In this document: piece by piece, positions 1 through 64,000 of the stretch
Layout: every line of letters starts with the position of its first letter
Numbering within the stretch: position 1 is the stretch's first letter
Source of the DNA: Devosia rhizoryzae
GTDB taxonomy: Bacteria > Pseudomonadota > Alphaproteobacteria > Rhizobiales > Devosiaceae
NCBI RefSeq assembly: GCF_016698665.1
Contig: NZ_CP068046.1
Location: forward strand, 558,001 to 622,000
DNA length: 64,000 bases
Reading direction: 5' to 3'
Program-made: the position numbers and the translations under genes
Notes under the pieces: model-generated
Seen by the model: only the letters and a program-made list of their open reading frames with translations
The model's database searches: none
Told to the model about the DNA's origin: nothing

Positions 1-1
1 C

Positions 2-799
2 GGGCACATGGAAGTGCTGTGGCAGCCGTTTGAATTCCTGATCATCCTTGGCGCGGCTATAGGCGCCTTTATCATTGCCAATGGCGGACCGGTGCTCAAA
101 GGCGTGCCGGCGATGTTCGGGACACTGTTCAAGGGCCCGAAATATAGCAAGACGGCCTATCTCGAACTGCTGGGCCTGCAATTTTCGATGTTCAAGCTGG
201 TGCAGCAGAAGGGCATTCTGGGCATCGAACCGCATATCGAGGACCCGCATAACTCGTCCTTGTTCAACGCCTTTCCCACTTTCGCCAAGAACCACCACGC
301 GGTGGAGTTTGTCTGCGACTACATGCGCATGGTGACCATGGGGTCCAACAATGTGCATGAGATGGAAGCATTGATGGACGAGGAGCTCGAAACCCACCAT
401 CAGGAGCAGGAGCGCATGGTTTCGGCCATGCAGGCGCTGGCTGACGGGACGCCGGCTTTGGGCATCGTCGCGGCCGTTCTGGGCGTGATCCATACGATGG
501 GCGCGATTGCCGAGCCGCCGGAAGTTCTGGGCCACATGATCGGTGGCGCACTCGTGGGTACGTTCTTTGGCGTGTTCGTCGCCTATGGCTTCTTTTCGCC
601 CTTCGCGCAGTCGCTGAAGAACACGTTTGAGGCGGAATCCAAGTATTTCCTGTCGCTCAAGGTGGGCCTTCTCGCCCATATCGGCGGGCAGCCGCCGGTG
701 ATGGCGATCGAGTTCGCGCGCAAGGCGCTGATGAGCGAAGTCCGCCCGACCTTTGTCGAGGTCGAGGCCGCCACTGCTGCCCTGCCGGCAACGGCATAA
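2..799 (+). CDS. motA: Flagellar motor stator protein MotA (5' end cut by window edge)
   Basis: MotA forms, with MotB, the proton-conducting stator of the flagellar motor in the inner membrane. The frame is open to the left edge and reads G-H before the first internal Met at base 8, matching the family's GGHxEVLWQPFE stretch, so the true start and first membrane helix lie outside the window. Visible are helix 2 (IILGAAIGAFIIA), the long cytoplasmic loop, and the last two helices with the conserved prolines in GTPALGIVAAVLGV and GFFSPFAQS. About 266 of the usual roughly 290 residues are present. motB follows after 12 bases, so the two form an operon. Confidence 0.95.
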   Translation, partial: GHMEVLWQPFEFLIILGAAIGAFIIANGGPVLKGVPAMFGTLFKGPKYSKTAYLELLGLQFSMFKLVQQKGILGIEPHIEDPHNSSLFNAFPTFAKNHHAVEFVCDYMRMVTMGSNNVHEMEALMDEELETHHQEQERMVSAMQALADGTPALGIVAAVLGVIHTMGAIAEPPEVLGHMIGGALVGTFFGVFVAYGFFSPFAQSLKNTFEAESKYFLSLKVGLLAHIGGQPPVMAIEFARKALMSEVRPTFVEVEAATAALPATA

Positions 800-811
800 G
801 GACGTCGGGCC

Positions 812-1732
812 ATGGCGCAGTACGATCAGCCGATCATCATCAAGAAGGTCAAGAAGAAGGGGCACGCCCACCATGGCGGCGCCTGGAAGATCGCTTATGC
901 GGACTTCGTGACCGCGATGATGGCGTTCTTCCTGCTGCTGTGGCTGATCAGCATGACGACGCCGGAGCAGAAGCAGGGTCTTGCCGACTACTTCGCGCCC
1001 GCCGCGCTCAGCGTCACCACCAGCGGCGCCGGCGGGGTCATGGGCGGCAATGCCATGGACAATTCGGGCAACCGGATGTCGGGCTCGTCGGCCGATGTGA
1101 TCGAGGCCAAGCCAGCTTCGCCGCAGAGTTCGGACGAGGGAACCACCGAGACCCATATCGGCGGCCCGGCGCGCCAGCAGGGCAGCGAGCAGAAGGCTTC
1201 GAGCGACAGCGAGTTCAACCTGCAATCGCTCGACAGCGAGGCCTTCCACAGTGCTGCGGCCAGCATCAAGCAGGCCTGGCAGTCGCTGCCGGAACTGACG
1301 CCCTTCATGGACAACCTCCTCATCGAAGAGACCGAAGAGGGGCTCGATATCCAGATCGTCGACCAGCAAGGCCGGCCGATGTTTCCGGAAGGATCGAAAT
1401 TCCCGCTGGAGCCGACCCGAGCGGCAATCGCGGCCATCGCGCCGGTCTTGCAGCAGCTTAACGCGCAGGTAACGGTCTCGGGCCATACCGCAGCAGGTGG
1501 GCGCTATGATAATCCCCGCTATGGGCCATGGGAGTTGTCGGCGGACCGGGCCAATGTCGTGCGTTCGATCCTGGGGGAGTTCGGGATGAGCGACGACCGG
1601 GTAAAATCGGTGATCGGACGGTCGACGGACGAACCCTTTTTCCCCAACGACCCCTATATGGCCGCCAATGAGCGGGTGCGGATCACCGTGTTGCACGCGC
1701 CGCCCCCGGTTCCGGTCGGGCTCAAGCCATAA
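812..1732 (+). CDS. motB: Flagellar motor stator protein MotB
   Basis: This is a 306-residue MotB, which anchors the stator to peptidoglycan and carries the proton-accepting aspartate. A basic N-terminus with KKVKKKG is followed by one membrane helix; Asp31 in YADFVTAMMAFF is the expected proton-binding residue. A Gly/Ser-rich linker (about 70-140) leads to a C-terminal OmpA-like peptidoglycan-binding domain (about 170-300) with SGHT and the LSADRANVVR region. A ribosome binding site (aagga) precedes the ATG. It follows motA closely and belongs to the same operon. Confidence 0.95.
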   Translation: MAQYDQPIIIKKVKKKGHAHHGGAWKIAYADFVTAMMAFFLLLWLISMTTPEQKQGLADYFAPAALSVTTSGAGGVMGGNAMDNSGNRMSGSSADVIEAKPASPQSSDEGTTETHIGGPARQQGSEQKASSDSEFNLQSLDSEAFHSAAASIKQAWQSLPELTPFMDNLLIEETEEGLDIQIVDQQGRPMFPEGSKFPLEPTRAAIAAIAPVLQQLNAQVTVSGHTAAGGRYDNPRYGPWELSADRANVVRSILGEFGMSDDRVKSVIGRSTDEPFFPNDPYMAANERVRITVLHAPPPVPVGLKP

Positions 1733-1870
1733 ACGTGTGGTTACGTCGAGTTAACCGTGGCAGCTGATGTGATGGCTGAACAACGGCGGCACCATCCCAG
1801 GTGAATGATTTGCGCTAGGGTTTAACCGTAAGGTGTTTCCAACGCGGCAGAAGCCGCCTTGGGAGTTCCT

Positions 1871-3157
1871 ATGCGTCCGATTCGACTGATGTTTGCTGCC
1901 GTGCTCTTGGCTTCGGTCAGTACCAGTGTTCTAGCTGATGACTGGGTGGCAGACCGCTTGCGCGGCAACGTGACCATGTTGCAGGGCGGGGACTGGGTGG
2001 TGCTGGCGCGCGGCCAGATGGTGCCAGATGGTGGCCAGATCCGTACCGAGTCCAACGGAAGGGTAGACCTGGTGCGCGGCGCCGAGCGCATTTCCGTGGC
2101 GCCCAATACTGAAATAGCCATTCGCGACGCCGGCGGGCAGAAGATGACCAGCGTGATCCAGTCGCGCGGCACGGTGACCATCGAAGCCGAGCGACGGAAT
2201 GTGCAGCATTTTTCGGTGCAGACGCCGGTGCTCGCCGCCGTGGTTAAAGGCACGCAGTTCACCGTTACTTACAGCAATGGGCAGGCGAGCGTCAGTGTGG
2301 ATCGTGGCGTGGTCCAGGTGCAGGACGCTGGCCATGAAATGGTGGTGGACGTGACGCCTGGCCAAACGGCCGAAGCACGCCAGAGCCAGCCGCTCAACGT
2401 GTCCGGTCCCGGTTCCGAGAATTCCGTTTTCCTGATCCAGGGCGAAGTGGTGCCGGCGGCCGCACGCGAGGCTGTGATCAGTGGAGCCATTGCCGCGAGC
2501 GAAGCGGTCGCTGCGGTGCAAAGCGGCACCCTGGAGCAGTCACGCTCAGGCAGTGGGGAAAACCGCAATACTGGCGTAAACGGTGAGTCAGCGGTCAGTA
2601 ACCCTTCGAATGGAAGAGGCAATTCCGGGAACGGCAACGGAAATGCCGGAAGTGGCCAGTCCAACAATGGTAACGCCAACGGCCACGGAAACGGGAATTC
2701 CGACAACCGGAATTCCGGCAACGGCAATTCCGGTAACGGGAATGGCAACTCTGGCCACGGCAATGGCGGAGGGAACTCCGGCAATGGCAACGGCAATGGC
2801 GGGAATTCCGGGAACGGCAATTCCGGCCATGGAAACGGGAATGGCAACTCTGGTCAGGGCAATGGCAACGGCGGAGGGAACTCCGGCAATGGCCAAGGCA
2901 ACGGCGGCAACAACGGTAACGGAAATGGTCAGGGTAATGGCGGCAACAGCAGCGTCAGTGCCGAAGCTCCGGCCAGCGTAAGCTCCTCCGACAATGGTGG
3001 GAGCGGCAACAATGGCAATGGCAATGGCAATGGCAACGGCGGTGGGAACGGGAATGGAAACAATGGCAACGGAAACGGCAATGGGGGCGGCGACGGCAAC
3101 AATGGCAATGGTGGAAACGGAAACAACGGAAACGGCAATGGACATGGGAACCACTGA
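1871..3157 (+). CDS. Secreted FecR-domain protein with long Asn/Gly repeat tail
   Basis: The protein has 428 residues. I start at the ATG giving MRPIRLMFAAVLLASV, a clear Sec signal peptide ending near LADD; an in-frame TTG 12 bases upstream is less likely. Residues about 25-150 look like a FecR domain (PDGGQIRTESNGRVDLV, TPVLAAVVKGTQF), as in periplasmic or surface regulators. From about residue 235 to the end the sequence is almost only G, N and S in NGNGN, GNSGN and GNGGG units, broken once by a short Ala/Ser-rich patch. The repeat DNA is built on ggcaatggcaac-like hexamers. The tail is probably disordered and secreted. The next gene, convergent, encodes a CHASE2 sensor; FecR and CHASE2 genes are often neighbours. 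Function unknown. Confidence 0.85.
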   Translation: MRPIRLMFAAVLLASVSTSVLADDWVADRLRGNVTMLQGGDWVVLARGQMVPDGGQIRTESNGRVDLVRGAERISVAPNTEIAIRDAGGQKMTSVIQSRGTVTIEAERRNVQHFSVQTPVLAAVVKGTQFTVTYSNGQASVSVDRGVVQVQDAGHEMVVDVTPGQTAEARQSQPLNVSGPGSENSVFLIQGEVVPAAAREAVISGAIAASEAVAAVQSGTLEQSRSGSGENRNTGVNGESAVSNPSNGRGNSGNGNGNAGSGQSNNGNANGHGNGNSDNRNSGNGNSGNGNGNSGHGNGGGNSGNGNGNGGNSGNGNSGHGNGNGNSGQGNGNGGGNSGNGQGNGGNNGNGNGQGNGGNSSVSAEAPASVSSSDNGGSGNNGNGNGNGNGGGNGNGNNGNGNGNGGGDGNNGNGGNGNNGNGNGHGNH

Positions 3158-3193
3158 GCCGTTCGCCCGAGCATCGTTTTCATTCTGATAGCG

Positions 3194-5512
3194 CTAAGCC
3201 CGGGCCTCCAATGGTCCGGGCTCCAGCATTGCGAGCAGTTGCTCGACGGGGACGGGACGGCTGAAGTGGTAGCCCTGGCCATAGGTGCAGCCGAGGCTCG
3301 CCAGCAGGGCTGCCGACGTTTCGTCTTCGATGCCTTCGGCCACGGTGTGCTTGCGCATGCGGCGGGCCAGTTCGATGATGGCAGCCAACAGAGCCTCGGC
3401 GTCGGGCGAAGTGCGGTCGCGCACAAAGCTCTGGTCGATTTTGACCGTGTCGAAGGGCAGGTCGCGAAAGTAGATCAGCGACGAATAACCGGTTCCGAAA
3501 TCGTCGACGGAGAGCCGCACGCCGAGCCGCTGCAGGCTCCACATGATGGTGCTGACGAGGCGCGGATCGGTCACGCGGCTTGATTCTGTAATCTCCAGTT
3601 CGAGACGGTTCGGTGGCAGGCCGGACCGGCGCAGCGCTTCGGTGACAACGGCCACGAGGTCGGATTGCTGGAACTGGATCGGCGAGACGTTGACTGCGAC
3701 CACCATGCTGTCGGGCCAACGGGAGGCTTGGAGGCACGCTTCTTCCAGGATCCAGCGGCCCAGATCGATGATGAGGCCAGTTTCTTCGGCAAGCGGGATG
3801 AACTCGGCGGGTGAAATAAGACCAAGCTCTGGATGATCCCAGCGCATCAGCGTTTCGGCGCCGACCAGCTTGCGGGTGCGAAGGTCGACCTGCGGCTGGT
3901 AGAGCAGGCGCAACTGACCGCCGGCGATGGCGCCGCGCAGATCGCGATCGAGGCGCCGATGGCGTTCCATGGCGGCGTGGTCGGCGGGGCTGAAGCCATG
4001 GACGTTGGTGCGATTGGCGCGAGCCTGAACGAGGGCGGTTTCGGCTTGGTTGATCAGCTCGGGCAGGGCGAAGGGGCCGGCGGCATAGCCGGCGATGATC
4101 TCGACATAAAGCCGATGCTCGTCGACGTGATAGATGCCGGAAAGCTCGCGGGTGATATAGACCGCTTTTTTGCTCAGGTGATCGGCGTCGCCATTGTCGT
4201 CGCCGGCCAGCGCGAAAGTGGACGGAGCGATGCGTGCAAGAGATGGAAATCCGGCATGCTCGAGACGATGCGCGAACTGCACGAGAAGTCTTTCCACCAC
4301 GTCGTGGCCCAAAGTGGCGCGAAGCTCGTCGGTGCCTTGTGGCTGCAGCGCGATCACCATTTGCGGATGCGTGCTGCTGGGGCAGTCGAGAAGGCCTTGT
4401 CGGGAGTAGAGGCCGGTGGGGGCGTCGTGCGTGGCCAGAAAGCGTAGGCGCCGCAACGCTGCGCGGCGTCCGAGCAACTGGCTATATCCGTCATCGGCGA
4501 GGGCAAGGCCGAAGAGGAGCAACAGGCCGACATGCATGCTGGCCGAGTGAACGATCAGGTCGAGCTTGGCATAGGCGAAGAGGGCGAGGGCCTCGGTGAG
4601 CGGGGCCGAGACCAGAAGCGCAAGGCCGGTAAAGGCAATGCTGGAGCGGCGGGTGAGCAATAGGATCAACGCGCCGAAACAGGTGAGGAGCAAGCCGGGG
4701 AGGTGACCCCAGTTGCTCAGAATGCGGCCGGCCTTCAGAGTTTCTAACGCGGTCGCTTGGACGATCGGGCCGGAGAGGATACCGTGGAGCGGCGTGTTGA
4801 AGAAATCGCGCAGTTCGATGGCGCCGGCGCCGACGATCACCTGCTTGCCGGCAAGGAAGGCGGGATCGATGCGGCCGTAGAGGACGTCGGTATAGCTCAG
4901 TCGGGCGAGGCGGCTGAGGTCGATGCTGAAGTCGATCTCGACGACGGAGGGAACCGGAAAGTCCGGGCGGGCCAGTTCAAGGGCGAGAGAGGGCACTTCG
5001 CCGAGCGCATCCGCCGCCGACATGGGCAGGCTGTGGACGCGGGCGTTGGTGGGATCGAGCAGAACATTGACGAGGATGGGATTGGCTTGCTCCGCGAACT
5101 GGGGAAGCGGACGCGTGAAGCTGGTACCGCCAGCGCCATCGTCCTGGCCAAAAGCGGCAAGGTAGGCGTAGCCGCCGGCGCGTTCCAGAGCGGCTGTGAA
5201 TTGGGCATCGGCCCAATCGTCACTGGCGCTCGAAAAATCAATGTCGAAGGCGACGTCCTCGACCCCCGCCTCCATCAGCCGGTCGAGGAGGGAGGCATGC
5301 ATGGTGCGCGGCCAGGGCCAGACGCCGACTTCGGCGAGGCTCTTGCTGTCAATTTCGATGACGACGGTCGTGCCGCTCGGCTGGGTCGGAACGAGGCTCA
5401 GGCGCCAGTCGCCTAGGCGGCGATCCAGCGACGCCAACATGCCCGAAAGGCTGAGGCCAGTCAGGATGAGGAGCGCGGCAATAACGACACCCCAGCGTAC
5501 GATCTGCCGCAC
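3194..5512 (-). CDS. CHASE2-GGDEF-EAL cyclic-di-GMP signalling protein
   Basis: This is a 772-residue membrane signalling protein. An N-terminal helix is followed by a periplasmic CHASE2 domain (about 45-270; IEIDSKSLAEVGVWPWPR, DVAFDIDF), then about three membrane helices, a GGDEF-like domain (about 350-500) and an EAL domain (about 515-765). The GGDEF signature is replaced by APSTF, so cyclase activity should be lost. The EAL domain keeps ExLxR (ETLMR), ITES, DDFGTGYSSL, KIDQSF and the AEGIE glutamate, so it probably hydrolyses cyclic-di-GMP. The start is GTG with GGAGG six bases upstream. It converges on the FecR-domain gene. Confidence 0.9.
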   Translation of the reverse strand: MRQIVRWGVVIAALLILTGLSLSGMLASLDRRLGDWRLSLVPTQPSGTTVVIEIDSKSLAEVGVWPWPRTMHASLLDRLMEAGVEDVAFDIDFSSASDDWADAQFTAALERAGGYAYLAAFGQDDGAGGTSFTRPLPQFAEQANPILVNVLLDPTNARVHSLPMSAADALGEVPSLALELARPDFPVPSVVEIDFSIDLSRLARLSYTDVLYGRIDPAFLAGKQVIVGAGAIELRDFFNTPLHGILSGPIVQATALETLKAGRILSNWGHLPGLLLTCFGALILLLTRRSSIAFTGLALLVSAPLTEALALFAYAKLDLIVHSASMHVGLLLLFGLALADDGYSQLLGRRAALRRLRFLATHDAPTGLYSRQGLLDCPSSTHPQMVIALQPQGTDELRATLGHDVVERLLVQFAHRLEHAGFPSLARIAPSTFALAGDDNGDADHLSKKAVYITRELSGIYHVDEHRLYVEIIAGYAAGPFALPELINQAETALVQARANRTNVHGFSPADHAAMERHRRLDRDLRGAIAGGQLRLLYQPQVDLRTRKLVGAETLMRWDHPELGLISPAEFIPLAEETGLIIDLGRWILEEACLQASRWPDSMVVAVNVSPIQFQQSDLVAVVTEALRRSGLPPNRLELEITESSRVTDPRLVSTIMWSLQRLGVRLSVDDFGTGYSSLIYFRDLPFDTVKIDQSFVRDRTSPDAEALLAAIIELARRMRKHTVAEGIEDETSAALLASLGCTYGQGYHFSRPVPVEQLLAMLEPGPLEARA

Positions 5513-5581
5513 TACGGGCCTCCAGTTCGGCGCGAACCTAGCTAAATCTGCCTGATATCTCGTTAAAGCGCTTGGGGGTCT

Positions 5582-7114
5582 TTAGGATTGCTTGGGTGCA
5601 AGGAGGCGGGCGAGGCCAAGGACAAGAAGGGCGATGATGGCAGGCAAAATCGCGAGGAGGAGCCCGGCTGCCCAGAGCGCACCAGTGCCGGCCCACATGA
5701 TCGAAGACAAGGCTTCACTGAGGGTTGCGGCGCGGGAGGCGACCTGGCGGCGGCGGAACATCGAGCGCTTGGTCGGTACGCGGAACCAGAGCTGGATGGC
5801 CGTAGACGAGCCTGCCGCGGCAAGGCCGCAGACTGCGGTGATCAGGGCCATGCGCCAGGATGAAAAGGCGAGAAGCACGAGCAGCGGGGCCATGACCGCG
5901 GCGATGACGGCGAGGACGGCTTCGACCTTGGCGCGCAGGATGGTGCGCGGAGTTAGCGGCGCAGTGGTGACGAGGTCGTGGGCATCTTCGCCGGAGATGG
6001 CGAGCCACGCGATACCGCCGGCCAGTTGTCCCGCGGCCATTATTAGAACAGGCACGACCACGACATAGGTGCCTTCGCCAGCGCCATAGTTGATCCAGAG
6101 CAGCAGGGCGGGCGGGATCAGGTAGAAGAGCTGCATCAGCGTTTGCGACAGAAGCCAGGGATCACGCTGGAGGAGCTTCCATTCCTTGCGGCGGAGTGCT
6201 TGGCGTTGGGTGGTTGGCGCAAAGGCGCGGCGCGACGCACGGCGCTGGCTGCGGACGTGGCTGAGGCCGGCGGCGGATGTGGCGAGGGCGGCGTAGCTTG
6301 AGGCGGTCAGGGCAATGGTCATTGCGAGAATTGCAAACGCCAGGGCGGCGAGGAGGAGGGCGAGAGGAACATCGCCCATGGCGGCGCGGGCAGGCCACCA
6401 GAGGGCGCTGGCGTCCCCCGGTGCGGCGGCGATGATGTCGGCAGACTGGAAGAAGGCGAGGCGCGAAAAGCCTTCGTGAGAGAGGATGGCGGCGGCCTGG
6501 ATGCCGATGACGAAACCTGCACCGACAAGACCGGCAAGAATTTGGGCGAAGAGGCGCGTGCGCTTGGGGCCGACCAGTTGAAACAGCAGTCGCGTCAGCG
6601 CCATGGCGATGGCGGTGGATAGTGCTGCCAGCGATGCGAGCACGAGGTAGGCCGACAGCCATTGCGGGCCGTCCTGGAGGATCAGCGTCAGTACAATCGG
6701 GCTGATTAGCAGGGCGCCTAGCGCACTAGTCGAGGCAAAGACTGCAAGAGCACGAACGGCAAAGACCCGGCGGCTCGAGGCCGGGGATGAGAGGATCAGG
6801 TCGAGATCGGAGCGGGCGTAATAAACACGGGTGACGGATTCGAGGGCTTGGGAGAGGGTCACCGTCCAGAACAGAAGGCCCATGCCGCTGACCATGACCA
6901 GCGTCGGCTTGTCGATGGTGATGCCGATCTCGGTCCAGGGCCGCAGGGTGAACCAGGCGATGACCTGCATCAGGGCGAAGACCAAGAGGCCGCCGATGAT
7001 CCAGCCGGCGAGACGAACCCGGCGACCGCCGGTCATCATGGCGATGGTGTCGCGCCAGGCGAGGCGGATTTCGTGCTGGGCGAACCAGGCGAGGGAAGCC
7101 GGGGCGAAGGTCAC
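5582..7114 (-). CDS. ABC transporter permease, ABC-2 type
   Basis: The 510-residue integral membrane protein has about ten or more hydrophobic segments and no nucleotide-binding motifs. It starts with GTG, overlapping the stop of the upstream ATPase gene (GTGA), so the two are translationally coupled and form one transporter. The layout, a two-gene ATPase plus large permease without a binding protein, fits an exporter. The substrate cannot be read from the sequence. Confidence 0.85.
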   Translation of the reverse strand: MTFAPASLAWFAQHEIRLAWRDTIAMMTGGRRVRLAGWIIGGLLVFALMQVIAWFTLRPWTEIGITIDKPTLVMVSGMGLLFWTVTLSQALESVTRVYYARSDLDLILSSPASSRRVFAVRALAVFASTSALGALLISPIVLTLILQDGPQWLSAYLVLASLAALSTAIAMALTRLLFQLVGPKRTRLFAQILAGLVGAGFVIGIQAAAILSHEGFSRLAFFQSADIIAAAPGDASALWWPARAAMGDVPLALLLAALAFAILAMTIALTASSYAALATSAAGLSHVRSQRRASRRAFAPTTQRQALRRKEWKLLQRDPWLLSQTLMQLFYLIPPALLLWINYGAGEGTYVVVVPVLIMAAGQLAGGIAWLAISGEDAHDLVTTAPLTPRTILRAKVEAVLAVIAAVMAPLLVLLAFSSWRMALITAVCGLAAAGSSTAIQLWFRVPTKRSMFRRRQVASRAATLSEALSSIMWAGTGALWAAGLLLAILPAIIALLVLGLARLLAPKQS

Positions 7115-7863
7115 GCGGCCTCGCTGCCTGGATCGTGGCCCTGGGCGACGAGATCGAGAAAGATTTCTTCGAGCGTGGTTTCGCGGCCGATGCGGGTACG
7201 CAGTTCGGCCAAGGTGCCTTCGGCGATGAGGCGGCCATCGGCGATGACGCCGATGCGCTCGGCCATACGTTCGGCGACTTCGAGAATGTGCGTGGTCATG
7301 ATGACGGTGACGCCGGCTTCGGTTTTCTGGCGAAGCACGTCCTTGACCTGGCGGGCGGAGCCGGCGTCGAGGCCGGTCAGCGGCTCATCGAGGATGATGA
7401 GCTTGGGGTCATGGACGAGGGCGCCGGCCAGGGCGACCTTTTGCAGCATGCCTTTGGAGAAGCCGCCGCAGAGTTCGTTGGCGTGGGGGCGAAGGCCGAG
7501 CCAGTCGATGAGCTCGTTGGCGGAGGAACGGGCGCGACTGGCGTCGATCTCCCACAGGCCGGCGACGAAATCGAGGTATTCGAGTGGGGTCAGACGGTCA
7601 TAGACCATGGGTTCGTCGGAGACCCAGGCCATGAGGCGCTTGGCGGCGACGGGATCGGCCAGAGCATCGGTGCCTAAGATCGAGATGGTTCCGGCGTCAG
7701 GGCGGAGCAGGCCCGCGACCATGCGCAGGATCGTGGTCTTGCCTGCGCCGTTGGGGCCGAGCAGCGCGTAGAACTCACCGGCTTTGATGGTGAGATCGAC
7801 GCTGCGGACGACCGGGCGGTCGAAAGATTTGGTGAGGCCAGAAAGGGATAGGGCGGCTTGCAT
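7111..7863 (-). CDS. ABC transporter ATP-binding protein
   Basis: This 250-residue ATPase is of the CcmA/exporter type. Walker A is GPNGAGKTT near residue 35, the signature is CGGFSKGMLQK (an LSGGQ variant), Walker B is LIILDEPLTGLD, and the switch histidine lies in TTHILE. The start ATG follows GGAGCCGCC. Its stop overlaps the start of the permease gene. Together they should form an inner-membrane exporter. Confidence 0.93.
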   Translation of the reverse strand: MQAALSLSGLTKSFDRPVVRSVDLTIKAGEFYALLGPNGAGKTTILRMVAGLLRPDAGTISILGTDALADPVAAKRLMAWVSDEPMVYDRLTPLEYLDFVAGLWEIDASRARSSANELIDWLGLRPHANELCGGFSKGMLQKVALAGALVHDPKLIILDEPLTGLDAGSARQVKDVLRQKTEAGVTVIMTTHILEVAERMAERIGVIADGRLIAEGTLAELRTRIGRETTLEEIFLDLVAQGHDPGSEAA

Positions 7864-7989
7864 GGCGGCTCCGTAGATGGAGCCAATATAGAGCGGAGGA
7901 TTTGAGGCGGGTTTAACGGGATTAGCTCAAATGCGCGGCATCGCGCACCCCCACCTCAGCTTCGCTACGGCTCCGCCTAGCTGCGCTAT

Positions 7990-8011
7990 CCTCCCCCATC
8001 GAAGGGGGAGG
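7990..8011. repeat. Intergenic CCTCCCCC/GGGGGAGG palindrome
   Basis: A perfect 8-base inverted repeat (CCTCCCCC, six-base loop, GGGGGAGG) lies within C-rich sequence downstream of ohr. Similar palindromes occur at 36289-36309 and 37100-37122, which suggests a dispersed intergenic element. It may also act as a weak terminator, but no T-run follows on either strand. Confidence 0.6.
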
Positions 8012-8035
8012 AAGCGAAGGAACCGCGAACAGCGG

Positions 8036-8473
8036 TCAGGCGACGGTCAGCTTTACGTCGACATTGCCGCGGGTGGCGTTGGAGTAGGGGCAGACTTCGT
8101 GGGCCTTGTGGACGAGGTCCTCGGCCTGCGCCTTGTCGAAGCCGGGCAGGGTGACCTTGAGTTCGACGGCGATGTTGAAGCCCTTGGCGTCTTCATTGGC
8201 GTTTTCACCAAATGAAACGGAAGCGTCGATAGTCGTTTCGTCGGGAACCTTGACCTTTTCACCGCGGGCAACGGCCTTGAGGGCGCCCAGGAAGCAGGCG
8301 GAATAGCCGGCTGCGAAAAGCTGCTCGGGATTGGTGCCCGGGCCATCATTGCCGCCCATGGCCTTGGGAGTGTCGAGAGTTACTTCCAGGCGACCGTCAT
8401 CGGTCTTGCTGGTGCCGGTGCGGCCACCGGTGGTGTGAGCGTGGGCGGTATAGACGGCTGACTTGATGCTCAT
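8036..8473 (-). CDS. ohr: Organic hydroperoxide resistance protein Ohr
   Basis: Ohr is a cytoplasmic thiol peroxidase that reduces organic hydroperoxides using a lipoylated partner. The 145-residue length is typical. The two catalytic cysteines are visible in AAGYSACFLGAL (peroxidatic) and HEVCPYSNATRGN (resolving), and the N-terminal VYTAHAHTTGGR is characteristic. The gene is divergent from its regulator ohrR, and an inverted repeat between them is the likely operator. Confidence 0.97.
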   Translation of the reverse strand: MSIKSAVYTAHAHTTGGRTGTSKTDDGRLEVTLDTPKAMGGNDGPGTNPEQLFAAGYSACFLGALKAVARGEKVKVPDETTIDASVSFGENANEDAKGFNIAVELKVTLPGFDKAQAEDLVHKAHEVCPYSNATRGNVDVKLTVA

Positions 8474-8506
8474 GAGGAAGCTCCTGGTTGATGGCTATCT
8501 CTATAA

Positions 8507-8542
8507 TGCACAATTCAATTGCGCGCAAGAGAAATTTGTGCA
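8507..8542. promoter_or_regulatory. Probable OhrR operator between ohr and ohrR
   Basis: The AT-rich divergent region holds an inverted repeat, TGCACAATT at 8507-8515 and AAATTTGTGCA at 8532-8542, with further CAATT/AATTG half-sites inside and just after it. OhrR proteins bind AT-rich palindromes of this kind to repress ohr until oxidised. The position fits control of both genes. Confidence 0.6.
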
Positions 8543-8571
8543 ATTGTTTTCTTCGAAGTTTGGAGTTGACC

Positions 8572-9018
8572 ATGGCCGCGCCCAAAATGACGACGATCGA
8601 CCAGATGCTGTGCTTTGCCGTGTATTCGACCGGGCATGCCTTTACGCGGTTCTATAAGCCGAGGCTCGAAGCGTTGGACCTGACCTATCCGCAGTACCTG
8701 GTGTTCCTGGTTTTATGGGAACGCGACGATGTCACGGTCAAAGCGCTGGGGGACAAGTTGTTCCTCGATAGCGGCACGATTACGCCGCTGGTGAAGCGGC
8801 TCGAGGCTCGGGGCCTCGTGACCCGGCGCCGGGATGAAGCCGACGAGCGGCAGGTGCGGGTGCAATTGACGGCCGAGGGCAGAGCGCTGCAGGCAAAGGC
8901 GGAAGCCATTCCGCTTGCGGTGATCGAAGGGACGGGCATGGGGCTCGACGCGGCTGATGCCATGCGGCGGGAGCTTTTCGCCTTGCGGGATCGTCTCGAT
9001 GCGGTGCTCGGCGAATAG
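8572..9018 (+). CDS. ohrR: Peroxide-sensing MarR-family repressor OhrR
   Basis: The 148-residue MarR-type repressor begins at the ATG giving MAAPKMTTIDQML; an open extension of 28 codons upstream runs through the operator and is unlikely to be translated. Cys14 in MLCFAVYSTGHAF is the family's redox-sensing cysteine. The winged helix is LTYPQYLVFLVLWE to GLVTRRRDEADERQV. Divergent orientation to ohr is the classical arrangement. Confidence 0.93.
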   Translation: MAAPKMTTIDQMLCFAVYSTGHAFTRFYKPRLEALDLTYPQYLVFLVLWERDDVTVKALGDKLFLDSGTITPLVKRLEARGLVTRRRDEADERQVRVQLTAEGRALQAKAEAIPLAVIEGTGMGLDAADAMRRELFALRDRLDAVLGE

Positions 9019-9078
9019 GGCCAGTGGAACTCGCATCCAAGTCTCGTCGTTGTTTTGTCACATTTGATGGAGGCTTGG

Positions 9079-9279
9079 ATGGCTTTAAACGAACGTGAAA
9101 CTGTTATCGTCGACCGCGGTGGCTCGAGCGCCAGCGTCATTGTCGGCATCATCGTGGTGATCGCGCTTCTGGCGATCGGTTATCTGGTGTTCTTCAACAA
9201 CAATGGCGCCGGAACCGGCGGCACTGTCGATGTCGACGTGCCAGCAGTCAGTGTGGATGTGGTGCCCGACGGGCAGTAA
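9079..9279 (+). CDS. Small single-pass membrane protein
   Basis: The 66-residue protein starts at the ATG behind GGAGG (MALNERETVIVDRGG). A short hydrophilic N-terminus precedes one membrane helix (VIVGIIVVIALLAIGYLVFF) and a Gly/Val/Asp-rich tail with VDVDVP. The core GII-V-ALLAIGYLVF and a following TVDV are shared with the larger protein at 26935-27324, so the two are paralogues. A strong terminator follows. Function unknown. Confidence 0.8.
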   Translation: MALNERETVIVDRGGSSASVIVGIIVVIALLAIGYLVFFNNNGAGTGGTVDVDVPAVSVDVVPDGQ

Positions 9280-9302
9280 TTTCCACTCAGTTATGCGAAA
9301 TG

Positions 9303-9335
9303 CGGGCGCCCCAAAAAGGGCGCCCGTTTCGTTTT
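9303..9335. terminator. Bidirectional rho-independent terminator
   Basis: A perfect 9-base stem (CGGGCGCCC at 9303-9311, GGGCGCCCG at 9318-9326) has a loop closed by an A-run and is followed by TTTCGTTTT. It lies between the small membrane protein gene and the convergent cpdB. Confidence 0.85.
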
Positions 9336-11321
9336 CTAGAGCGTGATGCGGTAGATGCCGAAGCCTTCGGCATTGGTCTCGCCGGTCGTTTCGATGGAAA
9401 CGGCCGTGACGTCATCCACCTTGTCGGCAGCCTTCGGGCCGGTGGCGAAGAGCACGGTGGTGTCGCCGATCGGCGCGAGCGACCAGTTGCTGTCGGCCTT
9501 GGGATTGATGGTGCCGTTTTCGATAATGAAGCGGACGATGATGTCGCGGTTGGTATCGGGTCCGATAAAGACGATCTTGTCCGTTCCGATGCCTGGGAAT
9601 GAGCCACCGCCACCAGCGCGATAGTTGTTGGTGGCGACGATGAATTCGGCAGCCGGATCGATGGGCTGGCCATCATACATCAGGTCGACGATGCGGTTTG
9701 CATCGGGGTTGATCTCGCCGCTGCCGTCGGGGGCATATTTGGACGGCTGGGTGAGGTCGATCTTGTAGGTGATCCCGTCGATGACGTCGAAATTGTAGGA
9801 TGGGAATTCGGGGTTGATGAGTTCGACGTCGGTGGCGCCAGGCTCGATCTGGTTGAAGATGCCTGCGGAGCGCTCGAGCCAGTTCTTGACGTCGGCGCCG
9901 GTGATCTTCACCGCCTGAATGGTGTTTGGGTAAAGGTAGAGATCGGCGACGTTCTTGATGGCGACGGGGCCGACCGGAACGTCGGTATAATATTCCGGAC
10001 CGCCGCGACCACCGGCCTTGAAGGGCGCGGCAGCCGAGAGGATCGGCAGGCCTTCCCATTCGGTGCCCTTCATCATCTGCTCGATGTACCAAGATTGCGC
10101 CTGGGAGACGATCTGAACGGACGGATCATCGGCGACGAGGGCGAAGTAGGAATAAAGCGGGGCCGAGGTTTCGCCGACGGGGCGGCGGATATAATCGAGG
10201 GTTTCCGCGTGTTCTTCGGCGACGGCCTGTTCCACTGCGGGGACCGACTCGACCGTGGGCACGTTCTTGTTGTCGACGCGCTCGACGATGGGACGGGCTT
10301 CGGACGTGTGGGAGACGACCGACCAGTTGCCGTCGGGATCGACTTCGAGCAGCAGGTCCACAAGGCCCATATGCGAGCCCCAGAAGCCGGGCATGACCGC
10401 CGGTTTGCCGTGGAGCGTGCCGGCCTCGATGTCGGCGCCCTCGATGCCTTCATAGTCGGGGCCGGGGAAAACCAGGTGATGGTGGCCGGTGAGGACGACG
10501 TCGATGCCGTCGACGGCGGCGAGCTGCAGCGATGCGTTTTCGGCGCCCGGAACGTGCTCGCCCGCTTCGATGCCGGAATGCGAAAGCGCCACGACGATCT
10601 GCGCGCCTTCTTCACGCATCCTGGGCACCCAGGCTTCCGCAGCTTCGACGATGTCGCGGACCACGACCTTGCCTTCGAGGTGGGTGGCGTCCCAGGTCAG
10701 GATCTGGGGCGGAAGGAAGCCGATGACGCCGATGCTGATGGTGTGGACGGCACCCGAGCCGTCGGTCAGTTCTTTTTCGAAGATGCGATAGGGTTCGAGA
10801 TAGGTGTCGTCGTCGACCGCGTTGGCGGCGAGTTCGGTGCCGCGCACGAGGTTGGCCGAGACGAGGGGGTATTGTGCGCCTTCAAGAGCGCGATCGAGGA
10901 ATTCTAGGCCGTAGTTGAACTCGTGATTGCCGAGAGTTGCGCCGTCATAGCCCAGCGTGTTGAGCGCGGCGACGGCGGGGTGGATGTCGCCTTGGTTGAG
11001 GCCTTTTTCATAGGCCATATAGTCGCCCATAGGATTGCCCTGGATCAGGTCGCCATTGTCGAAGAGGACGGCGTTGCCGGCTTCGGCGCGGATCTGTTCG
11101 ATGATCGCCGCGGTGCGGGCGAGCCCCATCGTGTCGTTGGGGGCGTCGACGTAGTAATCGTAGGGCAGGATAGCGACGTGAATGTCGGTGGTTTCGATGA
11201 TGCGCAGATGCGCCTGATTGGCTTGCGCCAGGACGGCAAAGGGGTGCATGGCGGCCATGGCGCCTATGCTAGCAGAACCAGCAAGAAAGCTGCGCCGGGA
11301 AATCGATGGGAAGAAGTTCAT
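9336..11321 (-). CDS. cpdB: Periplasmic 2',3'-cyclic-nucleotide 2'-phosphodiesterase/3'-nucleotidase
   Basis: The enzyme should hydrolyse 2',3'-cyclic nucleotides and 3'-nucleotides in the periplasm, releasing phosphate and nucleosides. I use the ATG behind GGAGACGATC ([15 protein letters not shown]), giving 661 residues with a twin-arginine export signal. The metallophosphoesterase metal motifs are [26 protein letters not shown] and the VLTGHHH region. The C-terminal nucleotidase domain ends the protein. The resemblance to CpdB ([27 protein letters not shown]) is stronger than to UshA. Confidence 0.9.
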
Positions 11322-11471
11322 GATCGTCTCCATGTAAAATGCCGAGGGGCGAGTGCAGTCGGGTCATGCTCAATGGAGGTGACGCTTGCATGACGACATG
11401 GCGGAAAACGGGCGTGCCGAAACCCTGGCAGGCGAAGCCTTCCAGTCAGCAGTGCTAAGCGGTTTCTCGGA

Positions 11472-12380
11472 CTAGCGGACCAGTGCCGGATCGACCAAAG
11501 CGCCTTTGTGGCCGATGACGATGCCGGCGGTGCGGTGGGCGGCGGTGGCGGCGTCGTGGAGAGATTTACCTTGGAGGCGGGCGGCGAGGTAGGCGCCGTT
11601 GAAGCTGTCGCCGGCGCCGGTTGGGTCAACGACATGGGCGCCGGGGGGCGGGGCGAGGCGGACGCGTTCAGTGGCGGTGGCGATCAGGGCCTCGTCCTTG
11701 CCGTCCTTGACCACGACTTCCTCGACGCCAAGCTCGAGGTAGCGGTCGGCGGTGTCGTCGACGCTCTTGTCGCCGAAGAGCGGCGCTTCGTCGGAATGGG
11801 TCGGGAGGACGATGTCGCAGAGGCTGGCGGCGGCGGTGAGCACGCCCATCATCACGCCCGGCGACGACCAGAGCGCCGGACGCAGATTGGTGTCGAAGGC
11901 GATCTTTGCGCCATTGTCGCGTGCCTTGACGATGGCGCCGAGGAGGCGGCCGCGGGCGCGCGGGGCGAGGATGGCGAGCGTGATGCCGGAGAAATAAACG
12001 AGTTCGGCGCCTTCGACGGCCTTGGCAAGGGCGGGCTTGTCGTCGGCAATAAGCTTGGCGGCCGAGGTGTCGCGCCAATAGGTGAAGTGCCGGTCGCCGG
12101 CTTCCTGGTGGATCATGTAAAGGCCAGGGCGGCGGTTGGGGATGGTCTGGATGTGGCTGGTGCCGATTTGGTTGTCGTCGAGGAAACGGCGGATGTCGCC
12201 GGAATAGCGATCGATGCCGAGGGCGGTGACATAGTCGACGGACCAGTCCTGGCCTAAAAGGGCGCGCAGATACCAGGCGGTATTGAGAGTGTCGCCGGCA
12301 TAACCGAGACGGTAGGCGCGATCCTCGCCGCCACTCATTTCAATCATGCATTCGCCGATGCTGACGATCCGCCTGGCCAT
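11472..12380 (-). CDS. kdgK: 2-keto-3-deoxygluconate kinase (PfkB family)
   Basis: This 302-residue sugar kinase begins at MARRIVSIGECMIEMSGG, with GGGGAGGA before the ATG. The PfkB signature DPTGAGDSFNGAYLA holds the catalytic Asp, and the YAGDTLNTAWYL region binds the sugar. KdgK phosphorylates 2-keto-3-deoxygluconate to KDPG in hexuronate breakdown. It is divergent from a mannitol/fructuronate dehydrogenase, which supports a sugar-acid role. The exact ketodeoxy sugar cannot be proven from sequence. Confidence 0.85.
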   Translation of the reverse strand: MARRIVSIGECMIEMSGGEDRAYRLGYAGDTLNTAWYLRALLGQDWSVDYVTALGIDRYSGDIRRFLDDNQIGTSHIQTIPNRRPGLYMIHQEAGDRHFTYWRDTSAAKLIADDKPALAKAVEGAELVYFSGITLAILAPRARGRLLGAIVKARDNGAKIAFDTNLRPALWSSPGVMMGVLTAAASLCDIVLPTHSDEAPLFGDKSVDDTADRYLELGVEEVVVKDGKDEALIATATERVRLAPPPGAHVVDPTGAGDSFNGAYLAARLQGKSLHDAATAAHRTAGIVIGHKGALVDPALVR

Positions 12381-12499
12381 GTCGATGTCCTCCCCGAATG
12401 GCTTCCCATAGCCGCTCAATATGCCGGGCGAAAGCACCATTGCAACTTCCATACAAGAGGGGGTTTGACTATGGTGCCGCCAAATTGCCGGAGCACGTC

Positions 12500-13966
12500 A
12501 TGACTCGCCTCAATTCGCAAACCCTTTCGACCCTTGCAGCGGGCATCAAGGTGCCCGATTACGATCGGAGCGCGGTGACGCCGGGGATCGTGCATCTGGG
12601 GATCGGCGCGTTTCATCGGGCGCATATGGCGGTCTATGTGGATGACCTGCTGGGCGAGGATCCGAGCTGGGGCATTGTCGGCGCGAGCCTCAGGCGTCCC
12701 GACACCAAGGACGCGCTAGAGCCGCAGGACGGGCTTTATACCATCGCCGTGCGCGATGCGGCGGGCACGCATCCGCGGGTGATCGGCTCGATCCTCAGGG
12801 TCATGGATGCGAATACCGAACGCGAGGACCTGCTGGCGCTGATTGCTGACCCGGCCATTCGCATCGTGTCGCTGACGGTGACGGAAAAGGGCTATTGCTA
12901 TGCCCCGGCGACCGGCGAGCTCGACGAGAAGCACCCAGATATCGTTTACGACCTGGCGCACCCAAGCGAGCCCCGGTCTGCTCCCGGCATGCTGGTCGAG
13001 GCGCTGGCGCGGCGAAAGGCTGCGGACGTCGTGCCCTTCACGGTGATGAGCTGCGACAATCTTCCAAGCAATGGCGAGACGGCAAAGCGCATCGTCACGC
13101 GATTTGCCGCGCTGCGCGACAAGGCACTCGGGGAGTGGGTCAAGGATGTGGCGTTCCCGTCGACGATGGTGGACCGGATCGTGCCATCAACGACCGATGC
13201 GGATCGGGATGAGGTTGCGCAGCTAATCGGGGCGGAAGATGCCTGGCCGATCATGACCGAGCCATTCACGCAGTGGGTGATCGAGGATCGTTTTCCCAGC
13301 GGTCGTCCGGCTTTCGAAAAGGTCGGCGCACAGGTGGTCGAGGACGTCGAGCCGTTCGAGCATATGAAGCTGCGCATGCTCAATGGTTCGCATTCGACCA
13401 TGGCCTATTCGGGCTATCTCGGGGGCTACCAGTATATCAACGAGGTCATGGGCGATCCGGCTTATGCCCAGATGGTGCATGGGCTGATGACCGAGGAGGC
13501 GATGCCGACGCTCGACATGGAAGGGACCGATCTGGGTGCTTATCGGGATCAGCTCCTGGAGCGGTTCCGCAATCCGGCTCTCAAGCACCGGACCTGGCAG
13601 ATCGCCATGGATGGATCGCAGAAGCTGCCGCAGCGGCTGCTGGGCACGATACGCGATCGGCTCGCGGCCGGGGACAGCATCGACCGGCTGGCGCTCGGCG
13701 TGGCGGCCTGGATGCGCTATGTGACGGGCGTCGACGAAAAGGGCGGCGAGATCGACGTGCGCGATCCGCATGCGCTCAAGATGCATGCCATTGCAGCCGA
13801 TGCGGGGGATGATCCCGAGGCGCTTTTCAATGGCTTGGTGGGCCTGAGCGAAGTGTTCGGGACCGATCTAGCGGGCAATGCCGCGTTTGGGGAGGCCGTT
13901 CTGCGGCAGCTCGAAAGCCTCTTCGACGAGGGCGCCCGGGCAACGGTGGCGAAGCTCGCCCGATAG
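12500..13966 (+). CDS. Mannitol dehydrogenase family oxidoreductase (mannonate/fructuronate or polyol type)
   Basis: The 488-residue NAD(P)-dependent long-chain polyol dehydrogenase starts at MTRLNSQTLSTLAAG. The N-terminal nucleotide-binding fold has VHLGIGAFHRAH, and the catalytic region is KLRMLNGSHS with the family's Lys, Asn and His. Members act as mannitol 2-dehydrogenase, arabitol dehydrogenase or fructuronate reductase (UxuB). The divergent kdgK favours fructuronate reductase, but the sequence alone does not decide. No regulator gene is adjacent. Confidence 0.88.
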   Translation: MTRLNSQTLSTLAAGIKVPDYDRSAVTPGIVHLGIGAFHRAHMAVYVDDLLGEDPSWGIVGASLRRPDTKDALEPQDGLYTIAVRDAAGTHPRVIGSILRVMDANTEREDLLALIADPAIRIVSLTVTEKGYCYAPATGELDEKHPDIVYDLAHPSEPRSAPGMLVEALARRKAADVVPFTVMSCDNLPSNGETAKRIVTRFAALRDKALGEWVKDVAFPSTMVDRIVPSTTDADRDEVAQLIGAEDAWPIMTEPFTQWVIEDRFPSGRPAFEKVGAQVVEDVEPFEHMKLRMLNGSHSTMAYSGYLGGYQYINEVMGDPAYAQMVHGLMTEEAMPTLDMEGTDLGAYRDQLLERFRNPALKHRTWQIAMDGSQKLPQRLLGTIRDRLAAGDSIDRLALGVAAWMRYVTGVDEKGGEIDVRDPHALKMHAIAADAGDDPEALFNGLVGLSEVFGTDLAGNAAFGEAVLRQLESLFDEGARATVAKLAR

Positions 13967-14029
13967 GTGGAACCGGGACCGGCGCTGCGCGCTTAACTGA
14001 CGTCTTCGTGACTTCGGAAAGGCGTCAAC

Positions 14030-14968
14030 ATGAAGTGGCAAGGTCGGGAGCGCAGCTCCAATGTCGAGGATCGGCGTGGAGCGCGTCGCGGTGGTTTGGG
14101 CGGTGGCCTCGGGGGCCTGGGTGGCCTGGGCCGGGGTGGCGGCATCCGTCTCCCGACGGGCGGTGGCGGTCGCCGGGGCGGCATATCGAGCATCATCGGC
14201 ATCGTCATCGTGCTGGGCATCATCTGGTTTGCCACCGGCACCAATCCAATCGATGTGCTGACCGGCGGTTCGTCGTCTTCGGCGCCAACGTCGTCCAATG
14301 CCTCTTCGCGCCAATTGCCGGCACAGGGCGAAGATGAGCTCGCCGATTTTGTCGGCGTGGTCGTCAAGGAAACCGAGGACCTCTGGAGCGAGCAGTTCGC
14401 GGCCTCGGGGGAGGACTATCCGGAGCCGCGCGTGGTGCTGTTCACCGATGCGGTCAATACCGGCTGCGGCGCGGCGGATTCATCGACGGGTCCGTTCTAC
14501 TGCCCCGAGGACCAGCAGGTTTATATCGACCTCTCCTTCTACGATCAGCTGCATCAGCAGTTCGGCGCGCCGGGCGATTTTGCGCAGGCCTATGTGCTGG
14601 CGCATGAAGTGGGCCACCACGTCCAGAACCTCACCGGTGTGTTGCCCGAGTTCAACCAGGCGCGGCAGAGCATGAGCCAGGAAGAGGCCAATGCCTATTC
14701 GGTGCGGGTAGAGCTGCAGGCGGATTGCTATGCAGGCGTCTGGGCAAATTATGCGGGCCAGCAGAACCTTCTCGACAATGGCGATATCGAAGAAGCGCTG
14801 AACGCGGCCAACCAGATCGGGGACGACACGCTGCAGGAGCGTATGCAGGGCTATGCCGTGCCCAAGACCTTCAATCACGGCACTTCGGCGCAGCGCAAAT
14901 CCTGGTTCGAGCGCGGCTATCAATCGGGCGATCCCGGCGACTGCGATACGTTTTCGGGCAGCGTTTGA
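14030..14968 (+). CDS. YpfJ-type neutral zinc metallopeptidase
   Basis: The 312-residue protein has a Gly/Arg-rich N-terminus (about 1-50), one membrane helix (GIVIVLGIIWFATG) and a large outer domain. HEVGHHVQ is the zinc-binding HExxH site, and VELQADCYAGVWA supplies the third ligand region. This matches the putative neutral zinc metallopeptidase family (YpfJ). A terminator follows. The substrate is unknown. Confidence 0.9.
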   Translation: MKWQGRERSSNVEDRRGARRGGLGGGLGGLGGLGRGGGIRLPTGGGGRRGGISSIIGIVIVLGIIWFATGTNPIDVLTGGSSSSAPTSSNASSRQLPAQGEDELADFVGVVVKETEDLWSEQFAASGEDYPEPRVVLFTDAVNTGCGAADSSTGPFYCPEDQQVYIDLSFYDQLHQQFGAPGDFAQAYVLAHEVGHHVQNLTGVLPEFNQARQSMSQEEANAYSVRVELQADCYAGVWANYAGQQNLLDNGDIEEALNAANQIGDDTLQERMQGYAVPKTFNHGTSAQRKSWFERGYQSGDPGDCDTFSGSV

Positions 14969-14990
14969 CGAGACGCCGACCTTTGTGATG

Positions 14991-15024
14991 GACCCCGGCG
15001 GCTGAAAAGCCGTTGGGGTCTTTC
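14991..15024 (+). terminator. Rho-independent terminator after the zinc peptidase
   Basis: GACCCCGGCGGCT, a GAAA loop, then AGCCGTTGGGGTC and TTTC form a long stem with one small mismatch, directly downstream of the peptidase gene. Confidence 0.75.
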
Positions 15025-15041
15025 TACGACAGGAGGCTTTC

Positions 15042-15218
15042 ATGGCAGACAGCAAACCGACCGGACCGGGACAGCCGGACCAGATCGACCACAAGGAAGG
15101 CGAAACCAGCTCTTCGCTGCTGAAAAAGGACGCTGGCGACAAGAAGGATAAAAAGGACGACCAGCCCGGCGCTGCCGGCTTCGCGTCGGCCGGTGCGAAC
15201 GAAGACACCTACGACTAA
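15042..15218 (+). CDS. Small, highly charged hypothetical protein (58 aa)
   Basis: A 58-codon reading frame starts at ATG behind AGGAGG and ends TAA. It encodes a hydrophilic Lys/Asp-rich protein (MADSKPTGPGQPDQID ... LLKKDAGDKKDKKDD ... NEDTYD) without membrane segment or cysteine, probably disordered. The strong ribosome binding site, and terminators immediately on both sides, support a separate real gene. No function recognised. Confidence 0.65.
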   Translation: MADSKPTGPGQPDQIDHKEGETSSSLLKKDAGDKKDKKDDQPGAAGFASAGANEDTYD

Positions 15219-15227
15219 GCTAAAAAA

Positions 15228-15250
15228 GGGCTGCCCGTTCGGCAGCCCTT
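15228..15250. terminator. Bidirectional terminator between the 58-aa gene and carA
   Basis: GGGCTGCC (15228-15235), a five-base loop and GGCAGCCC (15241-15248) form a perfect 8-base stem, flanked by AAAAAA and TTT. It can serve both convergent genes. Confidence 0.8.
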
Positions 15251-15265
15251 TGTGATTCTTGTAGT

Positions 15266-16477
15266 TTATTGGGCTGCGACCGGCGCGGGGTGCTCGGCTT
15301 TTTCGGGCATGCCCTTTTGCTTTCGCACTTCGTTGAGAAAGCGCGTGAACAGGTAGTGGCTGTCACGCGGGCCGGGGCTGGCTTCGGGATGGTATTGCAC
15401 CGAAAAGATCGGCTTGCCTTCGACGGCGAGGCCAGCGTTTGAATTGTCGAACAACGAGATGTGGGTCTGGGTCACGCCGGGCGGCAGGCTGTCGCTATCG
15501 ACGGCAAAGCCATGGTTCATTGAGGTGATCTCGACCTTGCCGGTGGTGAGGTCCTTGACCGGATGATTAGCGCCGTGATGGCCCTGATGCATTTTGGAGG
15601 TCGTACCGCCCAGGGCAAGGCCAAGCAGCTGGTGGCCGAGGCAGATGCCGAACATGGGCTTGCCGGTATCCATCAGCTTCTGGATCGTCGGGACGGCATA
15701 TTTGCCGGTGGCGGCGGGATCGCCAGGACCGTTGGAAAGGAAGATGGCGTCCGGATTGTGCGACAAAACATCGGAGGCGGTGGCCGTCGCGGGGACGACC
15801 GTGACCTTGGCACCCTGATCGGCAAGGCAGCGCAGGATGTTGCGCTTGGCGCCGTAGTCGATGGCGACGACGTGGAAATCGGGCTTTTCGACGGTGCCGA
15901 AACCCTTGTCCCAGGCCCAGCCGGACTGGTCCCAGTGATAGGTCTGGGCGGTGGTGACTTCCTTGGCAAGATCGAGCCCTTCAAGGCCCGGGAAGGCATT
16001 GAGTTCGGCCTTGATCGAGCCCTCGTCGAACTGGCCGCTGGGCTCGTGTGCGACAACGCCATTGGGCATGCCGTTTTCGCGGATGCGGGCGGTCAGGGCG
16101 CGAGTGTCGATGCCGGCAATGCCGACGATGTTGCGCTTCTTGAGCCAGGCATCGAGCTTTTCGGCGGCGCGGTAATTGGATGGATTGGTGATGTCGGCCT
16201 TGAGCACGACGCCGCGGACGCCGGACAGCGCGGCCATGTTGACCGTCTCGATGTCTTCGTCATTGGTGCCGACATTCCCGATATGGGGGAAGGTGAAGGT
16301 GATGATCTGTCCGGCATAGGAAGGATCGGTCAGCACTTCCTGGTAGCCGGTCATGGCGGTGTTGAAGCAGACTTCGCCGGCGGCGTGGCCGACCGCGCCG
16401 ATCCCAAAGCCCTCAAGGCGCGTGCCGTCTGCCAAAATCAGGATTGCAGTCGGTTTTGTTTCTTGCCAGCCGGTCAC
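15266..16477 (-). CDS. carA: Carbamoyl-phosphate synthase small subunit
   Basis: CarA is the glutamine amidotransferase subunit that feeds ammonia to CarB for carbamoyl phosphate, used in arginine and pyrimidine synthesis. I start at GTG (TGWQETKPTAILILADG), preceded by GGAG at seven bases. The upstream in-frame ATG at 16504 has no ribosome binding site. The 403 residues match the family length. GICLGHQLLG carries the nucleophilic Cys, and QYHPEASPGP the His and Glu of the triad. carB is not in this window. Confidence 0.95.
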   Translation of the reverse strand: MTGWQETKPTAILILADGTRLEGFGIGAVGHAAGEVCFNTAMTGYQEVLTDPSYAGQIITFTFPHIGNVGTNDEDIETVNMAALSGVRGVVLKADITNPSNYRAAEKLDAWLKKRNIVGIAGIDTRALTARIRENGMPNGVVAHEPSGQFDEGSIKAELNAFPGLEGLDLAKEVTTAQTYHWDQSGWAWDKGFGTVEKPDFHVVAIDYGAKRNILRCLADQGAKVTVVPATATASDVLSHNPDAIFLSNGPGDPAATGKYAVPTIQKLMDTGKPMFGICLGHQLLGLALGGTTSKMHQGHHGANHPVKDLTTGKVEITSMNHGFAVDSDSLPPGVTQTHISLFDNSNAGLAVEGKPIFSVQYHPEASPGPRDSHYLFTRFLNEVRKQKGMPEKAEHPAPVAAQ

Positions 16478-16664
16478 GTCTCTTCTCCAAGCTCGATTTA
16501 CCATGGCCGCGCGCCAAGACCGGAAGCGCGAGGCTTCCCCAGGCAGGCGGAATGGTGTCGGTTGAGGCCTCCTCTTAGAAGGCGACGGGAGGCAGCGCAA
16601 GTGGCGCGGCCCCCGATTGATGCCTATATGGGGGCGACAAAATGCATAGCAAGGAGCCGAAAAC

Positions 16665-17117
16665 ATGCGTGAAGACATCAGCGAAGGGCTCAAGCAGGCG
16701 CTCAAGGCCCGCGACCAGCGGCGCACCGCGACGCTGCGCTCCATCAATGCCGCGATCAAGGATCGCGATATCGCCAATCGCGGGGACGGCAAGGGTCCGG
16801 CGACCAATGACGAGATTCTGGCCATGATCCAGAAGATGGTCAAGCAGCGCGAGGAAAGCTTTGCGATCTATGCGCAGGCAGGGCGTGCGGACCTGGCGAC
16901 GGTCGAAAAGGAAGAGATTGATATCCTCAACGAGTTTCTGCCCAAGGGGCTGAGCGAGGACGAGGTTGCTGAAGCGATAAAGGCGGCGATTGCAACGTCG
17001 GGTGCCGAGGGGCCCAAGGACATGGGCAAGGTGATCGCGCAGCTCAAGGCGGACTATCCGGGACGGATCGATTTCGGGAAGGTCAGCGGGCAGGTTCGGG
17101 CGGCGTTGAGCGCTTGA
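16665..17117 (+). CDS. GatB/YqeY-domain protein
   Basis: The 150-residue protein is typical YqeY: an N-terminal KARDQRRTATLRSINAAIKDRDI helix followed by the YqeY domain (IDILNEFLPKGLSEDEV, PKDMGKVIAQLKADY, GKVSGQVRAAL). The domain resembles the tRNA-binding tail of GatB and is thought to bind tRNA. Its own role is unclear. The ATG follows AAGGAG. It is divergent from carA, with 187 bases between. Confidence 0.92.
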   Translation: MREDISEGLKQALKARDQRRTATLRSINAAIKDRDIANRGDGKGPATNDEILAMIQKMVKQREESFAIYAQAGRADLATVEKEEIDILNEFLPKGLSEDEVAEAIKAAIATSGAEGPKDMGKVIAQLKADYPGRIDFGKVSGQVRAALSA

Positions 17118-17157
17118 GCGGGGCTTGTGGGAAACGAATGCGCCTTCGCGACCGCTG

Positions 17158-17228
17158 CTGTCATCCCGCGCAGGCGGGGATCCATCCTGAGATCTCGAGA
17201 TGGGCCCCGGCCTCCGCCGGGGTGACAG
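17158..17228. repeat. Palindromic extragenic repeat (CTGTCATCCC...GGGTGACAG)
   Basis: The element begins CTGTCATCCC and ends GGGTGACAG as an imperfect inverted repeat. It contains two smaller hairpins, CCCGCGCAGGCGGG and CCCCGGCCTCCGCCGGGG. Elements reading GTCATCCC-GCGCAGGCGGGGATCC are widely dispersed between genes in alphaproteobacterial genomes. It lies in the convergent gap between the YqeY gene and the diguanylate cyclase gene. Confidence 0.7.
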
Positions 17229-17253
17229 CCGGTGGCTGGGGGCGGGTAGGCGG

Positions 17254-18399
17254 CTATGCCACCAGACGGAGCGAGGCCAGGGCGATCTGGTTGCGGCCGG
17301 CACTCTTGGCTTTGTAGAGGGCGGCGTCGGCGCGGCTGAGGACGGAAGAGAAGGTTTCGCTGGCGCTGCCGGTGGCTAGGCCGGCGCTGACGGTGGCGGT
17401 GGCGCCAAGATCGCTGACGGGAATGTGGAGGGCGGCATAAGCGGTGCGAATGCGCTCGGCGACGGCTTGAGCGGCATCGCGGGTGAGCCCAGGCAGGATG
17501 ATGCAGAATTCTTCGCCGCCCAAGCGCGCCATGATGTCGGTGCTGCGGAGCTGGCTGCGCATGACGCCGGAAAACTGCTGCAGAACCAGGTCGCCGCGGG
17601 CGTGGCCGTATCGGTCGTTGATCTGTTTGAAATGGTCGAGATCGAACATCACGACGGCGAGGCCCGTGACGATCGTGTCATCATCGAACTGGGTGAAGAG
17701 GGCGCGGCGATTGAGAACGCCGGTCAGGGCGTCGGTGTTGGCCTCTGCATGGTGGCGGCGGGCGGCGCGGGAGTGGTGTAGCGTCAGGGTGATGGCGCCG
17801 ATGCCGGTCAGGCCAACCAGAGACATGATGGAGTTGAAGTCCTCGGCCCAATTGTCGGCAGGGGCCTGCAGCACCCAATTCTGTTCGAGCACCAGCATCA
17901 TGGCGCAGGCGAGAAAGGACAGCGCGGTGAAGCAATAAAGGGCGACATTGGCGAGCAAAGCGGCCCGCGCATCCTGCCGGCCGCGCCAATATTCACCAGC
18001 GCATAAAAGCATCAAAGCGGCGGCGCTCAGGTTCATCATGATCGTGCCCGTGCCCGTATAGCCCAGAAAAAAGGGCACCGCCGTCACGACAAGGGCGATG
18101 ATGCCGGCAGCAATGGCCGGCACCAGATTGGCTTTGACGTCCCGAAACAGCCGCGAGGCGGAGTAGATGAGCGCAAAGCCGCTCAAGATGAGCGTATAAG
18201 GCAGGAGCGTATATTCGAGCGAATATCGGCCGTCGCGAAAGCCCATGATGCCGACGCCAACAACGATCAGCGCAACGCCGATGGCGCCATGCATAAGGTA
18301 GGTTTCGCGACGGGAATTGAGCCAGCCAACCAGAAGAGCGAGGGTCAGGGAAGCGCTTGAAAAGGATATGCCGATCAGAAGTGAGGTATTGTCGATCAT
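17254..18399 (-). CDS. Membrane diguanylate cyclase (GGDEF)
   Basis: The 381-residue protein has six to eight membrane helices in the first about 205 residues (no recognised sensor family) and a C-terminal GGDEF domain. The active site reads GGEEF, and an RxxD inhibitory site (RSTD) lies five residues before it, so synthesis of cyclic-di-GMP with product inhibition is expected. I prefer the ATG start (MIDNTSLLIG) over a GTG two codons upstream, because the ribosome binding site spacing is better. Confidence 0.9.
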   Translation of the reverse strand: MIDNTSLLIGISFSSASLTLALLVGWLNSRRETYLMHGAIGVALIVVGVGIMGFRDGRYSLEYTLLPYTLILSGFALIYSASRLFRDVKANLVPAIAAGIIALVVTAVPFFLGYTGTGTIMMNLSAAALMLLCAGEYWRGRQDARAALLANVALYCFTALSFLACAMMLVLEQNWVLQAPADNWAEDFNSIMSLVGLTGIGAITLTLHHSRAARRHHAEANTDALTGVLNRRALFTQFDDDTIVTGLAVVMFDLDHFKQINDRYGHARGDLVLQQFSGVMRSQLRSTDIMARLGGEEFCIILPGLTRDAAQAVAERIRTAYAALHIPVSDLGATATVSAGLATGSASETFSSVLSRADAALYKAKSAGRNQIALASLRLVA

Positions 18400-18517
18400 C
18401 GTCACTCATCCGGCACGTCGTTTTCCCTCGCTTGTTCTAGCCGAAAAGTTCCACGCAAATATTTCACAGTGCCCACAATTTTAGACGTGGTGAGCGATGC
18501 GTTAACGCCGCGCTAGC

Positions 18518-18910
18518 TTACCGATATCTGACGGCGACGCCTGCAACAGCATTGTCTTGGCGGAAGACGGTTGCTCTGGGTGGAATTGCCAGTTCAATGA
18601 CGCCGTCGCCGGTCCAACGAGGATCGAGGGCCGCCGTCGCATCGGTGGAGAAGAAAGCGGCAGCATCATAGGGCACTTCCTCGCCGGGTGGGACAAGCGC
18701 AGCCTGACTGTTGGGTGCCGTCGTCGTGCCGCACTCGCGGGAAAAGGTGACGAGATCGAATTGACCATCGGGCGCGGGCAGCCGCTCAATCTCTGTAATG
18801 GTGCAAGCCGGCACGAGGCTATTGGCCATCCACAGCGTCGCGCCGATCAGCACGGCTGGTCCAACGGTCAGGATCAGCAGCACCGGCATGGGCATGGCGA
18901 GCTTCGGCAT
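18518..18910 (-). CDS. Hypothetical exported protein (130 aa)
   Basis: A 130-residue protein begins MPKLAMPMPVLLILTVGPAVLIG, a signal anchor. The rest has two Cys, in VPACTITE and SRECGTTTA, and the pattern SPDG-like PDGQFDLVTF then CGTTTAPNSQAALVPPG, seen in small uncharacterised periplasmic proteins. The frame is open further upstream into dnaG, but that extension is antisense to a conserved gene and I reject it. It is divergent from dnaG, with 57 bases between. Function unknown. Confidence 0.75.
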   Translation of the reverse strand: MPKLAMPMPVLLILTVGPAVLIGATLWMANSLVPACTITEIERLPAPDGQFDLVTFSRECGTTTAPNSQAALVPPGEEVPYDAAAFFSTDATAALDPRWTGDGVIELAIPPRATVFRQDNAVAGVAVRYR

Positions 18911-18967
18911 GGCTGTGGAAAACTCTCTCTTGATGACTTGGGGCACAGGAGTGCCTAGATAACACAC

Positions 18968-20908
18968 ATGCGCTTTTCCGATACGTTTCTCGAGGAGATC
19001 CGTCAGCGCCTGCCGATTACGCAGGTGGTGGGCGAGCATGTGCTTTGGGACAAGCGCAAGTCGCAGCCGGGCAAAGGCGACATGTGGGCGTGCTGTCCGT
19101 TTCATGCCGAGAAAAGCCCGAGCTTTCACGCCGATGACCGGCGCGGCATCTATCATTGCTTTGGCTGCGGTGCCTCGGGCGATCACTTCCGGTTCTTGAC
19201 CGAAAAGGCGGGCATGAGCTTTCCCGAGGCGGTCGAAAAGCTCGCCGGCATGGCGGGCGTGCCGATGCCGGTGCGTGACGAGCGCACCGAGCAGCGCGAC
19301 GCCGCGCAGAAGACGCTGATCGATGTCATGGAACTGGCGACCCGCTATTTTGAAGCGGCGCTGGCGCACAATATCGGGGCGCGGGCGCGTGGATACCTCT
19401 TCGAGCGCGGAGTATCGCCACAGAGCCAGGCGCGTTTCCGGATCGGCTTCGCCCCGGACAGCCGCAATGGTCTCAAAGAACATCTGGCGGCAAATGGCGT
19501 GTCAGCGCAGGCGATGGTGGATACCGGGCTCGTTGCCAGCCGCGAGGGTGATGCGCTGACCTATGACCGGTTTCGCAACCGCGTCATGTTTCCGATCACC
19601 GATTTTCGCGGCCGGGTCATTGCTTTTGGGGGCCGGGCGCTGTCGGCCGATGTGCCGGCCAAATACCTGAACTCGCCGGAAACGCCGCTCTTTTCCAAGC
19701 GACAGACGCTCTACAATGGTTTTTCGGCACGGCAGGCAGTTCGCGATGGCGCAACAGTGGTGGTGGTCGAAGGCTATCTCGATGTGATCGCAGCGGTGTC
19801 GGCTGGCTTCGAGGGCACTGTGGCGCCGCTGGGGACGGCGCTGACGGAAGAGCATCTGCAGCTTTTGTGGCGCATGGCGGATGTGCCGGTGCTGTGTTTT
19901 GACGGGGACAAGGCGGGGTTAAAGGCAGCGGAACGGGCAGCGGAACTGATCCTGCCGCATCTGAAACCCGGCAAGACGGTCAAGATCGCGACGCTCCCTG
20001 AAGGGCAAGATCCGGATGACCTGATCAAGGCGCAGGGCAGGGGCGCGTTTGCCGAGGTGATCGACAAGGCGCGCAGCCTTTCGGACATGATCTGGAGCTT
20101 CGAGACAGGCGGGCTGGTGCCCGATGCTCCCGAGGAGCGTGCAGCGTTACAGGCGCGGTTGCGCGAGCGAGCCAACGGCATCCAGGATTCGACCGTTCGC
20201 TTCCATTATTCCCAAGCGTTCGATGAAAAGCTCAAAGCCTTTTTCGCGCCGATCCGCCAGGGCGGCCGGGACAATTGGCGCGGTGGCGGCAAGCCTGCCT
20301 ATGGGCAGAGCGGCGCCTATGGTTATCCGGCGCGGGGAACGCCGCGGCTCGTGGTTTCGGACACTTTGCGCAATTCGCGGCTGTTGCGATCGGGAGCAGT
20401 GCTGGATGCAAGCCCGCGCGAGGCGACGATCATCCTGACGCTGGTCAACCATCCGTCCCTGGTCGAGGACAAGTTCGAGGTTTTGGCAGCGCTTGATTGC
20501 GAGACACCGGTTGCGCAGAAGGTCTTGAGCGACATTCTTGCCCTTGCCGTGCGGCACCACGACATCAGCGCGGCCGATCTGCGGTCGGCGCTGGGGGTGC
20601 GGGGGCATGGGCCGGCGCTGGACCGGATGGCCGATAGCCTGCAGCGGCAAGGCGTATGGCAGGTGGATGCCGAAACGGCTGCAGTGGACGCCGAGATCGG
20701 TTTAAGTCACGCCCTGGCCTTGCATACCAAGAAAGTTCAGCTAAATAGAGAGCTCAAAGCAGCCGAAGCCGCGCTGGGCGAAGACCCGAGCGAAGAAACC
20801 TTTGAAAGGCTGCGAGACATCAAGAACCAGATTACCACTGTCGATGGCACAGAGGCATTGATCGAAGGATTTGGTTCGCTATCGGGACGCGCAACTCGCA
20901 GTTTTTAG
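18968..20908 (+). CDS. dnaG: DNA primase
   Basis: DnaG makes RNA primers at the replication fork. The 646 residues show the N-terminal zinc ribbon (CCPFHAEKSPSFH ... YHCFGCGASGD), the RNA polymerase-like core, the TOPRIM domain (VVVEGYLDVIAA, CFDGDKAG, PEGQDPDDLI), and a C-terminal helicase-binding region after a Gly-rich linker near residue 435. rpoD follows in the same direction, the conserved dnaG-rpoD macromolecular synthesis order. Confidence 0.98.
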   Translation: MRFSDTFLEEIRQRLPITQVVGEHVLWDKRKSQPGKGDMWACCPFHAEKSPSFHADDRRGIYHCFGCGASGDHFRFLTEKAGMSFPEAVEKLAGMAGVPMPVRDERTEQRDAAQKTLIDVMELATRYFEAALAHNIGARARGYLFERGVSPQSQARFRIGFAPDSRNGLKEHLAANGVSAQAMVDTGLVASREGDALTYDRFRNRVMFPITDFRGRVIAFGGRALSADVPAKYLNSPETPLFSKRQTLYNGFSARQAVRDGATVVVVEGYLDVIAAVSAGFEGTVAPLGTALTEEHLQLLWRMADVPVLCFDGDKAGLKAAERAAELILPHLKPGKTVKIATLPEGQDPDDLIKAQGRGAFAEVIDKARSLSDMIWSFETGGLVPDAPEERAALQARLRERANGIQDSTVRFHYSQAFDEKLKAFFAPIRQGGRDNWRGGGKPAYGQSGAYGYPARGTPRLVVSDTLRNSRLLRSGAVLDASPREATIILTLVNHPSLVEDKFEVLAALDCETPVAQKVLSDILALAVRHHDISAADLRSALGVRGHGPALDRMADSLQRQGVWQVDAETAAVDAEIGLSHALALHTKKVQLNRELKAAEAALGEDPSEETFERLRDIKNQITTVDGTEALIEGFGSLSGRATRSF

Positions 20909-21095
20909 GGGAAACCCTCAAGGCCTGCGACGATGCGCGATTTTGCGTTGTGGCGAATCAGTGCCACGACGTATCGGAGCGAACAGGTCTCACACGGCGT
21001 TAACGCCTCGGTGACCAACCCTTTACCTTGTCTTGAGTTGTCACCACCTAAGACACAACCGGCACCCGGCGCCCGCGGGTCCCGAGGAGTACCAG

Positions 21096-23153
<2,058 letters not shown>

Positions 23154-23161
23154 GAGCCAGA

Positions 23162-23365
23162 ATGCAGGTCAAGATCATCGTGCACGAGGCAGAAGAGGGT
23201 GGCTTCTGGGCAGAGGTGCCTGCCATTCCTGGCTGTGTCAGTCAGGGTGAGACGCTCGACGAACTGGATGACAACATTCGGGAGGCGATTCTGGGATGCC
23301 TTTCCATCGAGCCGCTGGAGCCGGTGAGCGAAGGATTTGAACGGACGCTGGAACTGGCGGTATGA
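23162..23365 (+). CDS. hicB: HicB-family antitoxin
   Basis: The 67-residue protein matches the short HicB antitoxin fold (IIVHEAEEGGFWAEVPAIPGC, GETLDELDDNIREAI). It would neutralise the downstream HicA toxin and may repress the operon. It starts 9 bases after rpoD and overlaps hicA by four bases (ATGA), giving antitoxin-first order. No terminator is evident after rpoD, so read-through is possible. Confidence 0.88.
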   Translation: MQVKIIVHEAEEGGFWAEVPAIPGCVSQGETLDELDDNIREAILGCLSIEPLEPVSEGFERTLELAV

Positions 23366-23571
23366 CGTCGATCTCGGGTAAGGAATTTGCCCGAATGATC
23401 GAGGCTAAGGGATGGGTTTCGCTGCGGATCAGTGGCAGTCACCATATCTACGGCAAAGTTGGTGTTGCCGCACGTATTTCGCTGCCGATCCATGGCAACA
23501 CACCCTTCGAGATGGGCCTCCTGAGACATTTGGCTCGGTTGGCTGAAATACCGGAAAACGAATGGCGGTAG
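23362..23571 (+). CDS. hicA: HicA-family mRNA interferase toxin
   Basis: The 69-residue protein has the HicA double-stranded RNA-binding-like fold with the catalytic histidine motif GSHHIY and the C-terminal GLLRHLARLA helix. HicA cleaves mRNA and arrests growth when HicB is lost. Its start overlaps hicB, and its end overlaps the DUF2442 gene by ten bases. Confidence 0.88.
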   Translation: MTSISGKEFARMIEAKGWVSLRISGSHHIYGKVGVAARISLPIHGNTPFEMGLLRHLARLAEIPENEWR

Positions 23572-23849
23572 ATCGTCTCAAAGTCACAGCGGTACGGGCG
23601 GCCATTCCGTTCAAGCTGTCGGTGACGTTTTCCGACGGCACGTTTGGGACCTTCAATGCGGCGCCGATGCTGGGCGAGCGTGGCGAGGGGACGGAGCCGC
23701 TGAGGGATCGCGCGTTTTTTGGCAAAGTGGAACTGGCCAACGGGACGCCGACCTGGCCCAATCATTTTGACATCTCGCCGCTGTGGTTGCAGGAAGAGAT
23801 GGATAAGCGCGGTGAGCTGGAACGTCCCAGGCCGCCGCGCAGACGCTAG
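23562..23849 (+). CDS. DUF2442-domain protein
   Basis: The 95-residue protein resembles DUF2442 proteins (RLKVTAVRAAIPFKLSVTFSDG, then the WPNHFDISPLWL end), with a basic Pro/Arg tail (RPRPPRRR). DUF2442 proteins are often found with DUF4160 or other toxin-antitoxin-like genes, and their function is unknown. The ten-base overlap with hicA suggests co-translation as a third member of the hic operon. Confidence 0.8.
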   Translation: MAVDRLKVTAVRAAIPFKLSVTFSDGTFGTFNAAPMLGERGEGTEPLRDRAFFGKVELANGTPTWPNHFDISPLWLQEEMDKRGELERPRPPRRR

Positions 23850-23858
23850 GAGGTCGCC

Positions 23859-24149
23859 GTGTCGTTTTGGAAGAACCTGTTCGGTGGCGGTGCCGCCAAG
23901 AACGAGCCGGCCGGCGACAAGGTCATGGATCAGGAAAGCTATAAGGGGTTTCTGATCAAGGCAATCGAAATGAAGGCCGGTAGCGAATTTCAGCTGGCCG
24001 GGCTGATCGAAAAAGACGTTGGCGGCGAGCTCAAGAGCTACCGCTATATCCGCGCCGAACGCATGGCCTCGCGGGACGACCTGATCCCGCTGGCCTTAGC
24101 CAAGGGGCGCCAAATTATCGACGAACAGGGCGAGCAGATTTTCCGCTAG
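23859..24149 (+). CDS. HlyU-family protein
   Basis: The 96-residue protein starts at GTG behind AGGAGG. It matches HlyU-type proteins: MSFWKNLFGGG, then SYKGFLIKAIEM, RYIRAERMASRDDLI and RQIIDEQGEQIF. The family is named as a transcriptional regulator but has no classical helix-turn-helix here. A terminator follows, so the rpoD-hic-DUF2442-hlyU run could be one transcript. Confidence 0.82.
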   Translation: MSFWKNLFGGGAAKNEPAGDKVMDQESYKGFLIKAIEMKAGSEFQLAGLIEKDVGGELKSYRYIRAERMASRDDLIPLALAKGRQIIDEQGEQIFR

Positions 24150-24173
24150 CCCTCATCGTTGTTTCCAATCGAA

Positions 24174-24206
24174 AACCGCGGGCCGCAGGACTCGCGGTTG
24201 TTTTTT
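24174..24206 (+). terminator. Rho-independent terminator after the HlyU gene
   Basis: AACCGCG (24174-24180) and CGCGGTT (24193-24199) form a 7-base stem followed by GTTTTTT. Confidence 0.8.
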
Positions 24207-24221
24207 CCGCAGGAGTTTTTC

Positions 24222-24443
24222 ATGGCCAAGAAGCCAACCGCCCGCTCAGAATTCGTGATGTTCGACATCGTTTATGAGGACGGCTCGCAGCGGTCCAACC
24301 GCAAGGTCGACGCCAACTTGCTTGGTGGCCTCGATGGCGACGAGCCGGCGCGTGCCGCTATCGAAGAGCAGGATCGCGCCATTTCCGAAAAGTCGGGGCA
24401 GCCGCCGCTGGCCATCAAGACCATCAAGCGTTCTGGCAAGTAA
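24222..24443 (+). CDS. Small hypothetical protein (73 aa)
   Basis: The 73-residue protein starts at ATG behind AGGAG (MAKKPTARSEFVMFDIVYEDGSQRSNRKV). It is soluble, slightly basic, ends with IKTIKRSGK, and has no recognised domain. Small proteins with this MFDVxYEDGSxxSNRKV pattern are common in Hyphomicrobiales, from memory. Its 3' end overlaps the convergent gene at 24424-24978 by 20 bases. Confidence 0.75.
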   Translation: MAKKPTARSEFVMFDIVYEDGSQRSNRKVDANLLGGLDGDEPARAAIEEQDRAISEKSGQPPLAIKTIKRSGK

Positions 24444-24978
24444 TCTGGAGCGCCGCAGCCAGGGCTGCGGCGCGAACTGCGAAAGCCGTGCCGCGGGCGC
24501 TGAGATGCGGCACGGCTAGATGAGGCAGAGCGTGACGGCGGCATTGTCGGGCGGCTTCCTGCCCCAGGGCAATGACGGGCCTGCCTAAAAGCTCATGGCG
24601 CGCGATGGCGTCGAATGACGCATCGACAGCGGCAGTAGCGATGCGCTCCGAGCGGCTGTTGGCAAGCAGATGAAAGGCATGGGTGACGTATATGTCGCTT
24701 CGCGCCTTTCCGGCTTGTGCGAGGGCGAGATCGAGAACTCGATTGAACGCCATTTCCGGCAGGTAGCCTTGCCGGCGCAGCGCCGCATGTTCCCGTAGCG
24801 CTGTCGGTGCGTCGAGAAAATTGTAGGTTAGGAGCACCGGTCCTGTCAGGCTTTTGCAGCTGAGATGATAGGGCGTGACCCAGTCACCATCTAGGCCGAC
24901 GTCGCCATAGCTTCGATAACCCGGCCAGGAGAAGGCGCGGCGGCGCGCGACGATGTCGGTGTAGCGCGCCGCGTCCAA
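24424..24978 (-). CDS. Hypothetical protein with uracil-DNA-glycosylase-like features
   Basis: The 184-residue protein begins with a TTG directly after the TGA of the upstream flavin oxidoreductase gene, which suggests coupling; the start is uncertain. The middle reads SDIYVTHAFHLLA and the end GRPVIALGQEAAR ... ALPHLAVPHLSARG. The pattern 'conserved D-x-Y-V-T-x-A, then strand ending ALG, then P-H-x-S' resembles the uracil-DNA glycosylase superfamily. The N-terminal water-activating motif is not obvious. I offer that fold only as a possibility. Confidence 0.55.
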   Translation of the reverse strand: MDAARYTDIVARRRAFSWPGYRSYGDVGLDGDWVTPYHLSCKSLTGPVLLTYNFLDAPTALREHAALRRQGYLPEMAFNRVLDLALAQAGKARSDIYVTHAFHLLANSRSERIATAAVDASFDAIARHELLGRPVIALGQEAARQCRRHALPHLAVPHLSARGTAFAVRAAALAAALQITCQNA

Positions 24979-26019
24979 TCAGTTGCCCAAAGCCTTGTCG
25001 ATGGCGGGCTTCACCACGGTGCCGTAGAGTTCGATGGCCTTCATGACCCTGTCGTGAGGCAGGGTGCCGACGCTGAGCTGCAGGCCGAAGCGGTCGTGCT
25101 TGAACCATTCGTGCTGCATCAGGATCTTGTCGATGACTTCCTGCGGCGAGCCCATGTAGTAGGCGCCTTCCGGCGTGGTGCCCGACTCGAACTGCGTACG
25201 CGTGGTCGGCGGCCAGCCGCGTTCTGCACCAATGCGGCTCATTGTGGCGCTATGCGCCGGAAAAGCGACGTCGCGGGCGTCCTGGCTATCGGCTGCAATG
25301 AAGCCGTGGCCTGAGACGCCAACCTTTAGCTTGCTCGGGTCGTGCGCCATCTTGGCGGCAGTCTGGTGATAGAGGTCGACGAGTGGCTGGAACTGACGCG
25401 GTCGTCCACCGATGATGGCGATCATCAGAGGCAGGCCATAATAGGCGGCGCGGGCGACCGAGTTCGGCGTGCCACCGACTGCGATCCAAAGTGGCAGCGG
25501 GTCCTGGAGGGGCTTGGGATAAATTTCGAGCCCGGGAATTGGGTTGGTATGACCGCTGCCAGGCCAGGCAACCTTGCCGCCTTCCCGAATTTTAAGCAGC
25601 ATTTCGAGCTTCTCCTCGAAGAGGTCGTCATAGTCGTCGAGCTTCAAGCCAAAAAGCGGAAAGCTCTCAATGAAGGAGCCGCGGCCAGCCATAATCTCGG
25701 CGCGGCCATTGCTGATGAGATCGAGCGTCGCAAACTGCTGCCAGACGCGGACCGGGTCTTCCGAGCTTAGGACGGTAACAGCGGTAGAAAGGCGGATCGA
25801 CTTGGTGCGCGCAGCGGCGGCAGCAAGGATCGTCACCGGCGAGGAGGCAACATAGTCGGACCGGTGATGCTCACCCAAGCCGTAAAAGGCCAGCCCTAGC
25901 TGATCGGCAAGCTCGATCTCCTCGATGAGATCGCGGAGGCGCTCTGCTGGCGACTGCAGCGCGTTGCCGTTCAACGGGTCAGGCGTGTTTTCGGCGAATG
26001 AGTAAAGTCCGAGTTCCAT
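24979..26019 (-). CDS. LLM-class flavin-dependent oxidoreductase (luciferase-like)
   Basis: The 346-residue luciferase-like monooxygenase begins at [15 protein letters not shown], with AAGGAG before the ATG. Family features are [36 protein letters not shown] and [18 protein letters not shown]. Such enzymes use reduced FMN or F420; the substrate is unknown. The downstream gene starts at the very next base after its stop. Confidence 0.9.
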
Positions 26020-26095
26020 GGCGATCTCCTTGCCGGCAGATGTGGACAGCGTGGCCCACACCTGCAAGAGCGCACACGGGTGTTACCGGCCGCGG

Positions 26096-26779
26096 TCAGA
26101 CATTGTTGGCATTGGGCGTATAGGCCCAGGGTGAAGCCGGAGTGGGGGCAGGTTGAGGCGCCTTTTCACCAGCTTGACGGTGAATTTCTGCAACAAGGGC
26201 AGGATCGAGCTTGAGCTTGATGGCAAGCGCTTCGAGATAGGCCTGTTCGGCCGCCGTATCGGCACTGATCGCCACGAGCGATGCGGCGTAGATTTCGGCG
26301 GCGTGTTCTGGCGTATCGGCGCGAGCAACAACGGCGTTGATGTCGAGGGGCGTCGAAAGTTCGTCGAAGACCCAAGCCTTTTCTTCGGCGGAAAGCGTCA
26401 TGCTCTTGAGCTTTTCGAAAATTGCTTCCTTTTCGTCGGCATCGATGCGGCCATCTGCCTTGGCTGCGGCGATCATGGCGCGCACGAGGGTCTTGCCAAG
26501 CTCTTCCTGAGCCGGGGTACCAGCGGCAGGAATGAACGCATCTTCGCGCACTGGAACCTGTGACTGACCGGCTTGTGCCTGCTGATGCGATTGCCAGGCT
26601 TTGTAGGCGAGGCCACCGACTGCGGCCAGAGCGCCGGTTTTGAGGGCGCCTTCAACGAGCTTTCCGCCCTTGCCCGAAAACAACATGCCGGCAGCAAGAC
26701 CTGCGGCTCCCGTCATGGCCGTGCGCTGCACGTTCTGGTCGGTCTGAAGGGTTTTAAGGATCTGATCGATATTGAACAT
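26096..26779 (-). CDS. DUF533 / TerB-like inner membrane protein (YebE-like)
   Basis: The 227-residue protein has an N-terminal hydrophobic Gly/Ala-rich segment (GAAGLAAGMLFSGKGG, GALAAVGGLAYKAW), a short linker, and a helical TerB-like domain (VRAMIAAAKADGRIDADEKEAIF ... AEQAYLEALAIKLKLDP). This matches DUF533 proteins such as YebE. The function is unknown; relatives are linked to envelope stress. Confidence 0.88.
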   Translation of the reverse strand: MFNIDQILKTLQTDQNVQRTAMTGAAGLAAGMLFSGKGGKLVEGALKTGALAAVGGLAYKAWQSHQQAQAGQSQVPVREDAFIPAAGTPAQEELGKTLVRAMIAAAKADGRIDADEKEAIFEKLKSMTLSAEEKAWVFDELSTPLDINAVVARADTPEHAAEIYAASLVAISADTAAEQAYLEALAIKLKLDPALVAEIHRQAGEKAPQPAPTPASPWAYTPNANNV

Positions 26780-26854
26780 GAGGGCTCCTGTTGGCTCAGA
26801 AGTCTCAGATGGTCATCGTTCGGTCCGTTCGCAACGCGGTGCGACAAAAGAGAA

Positions 26855-26877
26855 GACCCCGGCGGGGCACCGGGGTC
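26855..26877 (-). terminator. Rho-independent terminator (minus strand)
   Basis: GACCCCGG and CCGGGGTC form a perfect 8-base stem. On the minus strand it is followed by TTCTCTTTT, so it ends transcripts of the gene at 26935-27324. Confidence 0.8.
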
Positions 26878-26934
26878 TCTCTAGCGGCCTTGGAGGGAGG
26901 GGCCAAGGCCGAGGGGATTACCTGAAACCAGGTT

Positions 26935-27324
26935 TTAGTTGGCCGGAGCGGCCGGGGCAGCGGCATCAGCTGCGGGAGCAGCAGTGTTGGCTGCAGGGGC
27001 AGCGGCATCAGCTGCCGGAGCGGCAGTGTCAGCGGGGGCCAGGGCTGGCGTTTCGGCTGCGGGAGCAGCTTCAGTCAGCGGGGCCGTTTCAGCGGCCGGA
27101 GCCGTTGTTTCGGTCATCGGAGTGGTGGACTCGATGGCCGGGGTGTTGTTGACGTCAACGGTGGTCGACGGACCGGAATTGGCCGAGAAGACCAGATAGC
27201 CGATGGCAAGAAGAGCCAGGGCGACGATGATGCCGACAAACCAGCCGGTGCCGTTGCTTTCGCGGGTATAAACAGTGCGGTTAGCATCGTTGGTATAAAC
27301 AGTATCGCGTTCGGGGGTAGCCAT
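26935..27324 (-). CDS. Single-pass membrane protein with Ala/Pro/Thr-rich tail
   Basis: The 129-residue protein starts MATPERDTVYTNDANRTVYTRE behind AAAGGAG. One helix (VGIIVALALLAIGYLVFSA) is followed by a low-complexity tail of A, P, T and E repeats (APAAETAPLTEAAPAAE, then ADAAAPAAN units). The helix and the following TTVDVNN match the small protein at 9079-9279, so this is its longer paralogue. The Ala-rich repeats are coded by near-identical gcagcngg units that could vary in number. Function unknown. Confidence 0.8.
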   Translation of the reverse strand: MATPERDTVYTNDANRTVYTRESNGTGWFVGIIVALALLAIGYLVFSANSGPSTTVDVNNTPAIESTTPMTETTAPAAETAPLTEAAPAAETPALAPADTAAPAADAAAPAANTAAPAADAAAPAAPAN

Positions 27325-27457
27325 GTTTTCGCTCCTTTGTTTCAACGCTGGCTAGAAAACGCGTCTAACTTCAAAGGAGTTCCCGTAGTTGTGATGGGAT
27401 GTTGTTTTGTGATGCTAGCCTGAATCCTTCATTACTTTCAGGTGTTTGCCTCGGGGC

Positions 27458-27973
27458 TCAGAGGCTTGGTTCGCTCGGTTTTTGCGGCTTTTTCGAGATT
27501 TTATCGATCCAGGCCAAGCAGAGCGCCGACAATATGAAGGTCAGGTGCAGCACCGTGTACCAGAGGATCTGGTTGTCGTCGTAATTGGGCACGTTGAGGA
27601 AAATCTGCAGGAGGTGGATTGAGGAGATCGCAATGATGGTCGATGCCACCTTGACCTTGAGCGAGCCGGCATCGATCTGGCCGAGCCAGTGCACCTCCTC
27701 CTCGTTGTCGAAGCGGGACACGAAATTCTCGTAGCCAGAGATGATGACCATGACCACGAGGCTGGCGATTAGGGCAGCATCGATGAGGCCAAGGATCTTG
27801 AGAATGGTCTCGGTCTCACCAAGCGTCGTGAAGTGGCTGGCGAAGTCCCAGAGCTTGACAAAGAAGGTCAGCGCGTAGGTCGCGAGTGCCAGTCCCAGCC
27901 CAATGTAGAAGGCGACAAGAAGCCAGCGGCTGGCGAGAATGATGCGTTCAACAAAGATTTCCAGGCTTTTCAA
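27458..27973 (-). CDS. UPF0114 / YqhA-family membrane protein
   Basis: I place the start at a TTG preceded by AGGAG at six bases, giving 171 residues beginning MKSLEIFVERIILASRWLL, the family's normal length. A frame extension upstream is antisense to the ompA-like 3' region and unlikely. Four membrane helices are visible (LLVAFYIGLGLALATYALTFF, AALIASLVVMVIISGYENFVSR, STIIAISSIHLLQIF, LTFILSALCLAW). The motif GYENFVSRFD is characteristic. Function unknown. Confidence 0.87.
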   Translation of the reverse strand: MKSLEIFVERIILASRWLLVAFYIGLGLALATYALTFFVKLWDFASHFTTLGETETILKILGLIDAALIASLVVMVIISGYENFVSRFDNEEEVHWLGQIDAGSLKVKVASTIIAISSIHLLQIFLNVPNYDDNQILWYTVLHLTFILSALCLAWIDKISKKPQKPSEPSL

Positions 27974-28045
27974 GACAGGCTCCTGCGTTTCCGCTTGGAT
28001 AACAAGCCCGATGGCCTTTGCAAGGCGGCGGAACGGCGCATGTAG

Positions 28046-28073
28046 AAAGGGCCGGACGATTGTCCGGCCCTTT
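28046..28073 (-). terminator. Terminator after the OmpA-family gene
   Basis: AAAGGGCCGGAC, a GATT loop and GTCCGGCCCTTT form a perfect 12-base stem between the OmpA-family gene and the YqhA-type gene. The next base context on the minus strand is T-rich (CTTTCTAC). Confidence 0.8.
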
Positions 28074-28094
28074 CGGTAAGTTCGGCAGGTCGCC

Positions 28095-30365
28095 TTAGTT
28101 GTTGGCGACGGTGACCAGCGGGGTGATGCGGCGGATGGTGACGCGACGGTTTTCGCGCTCCGCCGACTCCGTGCGGATCTTGAGGTAACGTTCGCCATAA
28201 CCCTGGGTAGCCAGGTTTTCCGGCGGAACGTTGTAGAAGTCGGTCAGCACGCGAGCAACGGTTGCGGCGCGCAGGTCCGAAAGGCGAAGGTTCGAGATAT
28301 CCGAACCGACGGCGTCGGTATGGCCTTCGATGAGGAAGGTTTCATTCGGATTGCGCTCGAGCAGGGCCAGCATGGCGTTGGCAACTGCAGAGAGGCCCTG
28401 GACCTGATCACGGCCGATCGTGGCTGCGCCGGTGTCGAAGGTGAGGTTACCCACTTCGAGCTTGCGGACGCTGTCACGAACGCGAGCCGAACGCTTCACT
28501 TCGTCGATCGAGTAGACGCGAGCGACCTGTTCCACCGGCGGCTGTGCGAAGAAGGTTTCGAGTTCATCTTCATCAGCGTAGCGGGCGTCGAGCACGTATT
28601 CCTGCACCGGAATATTGAGACGAAGCGGCGGCAGGTCACGACCTGGATCATACCAAGTTTCGAGCTGTTGGCCGTAACGTTCTTCGTCAAAGTAGGCGAG
28701 GATGTATTCTTGGCCATCCGGCGTGATGCGCGAACGACGCAGAACGTCGCCGTTGCGGTTGCGCACGGTCACGATCTGAGTGCCATCGGGACGCGTGATC
28801 ACTTCACGAACGCGGCCGTTGGAGAGCTCTTCGTAATAGATCTCGTCCTGCTGCGGGTCGTAGAAGCGATCCGTGTCCTGACCGATCGAGTTAACGATTA
28901 GCTGGGCGCCGACCTGAACGATAAGCTGGGTGATCGGGTCGCCCGACGGCGTCTGAACAACCGGAGCTTCAACGATCTGGACGTTGTTCACCTGCGTGTT
29001 GTTGGTCACGTTGGTCGAGTTGTCGACGACGGTCGTGCCACCATTGTTGACAACGTTGTTAGTGATGTTGGTGACGTAGTTGTTGACGATGGTCTGGTTG
29101 ACGGTGGTGTCACCGGCAGCCTGAATCTCAGTACCTTCGTCAGCCGTCACCGCGGGGATCGGTTCGGCAGCAAACGTGCGGAACACTTCGGACTGAGCTT
29201 CAGCGTCGCTGGTCGGCGGAGGAGCGACTTCTTCGGTTTCCGATGCCTGGATCTGAGCTTCGCCCTGGGCTTCGGTTTCAGCGCCGGTTTCGACGTTGGT
29301 CTCGTTGTCCTTGGCGCTATCGAGCACCGGAGCGATCTGCTCGGCGGTCACGCCTTCTGGAAGCTGCTCGACAGGTTCAGCAAGCTGACCGTCAACAGTG
29401 GTTTCCTCGACGATGGTTTCCTGGCCTTCGACCACGGGCTGTTCGGCCACGGGAGCGGCACCAGCTTCGGGAAGCGGGGACAGGGTCAGGCCATAATCAG
29501 CAACGCAAGTGGCTGCATCGGCATAACCGAGGGTCGAGCAGATCGAGTTGATCTGGGCGAGGGCAGCGTCGACGCGCGGCTGGATGGCCGCAGCATCACC
29601 ACCGGCCGAGAGTTCGGCAACGGCAGCATTGTATTCACCGACGGCAGCGGCAAGCTGGCCATCGATGCCGGTTGCGGCAGCGGGTGCAGCATCCTGGGTA
29701 GCGGGTTCTTCCGTGATGGTCTCTTCTGCAGGCGCAGCGGCAGGTTCCTGGGGCGCAGCGGCAGGTTCCTCGGTGACGGTGGGTTCAGCCGACTGTTCGG
29801 TCGCAGTCACTTCAGCTGGCTGTTCAGAAGCGGCCGGTTCTTCCGGCTGAGCTTCGACAACTGGCTCTTCGGGAGCGGCCTGGACTTCCATCTCGGGCTC
29901 GGGAGCAACTTCTGCAGGCGCTTCCTCGACCGGTGCAGGTTCTTCGGCAACCGGCTCTGGAATAGGCTCAGGCTCGGGTTCCGGAGCGACTTCAGGCTCG
30001 GTGACCGGTGCTGGTTCCTCTACGGGAGCTGCCTCAGGAGCGGGCTCTTCCGCAATGGGTGCGGGTTCTTCAACCGCGGGCTCTGGTTCCGGTGCGGGTT
30101 CTTCGACCGGCGCGGGTTCTGCGGCGGGTGCGGTGGCGTTCAGCGCCGCGATACAATCGCCTACGCTGCCGTAGCCACCCACGATGCAGAGCTCGGTCAG
30201 CGCTGTGGTGGCCGCTTCGATTGCGGCCGCATCGCCCGATGCCTGAGCAGAAACATAGGCCTGATAGGCGGCCTGGAGGTCGGCGTCCTGCGCGAAAGCC
30301 GATAGCGGCGCAAGGGCCATGAAGCCGATGCTTGTCCCGGCTAAGAGCCAGTTCTTGAAACCCAT
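28095..30365 (-). CDS. Large OmpA-family outer membrane/peptidoglycan protein with Pro-Glu and Asn-rich regions
   Basis: The 756-residue protein starts MGFKNWLLAGTSIGFMALAPLSAFAQ (signal peptide) after an AAAGGA site. Two related segments with cysteine pairs (AAYQAYVSAQASGDAAA ... LCIVGGYGSVGDC; AAVGEYNAAVAELSAGGDAAA ... ICSTLGYADAATC) flank a long Pro/Glu/Ala-rich linker. An Asn/Thr-rich patch (TNITNNVVNNGGTTVVDN) comes next. The C-terminal OmpA domain (about 640-750) carries LIEGHTDAVGSD and LSDLRAATVARVL for peptidoglycan binding. Probably an envelope tether. Confidence 0.87.
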   Translation of the reverse strand: MGFKNWLLAGTSIGFMALAPLSAFAQDADLQAAYQAYVSAQASGDAAAIEAATTALTELCIVGGYGSVGDCIAALNATAPAAEPAPVEEPAPEPEPAVEEPAPIAEEPAPEAAPVEEPAPVTEPEVAPEPEPEPIPEPVAEEPAPVEEAPAEVAPEPEMEVQAAPEEPVVEAQPEEPAASEQPAEVTATEQSAEPTVTEEPAAAPQEPAAAPAEETITEEPATQDAAPAAATGIDGQLAAAVGEYNAAVAELSAGGDAAAIQPRVDAALAQINSICSTLGYADAATCVADYGLTLSPLPEAGAAPVAEQPVVEGQETIVEETTVDGQLAEPVEQLPEGVTAEQIAPVLDSAKDNETNVETGAETEAQGEAQIQASETEEVAPPPTSDAEAQSEVFRTFAAEPIPAVTADEGTEIQAAGDTTVNQTIVNNYVTNITNNVVNNGGTTVVDNSTNVTNNTQVNNVQIVEAPVVQTPSGDPITQLIVQVGAQLIVNSIGQDTDRFYDPQQDEIYYEELSNGRVREVITRPDGTQIVTVRNRNGDVLRRSRITPDGQEYILAYFDEERYGQQLETWYDPGRDLPPLRLNIPVQEYVLDARYADEDELETFFAQPPVEQVARVYSIDEVKRSARVRDSVRKLEVGNLTFDTGAATIGRDQVQGLSAVANAMLALLERNPNETFLIEGHTDAVGSDISNLRLSDLRAATVARVLTDFYNVPPENLATQGYGERYLKIRTESAERENRRVTIRRITPLVTVANN

Positions 30366-30637
30366 ATTCTTATTCCTTTGTGTTGGCACACGCCTGCTGA
30401 GCATTGGGGTTGGTTCCTGAACCGATCCTGAATGGAGCGCGCCCCTGCGCCTGCTGCCCAGCAGTCCCCGCAAAGCTCCAAACGCGGGCGGGTCGGGTTA
30501 GTTCCTCCATGCCATCGGCGGCAGTGCCGGCTATGAATTGGGGCATGTTTGCGGCTGGTGGACGGATCGGCGCCTGCCGATCTCCCACAAGTGGCCGATG
30601 CGTGATAGGCCGACCCCCAGAGCATTGGAGGACCGAC

Positions 30638-31468
30638 ATGGATTGGGGCACGCTGATCGGCTACTGGCCATTTGTGGTGGGGCTGATGATTACCGGGGTA
30701 GTCTCCGGTGTCGCTGCCGGCCTCTTGGGCATCGGCGGAGGTGCGGTGATCGTCCCGGCCCTGTCGAATGCCTTGCTGCTCATGGGCTTCGACGCTGAGG
30801 TGGTGCAGCATGTCGCCGTCGGCACCTCGCTCGCCATCATCATCCCCACCGGAATCATGAGCGCACGGGCGCATCACCGGCGCGGCGCTCTCGACATGGT
30901 TGTGCTTAAACTCTGGACGCCCTTTATCGTCATCGGCACCTTTATCGGCGGGTTAATGGCGGGCTGGTTTTCCGGTGACGTCCTGCGCATCGTCTTCGCC
31001 GTCATGGCCTTTGCTATTGCCGCCAACATCGTCTTTGCGTTCCAGACCCGGCTCATGGGGCACCTCAAGGGCTCTTCCATAACGCATCGGATCTCGGCCT
31101 TTGTCGTAGGTTACATTTCTTCGCTGATGGGGATCGGCGGCGGCTCGCTGACAGTGCCGACCTTGGTGGCATTCGGCGACACGATGCATAAGGCTGTGGG
31201 CACATCGGCGGCGATCGGGGTTGCGATCGCCGTATCGGGGACCGCCGGCTTCTTGATTTCGGGTTGGGGTGTCGAGGGCCTGCCGCCGCTGAGCTTGGGC
31301 TACGTCAACCTCTTGGCTTTCGCGCTCGTGGCGGTTCTGGCGGCCGTCTGCGCGCCGTTCGGCGCAGCGCTGGCGCACCGGCTGGACCAGAAGACGCTGA
31401 AATACGTCTTCGCGGCCTTCCTGGTCGCGGTTGGGCTCAACATGCTCTGGAAAGTGCTGGCAGGCTAA
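30638..31468 (+). CDS. TauE/SafE-family sulfite or sulfonate exporter
   Basis: The 276-residue inner membrane protein starts at ATG behind GGAGG (MDWGTLIGYWPFVVG). Eight or so helices and the two repeated motifs GVAAGLLGIGGGAVIVPAL and YISSLMGIGGGSLTVPTL define the TauE/SafE family. Members export sulfite, sulfoacetate or other anions. No sulfur genes lie nearby, so the substrate is open. Confidence 0.9.
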   Translation: MDWGTLIGYWPFVVGLMITGVVSGVAAGLLGIGGGAVIVPALSNALLLMGFDAEVVQHVAVGTSLAIIIPTGIMSARAHHRRGALDMVVLKLWTPFIVIGTFIGGLMAGWFSGDVLRIVFAVMAFAIAANIVFAFQTRLMGHLKGSSITHRISAFVVGYISSLMGIGGGSLTVPTLVAFGDTMHKAVGTSAAIGVAIAVSGTAGFLISGWGVEGLPPLSLGYVNLLAFALVAVLAAVCAPFGAALAHRLDQKTLKYVFAAFLVAVGLNMLWKVLAG

Positions 31469-31659
31469 AGCCGACCCCGCCTGGGAGATGGTGGGGACGG
31501 GTTGACTACGGTATTCCGTCCGCCCCCACCGCCCAAGCCCCCCCGTGAGAGGGGATCCGGGCTCGGGGCCGCACCGATCAAGATGTGACCCCAAGTAACA
31601 ACTCGCCTTTGGCCGTTCCGGTTTGTCTAAAAAAAGGCGATGACGCGGTTGGCTGTGGA

Positions 31660-32376
31660 TTAGTCGGCGCTGTTGCCCAAATCCCAGGCCACCGAAACGC
31701 CGACGGCGAAGGTCAATTCCCCAGATTCCACCGGGACCTCGGCCGACTGCGCTACATCTGCCCTCGCATACATCGGGAAGGGCTGCGGCGCGCCGAAATC
31801 CTGGCGCTCGGATACCGATTCCAGATCGCCCAGCGTTTCACCGGCAACTTCTGCATAGAGCTCGGCCTTTTCGCGCGCATCGGCGAAGGCTGCCTTGCGC
31901 GCTTCATTAAGCAGGTCAGCCGGATCGGCGACCGAGAACGAAACGCCGTTGACGGTGTTGGCGCCGACGGTCACCGACTGGTCGAGGATGGAGCCGAGGT
32001 CTGCCAGTTCGCGCACGACGACAGTGACCGAGTTGGACACCTGATAGCCGTCGATCTTTGGCGGCATGGTATAGCCATTGGCGTCGCGGGCGTCCGAATA
32101 GACGTAGTTCGGATTGACCGAGAAGCCGGAGGTCTGGATGTCACGCGCCTCGATGCCGGCTTCCTTGAGCGTTGCCAGAAGTTCGTTCATCGCGGTGGTG
32201 TTGGCGTCGAGTGCTTCGCGGGCGGTGGCGCCCTGCGTCATCACGCCGGAATTGATGGTCGCCATGTCGGGTGCGGCCCGCACTTCGCCGCGGCCTTCGA
32301 TGGATATCGTGCCGGCATAGGCGGGCAGGGCGGTGGTGAGCAGGGCGAGGGGGACGATAACGCTGAGGGCACGCAT
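31660..32376 (-). CDS. Periplasmic SIMPL-domain protein
   Basis: The 238-residue protein has a signal peptide (MRALSVIVPLALLTTALPAYA) and a SIMPL (DUF541) domain: ISIEGRGEVRAAPDMATINSGV, then AREALDANTTAMNELLATLKEAGIEARDIQTSGFSV, and the AFADAREKAELYAEVAGETLGDLESV region. Relatives such as BP26 form periplasmic or outer membrane rings. The molecular role is unknown. Confidence 0.9.
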   Translation of the reverse strand: MRALSVIVPLALLTTALPAYAGTISIEGRGEVRAAPDMATINSGVMTQGATAREALDANTTAMNELLATLKEAGIEARDIQTSGFSVNPNYVYSDARDANGYTMPPKIDGYQVSNSVTVVVRELADLGSILDQSVTVGANTVNGVSFSVADPADLLNEARKAAFADAREKAELYAEVAGETLGDLESVSERQDFGAPQPFPMYARADVAQSAEVPVESGELTFAVGVSVAWDLGNSAD

Positions 32377-32562
32377 GGCAAACTCCTTTAAGTGCCCGGG
32401 GACGTTTCCCGGGCTAATGCGTCAGTAATGGGGCGCGGATGAACCGGAGTTGAATGAGTTCGCCGCGCCGTCTTGGCATAAAGTATGATTTTTGCCCTAC
32501 TCACCTTGCGTTGCCGTGTTGGCTTGGTTAGTCACTGGCTGACTTTTGCCGAGGACCTGCCC

Positions 32563-33696
32563 ATGAGCGCCACTGCTATCCCAAACGGAGTGCTGATCGG
32601 CCGGGCAAAGGTGCCGGGCTATGACTATCCCCGCGTCGTGACGGTGCGTGACGGGCAACTGGTGGATATCACCAGCCCCGGCATGGCGACGGTCCGCGAT
32701 ATCGCCGAGAGCGGGCGTGCTGCCGAGCATGTGCGGACTGCCGCGGGCACGCTGCTTGGGCCGGTCGATGCAATCTATGCCGGTGGCGATGGCTTACCGC
32801 GTCTGCTCGCCCCCATTGACTTGCAGGCGATCAAGGCGTCGGGCGTGACCTTTGTCGTATCGCTGTTGGAGCGCGTGATCGAGGAACAGGCGCGGGGCGA
32901 CAAGTCGCGGGCCGATGCGCTGCGCGGCGAAATTCTTGACCTGATCGGTACCGATCTGTCGCAACTCGTGCCGGGTTCGGACGCGGCGATGAAGGTCAAG
33001 GAGCGGCTGATCGAGAAGGGCGTCTGGAGCCAATATCTCGAAGTTGGAATCGGGCCGGACGCCGAAATCTTCACCAAGGGCCAGCCGATGAGCGCGGTGG
33101 GCCATGGCGCCGAAGTGGGCCTCCATCCGGTATCGAGCTGGAACAATCCGGAGCCGGAAGTGGCGCTTCTGGTGACGTCCAAAGGCGAGATCATCGGCGC
33201 GACGCTCGGCAATGACGTCAACCTGCGCGACGTCGAAGGGCGGTCGGCGCTTCTTCTGGGCAAGGCCAAGGACAATAATGCCTCGGCATCCCTGGGCCCG
33301 TTCGTGCGGCTGTTCGACGGCGACTTCACGCTCGAGACCATCAAGCAGGCCGAGATCGCACTGCGTGTCGAGGGGGCCGACGGCTTCGTTCTCGAAGGCC
33401 AATCCAACATGGCGCAAATCTCGCGGACGCCGGAATCGCTGGTTGCCGCAACGATCGGGCAGCATCATCAGTATCCCGACGGACTGGTGCTTTATCTTGG
33501 CACCATGTTCGCGCCAGTGAAGGATCGCGATGGCGCCGGCAAGGGCTTTACCCATAAGGTCGGCGATGTCGTCTCCATATCGACACCGAGCCTGGGTACA
33601 CTTTCTAACCGCGTGAACCTATCTACCGTTTGTCCGCCTTGGACCTATGGCGCGAGCCACCTGTTGCGCGACCTTGCACGCGCGAACCTCCTCTAG
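32563..33696 (+). CDS. FAH-family protein, probable 2-keto-3-deoxy-pentonate dehydratase
   Basis: The 377-residue protein starts MSATAIPNGVLIGRAKVPGYDYPRVV and has a fumarylacetoacetate hydrolase C-terminal domain (about 140-375), with the metal-site stretch NPEPEVALLVTSKGEIIGATLGNDVNLRD. Long FAH-family proteins paired with an alpha-ketoglutarate semialdehyde dehydrogenase act as 2-keto-3-deoxyxylonate dehydratase (XylX) in Caulobacter. The dehydrogenase gene starts 21 bases downstream, which supports this job. The pentose is not determined. Confidence 0.8.
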   Translation: MSATAIPNGVLIGRAKVPGYDYPRVVTVRDGQLVDITSPGMATVRDIAESGRAAEHVRTAAGTLLGPVDAIYAGGDGLPRLLAPIDLQAIKASGVTFVVSLLERVIEEQARGDKSRADALRGEILDLIGTDLSQLVPGSDAAMKVKERLIEKGVWSQYLEVGIGPDAEIFTKGQPMSAVGHGAEVGLHPVSSWNNPEPEVALLVTSKGEIIGATLGNDVNLRDVEGRSALLLGKAKDNNASASLGPFVRLFDGDFTLETIKQAEIALRVEGADGFVLEGQSNMAQISRTPESLVAATIGQHHQYPDGLVLYLGTMFAPVKDRDGAGKGFTHKVGDVVSISTPSLGTLSNRVNLSTVCPPWTYGASHLLRDLARANLL

Positions 33697-33717
33697 ATTC
33701 TCCCGAAAGGCTTCATC

Positions 33718-35157
33718 ATGACCGAGCTGCACAAGAACCTCATCGACGGCGAATGGGTCGGGTCCGACGGGATCGAGAACATCAACCCGTCCAATATCAA
33801 GGAAGTGGTTGGCGTTTATGCGCGCGCCACGGCCGAGGAAACCACGCAGGCGATCGCCGCAGCCAAGGCCGCGTTCCCGGCCTGGTCGCGCTCGGGCATC
33901 CTTGAGCGCCATGCGATCCTCTCCAAGGCCAGCCAGGAAATTCTGGCCCGCAAGGCAGAGCTGGGTGAACTCCTGAGCCGCGAAGAAGGCAAGACGCTGC
34001 CGGAAGGCATTGGCGAAGTCACCCGCGCAGCTCAGATTTTCGACTTCTTCGCCGGCGAAACGCTGCGCCTTAACGGTGAAATCCTGCCCTCCGCCCGCCC
34101 GGGTCTTACCGTCGAGATCACGCGCGAGCCGGTCGGCGTCATCGGCATCATCACGCCGTGGAATTTCCCGATCGCCATTCCGTCCTGGAAGATTGCGCCG
34201 GCGCTTGCCTATGGCAATACCGTCGTCATCAAGCCTGCCGACCTTGTGCCGGGGTCAACCTGGGCGATCGTGGATATTTTGCAGCGTGCTGGCCTGCCGA
34301 AGGGCGTGCTGAACCTCGTCATGGGCAAGGGGTCTGTTGTTGGTCAGACCTTGCTCGACAGCCCGGATGTCAATGCCGTTTCGTTCACCGGTTCTGTGGG
34401 TACGGGCAAGCGCGTGGCCGAGGCTTCGATCAAGGTTGGCCGCAAGTTCCAGCTCGAAATGGGCGGCAAGAACCCGACCATCGTGCTGGACGATGCCGAT
34501 CTCAAGGTGGCCGTTGAATCTGTTGCGCAGTCGGCGTTTTTCTCGACCGGTCAGCGCTGCACGGCGTCGAGCCGCGTGATCGTGACGGAAGGCATCCACG
34601 ACAAGTTCGTCGAGGCGCTGGCAGCGCGCACCGCGGGTCTTCGCGTGGGCGATGCCCTTGATAAGGATACGGAAATCGGCCCGGTGGTCGATCCGAACCA
34701 GCTCAAGCAGGACACCGACTATATCGAGATCGGCAAGTCGGAAGGCGCCACGATTGCCGCCGGTGGCGAGCGGGTTACGAAGGGCAATGAAGGCTACTTC
34801 CTGCAGCCGACGCTCTTTACCGAAGCGACCAACTCGATGCGCATTGCCCGTGAGGAAATTTTCGGGCCGGTGGCGGCGGTGATCCGGGTGAAGGATTACG
34901 AGGAAGCGCTCCATACTGCGAACGATACGGAATTCGGTCTAAGTGCCGGTATCGTCACGACTTCGCTCAAATATGCGACGCACTTCAAGCGCAATTCGGA
35001 AGCCGGGATGGTGATGGTGAACGTGCCGACGGCCGGTGTCGATTTCCACGTGCCCTTCGGTGGCCGCAAGGGTTCGAGCTATGGTTCGCGAGAGCAGGGC
35101 ACCTATGCCAAGGAGTTCTTCACCATCGTCAAGACGGCCTACACTGCTGCTGGCTGA
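33718..35157 (+). CDS. Alpha-ketoglutarate semialdehyde dehydrogenase
   Basis: The 479-residue NAD(P)-dependent aldehyde dehydrogenase shows GIITPWNFPIAIPSWK (cofactor binding), FTGSVGTGK, the catalytic Glu in LEMGGKNP and the nucleophilic Cys in FFSTGQRCTASSR. The overall pattern, including MVMVNVPTAGVDFHVPFGG near the end, fits the KGSADH type that oxidises 2,5-dioxopentanoate to 2-oxoglutarate in the Weimberg pathway. It follows the FAH-family dehydratase gene and is ended by a terminator. Confidence 0.88.
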   Translation: MTELHKNLIDGEWVGSDGIENINPSNIKEVVGVYARATAEETTQAIAAAKAAFPAWSRSGILERHAILSKASQEILARKAELGELLSREEGKTLPEGIGEVTRAAQIFDFFAGETLRLNGEILPSARPGLTVEITREPVGVIGIITPWNFPIAIPSWKIAPALAYGNTVVIKPADLVPGSTWAIVDILQRAGLPKGVLNLVMGKGSVVGQTLLDSPDVNAVSFTGSVGTGKRVAEASIKVGRKFQLEMGGKNPTIVLDDADLKVAVESVAQSAFFSTGQRCTASSRVIVTEGIHDKFVEALAARTAGLRVGDALDKDTEIGPVVDPNQLKQDTDYIEIGKSEGATIAAGGERVTKGNEGYFLQPTLFTEATNSMRIAREEIFGPVAAVIRVKDYEEALHTANDTEFGLSAGIVTTSLKYATHFKRNSEAGMVMVNVPTAGVDFHVPFGGRKGSSYGSREQGTYAKEFFTIVKTAYTAAG

Positions 35158-35177
35158 TCTTTCGCAAAACGTCTTCT

Positions 35178-35203
35178 ACGGGGCCCGCGTGGCCCCGTTT
35201 TTG
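35178..35203 (+). terminator. Terminator after the semialdehyde dehydrogenase gene
   Basis: ACGGGGCC (35178-35185) and GGCCCCGT (35191-35198) form an 8-base stem followed by TTTTTG. Confidence 0.85.
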
Positions 35204-35214
35204 TTAACGGAGGG

Positions 35215-35637
35215 CTAACGTTTTCGCTGTGTCAGCGCCATGCCGGCGATGATGAGGACGATGCCGAGCGCGCTGGCCCAAAGCGTCACCGGGATACCGC
35301 GCGCCCAATCGAAGAGCACACCCGAAACCATCTGGCCGGAGATGACGAGAAGGGTCGAGTTGATGGCACCGATCCGGGTGATGAGCCAGGAGCCGGCGGC
35401 CACGAAGATGACGCCGATGGGGCCGCCGAAAAAGACCCACCACGGGATCTCGCCGATATTGGGCGGTATCAGCCCGCCGATGACGAGGCCGACCAGGCTC
35501 AAGAAAACGAAACCGACGATGTGGTTCCAGAAGGACGAGATCAGCGGCGAAGTCGAGAGCGACAGACGGCCGTTGACCTGGCGACTGAGAATGACGAGGA
35601 GGCCAGCGGTGAAGGCGAAGATGATGGGGATGATCAT
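35215..35637 (-). CDS. DUF606-family small transporter (DMT superfamily), subunit 2
   Basis: The 140-residue protein has five hydrophobic helices and the DUF606 (YdcZ) pattern: FAFTAGLLVILSRQVNGRL, SPLISSFWNHIVGF, PWWVFFGGPIGVIFVAAGSWL. Such proteins are five-helix half-transporters of the drug/metabolite superfamily, often coded in pairs. Its start overlaps the stop of the upstream partner by four bases. Confidence 0.83.
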   Translation of the reverse strand: MIIPIIFAFTAGLLVILSRQVNGRLSLSTSPLISSFWNHIVGFVFLSLVGLVIGGLIPPNIGEIPWWVFFGGPIGVIFVAAGSWLITRIGAINSTLLVISGQMVSGVLFDWARGIPVTLWASALGIVLIIAGMALTQRKR

Positions 35638-36131
35638 GCCGCGTTGAGCCCGAAGAGAATGATCAGGAGGCTGCCGGCGACGATCAGGACGACGGCGCCC
35701 GCGTCGCGGAGATCGAGGCGGCGCTTGGGGAGGCCGAGCAGGCCCCAGAAGTCGGCGGCGAGGCTGAGCAGAACCTGGCCGGCGAGGCCAAGGGCGAGGG
35801 TGCCGGCGAGGGCCAGCGGGGTGTTGACGGATGTCGAGGTCAACATGACGGTTGCGGCGCCGATAATGCCACCCAGATATGCCCAGAGCGGGGCCTTGCC
35901 GATCCTGGCCTTCGATGCAGCAGCTTCGGCGCGCTGGTGACGCCAGAGCACGGCGAGGAAGAGGATGGCGGCGACGGTGCCGGTGCCGTGGGCGAGCCAG
36001 GACGAAAAGAGCGCGCCGCCGTAGCGGCCGGCTTCGGCATTGATGAAGACGGCGAATGTCAGGAGCACGCCGCTGCCGAAGGCGAGGACGAGGTGCAGCG
36101 GTTTGGGCCGCTGCGCGGCGGGCATGGACAT
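35634..36131 (-). CDS. DUF606-family small transporter (DMT superfamily), subunit 1
   Basis: A 165-residue protein (MSMPAAQRPKPLHLVLAFGSG) has five hydrophobic helices and the family pattern FAVFINAEAGRYGGALFSSWLAHGTGT, APLWAYLGGIIGAATVM. With the overlapping downstream gene it probably forms a heterodimeric transporter. The start is uncertain: no strong ribosome binding site precedes either of two close ATGs. Confidence 0.8.
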   Translation of the reverse strand: MSMPAAQRPKPLHLVLAFGSGVLLTFAVFINAEAGRYGGALFSSWLAHGTGTVAAILFLAVLWRHQRAEAAASKARIGKAPLWAYLGGIIGAATVMLTSTSVNTPLALAGTLALGLAGQVLLSLAADFWGLLGLPKRRLDLRDAGAVVLIVAGSLLIILFGLNAA

Positions 36132-36288
36132 GGGGAAAGTCCGATTCGGGAGAGGTGGCGCGAGTTTAGCTGGAGGGCTGGGGCGCTGCCAGCTTCGCGG
36201 TGACCAAAGGTAAGAGGCGGTTCCCGGGACGCTATCCACTACCCCCTTCCGAGCGACGCTAAGGCCCGGGGGGCCTAAGCTCTGCTTG

Positions 36289-36309
36289 CCTTCCCCTCAA
36301 GGGGGAAGG
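36289..36309. repeat. Intergenic CCTTCCCC/GGGGAAGG palindrome
   Basis: CCTTCCCC (36289-36296) and GGGGAAGG (36302-36309) sit in the gap between phoB's 3' end and the transporter pair, next to a second palindrome (AGGCCC-GGGGGGCCT, 36261-36276). It is a variant of the elements at 7990 and 37100. Confidence 0.5.
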
Positions 36310-36332
36310 TGGGCGCCGGTGGTTGCAGCACC

Positions 36333-37034
36333 TCAAGCGACGGCGGCGAAGCGTTCGTCGAAGGCGTAGCCGGCGCCGCGGACGGTGCGGATAGGGTCGG
36401 ATTCGCGGCCACGGTTGATGGCGCGACGGAGGCGGCCAATGTGGACGTCGACGGTGCGTTCGTCGACATAGACGTCGTTGCCCCAGACGCCGTCGAGAAG
36501 CTGCTCGCGGGAATAAACGCGGCCGGGGTGGCGCATCAGGTATTCGAGCAGGCGATATTCGGTGGGGCCAAGATGGATGTCGCGGGTGGCGCGGCGCACG
36601 CGGTGGGTGGTCCGGTCGAGTTCCAGGTCACCGACGCGGAGGGAGGCGGTGACGAGGTTGGGGTTCGCCCGGCGCAGCAGAGCGTGGATGCGGGCGACGA
36701 GTTCGGGGACCGAGAAGGGTTTGACGATATAGTCGTCGGCACCGGTCGTGAGGCCGCGAACGCGTTCTTCTTCTTCGCCGCGGGCGGTCAGCATGATGAT
36801 GGGGACGCGAGCGGTTTCGTCCCGGGCGCGCAGGCGGCGGCAGAGTTCGATGCCGGAGATTTCCGGCAGCATCCAGTCAAGCAGGATCAGGTCAGGGAGC
36901 TTTTCCTGGATCGCCCGATGCGCTTCGTCACCGGATTCGGCGGTGATGACGCGAAAACCCTCTGCTTCAAGGTTGTAGCGAAGGAGGATGGCGATGTCGC
37001 CTTCATCTTCGACGACGAGGATGGTTGCGGGCAT
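36333..37034 (-). CDS. phoB: Phosphate regulon response regulator PhoB
   Basis: The 233-residue OmpR-type regulator has a receiver domain with phospho-acceptor Asp53 (LILLDWMLPE), Lys in YIVKPFSVPEL, and a winged helix (LRVGDLELDRTTHRVRR ... VWGNDVYVDERTVDVHIGRLRRAI). It activates Pho-box promoters when phosphate is low. It lies at the end of the pst-phoU cluster, 161 bases after phoU. Its partner kinase gene phoR is not in the window. Confidence 0.95.
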   Translation of the reverse strand: MPATILVVEDEGDIAILLRYNLEAEGFRVITAESGDEAHRAIQEKLPDLILLDWMLPEISGIELCRRLRARDETARVPIIMLTARGEEEERVRGLTTGADDYIVKPFSVPELVARIHALLRRANPNLVTASLRVGDLELDRTTHRVRRATRDIHLGPTEYRLLEYLMRHPGRVYSREQLLDGVWGNDVYVDERTVDVHIGRLRRAINRGRESDPIRTVRGAGYAFDERFAAVA

Positions 37035-37099
37035 GGATGTGCTCCGTCGGTCGGGTGGTGACCCGATGGTTCATTGTTGTGGCACCAACCCCCACCTTC

Positions 37100-37122
37100 C
37101 CTCCCCCTGAAGAAGGGGGAGG
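37100..37122. repeat. Intergenic CCTCCCCC/GGGGGAGG palindrome
   Basis: The same 8-base arms as at 7990-8011, with a seven-base loop, lie between phoU and phoB. A second palindrome (ACCTCTC...GAGAGGT) follows next to the phoU stop. The pair might partly terminate the pst-phoU transcript before phoB. Confidence 0.55.
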
Positions 37123-37195
37123 AGGATGCAACGGCAGTGCCAAGTTTCGGCCTCACCCGGCGCTTTGCGCCGACCTCTCTCGGAGGGAGAGGTGA

Positions 37196-37906
37196 TCAGA
37201 CCTTGATCTGCTGGCGTTGGAGATCCTGCACGTCGCCGGTGAGCTGCTTGCCGGTGGCGAGATAGTAGGCGCGTTCCGCGATGTTGGTGGCGTGGTCGCC
37301 GATGCGTTCGAGGCTCTTGGCGCAAAAGAGGAGATGCGTGCAGGTGGTGATGTTGCGCGGATCTTCCATCATGTAGGTGAGGAGCTCGCGGAACAGTGAA
37401 GTGTGCATCGCATCGACCTGGTCGTCGCGGTTGCAGACTTCGACCGAGGCGGCCGAGTCGCGGTTCGAATAGGCGTCGAGCGCATCCTTGACCTGACCCA
37501 TGACAAGGGCGGTCATGTTCTTGACGCCGTTGTAGAAGGTGGGCTGCAGGTTGATACCTTCGAGCTTGAGCGAACGGCGGGCTAGTTGCTTGGCCATGTC
37601 GCCGATGCGTTCGAGATCGGATGCCACATGCACCGAGGTGATGATGGCGCGCAGATCGGAAGCCATCGGCTGGCGGCGGGCGATCATGGAAACGGCCATG
37701 TCGTCGATCTTGCGCTGCATTTCGTCGATGCGCTGATCGGCAATGATGGTGACGTCGGCCAGTTCGCGATCGAGCTTGAGCAGGGCGCGGGTGCCGTTCT
37801 CGATGGCGGCTTCCACCTGGCCGCCCATTTCGGCGATGGCCTGGGCGAGGCTGTGCAGCTCTTCGTTGTAGGACGTAACGATGTGGTCGGTGCCAGTATT
37901 GGGCAT
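37196..37906 (-). CDS. phoU: Phosphate signalling protein PhoU
   Basis: The 236-residue all-helical PhoU has two PhoU repeats (EELHSLAQAIAEMGGQVEAAIENGTRAL; NMTALVMGQVKDALDAYSNRD) with the E-R-I-G-D motifs (LERIGDMAKQLAR and LERIGDHATNIAER) that bind metal. It restrains PhoR/PhoB signalling and Pst flux when phosphate is sufficient. It lies 23 bases after pstB. Confidence 0.96.
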   Translation of the reverse strand: MPNTGTDHIVTSYNEELHSLAQAIAEMGGQVEAAIENGTRALLKLDRELADVTIIADQRIDEMQRKIDDMAVSMIARRQPMASDLRAIITSVHVASDLERIGDMAKQLARRSLKLEGINLQPTFYNGVKNMTALVMGQVKDALDAYSNRDSAASVEVCNRDDQVDAMHTSLFRELLTYMMEDPRNITTCTHLLFCAKSLERIGDHATNIAERAYYLATGKQLTGDVQDLQRQQIKV

Positions 37907-37929
37907 TTCAGTTCCTCCAGCCTCGGCGA

Positions 37930-38790
37930 TCAGCCGATGCGGCCCATGATGTAGTCCTGGGTCTGCTTGTTCACCGGATTGGTGAAGATGTCTTCGGTGT
38001 CGCCCTGCTCGATCAGGTTGCCCAGGTGGAAGAAGGCGGTCTTCTGCGAGACGCGGGCGGCCTGCTGCATGGAGTGGGTGACGATGACGATGGTGTAGTT
38101 CTCGCGCAGTTCGTCGATCAGCTCTTCGATGATGGCGGTCGCGATCGGGTCAAGGGCCGAGCAGGGCTCGTCCATCAGAATGACTTCGGGGCCGACGGCA
38201 ATGGCGCGGGCGATGCAGAGACGCTGCTGCTGACCGCCAGAAAGGCCGGTGCCGGGCTCGTTGAGGCGATCCTTGACCTCTTCGAAAAGACCCGCCTTGC
38301 GGAGCGAAGAGATGACGATCTCGTCGAGATCAGCCTTGTTCCTGGCAATGCCGTGAATCTTGGGGCCGTAGGCGACGTTTTCGTAGATCGACTTGGGGAA
38401 GGGGTTGGGCTTCTGGAACACCATGCCGATGCGGGCGCGCAGTTCGACAACGTCGAGGTCCTGCGCATAGATGTCCTGGCCGTCGAGCTCGATGCGGCCG
38501 CCAACCTTGGCGCCTTCGATCGTGTCATTCATGCGATTGATGCAGCGCAGGAAGGTCGACTTGCCGCAGCCCGACGGTCCGATAAAGGATGTGACGGCGC
38601 GATCGGGGATGTCGATCGAGATGCCGTGCAGGGCCTGCTTGGGACCGTAATGGACGGTGACGTCGCGGGCGGTGAGACGGATCTGGCGATCCATAAGTTC
38701 GGCGGGGTTCATGGAGCTCGATACCGTTTGCTGGGTCATCTTGGGCTTGCCGGCGATCATATCCATAGGGGAATTCTCCAGTTGGGTCAT
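37930..38790 (-). CDS. pstB: Phosphate ABC transporter ATP-binding protein PstB
   Basis: PstB powers high-affinity phosphate import. I use the ATG that overlaps the pstA stop (ATGA), giving 286 residues; a second ATG eight codons later also has GGAG. Walker A is GPSGCGKST, the signature [33 protein letters not shown] includes Walker B, and the switch His is in VTHSMQQA. The PstB-specific end [11 protein letters not shown] is present. Confidence 0.95.
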
Positions 38791-40151
38791 GCGCGGCGCT
38801 CCAGACGGGTACGCAGGAAGATAGCGACGGCGTTGAGAAGGATCATGAGGCCCAAGAGCACCAGAATTGCGGCTGAGGTGCGCGCCTCGAAGAAGTTGCG
38901 GTTTTCGTTGCCCTGCCAAAGGAAGATCTGGACCGGCAGCGCGGTGGCCTGATCGACGACGGAGCCGGGGATCGAGGCCACGAAGGCGCTCATGCCGATC
39001 AGCAGGAGCGGCGCCGTTTCACCCAGAGCCTGGGCAACGCCGATGATGGTTGCGGTGAGGATCGAGGGGAAGGTCACGGGCAAGACGTGGTGGAACACCA
39101 TCTGGGTGCGGGAGGCACCCAGCCCAAGTGCCGCCTGACGCAAAGCAGGGGAGACGCCCTGCAGCGCCGCGCGGGTGGCAATGATGATGGTAGGCAGGGT
39201 CATCAAGGTCAGCACGAGACCACCGACCAGCGGGGCGGAGCGGGGCAGATGGAAGAAGTTGATGAAGACCGCGGCGCCAAGGAGACCGAAGACAATCGAG
39301 GGCACGGCCGCCAGGTTGTTGATGTTGACCTCGATGAGATCGGTAAAGCGCGATTTTGGCGCGAACTCTTCAAGGTAGATGGCGCTGGCGACTCCGATCG
39401 GGACGGCCAAGACGATCACCACGAGCATCATGTAAAGCGAGCCCATGAAGGCGCCGGCCAGGCCTGCCGACGCGGGGGCGGAGCGGCTATCGACATTGGT
39501 AAAAATGCCCCAGGCGAAATCCTGCGTGATGGTGCCGTTTTCCTCCAAGGCGTCGATCAGCTGGCGAGCGGGGGCCGACAGCTGCTGCTGGGCGTCACCC
39601 AGGGTGCGATCGATATTGCCCTTGACCCAATTGTCGGTATTGGCAGAGGCGAGAAGGTCGAAGCGGACGGTCTGGCCCATCAAATCGGGATTGGCGACGA
39701 AGGCTTCACGGATCACGTGGCGAGCATTGGTCTCGGGGATGCTCAGGATCTGCCGGCTGTCGATCTCGAGATCGGCCGGCGTGACGCTGCGCATCGAGGC
39801 TTCGACGACATTGTTCCAGTTCAGCATGGCGATGCTGCGCTGCCAGGCAAGGATGGCTGCATTGTAGTCGGCGATGGACTGACCTTCGGCGCGGACTGGA
39901 CGCGGATCAGCGCCGATCAGTTCAGGATCAAAGGTCACGTCGAGATGGAGATTGGCCTGCCAGAAGGCTGGGACACCCTTGCGCAGAACGTCGGCAAAGA
40001 GCAGGCCCACGAAGCCGAGGGCGGCGCAGATCGCGAGGATGCCCAAGGCGCGGAACAGCTGTTCGCTGCGGTGACGCTTGCGAAGACCGTCACGGATGGT
40101 CTGGGTGCGCTTGGCGGCGGCCGCGCGACCGGAGCTCTGAAGTTCGCTCAT
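38787..40151 (-). CDS. pstA: Phosphate ABC transporter permease PstA
   Basis: The 454-residue permease is the long alphaproteobacterial form. One N-terminal helix is followed by a periplasmic insert of about 170 residues, and then by the five-helix permease core with the EAA-type loop ([21 protein letters not shown]). It pairs with PstC, and its start and stop overlap pstC and pstB by four bases. Confidence 0.94.
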
Positions 40152-41527
40152 TCGTACTGTTCCCGGAAGCGGCGGACGATGTAGAGGGCCACGATGTTGA
40201 GGATAAGGGTCATGACGAAGAGGGTCAGACCCAGTGCAAAGGCGACAAGGGATTGCGGACCGGTGAAATCGGTGTCGCCGGTCAGCTGATTGACGATCGA
40301 GACGGTGATGGTCGAGATCGGCTCGAGCGGCGTTCCGCGCAGCACCGGGCTGTTGCCGGCGGCCAGAACCACGATCATGGTTTCGCCGATGGCACGGCTG
40401 ACGGCGAGGAGGAAGGCACCGACAATGCCGGGGAGGGCGGCGGGCAGGAGAACATTGCGGATGGTTTCGGACTGGGTGGCGCCCAGGCCGTAGGCACCAT
40501 CGCGCAGGGACTTGGGCACCTGGTTGAGGATGTCGTCACTAAGCGAGGAGATGAAGGGGATGATCATGATGCCCATGACCAGACCTGCCGTCAGGGCACT
40601 GGTGGCGCTGATGTTGAGGCCAATCGCGCCACCCGCATTGCGCAGGAAGGGGCCGACGCTGACGAGGGCGAAGAAACCGTAGACGATGGTCGGGATACCG
40701 GCGAGGATTTCGATCAGGGGCTTGACCACGGCGCGCACCTGGCGCGGGGCGTATTGGGACAGGTAGATCGCGGTCATCAGGCCGATCGGAACGGCGACGA
40801 GCGAAGCGATCGCCGCGACCCAGAGGGTGCCGGTAAGGAGCGGCAGGAGCCCGTACTGGCCATGATTGCCGGTGCCGGTCGAGGAAAAGCCGGGGTTCCA
40901 GACAGTTCCGAAGAAGAAGTCGACCGGGTTGATGAAGCTGAAGAAGCGGATGGCTTCGGATAGAAGCGAAAGAACGATGCCGACTGTGGTCAGGATCGCG
41001 ACTGCCGAGCAGAAGATCAAAAGCGCGGTAACGACGGTTTCGACGATGTTGCGGGCGCGCAGGCGTGGCGTGATCCGGGAGCGGGCATAGAGCAGGCCGA
41101 AGATGCCGACGGCTGCGACCGCCGCGATCAGGGCGAGAAAAGTGATCAGCTGGAAATTGCGGAGCGCATCGGCAGCGGACTGCTCAAACGGCTGGACGGC
41201 GCCGGCGACACCATAGCCCGAAGCAAGCGCGTAGATGCGCTGCAGCGTGGCGTTGAGGCCGATCTGGTCGAGGGCGACGAGTGTTTCCGTGGGGATGAGC
41301 GACACGGCATAGCTGCGCGTGAGGTCAGTGCCGAAAAGGCCCCAGATCGCGAGGATCACGAGGGCCGGCACCAGAGTCCACAGGGCAACGCGAGCAGCAT
41401 GGTATTGGGGGCGGGAGTGAACTTTGACCCCGTTCGGGGTCGCAAGGCGGCGGCTGGTCATCCAGCCCGTCTGGTAGGCCAGACCAAGCAGGGCGAGCAA
41501 AAGGACGGCAATTATCAGGGAGTTCAT
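40148..41527 (-). CDS. pstC: Phosphate ABC transporter permease PstC
   Basis: The 459-residue permease has an extended N-terminal half (helices at 1-20, about 50-70 and 130-150) and the usual permease core with the cytoplasmic loop DGAYGLGATQSETIRNVLLPAALPGI. It forms the membrane channel with PstA. The gene lies 56 bases after pstS, behind a stem-loop. Confidence 0.94.
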   Translation of the reverse strand: MNSLIIAVLLLALLGLAYQTGWMTSRRLATPNGVKVHSRPQYHAARVALWTLVPALVILAIWGLFGTDLTRSYAVSLIPTETLVALDQIGLNATLQRIYALASGYGVAGAVQPFEQSAADALRNFQLITFLALIAAVAAVGIFGLLYARSRITPRLRARNIVETVVTALLIFCSAVAILTTVGIVLSLLSEAIRFFSFINPVDFFFGTVWNPGFSSTGTGNHGQYGLLPLLTGTLWVAAIASLVAVPIGLMTAIYLSQYAPRQVRAVVKPLIEILAGIPTIVYGFFALVSVGPFLRNAGGAIGLNISATSALTAGLVMGIMIIPFISSLSDDILNQVPKSLRDGAYGLGATQSETIRNVLLPAALPGIVGAFLLAVSRAIGETMIVVLAAGNSPVLRGTPLEPISTITVSIVNQLTGDTDFTGPQSLVAFALGLTLFVMTLILNIVALYIVRRFREQYE

Positions 41528-41551
41528 GCGCGCAATCCCGCTGGAAAGGGG

Positions 41552-41576
41552 AAGGGCCGCGCTTCGCGCGACCCTT
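41552..41576 (-). terminator. Stem-loop between pstS and pstC (possible attenuator)
   Basis: AAGGG-CC-GCGC, a TTC loop and GCGC-GA-CCCTT form an interrupted stem in the 56-base gap. On the minus strand TTCCCCTTTCC follows. Such elements stabilise the pstS message or reduce read-through, which fits a higher need for the binding protein. Confidence 0.5.
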
Positions 41577-41583
41577 GTGGAGC

Positions 41584-42603
41584 TTACATGCCGGCTTCGA
41601 AAGCGGCCAGGACCTCAGCGGTCTTCTCGGCAGGCTGCGGGATCAAACCAGCAGCTTCGAGCGTGCCGCCCTCACCCGAGATCTGCTCGGAGAGGAAGAA
41701 CTGGGTGTATTCCTGAAGGCCGGGGATGACGCCGATGTGCTGACCCTTGACGTAGAAGAACAGCGGGCGCGAGACCGGGTATTCGCCGTCGGCAACGGTT
41801 TCCTTGGAGGGAACGACGCCGTCGACCGAAGCAACCTTAAGGGTGTCGGTGTTCTGTTCGTAGAAGGAAAGGCCGAAGACGCCGACGGTGTTGGTGTCTG
41901 CGTTGAGGCGTGCCAGGGTTTCGGTGTAGTCGCCGGAGATTTCGGTGACGACGTCCTGACGGAAGGTGGTTTCAGCAGCTTCCATGTCTTCTTCCGACAT
42001 GCCTTCCGGCACGCCAGCTTCTTCGAAGCCTGCCGAGATCACGCGTTCCTGGAAGACTTCACGGGTGCCGTGGTTAGACGCCGGGATTGCGAGCAGGATC
42101 GGCTGATCGGGGAGCGAAGCGTCGATCTCGGACCAATTGGTGTAGGGGTTGTCGACCATGGCGCCGTCAACCATCACCTGGGCGGCGATTGCCTTGTAGA
42201 CCTGAACCGGGGTCAGGGCGAAGTCCGGGCCGTTGGCCGAGGAGGCGAAGACGATGCCGTCGAAGCCGAACTGGACTTCGCGGATGTCGGTGACGCCAGC
42301 GGCGGTGCAAGCTTCACGCTCGCCATCGCGCATCGGACGCGATGCGTTTGCAACGTCGATGGTGTTTTCGCCAACGCCAGCGCAGAACTGGCTGAAGCCG
42401 CCGCCGGTACCGCCGGAGCCAACGACCGGCGTGTTGAATTCGGGGAAAGCAGCGCCGAATTCTTCAGCGACGATGGAAGCGAAGGGGAGAACCGTCGACG
42501 AGCCGGCAACCTGGATGGTGTCGCGCGACTGGGCAAAGGCGGGGGCGGCGCCGAAAGCGGCAAGCGCGATCACGGCGGCACTGGCGTAAAGTGCGGTCTT
42601 CAT
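41584..42603 (-). CDS. pstS: Phosphate-binding protein PstS
   Basis: The 339-residue periplasmic phosphate-binding protein starts MKTALYASAAVIALAAFGAAPAFAQ (signal peptide). Phosphate-site motifs are AGSSTVLPFA near the mature N-terminus, VGSGGTGGGFSQFCAG and NHGTREVFQERV. It delivers phosphate to PstCAB. A Pho box lies about 80 bases upstream. Confidence 0.95.
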   Translation of the reverse strand: MKTALYASAAVIALAAFGAAPAFAQSRDTIQVAGSSTVLPFASIVAEEFGAAFPEFNTPVVGSGGTGGGFSQFCAGVGENTIDVANASRPMRDGEREACTAAGVTDIREVQFGFDGIVFASSANGPDFALTPVQVYKAIAAQVMVDGAMVDNPYTNWSEIDASLPDQPILLAIPASNHGTREVFQERVISAGFEEAGVPEGMSEEDMEAAETTFRQDVVTEISGDYTETLARLNADTNTVGVFGLSFYEQNTDTLKVASVDGVVPSKETVADGEYPVSRPLFFYVKGQHIGVIPGLQEYTQFFLSEQISGEGGTLEAAGLIPQPAEKTAEVLAAFEAGM

Positions 42604-42683
42604 GGGAGGTCCCTTTTGCAAATTCGATTGTACTGGCTGACCGTGCAGGCCGCCCTTTGACGCGGCGACCATAGAAGTGCTCG

Positions 42684-42723
42684 ACGACAGTTTTATTGCA
42701 GCTGAATGACTGGATTGTGACAG
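42684..42723 (-). promoter_or_regulatory. Pho box upstream of pstS (four 7-base repeats)
   Basis: Reading the minus strand, CTGTCAC, CAGTCAT, CTGCAAT and CTGTCGT occur at an exact 11-base period, separated by four-base AT-rich spacers. This is the PhoB-binding pattern (CTGTCAT repeats with four-base spacers). It lies 81-120 bases before the pstS start on the correct strand. Confidence 0.85.
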
Positions 42724-42804
42724 CGTAAAACGCTGACGTTGCTTGTTATTTTTTAAGGTGCCTGTGGAGTGTTATATTTCGCAGGGCTCAATATGACGCG
42801 GGAA

Positions 42805-43560
42805 TTAGCGCAAGAGGGGGCGGACCTCGGCCTGGAGCTTGCGCATGAGAGGCAGGAAGTTGGCGATCATGCGTGAAGTGGGTGCGCGGGCGCTCTGGGC
42901 GCCGATGTTGATCGCGGCGACGATCTTGCCATGGGCATTGAGCAGCGGCACGGCAATGGAACAAAGGCCGAGTTCGAGTTCCTGATCGATAACGGCAAAA
43001 CCCTGAGCAGCGACGACGCCGAGCTCGATGGTGATGCTGGCGAGATCGGCCTTGGTGTGAGGTGTATAGGCGACGAGATCGGAGCGATCGAGAATGGCAC
43101 GGGCCTCTGGCGTGGGAAGCGCCGCGAGGAGGGTGCGACCCATGGAGGTGCAGTAGGCGGGCAGCCGAGCACCGGGGGCAAGGTTGATCGACATTACGCG
43201 ACGGGTAGAGGCGCGGGCGACATAAAGAATGTCGGTGCCCTCGAGGACAGCGGCGGAGGTCGATTCGCTGGTGGCGTGGGAGAGTTCGTTGAGGAACGGC
43301 TGGATCAGGCGAGGCAGGGGCGTGGTGGCGAGATAGGAGTGGCCAAGATTCAACACGCGGGGCGTCAGCTGAAAGAACTTGCCGTCATAGGTGGCGTAGC
43401 CGAGATGAGCGAGGGTCAGGAGGCACCGGCGGGCGGTGGCACGTTCTAGACCGGTGCGCTCGGCGACATCGGTGATCGACATACGGGCATGGTCTTCGTC
43501 GAAGCATTCGATGACGGCGAGCCCGCGGATCAGCCCCTGGATGATGTCGCCTTCGCGCAT
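42805..43560 (-). CDS. IclR-family transcriptional regulator (PcaR/PobR-like)
   Basis: The 251-residue regulator (MREGDIIQGLIRGLAVIECF) has an N-terminal winged helix (MSITDVAERTGLERATARRCLLTLAHLGYA) and a C-terminal effector domain (about 80-250; AYCTSMGRTLLAALP, GFAVIDQELELGLCSIAVPL). The start phrase I-Q-G-L-x-R-G-L-A-V-I-E is typical of regulators of aromatic acid pathways. No such pathway is adjacent, so the target is unknown. An ATG 14 codons upstream is a possible alternative. Confidence 0.88.
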   Translation of the reverse strand: MREGDIIQGLIRGLAVIECFDEDHARMSITDVAERTGLERATARRCLLTLAHLGYATYDGKFFQLTPRVLNLGHSYLATTPLPRLIQPFLNELSHATSESTSAAVLEGTDILYVARASTRRVMSINLAPGARLPAYCTSMGRTLLAALPTPEARAILDRSDLVAYTPHTKADLASITIELGVVAAQGFAVIDQELELGLCSIAVPLLNAHGKIVAAINIGAQSARAPTSRMIANFLPLMRKLQAEVRPLLR

Positions 43561-43627
43561 TGATTTTGTCTCGCTTCTTGAAGGCGGGGCAGGGGTGACC
43601 ATTTATGTGCTGCCACTGGGAGAAACC

Positions 43628-43933
43628 ATGACCAACGACCGTACTTACGCCCAATATGACATCGAGAAGAAGTCCCTGCTTGTTGCCTATGTGCTCTGGC
43701 TATTTCTCGGCTACGTCGGCGCGCATAGGTTTTATCTCGGCAAGCCGCTGAGCGGGTTGATGATGCTTAGCTTTTCGGGCGTGGTCCTGCTGCTCAGCTT
43801 CGTGAGCTTCGGCGTTCTGGGCTTTTTGTGGGCGCTCGTGGCGCTGTGGTGGATCATCGATGCGCTTCTGATCCCCGGCATGGCCGCTTCTCGCAATCGC
43901 GGCATTGCCGACCGGGTACTGGGGCGGCGCTGA
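43628..43933 (+). CDS. TM2-domain membrane protein
   Basis: The 101-residue protein starts MTNDRTYAQYDIEKKSLLVAYVLW behind GGGAGA. Two helices connected by a short loop with the TM2 motif FLGYVGAHRFYLGK, and the DALLIPGM end, define the family. Function unknown. It is divergent from the IclR gene and ended by a terminator. Confidence 0.88.
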   Translation: MTNDRTYAQYDIEKKSLLVAYVLWLFLGYVGAHRFYLGKPLSGLMMLSFSGVVLLLSFVSFGVLGFLWALVALWWIIDALLIPGMAASRNRGIADRVLGRR

Positions 43934-43948
43934 TAAAGCGATAAACGA

Positions 43949-43984
43949 AAGCGGCGGCTTTCCCGGGGAAGCCGCCGCTTTTGT
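43949..43984. terminator. Bidirectional terminator
   Basis: AAGCGGCGGCTT (43949-43960) and AAGCCGCCGCTT (43969-43980) form a perfect 12-base stem followed by TTGTCTT, between the TM2 gene and the convergent flavoprotein gene. Confidence 0.85.
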
Positions 43985-44004
43985 CTTAGATTAGAGCTTT
44001 AGGA

Positions 44005-45408
44005 TCAGGCTGGCGAGATGTTCTGGTTGCGGCGGAACAGGTTGGTGGGGTCGTAGCGGCGCTTGACCTCCTGGAGACGCTGCCAGGTGAGCGATGTGTA
44101 AGAGGCGCGGAGAGCCTCGGGGCCTTCCTCGGCCAAGAAATTGACATAGGTGCCGCGCGTAGCCCCGCCCAAAGCGGAGACGCAGCCGGTGGCCCAGATG
44201 TCGTGGCGAGCGGCAGCTTCGGCGCTGCCGTCCATGGCCATGAAGCCGATCAGCAGGTCGGCGTCGCGGTGGGCATAGGCGGTTGCTTCCGCTGGGACAC
44301 GACCTGCCGCGCCGCCCAGAATGCGGATTTGGGCAAGGCGCATGGGGGCGCTGCATTGCCCGAGACGCGCCAGGATTTCTGCAGCTTCGGCTACGTCGAT
44401 GCCGCTCTTGAACAGCGTTCGGACCGAGAGGGTCGGTTTCATCGATGGATCTTCGGGCATGTACATCATGCCGTAGGGGCCGGGACGGACAAGATCGGCG
44501 ATCGGGGTTGTCAAGCCGCGGAACGGCGCCAGCGCGGCCTGGGCGTCAGCCACGGAACCGGCATACGCCATCATGCCCATCAGGACGGTCTGACCGACAA
44601 GATGGGGTGGGATGAAGGGCAGAGGCGGGGCCGGCATGGCGAGAAGTATGGTGGTGAGCTCGTCAGGTGCCAGTTTGGCCGCTGCAACGAAGCCGGCAAG
44701 ATTTTCGGCCGTGGCTGGAAGGATCAGCGGGCCGCCGACGAATTCCGGCAGTGGGTTCAGGCGATACCGGAAGCGGGTCACCACACCGAAGTTTCCGCCC
44801 CCGCCACGGACGGCCCAGAACAGTTCGGGGTGGCTGGTTTCGTTGATGGTCAAGATGTTGCCAGAGGCGGTGACGATTTCGGCGGCGATCAGCGAGTCAA
44901 TGGTGAGGCCCAGCTTGCGGGTGAGATAGCCGACACCGCCGCCCAAGGTGAGGCCGCCGATGCCCACGGTAGCGGAATCGCCGAAGCCGATGGCAACGCC
45001 GTGCTCGTCAAGCGCCTTTGTGACCTGACCGGCGGTCAGGCCGCTGCCGGCCCAGACGCTCATGTCGTCCATGTCGAGGTCCAGGCCATTGAGATCGCGC
45101 AGGTCGATAACGACGCCGCCTTCAGAGCCGCTATAGCCGCAGACCGAATGACCGCCGCTGCGGACAGCGATTTCGAGCTGATGACGGCGGGCGAAATCAA
45201 CCACGTCGGCAACATCGGCCGCGTCGACGACGCGGGCGACAAAGAGCGGGCGCTGATCCCAGTTGCTGTGTGCGAGGCCGCGGATGTCGTCGTAGTCTGA
45301 CTCTTCGGGCGTTACGATGCGGCCCCTGACGCGCATGACGAGGCCTTCGATCGCAATAGCGAGAAGGGGGGTGATCTTGGGGGTGTTCGCCCGCATATGG
45401 ACGTTCAT
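44005..45408 (-). CDS. FAD-linked (BBE-type) oxidoreductase
   Basis: The 467-residue flavoprotein begins at the ATG behind GAGGAG (MNVHMRANTPKI). The FAD-binding PCMH domain has RSGGHSVCGYSGSEGG; the His in GGHS is the usual covalent attachment site, and the tract VWAGSGLTAGQVTKAL follows. The C-terminal berberine-bridge-enzyme motif is RRYDPTNLFRRNQNI. Such enzymes oxidise sugars, alcohols or polyphenols. No export signal is seen. Substrate unknown. Confidence 0.88.
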   Translation of the reverse strand: MNVHMRANTPKITPLLAIAIEGLVMRVRGRIVTPEESDYDDIRGLAHSNWDQRPLFVARVVDAADVADVVDFARRHQLEIAVRSGGHSVCGYSGSEGGVVIDLRDLNGLDLDMDDMSVWAGSGLTAGQVTKALDEHGVAIGFGDSATVGIGGLTLGGGVGYLTRKLGLTIDSLIAAEIVTASGNILTINETSHPELFWAVRGGGGNFGVVTRFRYRLNPLPEFVGGPLILPATAENLAGFVAAAKLAPDELTTILLAMPAPPLPFIPPHLVGQTVLMGMMAYAGSVADAQAALAPFRGLTTPIADLVRPGPYGMMYMPEDPSMKPTLSVRTLFKSGIDVAEAAEILARLGQCSAPMRLAQIRILGGAAGRVPAEATAYAHRDADLLIGFMAMDGSAEAAARHDIWATGCVSALGGATRGTYVNFLAEEGPEALRASYTSLTWQRLQEVKRRYDPTNLFRRNQNISPA

Positions 45409-45523
45409 GGTCTGCTCCTCTGTGGCGCACTGGCGCTGTGTGAGGGGCGGAATAAAGAAGCGGCCAAATGAATTCCCCACTCGTTTGTGGGGGCTGTGCA
45501 GGCAATATGCTCGGGAAGAAAAA

Positions 45524-45579
45524 CCGTTGAAGGCCGCACTGGCGCCGTGACGCGCGGCAGGCGGCGCGGCCTTCAACGG
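45524..45579. repeat. Perfect 14-base inverted repeat
   Basis: CCGTTGAAGGCCGC (45524-45537) and GCGGCCTTCAACGG (45566-45579) are exact inverted copies around a 28-base GC-rich centre. They lie in the 287-base divergent gap between the flavoprotein and the Asn/Gly-rich gene. No T-run follows the stem on the minus strand, and the plus strand continues AGGGGC, so it is not a standard terminator. It may be an operator or an extragenic element. Confidence 0.75.
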
Positions 45580-45695
45580 AGGGGCGCGGACCAGCATGGG
45601 TGGACGTCCGATGTCGACCCTTGCACAGTGGCCATGACCGCGGCGTGAGTCTTCTCGTAAGCCGTTTGTCAGCTTGGAAATGTTAGGGTGCGCCG

Positions 45696-46451
45696 ATGCG
45701 TTTGGTCCTGGTCATATCGCTTTTTCTGACACTTTCGATGCTTCCCGCCTGGGCCCAGGGGAACGGGAATGGGAATGGCAACGGCAACGGGAATGGAAAT
45801 GGCCAGTCGGAGAACAACGGCAATGGCAATGGCCAGTCCGACACCGGCGGAGGGAATGGGAACGGGAATGCTGGGGGCAACGGCAACGGCAATGGAAACG
45901 CCGGCGGTGGCAATGACAATGCTGGTGGCAACAACGGCAATAGCGGCAACAATGACAATGCCGGAAATGCCGGCGGCGGGAACGGGAACAACGGCAACGG
46001 CAATGGCAATGGCGGCAGTAACGGGAACGGCAATGCCGGGAACGGGAACGGCGGCAATAACGGGAATGGCAATGGGAACGGTAATTCCGCGAGCCCCAGC
46101 CCAAGCCCTGATGCGGGGACAGTACCGTCTGGCGGAGGTGCCACAAACGCTCCAGGTGGCACTGGCACCGGCGCAGCTTCGCCGACTGCCGGTGGGGCCG
46201 GAAACGCTGGCGCCTTAGTTGAATATTCCCAAGACCAGGCGCGTGATGCTGCAAATTCAGGCCAGACGATCAGTCTCGGGAGCCTTGTGCCGGACATCTC
46301 ATCCCGCACGGGAGGCGAGATGATCGACGCCCAGTTGCTGCGCGTCAGGGGCTTTCTGGTCTATGCGATCAAAGTGCTGAATCCGGGCGGCAAAGTCACC
46401 ACAGAATACTACTACGCCCAATCGGGCATTTTTATTGGTAGCGAACCTTGA
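45696..46451 (+). CDS. Secreted Asn/Gly-rich protein with PepSY-like C-terminus
   Basis: The 251-residue protein has a signal peptide (MRLVLVISLFLTLSMLPAWA), about 110 residues of NGNGN/GGNGN repeats, a Pro/Ser/Ala-rich bridge, and a C-terminal domain (about 175-251). That domain reads SQDQARDAANSGQTISLGSLVP ... LLRVRGFLVYAIKVLNPGGKV ... YYYAQSGIFI, which resembles PepSY modules. Its stop overlaps the TTG start of the response regulator gene. PepSY proteins are often coded beside PhoP/PhoQ-like systems, so a role in modulating the kinase is plausible. Confidence 0.8.
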   Translation: MRLVLVISLFLTLSMLPAWAQGNGNGNGNGNGNGNGQSENNGNGNGQSDTGGGNGNGNAGGNGNGNGNAGGGNDNAGGNNGNSGNNDNAGNAGGGNGNNGNGNGNGGSNGNGNAGNGNGGNNGNGNGNGNSASPSPSPDAGTVPSGGGATNAPGGTGTGAASPTAGGAGNAGALVEYSQDQARDAANSGQTISLGSLVPDISSRTGGEMIDAQLLRVRGFLVYAIKVLNPGGKVTTEYYYAQSGIFIGSEP

Positions 46452-47110
46452 AGATATTGGTTGGCGAAGACGATGACCGCATTGCCGAGGTTCTGCACAG
46501 CGCGTTGAGCCGATCGGGCTTTGAAGTGCATCGGGAATCCGATGGCGAGGCGGTCTGGTTTCGCGCCGACAGCGAGAGTTTCGACGCCATCATCCTTGAT
46601 CTGGGCCTTCCGCAGATGGACGGCCTTACTGTGTTGAAGCGCTGGCGGCGCGGTGGATTGCAGACGCCGGTGTTGATCCTGACCGCCCGTGGGCAATGGG
46701 AAGAGCGCGTGGAGGGCATCGAAGCGGGCGCTGATGACTATGTGGTCAAGCCGTTCCATGCGCTCGAGATCGTCGCCCGTATGAGGGCGCTTATCCGGCG
46801 GTCGAGCGGCATAGCCAGTTCCAAGGTCGTTTTCGGCAAGTACGAGCTCGATATGCGCACCATGCAGGTGACAAGCGACGGCATCCCCATGGACCTGACG
46901 CCCCAGGAATACCGATTGATCGCCTACCTCCTGCACAATAGGGGACGCGTGGTTTCACAGCTGGAAATCACCGAGCACATCTACCGGCAGGACTTCGAAC
47001 GCGATTCCAATGCGGTCGAGGTGCTGGTGGCACGGCTGCGCAAGCGGCTGGGGCATGACGTGGTCAAGACGCGGCGGGGCTTCGGCTATACTTTGGGCGA
47101 CGCGTATTGA
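46448..47110 (+). CDS. OmpR-family response regulator
   Basis: The 220-residue regulator starts at TTG, overlapping the upstream stop (TTGA). Acidic pocket EDD (residues 7-9), phospho-acceptor Asp51 (AIILDLGLPQMDG) and Lys in VVKPFHALEIVARMRALIRR are present. The winged helix ends with EVLVARLRKRLGHDVVKTRRGFGYTL. Closest in style to PhoP/QseB regulators. Its stop overlaps the start of the kinase gene. Confidence 0.92.
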   Translation: MKILVGEDDDRIAEVLHSALSRSGFEVHRESDGEAVWFRADSESFDAIILDLGLPQMDGLTVLKRWRRGGLQTPVLILTARGQWEERVEGIEAGADDYVVKPFHALEIVARMRALIRRSSGIASSKVVFGKYELDMRTMQVTSDGIPMDLTPQEYRLIAYLLHNRGRVVSQLEITEHIYRQDFERDSNAVEVLVARLRKRLGHDVVKTRRGFGYTLGDAY

Positions 47111-48444
47111 ACCGGCAATCGCTTGGCCTGCGCTTGATGGGCCTTGCCGCTTCCATGGTGGTTTTTTCCCTGGTATTTGCGGGCTTTATCCTGCACGCGC
47201 TGTTTGTGTCCAATCTGGAACGGAGCGTTCAGGGGGACCTCGAAGCAGCGTTGACGCGTATCGTAGCGCTGATCGATCCGGCCGCCGCTCAACCCTCGAT
47301 CCGCTTACCTCTGCCCGATCCGCGCTATGACACGCCGCTGGGCGGACGCTATTGGCAGATTGAGGATACCGACAGCGGCGCCATTGCCCGTTCGCGCTCC
47401 TTGTTCGATCAGGAACTGGGTGGCGAACCCGTCAGCGAGACGGGCACCTTTCACTTTTCCAATGATAGCAATCTGCACCTGATCATGATCCGCCGGCCGA
47501 TCGAGGTGGGCAACCGGCATTTCGAGGTTACGGTGGGCGAGAACCACGAGCCGATCCACGAGGCCGGGATGCGTTTCGCCTGGGATATCGCGCGGCTCTT
47601 CAGCCTCTTGGGACTGGTCATTCTCGGCATTGCCTGGGTGCAGTTGCGGCTCGGGCTTCGTCCGCTCGACCGGCTGCGCAGCTCGGTCGATGAGGTGCGG
47701 CGCGGCGATGTCGATGCGCTGACGGGAGCCTTTCCGAGCGAAATCCAGCCGCTTGTGGATGAGGTCAATGCGCTTCTGGCGGAACGGCAATCGCTGGCGG
47801 AGCGCGGACGGCGGCGCGCTGCCGATCTGGCGCATGGGCTCAAGACGCCGCTTGCCGCTTTGCATGGCGTGGCCATGCGGCTGCGGGACCGGGGGGATGA
47901 AGACGATGCCGTCGTGCTCGACGATCTGGCGCAAGAAATGTCGAGCCGGGTCGACTATCAGATGCGTCTGGCGGCGCTGCGGTCAAGATCGCGGGAGCAC
48001 CGGGAGAGCAGCTCGCTCAACACGGCGGTGCTGCGCACCATGACAGTTCTTCGCAAGACCGGTCGCGGCGAGATGCTGCACTGGAAGGCCGAGCTTGGCG
48101 AGGAGGTCAATGTCGATATTCATCGCCAGGATCTTCTGGAGCTAATCGGCGTGACGCTCGAAAACGGGGCAAAATGGGCGCGCACCACGGTGGCGGTGCA
48201 GAGCTCAAAACAGGACGGGATGGCGCTGATCACGGTGGGCGATGACGGGCCGGGGATCGAGCCTGAGCATATGCAAAAACTGGGGAGCCGCGGCTTGCGG
48301 CACGACGAGAGCGTGCCGGGAACCGGGCTGGGCCTGGCGATCGCCAAGGAGATCCTGGAGCTCAATCGCGGCACGATCGGCTATGCCGTCGCGCCGCTCG
48401 GGGGATTGCTGGTGGAAATTCGCTTGCCGCTCGCACTTAGCTGA
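47107..48444 (+). CDS. Membrane sensor histidine kinase
   Basis: The 445-residue kinase (TTG start overlapping the regulator stop) has membrane helices at about 11-33 and 162-180 around a periplasmic domain of about 125 residues with YWQIEDTDSG and RHFEVTVGENHEPI. A HAMP-like linker leads to the H-box with His243 (ADLAHGLKTPLAAL), and an ATPase domain has DDGPGIEPEHMQKL and GTGLGLAIAKEIL. The architecture matches PhoQ/FeuQ-like kinases of alphaproteobacteria. The signal is unknown. Confidence 0.92.
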   Translation: MNRQSLGLRLMGLAASMVVFSLVFAGFILHALFVSNLERSVQGDLEAALTRIVALIDPAAAQPSIRLPLPDPRYDTPLGGRYWQIEDTDSGAIARSRSLFDQELGGEPVSETGTFHFSNDSNLHLIMIRRPIEVGNRHFEVTVGENHEPIHEAGMRFAWDIARLFSLLGLVILGIAWVQLRLGLRPLDRLRSSVDEVRRGDVDALTGAFPSEIQPLVDEVNALLAERQSLAERGRRRAADLAHGLKTPLAALHGVAMRLRDRGDEDDAVVLDDLAQEMSSRVDYQMRLAALRSRSREHRESSSLNTAVLRTMTVLRKTGRGEMLHWKAELGEEVNVDIHRQDLLELIGVTLENGAKWARTTVAVQSSKQDGMALITVGDDGPGIEPEHMQKLGSRGLRHDESVPGTGLGLAIAKEILELNRGTIGYAVAPLGGLLVEIRLPLALS

Positions 48445-48556
48445 GGCGGGGCTCGGAGCTTTGCTGAGCGGCTTCCTGGCCCATCGAGATTGCAAGATAA
48501 AGGCCGCCTGCGAGAAAGACGACTGCTGCACCGATCATTGCTGCCAAAGCGATCAT
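48437..48556 (-). CDS. Small membrane protein (39 aa), antisense-overlapping the kinase end
   Basis: A 39-codon frame starts at ATG behind AGGAG and ends TAA, overlapping the last eight bases of the kinase gene on the other strand. It encodes a single helix (MIALAAMIGAAVVFLAGGLY, continuing LAISMG) and a short polar tail with QEAAQQSSEPRLS. The ribosome binding site and the membrane helix make it credible, but there is no homology evidence. Confidence 0.5.
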   Translation of the reverse strand: MIALAAMIGAAVVFLAGGLYLAISMGQEAAQQSSEPRLS

Positions 48557-48748
48557 GGAACTTCTCCTGTTTGTTTGACAACTGTCGGGCCGCAGCAAGG
48601 TTCCAATATAGATTTTAGTAATGAAGCTTACAAGATCATTACATCACGTGTAATCCGAAGATAATACTGTAGTTTGTCAATATTCACGCGGAACTCACAT
48701 CCGCCATGAGTGTTTTTGTGTCATCGCTTCAAACTTTGCGAGGACAAA

Positions 48749-49192
48749 ATGAAAACCACTATTGCAACTGCTATAGCCGTCACGCTGCTGAGCCTCTCGT
48801 CGGCACATGGTCAGATCATCAAGGGTGATACGAGCGCCAACGCTGCTGCCGGTGGCGCGGCTGGTGGCGCAACAGGCGCCGTGGTCGGCGGACTGGTGTT
48901 CGGGCCGATCGGCGCGGTAATCGGTGGCTTTACCGGCGCTGCGATCGGTGCTGCGGGTGGCGTGGAGGCGACCTCGGTCGACTATGTGCGTCTTAACCCC
49001 ACCGAGCCCGTGGTGATCCAGGGTGATCTCGACGTCGGCTATGCCGTGCCGGAGGAGGTCGAACTCCACGTGATCGAAGGCGACGACAAGTACGGTTATT
49101 TTTACACCAATGATCGCGCCTATTTCGTCGATCTTAGCAACCGCACGGTGGTCTACTCACCCGGCATCGTGGTTGCCGCCGAAGCGAACTGA
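48749..49192 (+). CDS. Exported glycine-zipper, DUF1236-like protein
   Basis: The 147-residue protein starts MKTTIATAIAVTLLSLSSAHGQ (signal peptide) after GAGGACAA. A glycine-zipper segment (AAGGAAGGATGAVVGGLVFGPIGAVIGG) could insert in membranes. The C-terminal part (VPEEVELHVIEGDDKYGYFYTNDRAYFVD, then NRTVVYS) resembles DUF1236 modules common in Hyphomicrobiales. Function unknown. A terminator follows. Confidence 0.8.
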   Translation: MKTTIATAIAVTLLSLSSAHGQIIKGDTSANAAAGGAAGGATGAVVGGLVFGPIGAVIGGFTGAAIGAAGGVEATSVDYVRLNPTEPVVIQGDLDVGYAVPEEVELHVIEGDDKYGYFYTNDRAYFVDLSNRTVVYSPGIVVAAEAN

Positions 49193-49215
49193 TCTGACGC
49201 TGCGGCGTTAGCACA

Positions 49216-49245
49216 CGGGCGTCCGCTAAAGCGGGCGCCCGTTTT
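49216..49245 (+). terminator. Terminator after the DUF1236-like gene
   Basis: CGGGCGTCCGC and GCGGGCGCCCG form an 11-base stem with one mismatch, followed by TTTTG. Confidence 0.8.
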
Positions 49246-49359
49246 GTCGTGCGTTGGGCCGCAAATCTTTGGTGCTGCAGATAATCTTATCGGCACCAGC
49301 CCGAAAGTCTAAGGTCCGGAGGGCGATTGCGGGTTGGTTGGACACGGCATTGCCACTAG

Positions 49360-49371
49360 TGTGAGCTCACA
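49360..49371. promoter_or_regulatory. Palindrome TGTGAGCTCACA upstream of the SMP-30 gene
   Basis: A perfect 12-base palindrome ends 18 bases before the ATG, just before the GGAGGAAG ribosome binding site. Its position in the 5' leader would suit a repressor operator. No second copy was noticed in the island. Confidence 0.4.
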
Positions 49372-49389
49372 TACAAGCAGGAGGAAGCG

Positions 49390-50346
49390 ATGAGCGTTCT
49401 GAAGATTGGTGTTGCGGCGGGCGCCTTTGCGCTGTTGACCGCGTCGGCAATGGCACAGCAGGCAGCGGCTCCGGCAGCCGAGGCTGAGGCGCCAAAGCCA
49501 TTTGCGGCGGGCGAGCCGCTGTCCGCGACCAATGAAGCGGGCGAGGTTCAAACCCCTAGCGACAATGTCAGGGTTTTCGGCAGCTTCAACTTCACCGAGA
49601 GCTGCACCTTTGATCCCGATCGGGGACTGATCCTGGCCATGAATGCCGGAGCGCCGCAGGACGCGATCGAGAACGACGGTTTCGTTTCCTTGATCAATCC
49701 CGACGGGACGGTGCACACGGCAAAATGGATCGGCGCTACGCGCGATGGCCTGACACTCAACCATCCCTTGGGCAGCGCGATCGGCAATGGCACGCTTTAT
49801 GCGGCTGACATGGACACGGTGCGCATGTTTGATCTTGCGACCGGCGAGCCATCGGGGGAAGTTCAGATCCCTGAAGCTAACCTCCTCAACGGTATCGCAG
49901 CGACCGATGACGGTACGGTCTACGTCACCAATACCCGCGATCCGCAGCGCCTCTACAAGATCACGCCGGAAGGCGAGGCTTCGGTTCTCGTCGAGGGCGG
50001 TCCGCTGATGGCGCCCAACGGTGTTGCGATCGACGGTGACGGAAACGTCGTCGTGGTCAATATCGGCAATAACGAAGTGCTGACCTTTAGCCCTGAGGGC
50101 GAGTTGCTCAACACCGAGAATGCTGTCGAGAGCGGCAATGACGGGCTCGTCATCCTTGAAGACGGCACGAAATATGTGAGTAGCGTCCGCTTCGGCAGCA
50201 TTTCGCGCATAGCACCCGGTGAAGAGGCGGAGATCATCGCTTCGGGCATCCCGAGCGCGGCCTCGATCTGCTACGACCCGACCGAAAACCAGATCATCGT
50301 GCCGATGAATCCCAACAATGCGTTGGCTTTCGTGTCACTCGACTAA
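49390..50346 (+). CDS. Periplasmic SMP-30/gluconolactonase-like propeller protein
   Basis: The 318-residue protein has a signal peptide (MSVLKIGVAAGAFALLTASAMAQ), an Ala/Glu-rich spacer and a six-bladed-type propeller: CTFDPDRGLILAMN, NGIAATDDGTVYVTNT, APNGVAIDGDGNVVVVNIG, ASICYDPTENQIIVP. This matches SMP-30/gluconolactonase/LRE proteins. It opens the PQQ island on the same strand as the transport genes, so it may hydrolyse a lactone formed by periplasmic oxidation. That is inference. Confidence 0.8.
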   Translation: MSVLKIGVAAGAFALLTASAMAQQAAAPAAEAEAPKPFAAGEPLSATNEAGEVQTPSDNVRVFGSFNFTESCTFDPDRGLILAMNAGAPQDAIENDGFVSLINPDGTVHTAKWIGATRDGLTLNHPLGSAIGNGTLYAADMDTVRMFDLATGEPSGEVQIPEANLLNGIAATDDGTVYVTNTRDPQRLYKITPEGEASVLVEGGPLMAPNGVAIDGDGNVVVVNIGNNEVLTFSPEGELLNTENAVESGNDGLVILEDGTKYVSSVRFGSISRIAPGEEAEIIASGIPSAASICYDPTENQIIVPMNPNNALAFVSLD

Positions 50347-50360
50347 GAGCAATCCTGGCG

Positions 50361-50388
50361 GGGCGGTCGATCGATCGCCCTCCATTTT
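50361..50388 (+). terminator. Weak possible terminator after the SMP-30 gene
   Basis: GGGCG and CGCCC enclose a GTCGATCGAT centre, followed by TCCATTTT. The stem is short, so read-through into the next gene is likely. Confidence 0.35.
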
Positions 50389-50489
50389 CCCACAGTGGAT
50401 TACGAGTTGACCGCCGCCGCCATAGCGGAGAGTATCGGGCAACAAAAAATTTGACGCTGCTCAACCAGTTGCAGCGCGTGGGAGGTTTC

Positions 50490-51752
50490 ATGATCAGCGC
50501 AAGGTGGCACGCCTGCGTCTTGCCGGTCGCCATGTGGGCTTTGGCAATGCCGGTGGCAAGCCAGGAACCAGCCCAGCAAGCCGTGCGCATCGGCGTCATT
50601 CTTCCCCAAACCATAGCAGACCCGCTGCAAACGGCCGTCATCGAAGCTGCTGCTGCAGGCATTGCGATGGCTGAGGAAGAATTCAGCTTCAATGCCGAGA
50701 TGTTCGGCACCGAGTTCGCCGTCACGACGATCCGCTCCGATGACGTTGTTGCCGCTGCAGACCAGTTGGTCGCCGAAGACCATGTGCTTGCCGTGATTGG
50801 CGGATATGGCACGGCCGAAGCGACCGCACTCAGCCAATGGGCGGGCGGGGCAGGGGTGCCCTTCATCAATGTCGGGGCGGAGAGCGACACGCTCCGGAAC
50901 GAGCTTTGTGGACCGAGCACGTTCCACGTTGCGCCCAGTGCGGCGATGTATCTGGACGCGATGGCCGGATGGTATGTCCGCGCTGGGTTCCGGCGCTGGT
51001 ATGTGGTTCAGGCAGACGATGCGGAAAGCGCGTCGCAGCATGAGCGGATGTTGTGGACGCTGGATCAGCGCTTTTTTGGCGCCGAGGAAGTCGGCAGTGC
51101 CGTGGTGGCGCCCGGCGCGGGACTTTCCGAAGACACCATTGCACAAATTCGTGACAGCAATGCGGATCTTGTGCTTCTTCTTACCGGTGCCAATGACCAG
51201 CTTGCTGCGGTTTCGGCGCTGAGCGCTGCGGGGCTGGAAGCCAATGTGGCTGGCTTTCCCTATGCGGAGACACAAACCCGGCAGTTCTTTGCGGCACTCG
51301 AGGGCGCGACGGAAAAGCTGGGATCGAACTTCCGCGCCACTGCATGGGAAGCGACGCTTGATGCCTATGGCGCGCGCGAGCTCAATGCGCGTTTTCGCGA
51401 TCTGACCGGCGAGCCGATGGAGCCGAGTGCCTGGGCTGCCTACCAGGCCATCAAGCTTATCTATGAGGCGGCATTCTTTAGCGGCGGCAGCGATGTCGCC
51501 TCCGTTGTCGCCTATCTCAACGATCCGTCCAGCGTCTTTGACGTCTGGAAAGGGATCGGCACCAGTTTCCGCCCGTGGGATCGCCAGCTCAGGCAACCGG
51601 TTTATCTCGTCGAGATCAACAGCGCGGCCGAAGACGCTTTTAGCTCGGCATTCCTGGTGGGTGAGTTGCCAGCCATCTACATGCCGGGCACCGACCCGCT
51701 CGAGCGGCTCGACCAGCTGGGGGACCTGGCTGATCGCAGCACATGCCAGTGA
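50490..51752 (+). CDS. ABC-type substrate-binding protein of the PQQ alcohol dehydrogenase system
   Basis: The 420-residue periplasmic protein starts MISARWHACVLPVAMWALAMPVASQ behind GGAGG. It has the Leu/Ile/Val-type binding-protein fold (VRIGVILPQTIADPLQTAVIEAA; AVIGGYGTAEATALSQWAGGAGVPFINVGAESD). The stretch SFRPWDRQLRQP near the end is shared with the protein at 60105-61400, its paralogue. Proteins of this type accompany PQQ alcohol dehydrogenases and PedABC-like ABC systems. The ligand is unknown. Confidence 0.85.
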   Translation: MISARWHACVLPVAMWALAMPVASQEPAQQAVRIGVILPQTIADPLQTAVIEAAAAGIAMAEEEFSFNAEMFGTEFAVTTIRSDDVVAAADQLVAEDHVLAVIGGYGTAEATALSQWAGGAGVPFINVGAESDTLRNELCGPSTFHVAPSAAMYLDAMAGWYVRAGFRRWYVVQADDAESASQHERMLWTLDQRFFGAEEVGSAVVAPGAGLSEDTIAQIRDSNADLVLLLTGANDQLAAVSALSAAGLEANVAGFPYAETQTRQFFAALEGATEKLGSNFRATAWEATLDAYGARELNARFRDLTGEPMEPSAWAAYQAIKLIYEAAFFSGGSDVASVVAYLNDPSSVFDVWKGIGTSFRPWDRQLRQPVYLVEINSAAEDAFSSAFLVGELPAIYMPGTDPLERLDQLGDLADRSTCQ

Positions 51753-51784
51753 TTTTTTGACGCAAGAACATTTGAGGAGGATCA

Positions 51785-52825
51785 ATGATCAGCAACAGAT
51801 CGATTTGGAGCCTGGGGAGAACGGTTTCCGCTCTCGCCCTCTTGGCTGCGTTCACGACAATGCCTGCGCTTTCCCAGGAGGAGAACGAGCGCATCTATGT
51901 GGCGAATGAATATAATGCTGATATTTCGGTTATCGACAGTGCCACGGATGAACTGATCGCAACCATCCCGATTTCGGAACGTCCCGGCGAGGTGCGGCCC
52001 CGCGGCATGAATGTGAGCCCGGATGGCCGCATCATCTATATCTCGGTGAGCGACTTCAATCCGACGCTGGAAGCCAGCGAAGACAAGATTGTGGCCATCG
52101 ACGTTTCCACCAATGAGGTCCTGAAAGAATTCCGCGCCGGCGGCAATCCGGAGCGGCTCGATATCACGCCCGATGGCACGCAAATCTGGGCATCGCTAGA
52201 GGCGACCGCCCAAGGCGCTGGCTACAACGTCGAAACCGGCAGGCAGATCGCAACCGTTCGCGTCGGGGTCGAAGCCGAAGGCGTCGCTATCAGCCCCGAT
52301 GCCAAGTGGGTTTATGTGACAGCCGAGGCAACGCACACGGTCACCGTGATCGACCGGGAAGCGGGCAAGGCGCTCAAGCATATCATCGTTGGTAACCGGC
52401 CGCGCGTCGTCGAGTTCTCGCCCGACGGAACCAGAGCCTATGTCACCGCGGAAATCGGTGGCTCCGTTAGCGTGATCGATACGAGCACCCATACGGTGAT
52501 CGACACGATCGATCTTGGTCTAGATTCCCGGCCGGTGGAAATTGCCGTCTCCCCCGATGGCGCACGCCTTTTCGTCGCCGGTGGCGGCACGAGTGCGGTT
52601 TATGTGATCGACACGGCCACCAACACCGTGACTGACACGATCCGCGAACAGATGGGCCGGCGCCCCTGGGGCATCACGATCAACCAGGCGGGTACGCGCG
52701 TTTATACGGCGAACGGTCTTTCCGACAGCGTGTCGGTGATCGACACCGACTGTCTTTGTGTGATCGACAATATTGCCGTGGGCCGCGGCGCCCACTCCGT
52801 GCAGGTGGGGAGGGCGCCCGAATGA
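51785..52825 (+). CDS. YVTN-type beta-propeller protein of the PQQ catabolism system
   Basis: The 346-residue exported protein (signal: LGRTVSALALLAAFTTMPALSQ) consists of repeated units of the form V-I-D-T-x-T-N/H-T-V-x-D-T-I and SPDG (GMNVSPDGRIIYISVSD, VEFSPDGTRAYVTAE, IAVSPDGARLFVAGG), a seven-bladed propeller. It matches the beta-propeller family that accompanies PQQ-dependent alcohol catabolism. Its stop overlaps the start of the next gene (ATGA). Confidence 0.88.
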   Translation: MISNRSIWSLGRTVSALALLAAFTTMPALSQEENERIYVANEYNADISVIDSATDELIATIPISERPGEVRPRGMNVSPDGRIIYISVSDFNPTLEASEDKIVAIDVSTNEVLKEFRAGGNPERLDITPDGTQIWASLEATAQGAGYNVETGRQIATVRVGVEAEGVAISPDAKWVYVTAEATHTVTVIDREAGKALKHIIVGNRPRVVEFSPDGTRAYVTAEIGGSVSVIDTSTHTVIDTIDLGLDSRPVEIAVSPDGARLFVAGGGTSAVYVIDTATNTVTDTIREQMGRRPWGITINQAGTRVYTANGLSDSVSVIDTDCLCVIDNIAVGRGAHSVQVGRAPE

Positions 52826-53937
52826 AGTGCTCCCTCTTCAATACGGCTCTTCTTGGTGCCATCAGCAGCATAGCTCTCATCGCTTCTCCTGTGCTGGCGC
52901 AGTACCAGAACAAACCGTTTATCGACGGCACCGTGCAACAGAGCCAAGCGCGAGCTTTCGAGCTGGCTGGCCTGCGGCTCGACATTGCTGAAGCGCTGCA
53001 AGGTGAAACCGACGACGAGTTCATCGAGCAGATCGAAGGGCTCGAAGGTGACTTTGCGCGTTTCGGCGGAACCCTTGCGACGGCGAATGCCGAACTGGCC
53101 GAGGAGCTCGATGCAGCTTTCGAGGCTGTGGTTCCAACTGTTCAATCGGGCTCCGATGCGAAGGCCGATATCGATGAGGCCAGAACCCTCCTGGCCGATG
53201 CCTATGCGACGGTGATCGCCCCCGACGTGCAAGCGACGCCGGCGTTCAAGGCCGCAGTTCTTGCCGACCTCCTGCTTGGCGAGCCTGGCGTCGCCGAGGG
53301 CTATGAAGAGGCGGGGGAAGAGCCCTATGCCTTTTCGCTTGGCTGGGCGGCACTGGCGCGGGCCAACGTGCTTTGGGACGAGATTTCAGCTGACGCGGAC
53401 ACCGCGCCCAAGGCCGACGGCGACGAGATGCTGGCGTTCATCGGGACGCTTTATCCAAGCGCCGAGCCACCGGAACAGTTCACCGGCAATCCGGAAGAGG
53501 CTGAGGCTCCGGCTCAGCGCCTGGTTGGCATTATCGAGACCATGGTCGATGCCGATCTTTATCCCGGCCGTGACCAGGCGAGCCTTGCAACCCATCTGGC
53601 GAGCCTCACCGGTCCAGCCTGTCAGGCCTATGCCGCCGGCAACGATGCTGTTGCAGACGAAACGATCTATGCGGTGCAGGGCCACTACGCCGATCATCTT
53701 GGGGAACTGACCAATCTCTTTGATCCCGAGCTTCATGAGCGGGTGCAAAGCTTGTTCGGCAGCATGGTTCAGGTCGAGGACGACGACGAGGAAGCCGAAG
53801 GCGACGAGGCAGATGTCAGTGCCGATGCCCAGGATGATGAAGCCGAAGACGAAGCGGTGGAACCTGGCTCTGCCGCTGACAGTTGCACGGAGCTGACCGA
53901 GGCCCTTGGCCAGGTAAGGAGCGTCCTTGGCGGCTGA
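52822..53937 (+). CDS. Unknown periplasmic protein of the PQQ island
   Basis: The 371-residue protein starts at the ATG overlapping the propeller gene and has a signal peptide (MKCSLFNTALLGAISSIALIASPVLAQ). The mature part is largely helical and acidic. Two cysteines lie in GPACQAYAAGNDAVADE and AADSCTELTEAL, and an acidic stretch (VEDDDEEAEGDEADVSADAQ) precedes the C-terminus. I recognise no family. Its place between propeller and ABC ATPase genes, coupled on both sides (the ATPase start lies inside its 3' end), makes it part of the same machine. Confidence 0.8.
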   Translation: MKCSLFNTALLGAISSIALIASPVLAQYQNKPFIDGTVQQSQARAFELAGLRLDIAEALQGETDDEFIEQIEGLEGDFARFGGTLATANAELAEELDAAFEAVVPTVQSGSDAKADIDEARTLLADAYATVIAPDVQATPAFKAAVLADLLLGEPGVAEGYEEAGEEPYAFSLGWAALARANVLWDEISADADTAPKADGDEMLAFIGTLYPSAEPPEQFTGNPEEAEAPAQRLVGIIETMVDADLYPGRDQASLATHLASLTGPACQAYAAGNDAVADETIYAVQGHYADHLGELTNLFDPELHERVQSLFGSMVQVEDDDEEAEGDEADVSADAQDDEAEDEAVEPGSAADSCTELTEALGQVRSVLGG

Positions 53938-54757
53938 ACCCACAAATGCTGCGGTGCCGGCGATCGAAGCGATCGAGCTTCGGCGCAGCTATGGCACCGT
54001 GTCAGCGGTCAACGACATCAGCTTTTCGGTACGGCAGGGGGAATTCTTTGCCGTACTGGGGCCCAATGGCGCTGGCAAATCGACACTGATGCATATGCTG
54101 ACAACGGTGACAGAGCCGTCTGGCGGCACCGCCAAAGTGCTGGGTTTCAACGTGGCCACGCAGCAGGGCGAGGTGCGCAAGCTTCTCGGCATGGTGTTTC
54201 AGGACACAGCGCTCGACGAGCGGATGACGGCGGGGGAAAACCTCCATATCCATGCCGTGCTCTATGGCATTGCCCGGCAGGAGCGGGCGGAGGCCGTCAA
54301 TCGCGCACTGGCCTGGGCCGAGCTTGAAGACGTGGACAAGCGTCTGGTCCGCACATTTTCCGGAGGTATGAAGCGGCGCCTGGAACTGGCGCGGGCGCTG
54401 ATGCACCGCCCGCGCGTGCTGTTTCTGGATGAACCAACCATCGGGCTCGATCCGCAAGGACGTCGTCACCTTTGGGACCGGATCGCTTCTATTCGCGATG
54501 AAGGCGTGACCGTTCTGATGACGACGCACAACCTCAACGAGGCCAATGCATGTGATCGCGTGGCCATCGTCGACAATGGTAAGCTCGTGGCGCTGGACAC
54601 GCCGGCGGCCCTGATCGAGGCCCATACGCCAGGCGTTGGGGCGACGCTTGAAGACGCCTTCCTGGCGCTGACCGGCCGGAGCTTGCGCGACCAGGGCGCT
54701 TCGGGGCGCGATCAATTGCTGAGCTTCAGCAAGCGCGGTGGGGAATTGACACGATGA
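53927..54757 (+). CDS. ABC transporter ATPase of the PQQ alcohol dehydrogenase system
   Basis: The 276-residue ATPase begins at TTG, which has AGGAG five bases upstream inside the preceding gene; the genes overlap by 11 bases. Walker A is LGPNGAGKST, the signature TFSGGMKRRLELARAL, Walker B VLFLDEPTIGLD, and the switch His is in TTHNLNEA. The closest known type is the ATP-binding subunit of PQQ alcohol dehydrogenase-linked systems, which belongs to the ABC-2 exporter group. The permease gene overlaps its end by four bases. Confidence 0.92.
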   Translation: MAAEPTNAAVPAIEAIELRRSYGTVSAVNDISFSVRQGEFFAVLGPNGAGKSTLMHMLTTVTEPSGGTAKVLGFNVATQQGEVRKLLGMVFQDTALDERMTAGENLHIHAVLYGIARQERAEAVNRALAWAELEDVDKRLVRTFSGGMKRRLELARALMHRPRVLFLDEPTIGLDPQGRRHLWDRIASIRDEGVTVLMTTHNLNEANACDRVAIVDNGKLVALDTPAALIEAHTPGVGATLEDAFLALTGRSLRDQGASGRDQLLSFSKRGGELTR

Positions 54758-55686
54758 GCGCGGTTTCAGGCGTTCGGTCATGGGCGGGTATTGCCCCTGA
54801 TGTGATCTGGGTGCTGTGGAGGCGCGAGGTCACGCGGTTTTTTCGCGATCGGTCGCAGATTTTCGGTGCCGTTTCCCGCACGATCCTGTGGCTCGTCATC
54901 CTTGGCTACGGAATCGGCGCCGCGCTTCGCGAGATCGAGGGCTATTCCTATGCCCAGTACATCCTTCCCGGCGTCATCACGCTCAACGTCCTTTTTGCTT
55001 CACTGCAATGTGCGATCGCATTGGTCTGGGACCGGGAAGTGGGCCTTTTGCGCGATGTGCTGGTTTCTCCGTCTCCCAGTCTCTCGGTTGCGCTTGGCAA
55101 GCTCTTTGGCGGCGCGACGATCTCGGTGTTTCAAGGCTCGATTCCGTTGCTGCTGGCGCCTATCATCGGAGTCGACCTGACGATCGGCTCGGTGCTGGGC
55201 GCCTGGGCGGTCATGTTCATGATGGGCATGTTCATGACGGCACTTGGCGTCGTGGTGGCAACGCGGCTCAAGACATTCGAGGGCTTTGGCAGCATTTCCA
55301 ACGGGCTGATTCAGCCGCTTTATTTCCTTTCCGGCTCGATCTTTCCGCTCAAGGGCATCATCGGCGGCGTCGGCTTTCTCGATGTGCCGGCAACGCTGCG
55401 CGAAGAATTGCGGCGCGCCGGCATCAATGCCTTTGGCAGCGGCTGGATCGTGCAATTGCCGGAGTGGTTACAGATTCTGGTCTACTGCAATCCTGTCAGT
55501 TACCAGCTCGACCTTCTGCGCTATGTGCTGCTCGACTATGAGCAATTGCCGCTGCAGCTCGATATCGGGCTGACTGTTGCCTTGCCAATTGCCGCCTCGG
55601 CGATTGCGGCCCGCGAGATCAAGCATGCCCTGCGCACTGCGGGTCCGCGGCGACGCAAAAAGGCGGCACCGGGTGGCGCCGCCTGA
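54754..55686 (+). CDS. ABC-2 type permease, PedC-like
   Basis: The 310-residue permease has six helices typical of ABC-2 membrane proteins: FFRDRSQIFGAVSRTILWLVILGYGIGAAL at the start, then the LLRDVLVSPSPSLSVALGKLFGGATIS loop and QPLYFLSGSIFPL. It resembles PedC of the alcohol ABC system. The start overlaps the ATPase stop (ATGA). ABC-2 permeases are exporters, yet two importer-type binding proteins are coded in the same locus. Confidence 0.9.
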   Translation: MSAVSGVRSWAGIAPDVIWVLWRREVTRFFRDRSQIFGAVSRTILWLVILGYGIGAALREIEGYSYAQYILPGVITLNVLFASLQCAIALVWDREVGLLRDVLVSPSPSLSVALGKLFGGATISVFQGSIPLLLAPIIGVDLTIGSVLGAWAVMFMMGMFMTALGVVVATRLKTFEGFGSISNGLIQPLYFLSGSIFPLKGIIGGVGFLDVPATLREELRRAGINAFGSGWIVQLPEWLQILVYCNPVSYQLDLLRYVLLDYEQLPLQLDIGLTVALPIAASAIAAREIKHALRTAGPRRRKKAAPGGAA

Positions 55687-55710
55687 GGGTGGATCGTCGT
55701 CAAACTTGGG

Positions 55711-56178
55711 TTAGGCGGGGTTTGCCTGTTCGCCCGAGTCGGTATCGTCGACGAAGATCGTCACGGTGCCTTCCTGGTTGATCCAGAGGTCCATCACGTC
55801 ATCGACGGTGAAATCGGCATCTTCGATGGCGCCAACAACGACGCTGTTGCTGGCGAGCAATTCGCGAACGGCGCCAATATCGCCAGCGTCGGAGGGAATG
55901 CCGACAGTATATTCGTCACGATTGTCGAGGGCGTCCTCTTCCATGGTGGAAAGCGGCACGATCTCGATGGTCGACTCAGCGCTGAAGTTGATGTCTGAGG
56001 ACGCAAAGGTCTGCAGTTCTTCCTCGAACTTTTCCCAATCGACCTCTCCGGTGGCCGCGGACGTGCTTTGGGCGCCGGTGGCTTCGGTCGTGGTTGCCGG
56101 TGTTGCGGCTTCCTGAGCGAAAGCGTGCAGCGGCAGGGCAAGAACTGCACAAACAGCAAGGGCGGAAATCTGCTTCAT
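55711..56178 (-). CDS. Unknown acidic periplasmic protein (155 aa)
   Basis: The protein starts MKQISALAVCAVLALPLHAFAQ (signal peptide). A Thr/Ala-rich stretch is followed by an acidic domain (VDWEKFEEELQTFASSDINFS ... VGAIEDADFTVDDVMDLWINQEGTVTIFVDD). No family was recognised. It is on the minus strand with the cytochrome c gene upstream, separated by a terminator. Confidence 0.72.
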   Translation of the reverse strand: MKQISALAVCAVLALPLHAFAQEAATPATTTEATGAQSTSAATGEVDWEKFEEELQTFASSDINFSAESTIEIVPLSTMEEDALDNRDEYTVGIPSDAGDIGAVRELLASNSVVVGAIEDADFTVDDVMDLWINQEGTVTIFVDDTDSGEQANPA

Positions 56179-56294
56179 GATCGTTCTCCAAATGGCGTCT
56201 GAATGACTCCTGGAGAGCAAACGCATCTTGCTGATGCCGGTTGCACAAGTCCGCTGCGCGCCATAGCGGCTTAGACCGAACGAGCAAACAAAAA

Positions 56295-56318
56295 GAGTAG
56301 CCGCTTTCGCGACTACTC
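56295..56318 (-). terminator. Terminator after the cytochrome c gene (minus strand)
   Basis: On the minus strand GAGTAG-TCGC, a GAAA loop, GCGG-CTACTC and then TTTTTGTTTG form a stem with a T-run, 33 bases after the cytochrome stop. Confidence 0.85.
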
Positions 56319-56350
56319 CTGATTGTGACTTCCAAGGTGCGTTGGCAGCC

Positions 56351-56785
56351 TTAGTTGGCAGTGGCGCCTTCTTGTTCTTCCGGCGGGACCGCACGGCGCA
56401 GCTCGACCGAGCGGGGCAGGAGGATGCCCGCTTCGTTGGTCCAGGAATTGCGCACATAGGTAGCAACTGCGGCGATCTCTTCGTCCGTCAAGACCGGTGC
56501 GAAGGGCGGCATGCCGTGGTCGGTTGCGCCGTAAAGGATCTGGAAGCTGAGGGCCGAGCGGCTCTTAACCACAGCCGAACCGATCAGGGAAGGACCGGCG
56601 CCGCCTTCACCATTGGCGCCGTGGCAGGCAGCACAATTGTCATTATAGACGGGGCCGCCCATTTCGATCAGAGCCTGAAGCGACGCATCGTCATTCTGAT
56701 ACGTTGCGTCCTGCGCATAGGCGGTTCCCCCCACCAGCGCACAGGCCAAAATCGCGGCCGAGAGCCCAGAAGCTAACTTTTTCAT
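56351..56785 (-). CDS. Periplasmic cytochrome c, probable PQQ dehydrogenase electron acceptor
   Basis: The 144-residue class I cytochrome c has a signal peptide (MKKLASGLSAAILACALVGGTAYAQ), the haem site C51-A-A-C-H55 and a probable Met92 ligand in HGMPPFAPVLTDEE. It is divergent from the PQQ dehydrogenase gene, with 333 bases between. This placement and the length resemble PedF and XoxG, which take electrons from PQQ alcohol dehydrogenases. Confidence 0.88.
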   Translation of the reverse strand: MKKLASGLSAAILACALVGGTAYAQDATYQNDDASLQALIEMGGPVYNDNCAACHGANGEGGAGPSLIGSAVVKSRSALSFQILYGATDHGMPPFAPVLTDEEIAAVATYVRNSWTNEAGILLPRSVELRRAVPPEEQEGATAN

Positions 56786-57118
56786 GCCTTCCTCCTCATT
56801 ATATACGGCAATAACTTACACCCAGCTTTGTGGGTTGCAGAATTCTCTTATCACTGCTCCCGGCCAGCGGCGAAGTCAACAATCTCCCACGGCCGGCATG
56901 TTTGATCTTGCAGGAACCACGGCGAATTAGGCTCGCTTAGGCGCCAAACTCAACACCGACTTAATGTTTACTACAGTGATCAAACCGGCACTTGCATATG
57001 CTTGGAGCTTCTGCAAAGCTCACTGGCCAGACACATTTGCGCCGCCGTTGAGCCGGATCTTAGCAAAACAATCCGAGACGTCGCCGGGTCTGACAGCATC
57101 CTTTACGGGGAGGACTTT
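56786..57118. promoter_or_regulatory. Divergent intergenic region, cytochrome c / PQQ dehydrogenase
   Basis: The 333-base gap must hold both promoters. It has an AT-richer patch near 56955-57000 (TTAATGTTTACTACAGTGATCAAA). A frame open upstream of the dehydrogenase start lacks a ribosome binding site; the true start has GGGGAGGA. I see no clear operator or riboswitch. Confidence 0.4.
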
Positions 57119-59068
57119 ATGACTTTCAAGAAATCAGGGGGCCTGACATGGGCGTCCTTGGCAGTAGTAGCATTGATGGGCACTACGGCGGCATTGGCTA
57201 ACGAGGACGTTCTGACGCTCTCGGCCGATCCTGCCAATAACGTGATGCCCAACATCACCTATAATGGCCAAAATTTCAGTCAGCTCGACGAGATCAATCT
57301 CGACAATGTCGACGATCTCCAGGTGGAATGGACGTTCCAGCTCGGCGTCGCCGACGAAGCGCAGGCGCCGCCGCTGGTGGTTGGCGACACGATGTTTGTG
57401 GTCACCCCCAAGCCGAACCGCGTTTACGCGATCGACCTCAACGAGCAGGGCGCGATCAAGTGGGAATTTCGCGCCGACGCATCCAACCTTGAGCAGGTTG
57501 TGCCGGTCGCATGCTGCGGCGCGCAGACGCGCGGCGCCAACTATGCCGATGGCAAGCTGTTCTTCCAGTCGCTGGGTGGTCACATCTATGCGCTCGATGC
57601 GGAAAGCGGCGAGCTGGTCTGGGACGTTCAGAACACCGACATCGACAATGCCGAGACCATGGTTGGCAACGGCCTGATCGTCGACGACCTCTACATCACC
57701 GGCATGGCCGGCGGTGAATATGGTGTTCGTGGCTATGTGACCGCCTACAACATCGATACCGGCGAACGCGCATGGCGCTTCTACAGCACCGGCCCGAACG
57801 AAGAAGTCGGCATTACCGACCGCTTCAAGCCCTTCTATGATTTCGACAAGGTGGAAAACCCGGCTGAGTCCTCCTGGCTGGAAGACAGCTGGCGCAATGG
57901 TGGTGGCTCCACCTGGGGTTACTTCACCTATGACCCCGACCTGAAGCTCTTCTACTATGCCACCGGCAACTGTGGTCCGTGGAACCCTGACTATCGCCGT
58001 CCGTGGGGCGAAATCGACCTCAATGAAGATGGTGTTGTCCAGTCCTATCGCAGCAATTACTGCGCTTCGATGCTGGCACGCGACGTCAAGACCGGCGAAC
58101 TGGCCTGGGCCCTCAACCTGTCGCCGCAGGATCAGTGGGACCTTGACGAGCCGGGCGCTCCGGTGCTTGCCGATATCGAAATGAACGGCGAGATGAAGAA
58201 GACCATTATCCGCGCTGCGCGTAATGGCTACTTCTACGTCATCGACCGTGCTACCGGCGAAGTTCTCAACGACCCCTGGCCGTTTGCCTACCAGAACATC
58301 TTCACCGGCTTCGACAAGAAGACCGGCAGCCCGACCTACAATGTCGACACGCTGCTGTTCACCAATCCCGAAGATCGCCTGAAGTACACCGAAGCCGGTG
58401 CTCTGACCGACGCGCAGATCAACATCAACACCGAAGAAGCCGAACTCTACGGCGAAGACGAAGTTGATGGTCCGTCCGGTACCGAAGCGACGGTCTGCCC
58501 GACCATTGCTGCCCGTAACTGGGAAAACGACGCCTACTCGCCCCAGACTGGCCTGCTCTATACCAGTGTCCAGTTCGGCTGCCGCTCGATGCGCGTGACC
58601 GAGGGTACCTATTCCTACCCGGCTACCGAAACGTACATCCTGTTCGAATGGGCAGGCGAAAAGTTCTGGCTGGACAAGGAAGGCAACGAGACCGACGTCA
58701 AGAACCAGCTGCAGGCCAACGACCCGGTTACCGGCAAGACGGTGTGGAGCGTGGACTACGTGCAGCCGACCCAGGATCCGATCCTGGCGACCGCTGGCGG
58801 CCTGCTCTTTGTGGGTGGTGACGACAAGGGTGTGTTCCGCGCCATCAACGCCGAGAATGGCGAAACGGCTTGGGAATTCCGCACGGGCACTCAGGCTTCG
58901 GCCTCGCCGGTGACCTTCCTTGCTCCCGATGGCGGCCAGCGCATCGCCTTCGTTGCCTCTGCCCGTCCCGGCCTCGTGGCTGTGGCTGCAGACGCCGACG
59001 CCGATGCGGTCAATCGCTACCAGCGTGAAGGCAGCACTCTTTATGTCTTCAAGCTCGACCAGGACTAA
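57119..59068 (+). CDS. PQQ-dependent alcohol dehydrogenase, lanthanide (XoxF/PedH-like) type
   Basis: The 649-residue periplasmic quinoprotein has a signal peptide (LTWASLAVVALMGTTAALA) and eight propeller blades with W-docking motifs. Active-site residues are the vicinal disulfide Cys132-Cys133 (VACCGAQTRG), Glu200 (GGEYGVRGY), Trp266 under PQQ (GGGSTWGYF), Asn284 (ATGNCGPWN) and catalytic Asp341 with a second Asp343 two residues on (QWDLDEPG). The second Asp marks lanthanide-binding enzymes; calcium enzymes have Ala or another small residue there. There is no fused cytochrome. The ATG follows GGGGAGGA. It probably oxidises alcohols and passes electrons to the divergent cytochrome c. Confidence 0.93.
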   Translation: MTFKKSGGLTWASLAVVALMGTTAALANEDVLTLSADPANNVMPNITYNGQNFSQLDEINLDNVDDLQVEWTFQLGVADEAQAPPLVVGDTMFVVTPKPNRVYAIDLNEQGAIKWEFRADASNLEQVVPVACCGAQTRGANYADGKLFFQSLGGHIYALDAESGELVWDVQNTDIDNAETMVGNGLIVDDLYITGMAGGEYGVRGYVTAYNIDTGERAWRFYSTGPNEEVGITDRFKPFYDFDKVENPAESSWLEDSWRNGGGSTWGYFTYDPDLKLFYYATGNCGPWNPDYRRPWGEIDLNEDGVVQSYRSNYCASMLARDVKTGELAWALNLSPQDQWDLDEPGAPVLADIEMNGEMKKTIIRAARNGYFYVIDRATGEVLNDPWPFAYQNIFTGFDKKTGSPTYNVDTLLFTNPEDRLKYTEAGALTDAQININTEEAELYGEDEVDGPSGTEATVCPTIAARNWENDAYSPQTGLLYTSVQFGCRSMRVTEGTYSYPATETYILFEWAGEKFWLDKEGNETDVKNQLQANDPVTGKTVWSVDYVQPTQDPILATAGGLLFVGGDDKGVFRAINAENGETAWEFRTGTQASASPVTFLAPDGGQRIAFVASARPGLVAVAADADADAVNRYQREGSTLYVFKLDQD

Positions 59069-59109
59069 ATAGCTGGCGGCCGGACAGGCCGCTCGCTTCA
59101 CAAGCAATC

Positions 59110-59142
59110 CGCCCGGCGCGCTTCACGCTTGCCGGGCGTTTT
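59110..59142 (+). terminator. Terminator after the PQQ dehydrogenase gene
   Basis: CGCCCGGC (59110-59117) and GCCGGGCG (59131-59138) form an 8-base stem followed by TTTTCG. Confidence 0.85.
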
Positions 59143-59241
59143 CGTCAGACCGTCCAGACGACAGCTTCGCCGACGCGCCACAAGGTTGCGCCCCCAGGCG
59201 GTTCGTCGGGCCCATTGAGTGGCCACAACTCAGGATTTCAG

Positions 59242-60108
59242 ATGAAACAGTTTTTCCGGCGCGATGACTGGCCGAAAGCGGCCCGCAGCGCTGCAACCTT
59301 TGCCCTTGCCACCGCAGTCTCCTCCAGTTTCTGGATTGCCGCCCAACCCTCGATGGCTTGGGAGTTGCGCGCCTGCGCCGATCCCGCAGGCATGCCGCAG
59401 ACCAATCGCGAGTCTGAGGGCTACGAGAACAAGATCATAGAGATCCTCGCCGAGGATATCGGCGCCGAGCTGACCTATCAGTGGTGGACGTTGACGACGA
59501 CCGTCATTCCCCAGCAACTGCGGGAAGGCAATTGCGATATCGTCATCGGCGGTCCCGATGGCGGCAATGGCGTGATCTCGACGATCGCCTACTATCGCAG
59601 TCCTTATGCCTTCGTGTACCGGGCCGACGAAGACTACGAGATTGCCACCTATGACGACCCCATCCTCAAGGATCTGCGGCTTGCGACGACCGTTGAAGGC
59701 ACAAGTTCGCATCTGGCGCTTTCGCGCCGCGGCTTGCTCGATCACATCACCACAAGCGCGCAGGCGGCCGGTACCAATTCCTCGGACCGCTTTGCCGATC
59801 TGATCGCCTCCGTCGCCCGTGGCGATACCGATGTCGCCGTGCCGTGGGGGCCGGTTGCCGGCTATTACGCCGCGCAGCAAGATCCGCCGCTTACAGTGGT
59901 GCCAGTACCCGAATTCGATATTCCCTTCACACCCATGTACCACTCAATCGTCATCGCGCTTCGCCCCGGTGACGAGGAATTGCGCGATCTCCTGGACGAC
60001 GCGCTGGCGCGGCGGTGGGACGACATCTATGCCGTTCTCGAAGAATACAATGTTCCGACCTTGCCTCTGCCGCGGCCGTCGGTCTCCATTGAGGAACAGC
60101 AACCATGA
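59242..60108 (+). CDS. XoxJ-like quinoprotein-associated periplasmic binding protein
   Basis: The 288-residue protein starts MKQFFRRDDWPKAARSA with a signal peptide ending near SMAWE. It has the amino-acid-type binding fold (LRACADPAGMPQTNRESEGYENKIIEILAEDIGAELTYQWW; NCDIVIGGPDG), typical of the substrate-binding-like proteins coded beside methanol/ethanol quinoproteins (XoxJ/MxaJ). In XoxF systems this protein may help activate the dehydrogenase. Its stop overlaps the next start by four bases. Confidence 0.87.
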   Translation: MKQFFRRDDWPKAARSAATFALATAVSSSFWIAAQPSMAWELRACADPAGMPQTNRESEGYENKIIEILAEDIGAELTYQWWTLTTTVIPQQLREGNCDIVIGGPDGGNGVISTIAYYRSPYAFVYRADEDYEIATYDDPILKDLRLATTVEGTSSHLALSRRGLLDHITTSAQAAGTNSSDRFADLIASVARGDTDVAVPWGPVAGYYAAQQDPPLTVVPVPEFDIPFTPMYHSIVIALRPGDEELRDLLDDALARRWDDIYAVLEEYNVPTLPLPRPSVSIEEQQP

Positions 60109-61400
60109 CCATTATCACTCGGCGGTTTTTCCTTGCGGGTGCTTCGGCAGTGATCGGCGCCAGTCTTGTCCGTCCGGGCAGTGCCGTGGCAGCGGCTCCT
60201 GCTGATATCCGCATCGGCACGGTTTTCCCAGTCAGGACCGGCGCTTCGTTTATCCACGCTTCGGTCAATGACTTCATCGGCACCGCGGGCCGTATCGGCG
60301 TGCAGCTTGCCGATACGCAATTGGGTACGCGGGCCGAAGAGGCAGGCTCATCGCTCCATGTGCTTCTTGCCAACGCTCCCACGGTCGAGGCTGCGGTTCG
60401 CGCCGGCGAGCGCCTGGTGGAAGTGGAGAAGGTGCATGCGCTGGTTGGCGGCGTAGGTGAAGGCCAGGCCGAAGCCCTGGCGGAGATCGCTGCCCGCGCC
60501 AAGATCCCCTTCTTCAATGTGGGGGAAACCTCCGACGCATTCCGGCGCGACGCTTCTAGCCCGTACCTTTTCCACATCGAAGCCAGCGACGCCATGTATC
60601 TTGATGCATTGGCGCAGTTGGCGGTGCAGCAGGGACACAAGCGCTGGCTTGTCGTTTCCGACAACAGCGACCGCGGCGTGGCCCTCAGCCAGCGTGCTGA
60701 ATTGGCTGCGCAGAAGGCTGGTTGCACCATCGTCGAAACGGTGGAACTGCCGGCGGCAAGTCCGGTTTATTTCGCCGAGATCGAGGACATGGCCGCGGTC
60801 GATGCGGATGTTATCGTTGTCCTGATCAACTATCAGGACTTTTTCACGCTCACGGTGCAGATGGAAGAGGAGGGGATCACGACACCGATCCTGACCTTCC
60901 CGCACACCATCACTCAAACGCGTGACTTCGTTGCTGCCTCGCGCGGGCGCCTCAGCGTTCTCAGCCCCAAACGCCACGTGGCGCTCTGGGAAACGACGCG
61001 CACTGAATTCGGTGCCGATGATTTCAACCTTCAGGTGCAGGCGCGCTTCTCGGAACCGGCCGATCCGACCGCATGGGCATCGTTCCACGCGATCAAGATC
61101 ATCCTTGAAGCGGCGATCGCGGCGGGGTCTACCGACGCCGACGCAATGGTCGCCTATCTCGAAGATCCTCAGACCACGTTCGATGTGCTCAAAGGGCCCG
61201 GCGTGTCGTTCCGCCCCTGGGATCACCAATTGCGGCAGCCCCTGGCGGTAGTCGATGTCAGAAACGACGTGGTCTGGCGTGAACGCGAGATTGCGACACG
61301 CGTCGCGGCGGCAGCCGACGGCGGTACCCTGCCGGAAGGCGCGCCGGGCGATGACGCGATGCAATGGCTCGACACCCTTGGGGACGGGCCGGAAGACTGA
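60105..61400 (+). CDS. Second ABC-type binding protein of the PQQ system (Tat-exported)
   Basis: The 431-residue protein starts with a twin-arginine signal (TRRFFLAGASAVIGASLV), unlike its Sec-exported paralogue at 50490-51752. The fold is Leu/Ile/Val-binding-like (ADIRIGTVFPVRTGASF, ALVGGVGEGQAEALAEIAARAKIPFFNVGE). The end shares FDVLKGPGVSFRPWDHQLRQP with the paralogue. It overlaps the XoxJ-like gene and probably acts with the PedC-like ABC pair. Confidence 0.87.
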   Translation: MTIITRRFFLAGASAVIGASLVRPGSAVAAAPADIRIGTVFPVRTGASFIHASVNDFIGTAGRIGVQLADTQLGTRAEEAGSSLHVLLANAPTVEAAVRAGERLVEVEKVHALVGGVGEGQAEALAEIAARAKIPFFNVGETSDAFRRDASSPYLFHIEASDAMYLDALAQLAVQQGHKRWLVVSDNSDRGVALSQRAELAAQKAGCTIVETVELPAASPVYFAEIEDMAAVDADVIVVLINYQDFFTLTVQMEEEGITTPILTFPHTITQTRDFVAASRGRLSVLSPKRHVALWETTRTEFGADDFNLQVQARFSEPADPTAWASFHAIKIILEAAIAAGSTDADAMVAYLEDPQTTFDVLKGPGVSFRPWDHQLRQPLAVVDVRNDVVWREREIATRVAAAADGGTLPEGAPGDDAMQWLDTLGDGPED

Positions 61401-61496
61401 CGGTCCAGACACTATTGCGACCAGCCAGCAGCGGGGAGGCTGCTTTGGCTGGTCGAGTCCTGGCTCCGCGAGGACACAAGTTGCTGAGGAGGCAAC

Positions 61497-63695
61497 ATGT
61501 ATATTCTGAACTCTCGGCCCCTTGCTGGCGCGTGGGGCAGGGGCACAGCCCGTTCCCGTGCCAACAACTGCGCTGCCTTGTTGCTTGCCTTCCTAGTTTT
61601 CGTTGCAGGTGTTTCGGTCGCCTTTGCGCAGACGCCGCGGCTGCTTGAGGGGCGCGCCACGCCCAGGATCATCGAAGCCCTGTTTCCCGGGGCCGACCGG
61701 TTTGAACCTTCAGACGGCACGCCCCGCTTTGTTCGCGTGTTCCAGGGCGATGTGCAGCTTGGGTACCTCTTTTCCACGCTCGACGTGGTGCGTGCACGCA
61801 GCTACTCGCCCGTCCCCTTCGATGCCATTGTCGGCATGGACATGGAGGGCAAGCTGACGGGCGCGAAGGTCATCGATTTTCATGATCCTTACCTCATGGG
61901 CTTCCCGCAACGCGTGGAAAGGCTGGCCGAGTTCCTCGACGACCATATCGGCTACGGAGTGGGGGCCACGGAACCGGCGCCGCACACCCCTGATTTCGTG
62001 CAGGGCACGACGATCTCCGCCCGCAACATGCGTGCCGGTATCCTCGATGCTGGTCGTGTCATAATGCGTGCCAATGACCCTCTTCCGCCGGTGACCGAGC
62101 CGACGCTCAACCGCCTCGATTTCTCCTTCCATGGCTGGGACGAGTTGCTCGAAATGGGCGCAGTTTCGGAGGAGCTCGTCACCTTTGGCGACGTTCGAGC
62201 AGCCTTTGCCAAAGCGGGGGTCGAGCCGGCCGAAATGGACGTGCCGCTCGACAGGGCGCGTTCGGATGACGAGCGCTACACCCAGCTCGTTGTTGCGCTC
62301 GCCACTCCGGCGTTGATCGGCCGCAATGTCATCCGCGACACGGATTTCGGCAAACTCGTCGAAACCGCTCCTGATGATGTCGTGATGCTCGCGGTTATGT
62401 CGGGTGGCTACTACAACTTCCTGGGCACGCAGTATCGATCGGCCGAAGCCGGCAATCGGTTCGACCGGATGCGTCTGGTTCAGGGCGACCTCAACCTTGA
62501 TCTCTTTGAAAAAGACTTCCAGTTTGCGGGCCAGTCTATCCAGCGTGCCGGCGGACCGCGCGTGCGCGATGCTGGACTTTTCACCATACCGCTGAGCTCG
62601 GGCTTTGATCCGTTTGCCCCTTTCGAGGTGCGTCTGATGGTGCATGCGGCCGACGCAGCTGGTGCGCTGCATACGGTTGAGTTCCCGGTCCAATACCAGG
62701 TCCCGGCTGAAGCCGTGCTGTTGCCGCCGGTCGAGCCGCCGCCACCGTGGGTGGAAGCCTGGCGCGCTTCCTGGCTGGAGCTGAGCATCCTTGGCACGGC
62801 GCTTACCGTCCTGACGCTGATCTTCGTGTTCCAGGATCAGCTGGCCCGGCACCGGCAGCTGCATCGCTGGCTGCGGCCAGCATTTCTTGCCTTTACGCTG
62901 ATCTGGCTCGGCTGGATCGCCGGTGGGCAGCTGTCGATCGTCCATGTGGTCAACTACATCAAGGCTCCGTTCGACGGTGCCGATCTCGGCTATTATCTAG
63001 CCGAACCTCTGATCGTAGTGATCGCGATCTATGTCGTTTTGTCGCTAATCCTGATCGGACGGGGCGTGTTCTGCGGCTGGCTTTGCCCGTTTGGTGCGCT
63101 GCAGGAACTGACGTCCAAAATCGCGCGCTTCTTGCGGTTGCCGGTGTGGAACCCTTCCGAAAAGCAGCAGCGGCTGATGTGGCTGCCCAAATACGGTTTG
63201 GCCGCGATCATTGTGGGAACGGCCTTCATCGCACCCGAGGCTTTGGCTAGCGCAGAAGAGGTCGAGCCGTTCAAGACCGCGATCACGTCGGTCTTCACCC
63301 GGCCGGCCCCCTATGTTGCCTATGCGCTGCTGCTGTTGACCATCGGACTTTTCACCGAGCGCTTCTTTTGCCGCTTCCTTTGCCCGCTGGGCGGGGTGCT
63401 GGCGCTTGGCGACCGGCTGCACCTTTTCACTTTCCTCAAGCGCAGGCCGGAATGTGGGACGGGTGGCTGCCACCTCTGTGAACGTTCATGCCCGGTCAAG
63501 GCCATCGAGCGCGATGGCAAGATCATCATGGCGGAATGCTTCCAGTGCCTGGATTGCCAGGTGGAGTATTACGACGATCACCGCTGCCCGCCACTTGCCC
63601 AAGCCCGCAAGAAGCGCGAGCGCGCCGCCAGCAAGCACAAGCCGCTGGTGATGACGATCAATGGCGCGACGCCGCCTGCGACGGCTGCGAGCTGA
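61497..63695 (+). CDS. NosR/NirI-like membrane flavin and iron-sulfur protein
   Basis: The 732-residue protein has a signal/anchor (CAALLLAFLVFVAGVSVAFAQ), a periplasmic FMN-binding domain (about 85-185), and a Pro-rich end before about five membrane helices. Two polyferredoxin motifs (CGWLCPFGALQEL, CRFLCPLGGVLALGD) and a 4Fe-4S region (CGTGGCHLCERSCPVKAIE, then CFQCLDCQ) follow. The architecture is that of NosR/NirI. No nos or nir genes are present; the context is PQQ alcohol oxidation. The expected flavin-attachment motif is D-F-V-Q-G-T-T (166-172), with Thr172 retained. An apbE-type gene follows at 11 bases. Confidence 0.88.
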   Translation: MYILNSRPLAGAWGRGTARSRANNCAALLLAFLVFVAGVSVAFAQTPRLLEGRATPRIIEALFPGADRFEPSDGTPRFVRVFQGDVQLGYLFSTLDVVRARSYSPVPFDAIVGMDMEGKLTGAKVIDFHDPYLMGFPQRVERLAEFLDDHIGYGVGATEPAPHTPDFVQGTTISARNMRAGILDAGRVIMRANDPLPPVTEPTLNRLDFSFHGWDELLEMGAVSEELVTFGDVRAAFAKAGVEPAEMDVPLDRARSDDERYTQLVVALATPALIGRNVIRDTDFGKLVETAPDDVVMLAVMSGGYYNFLGTQYRSAEAGNRFDRMRLVQGDLNLDLFEKDFQFAGQSIQRAGGPRVRDAGLFTIPLSSGFDPFAPFEVRLMVHAADAAGALHTVEFPVQYQVPAEAVLLPPVEPPPPWVEAWRASWLELSILGTALTVLTLIFVFQDQLARHRQLHRWLRPAFLAFTLIWLGWIAGGQLSIVHVVNYIKAPFDGADLGYYLAEPLIVVIAIYVVLSLILIGRGVFCGWLCPFGALQELTSKIARFLRLPVWNPSEKQQRLMWLPKYGLAAIIVGTAFIAPEALASAEEVEPFKTAITSVFTRPAPYVAYALLLLTIGLFTERFFCRFLCPLGGVLALGDRLHLFTFLKRRPECGTGGCHLCERSCPVKAIERDGKIIMAECFQCLDCQVEYYDDHRCPPLAQARKKRERAASKHKPLVMTINGATPPATAAS

Positions 63696-63706
63696 GGAGC
63701 GTTGCG

Positions 63707-64000
63707 ATGACCAAGGCTCCTCCATCCTTGTCCCGCCGCCGCGTCCTGCGCATCCTTGCCGCGTCGGCCGCTTTGCCGATCGGCGTCGCAGGCTACCGCA
63801 TTTTCGGTCCGCAACCGGTGCTGCATCAATGGCAGGGGGAAGCCTTGGGCGCCGAGGCGTCCATGCAGCTCTGGCATGCTAATGCCGGCCATGCTCAGCG
63901 CACGTTTGCGCGCATGGCATCTGAAATCGGGAGGCTTGAACGCGTCTTCAGCCTCCATCGGCCCGACAGCGAGATCTCACAGCTGAACCGCGATGGCGTT
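63707..64000 (+). CDS. apbE: ApbE-like FAD:protein FMN transferase (3' end cut by window edge)
   Basis: The first 98 residues are visible and the frame runs off the right edge. An N-terminal twin-arginine-like signal (SRRRVLRILAASAALPIG) is followed by the ApbE start (WQGEALGAEASMQLWH, then RLERVFSLHRPDSEISQLNRDG). ApbE attaches FMN covalently to Thr in FMN-binding domains such as that of the NosR-like protein coded just upstream. A GAGGAG site precedes the ATG. Confidence 0.88.
   Translation, partial: MTKAPPSLSRRRVLRILAASAALPIGVAGYRIFGPQPVLHQWQGEALGAEASMQLWHANAGHAQRTFARMASEIGRLERVFSLHRPDSEISQLNRDGV

Follow-up and report, generated by a model that had tools for sequence, protein, structure and literature searches.

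A divergent, predicted lanthanide-dependent alcohol-oxidation cassette in Devosia rhizoryzae with a candidate metal-binding protein and a linked NosR/ApbE module

Introduction

The described systems closest to the locus examined here are the XoxF/PedH lanthanide-dependent alcohol dehydrogenases and the Lut/PedA1A2BC lanthanide ABC transporters. Mutants of PedA1A2BC in Pseudomonas putida and of LutA/LutE/LutF in Methylorubrum extorquens are reported to show a need for these proteins for growth at low lanthanide or for uptake of lanthanide into the cytoplasm (PMC6839425, PMC7391723). Lanthanide handling outside the dehydrogenase and the importer is poorly known, and natural lanthanide-binding proteins are few; PMC10848612 names four in addition to the dehydrogenases.

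A stretch of 64,000 nucleotides from D. rhizoryzae (contig NZ_CP068046.1, positions 558,001 to 622,000; hereafter the window) carries at its right-hand end an island whose reading as a divergent relative of the XoxF/PedH and Lut/PedA1A2BC systems is well supported. Three things stand out in this divergent variant of known systems: a helical protein, E; the linkage to NosR and ApbE; and a genome in which neither PqqC nor PqqE was found.

Results

The whole cassette inventory comprises 13 genes, here lettered B to N, which fill the window from position 49390 to its end at 64000, with apbE running beyond it; all frames are open, and the genome is a single contig of 99.95% completeness. Every gene listed in the preliminary description was found where it had been placed. 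Start codons and signal-like N-termini were read off the frames. Genes D, E, F and G each overlap the start of the next, and J, K, L, M and N are co-directional and closely spaced. A terminator-like stem (49215–49242, forward strand; 12 pairs, 10 of them G-C) is a possible left edge, although terminator-like sites as a set show no excess (18 versus 14.7 in shuffles, sd 4.6). The edge lies between 48444 and 49390, to the right of 48444 because the two-component pair at 46448–48444 has its best relatives (genomes G202 and G291) at island-free places. This pair was also considered as a regulator of the island and rejected, its block being located elsewhere in relatives; no regulator family from the Pfam or NCBIfam profiles matched any of the 13 island genes, and no RNA element reached its gathering threshold. 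Base composition gave no signal of recent transfer (GC 0.610 in the island, 0.621 in the remaining window), and the island flanks were not syntenic in same-genus genomes when these were compared for an empty site.

Gene J (57119–59068, forward strand) encodes a PQQ dehydrogenase (PF01011, 190.3 bits) that scores 434.8 bits against the NCBIfam methanol/ethanol family TIGR03075, under the cut-off of 480.05. Its best solved-structure match is XoxF 4mae, and residues E200, N284, D341 and D343 of J align with E172, N256, D299 and D301 of that protein, which we take to be its metal ligands. The clade of J was represented by 52 loci, one of 53 having been left out as spurious (27% identity), and nine of the 52 were omitted from the alignment as too short. 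The D-x-D lanthanide motif (D341/D343 in J) is present in 43 of the 43 rows aligned, among which the metal-ligand Glu is kept in 39 (Asp in 4), the Asn in 41 and the vicinal Cys in 41; E200, N284 and the vicinal C132-C133 are shared by J and 21/21 rows of one alignment. In a tree of 34 of the 71 aligned dehydrogenase rows, with the named XoxF1-5 references outside it, this clade is distinct from ten homologs of the same order with support of 100/100. The label "lanthanide-type" given earlier to the dehydrogenase thus agrees with the aligned ligands and motif, and J is probably a lanthanide-dependent alcohol-oxidising enzyme, as predicted from its residues.

Beside J lie a cytochrome c gene, I, transcribed divergently from it (56351–56785, reverse strand; PF13442, 56.3 bits), a XoxJ/PedG-like gene, K (59242–60108, forward strand; TIGR03871, 210.2 bits versus a cut-off of 212.15), and L (60105–61400, forward strand; TIGR03863, 103.8 bits versus 413.6), encoding a second PedA1-type binding protein that is 33% identical to the first, C, and follows K in 13/13 cassette genomes. 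Gene H (55711–56190, reverse strand) encodes a small acidic near-orphan (Asp plus Glu 19%; one database homolog besides itself) with a signal-like N-terminus. At the left end, B (49390–50346, forward strand; PF08450, 33.6 bits, and PF01436) encodes an SMP-30/NHL-type propeller with a signal-like N-terminus and also adjoins the cassette in genomes G297 and G298, while in G182 a propeller weakly similar to B (27%) and fused to a cytochrome c adjoins a dehydrogenase of the J clade.

The J-K-L block and the D-E-F-G block, mostly with C, co-occur in 13 genomes, a conservation of gene order beyond chance. The order is therefore kept in relatives, in line with the single multi-part periplasmic system proposed in the preliminary description; the island is not spread throughout Hyphomicrobiales, the dehydrogenase being present in 0/6 same-genus and 1/6 other same-family genomes. 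The non-alphaproteobacterial cassettes, from two Deinococcota and one Bacillota MAG, consist of the core without NosR. Counting against the explanation favoured below, 42 of the 52 clade-dehydrogenase loci have no ABC block in the sequence examined.

The search of the genome for PQQ synthesis covered PqqC and PqqE. The former had no match in the whole single-contig genome and the latter none over cut-off (best 45.9 bits versus 381.35), which for these two proteins extends to the genome the earlier remark that the window holds no PQQ synthesis genes; PQQ therefore probably comes from outside. A lutH-like receptor was sought, and the single TonB receptor found in the genome is heme-type. With no PQQ synthesis found and this as the sole TonB receptor, the explanation favoured below offers no route by which PQQ and the metal would enter, a point against it. 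The missing synthesis proteins in so complete a genome, together with the patchy occurrence of the dehydrogenase in the genus, would fit a decaying or rarely used acquisition whose dehydrogenase is usually empty, but this appears unlikely given that 13/13 reading frames are intact and some start within the preceding gene, that the GC content resembles that of the rest of the window, and that five further cassette genomes, all MAGs of unstated completeness, also gave no PqqC.

Genes C (50451–51752; PF13458, 128 bits), D (51785–52825), F (53927–54757; PF00005) and G (54754–55686; PF01061, 91.7 bits), all on the forward strand, encode a PedA1/LutA-type periplasmic binding protein, a PedA2-type propeller, an ABC ATPase in the PedB/LutE position and an ABC-2 permease in the PedC/LutF position. 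Apart from the insertion of E, this is the order pedA1-A2-B-C of the published lanthanide importer. All four proteins score under the curated PQQ-ABC cut-offs, which counts against the favoured explanation (C, TIGR03863, 139 bits versus 413.6; D, TIGR03866, 223.7 versus 287.3; F, TIGR03864, 219.7 versus 302.25; G, TIGR03861, 119.4 versus 241.35). For comparison, 20 canonical loci of the same taxonomic order were drawn from 38 places listed, with at most 21 candidates scored per genome: 16/20 contained homologs of C, D, F and G, 12/20 had C-D-F-G on one strand, and 5/20 were accompanied by XoxJ and a XoxF-type gene. The efflux models DrrA (276.6 bits, cut-off 312.45) and DrrB (151.6 bits, cut-off 223.05) give F and G higher scores than the PQQ-ABC models do, which also counts against the favoured explanation, and the family name of TIGR03861 is "alcohol ABC transporter", so that the pair might be read as a DrrAB-kind exporter, for example of toxic products or solvents, rather than a lanthanide importer. 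We consider this very unlikely, as two periplasmic binding proteins and a propeller accompany the pair in the conserved PedA1-A2-B-C order, and the homologous P. putida operon is described as dispensable on oxidised products and required for PedH-dependent growth at low La (PMC6839425). The transport role, previously regarded as not established, has a mutant-tested precedent in PedA1A2BC and LutA/LutE/LutF, which share the gene order; as divergent counterparts of these proteins, C, D, F and G are likely to form a rare-earth importer.

Between D and F, and overlapping both, lies E (52822–53937, forward strand), which encodes a glutamate-rich protein of 371 residues with a signal-like N-terminus. 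E adjoins the propeller gene in 13/13 cassette genomes (Alphaproteobacteria, Bacillota and Deinococcota) versus 0/20 canonical loci. It belongs to an unnamed family of 55 database proteins, itself included; Pfam gave nothing at cut-off, NCBIfam models did not match, and a search for homologs in plasmids was also negative. The structure model is all-helical with a mean pLDDT of 90. Its best Foldseek matches are alpha-catenins (E 0.02, TM ≤0.30), and the sole solved structure that its profile matched, over 67 residues with E 1.9e-5, was a designed helical bundle, taken as low-information. Similarity to EfeO, EfeM and imelysin was not significant, and the imelysins of G202 gave no profile match. 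In M. extorquens, lutD, the product of which is a published lanthanide binder, directly precedes lutE by gene number. The corresponding slot between propeller and ATPase was inspected in 11 of the 20 canonical loci and held a small protein in 6/11; the argument from the slot is weak because it is empty in the other 5/11. E was also considered as a relative of the canonical slot proteins, with no profile match detected. Glu accounts for 11 of the 43 near-invariant columns of E (nominal P 0.012), an enrichment that is no more than suggestive of metal binding. It is solely from the position of E that we infer a periplasmic metal binder.

Gene M (61497–63695, forward strand) encodes a NosR/NirI-family protein that scores 457.6 bits against the curated NosR model NF046105, under the cut-off of 1000, and N (63704–64711, forward strand, ending 711 bases beyond the window) encodes ApbE, an FAD:protein FMN transferase (PF02424, 211.1 bits). 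M carries a flavin-attachment-like motif, two CxxxCP motifs and Fe-S cysteines, kept in 16/16 aligned copies; by these motifs it would be a NosR/NirI-like membrane flavoprotein, with FMN attachment predicted. In 9/10 alphaproteobacterial cassettes the ABC block has a NosR-like gene nearby, in 8 of those 9 no more than about 7 kb from the ATPase, whereas 0/20 canonical loci, viewed about 8 kb either side, have one. None was found in the three non-alphaproteobacterial cassettes (0/3), nor a linked copy in G298, and M therefore lies outside the core. Some of the cassette genomes hold several NosR-like genes; the chance of one falling within 16 kb is 0.8–6.5% per genome, and the nine linked cases are not independent because the genomes are related. 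Mere coincidence of neighbourhood is nevertheless highly improbable, given linkage in 9/10 genomes at differing positions, against none in the canonical loci, by copies from two deep NosR branches (4 label changes, 3–4 in bootstraps, versus 2 forced, in a tree that excluded the copies of G300:C11 and a short G182:C11 piece). N2O reduction as the reason for NosR was rejected on the one NosZ model run, TIGR04246, whose cut-off of 625 bits was reached in none of 10 genomes; 9/10 had matches of at most 35 bits to the last ~100 model positions.

The NosR/ApbE pair might instead serve the dehydrogenase, its flavin/Fe-S module exchanging electrons between the quinone pool and I or J, for example to reduce and mature the enzyme or for chain balance, in the way that NosR, proposed to feed electrons to N2O reductase (PMC7660919), would serve NosZ. 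The co-directional J-K-L-M-N arrangement in the window is consistent with this, as is a quinoprotein-family gene within about 6 kb of non-cassette NosR copies in 4/17 stretches examined, although these neighbours may be due to chance because quinoprotein genes are frequent in those genomes. This alternative is possible but doubtful: in G303 and G182, NosR and apbE are co-directional with the ABC block and stand immediately ahead of it, in G299 to G302 NosR lies beyond C, at the far end relative to the dehydrogenase, and three cassettes are without NosR altogether.

Discussion

The reading of the island that we favour, with moderate confidence in the whole, is a self-contained rare-earth alcohol-oxidation cassette with Lut/PedA1A2BC-type import, E as binder and M/N on the import branch. 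The periplasmic quinoprotein J would be loaded with external PQQ and a lanthanide, aided by XoxJ-like K, and would oxidise a primary alcohol or aldehyde and pass electrons to cytochrome c I. The ABC system made up of C, D, E, F and G would be a divergent one of the Lut/PedA1A2BC type and would carry lanthanide, whether free or chelated, out of the periplasm into the cytoplasm, with E as its carboxylate-rich periplasmic metal binder in the place that LutD takes in some known clusters. L may act as an additional binding protein associated with the dehydrogenase side, and M, flavinylated by N, may draw electrons from the quinol pool and deliver them to a partner in the periplasm that belongs to the metal-import branch. 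Homologs suggest the roles given to dehydrogenase, cytochrome, XoxJ and importer; from position only we infer those of L and of the partner of M/N, including the pair's putative part as a quinol-fed reductase for metal import.

A more specific form of this last step, which we regard as quite improbable, is that NosR/ApbE act in the periplasm as a ferric reductase fed by quinol. Reduction would remove Fe(III) from the route of lanthanide import, while Ln(III) would pass unreduced to E, as a new helical class of lanthanide binder, and to the ABC importer. Fe(III) would in that case be a hard trivalent competitor of lanthanide. In G202, the interval from the dehydrogenase block to NosR contains genes for an FTR1-type permease (EfeU-like), a cupredoxin-imelysin (EfeO-like), a DyP peroxidase (EfeB-like) and an imelysin, and these proteins could take up the Fe(II) so made. 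P. putida is reported to need more lanthanide when iron is high (PMC6839425).

The combination of likely importer, acidic E and flavin/Fe-S module recurs in other bacteria, which makes the helpers testable as contributors to the use of rare earths. Being compact and modelled with confidence, E is a candidate for yet another lanthanide-binding protein, unrelated to those described. Through NosR/ApbE, rare-earth use would be connected to periplasmic electron transfer by flavins, and no paper in the literature searched used both terms, lanthanide and flavinylation. Cofactor sharing is also directly testable here, the organism having a rare-earth cassette and a genome that yielded no PQQ synthesis genes in the searches made.

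Among known systems, the ped cluster of P. putida KT2440 (pedA1A2BC, pedF, pedG, pedH) shares with the island a lanthanide-type PQQ alcohol dehydrogenase, a cytochrome c, a PedG/XoxJ-like protein and the A1-A2-B-C order, to which the island adds NosR, ApbE, an SGL propeller, a further PedA1-type protein and, between A2 and B, E; the island differs also in that its four ABC proteins score below the curated cut-offs and no regulator family matched among its 13 genes. The lut cluster of M. extorquens (lutABCDEFGH), which the order's canonical loci resemble, has its binding protein, ATPase and permease similarly ordered, whereas the island is without lutC/lutD-type small proteins, has the unrelated helical E in the gap and showed no LutH-like receptor. 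With the XoxF methanol dehydrogenases, J shares the metal ligands, D-x-D and vicinal Cys as aligned with 4mae, yet it is 35–44% identical to the order's other listed homologs, mostly across some 400 N-terminal residues, and in the tree with ten homologs of that order it stands on its own fully supported branch. M is 34.7% identical to a sequence from S. meliloti pSymA, presumably the NosR of a nos operon. The nos operon (nosRZDFYLX), as annotated in Azospirillum thermophilum, has the same design of propeller metalloenzyme, ABC pair, NosR and ApbE (NosX), whereas M, 37.2% identical to the A. thermophilum NosR, lies on another branch, and no NosZ over cut-off was found in the 10 genomes searched.

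Organization of the island and its dehydrogenase

The source genome is a single contig of 3.52 Mb, of which the window covers 558001–622000, and the island comprises 13 genes at window positions 49390–64711. Genes B to G lie on the plus strand and encode a propeller protein, a PedA1-type protein, a second propeller, the unknown protein E, an ATPase, and a permease, with end-to-start overlaps joining D, E, F, and G. H and the cytochrome c gene I follow on the minus strand, and J to N on the plus strand encode the PQQ dehydrogenase, an XoxJ-like protein, a second PedA1-type protein, a NosR-like protein, and ApbE, with intergenic gaps of 173 (J–K), −4 (K–L), 96 (L–M), and 8 bases (M–N). An MFS gene on the opposite strand lies at the right end. 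Export signals of the island proteins were assigned by eye.

Two Asn/Gly-repeat proteins with GNGNGN runs are encoded elsewhere in the window. The first (1859–3157) contains a FecR domain, and the gene facing it is of the CHASE2-GGDEF-EAL type; the second (45696–46451) lies directly 5' of an OmpR-type regulator and histidine kinase, a three-gene block also present in the relative G202, apart from the island.

J, a member of the methanol/ethanol quinoprotein superfamily, scores 434.8 bits against TIGR03075, under the curated cut-off of 480.05. On alignment with the solved XoxF 4mae, E200, N284, D341, and D343 fall on its four metal ligands, and C132–C133 on its vicinal cysteines. The D-x-D motif is conserved in all 43 aligned rows of the J clade, which a 34-row tree separates, with 100/100 support, from the order's ten XoxF-type homologs included in it. 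Only 3 of 297 genomes of the order (the source, G202, and G182) encode J at 50% identity or more, the others among the matches listed reaching at most 44%; at E 1e-60, J was found in none of six same-genus genomes and in one of six others of the family. A clade scan returned 53 loci, 52 of them true, from Alphaproteobacteria, Acidobacteria, Deinococcota, and one Bacillota MAG. Because an ocean-genome survey reports 17 PQQ dehydrogenase families and up to 70 lanthanide enzymes per genome (PMC11996626), it may already include the J clade under a different label.

Distribution of the cassette

J, K, and L together with parts of the ABC block were found at 10 of the 53 scanned loci, giving, with the source genome, G202, and G182, 13 cassette genomes, mostly MAGs whose neighbourhoods stop at contig ends. 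At 42 loci, many on short contigs and including all 18 from Acidobacteria, a clade dehydrogenase was present, but no ABC block was seen in the DNA stretch examined. The closest cassettes by J identity are those of Rhizobiales bacterium UBA3584 (G297, 81%), G202 (74%), and Roseitranquillus sediminis (G298, 59%). L follows K, and E adjoins D, in all 13; E also adjoins the ATPase in 12, the exception being the Bacillota MAG (order F-G-C-D-E). No match to C was found in the G303 cassette and only a fragment in G182, and the permease match is split in two pieces in both.

A propeller-like protein fused to cytochrome c (27% identity to B) adjoins a clade dehydrogenase in G182 (L043:1189–2472), which suggests that B may partner the electron acceptor. 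At the place of H, G202 (L040:194–2758) encodes a DUF1194/VWA protein, a protein matching MotA/ExbB below the cut-off, and two unknown proteins; relatives of one occur in G300, G301, and G302 close to NosR copies.

PqqC scored over cut-off in 7 of the 13 cassette genomes and was not found in the source genome, G297, G299, or the three non-alphaproteobacterial MAGs. Of 14 genomes searched for PqqE, two (G202 and G182) passed the cut-off. The only TonB receptor found in the source genome is heme-type.

The NosR-like protein and ApbE

M has the layout of NosR, with a flavin-attachment-like motif, two CxxxCP motifs, and Fe-S cysteines; NosZ was over cut-off in none of 10 genomes. Of the 10 alphaproteobacterial cassettes, 9 (all but G298) have a NosR-like gene close to the ABC block, ~16 kb from the ATPase in G202 and ~4 to 7 kb in the other eight; apbE adjoins it in five of the nine. 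The three remaining cassettes have none there. The chance of such linkage within 16 kb is 0.8–6.5% per genome, although the genomes are related to one another. The nine linked copies fall into two deep branches with 4 label changes (3–4 in bootstraps), at least 2 of them forced by starred branches.

Since the ABC operon of G303 and G182 begins with NosR-apbE, and the NosR gene of G299 to G302 lies beyond C, a role for M and N in metal import is modestly favoured over one in catalysis. The latter, less favoured reading draws on the window itself, where M follows the dehydrogenase block, contrary to the preference for metal import.

In G202, the stretch separating NosR from the second PedA1-type gene (L039:5203–11603) encodes a cupredoxin, an FTR1 permease, a cupredoxin-imelysin, a DyP-type peroxidase, an imelysin, and an AtzD-like ring-opening amidohydrolase. 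Among non-cassette NosR copies, 4 of 17 stretches hold a quinoprotein-family gene within ~6 kb (L127:8391, L143:996, L147:12040, and L149:4925), three scoring 258–344 bits against TIGR03075 and the fourth 115 bits against PF01011. G303, G182, and G299–G302 each contain 4–9 dehydrogenase matches (E 1e-60) and 3–8 NosR-like matches, some being one gene in pieces, pointing to joint expansion of both families.

N2O-respiring methanotrophs with nos operons are the subject of the only paper found to combine PQQ, alcohol dehydrogenase, ApbE, and NosR (PMC11102522). No paper with both 'lanthanide' and 'flavinylation' was found in a literature search beyond whose reach most subscription journals lay, and the main text of a flavinylation survey (PMC8238504) yielded no mention of PQQ, alcohol dehydrogenase, or lanthanide.

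The ABC transporter and protein E

Neither Pfam, at its cut-off, nor NCBIfam gave a match for E. Its homologs number 55 database proteins, itself included; glutamate occupies 11 of 43 near-invariant columns, and a cysteine pair is invariant. The AlphaFold model is all-helical (mean pLDDT 90), and Foldseek returned no match at E 0.001 or better, the EfeO/EfeM-like metal proteins in its list having E above 1, which proves nothing.

C, D, F, and G follow the order of pedA1-A2-B-C, whose loss in Pseudomonas putida raises the lanthanum need ~100-fold (PMC6839425); in Methylorubrum extorquens lutA, lutE, and lutF mutants, lanthanum stays in the periplasm (PMC7391723). All four score under their curated cut-offs, and the block is therefore termed only a divergent relative, one that probably works like PedA1A2BC. 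An ATPase over the TIGR03864 cut-off occurs in 37 of 121 genomes of the order. Of twenty such canonical loci that were fetched, 16 contain homologs of C, D, F, and G, and 12 of these keep that gene order on a single strand; at 5 loci a XoxF-type gene and XoxJ accompany the transporter genes. E (by profile search), NosR, and ApbE were found in none of the 20, whose stretches could not have shown a spacing as wide as that in G202. The slot of E is empty in 5 of 11 canonical loci and holds small, mutually related proteins in the other 6, for which no relation to E was found. By gene number, the M. extorquens slot is that of lutC and lutD, the latter encoding a lanthanide binder (PMC9260416, PMC10848612), and from its position E may do the job of LutD.
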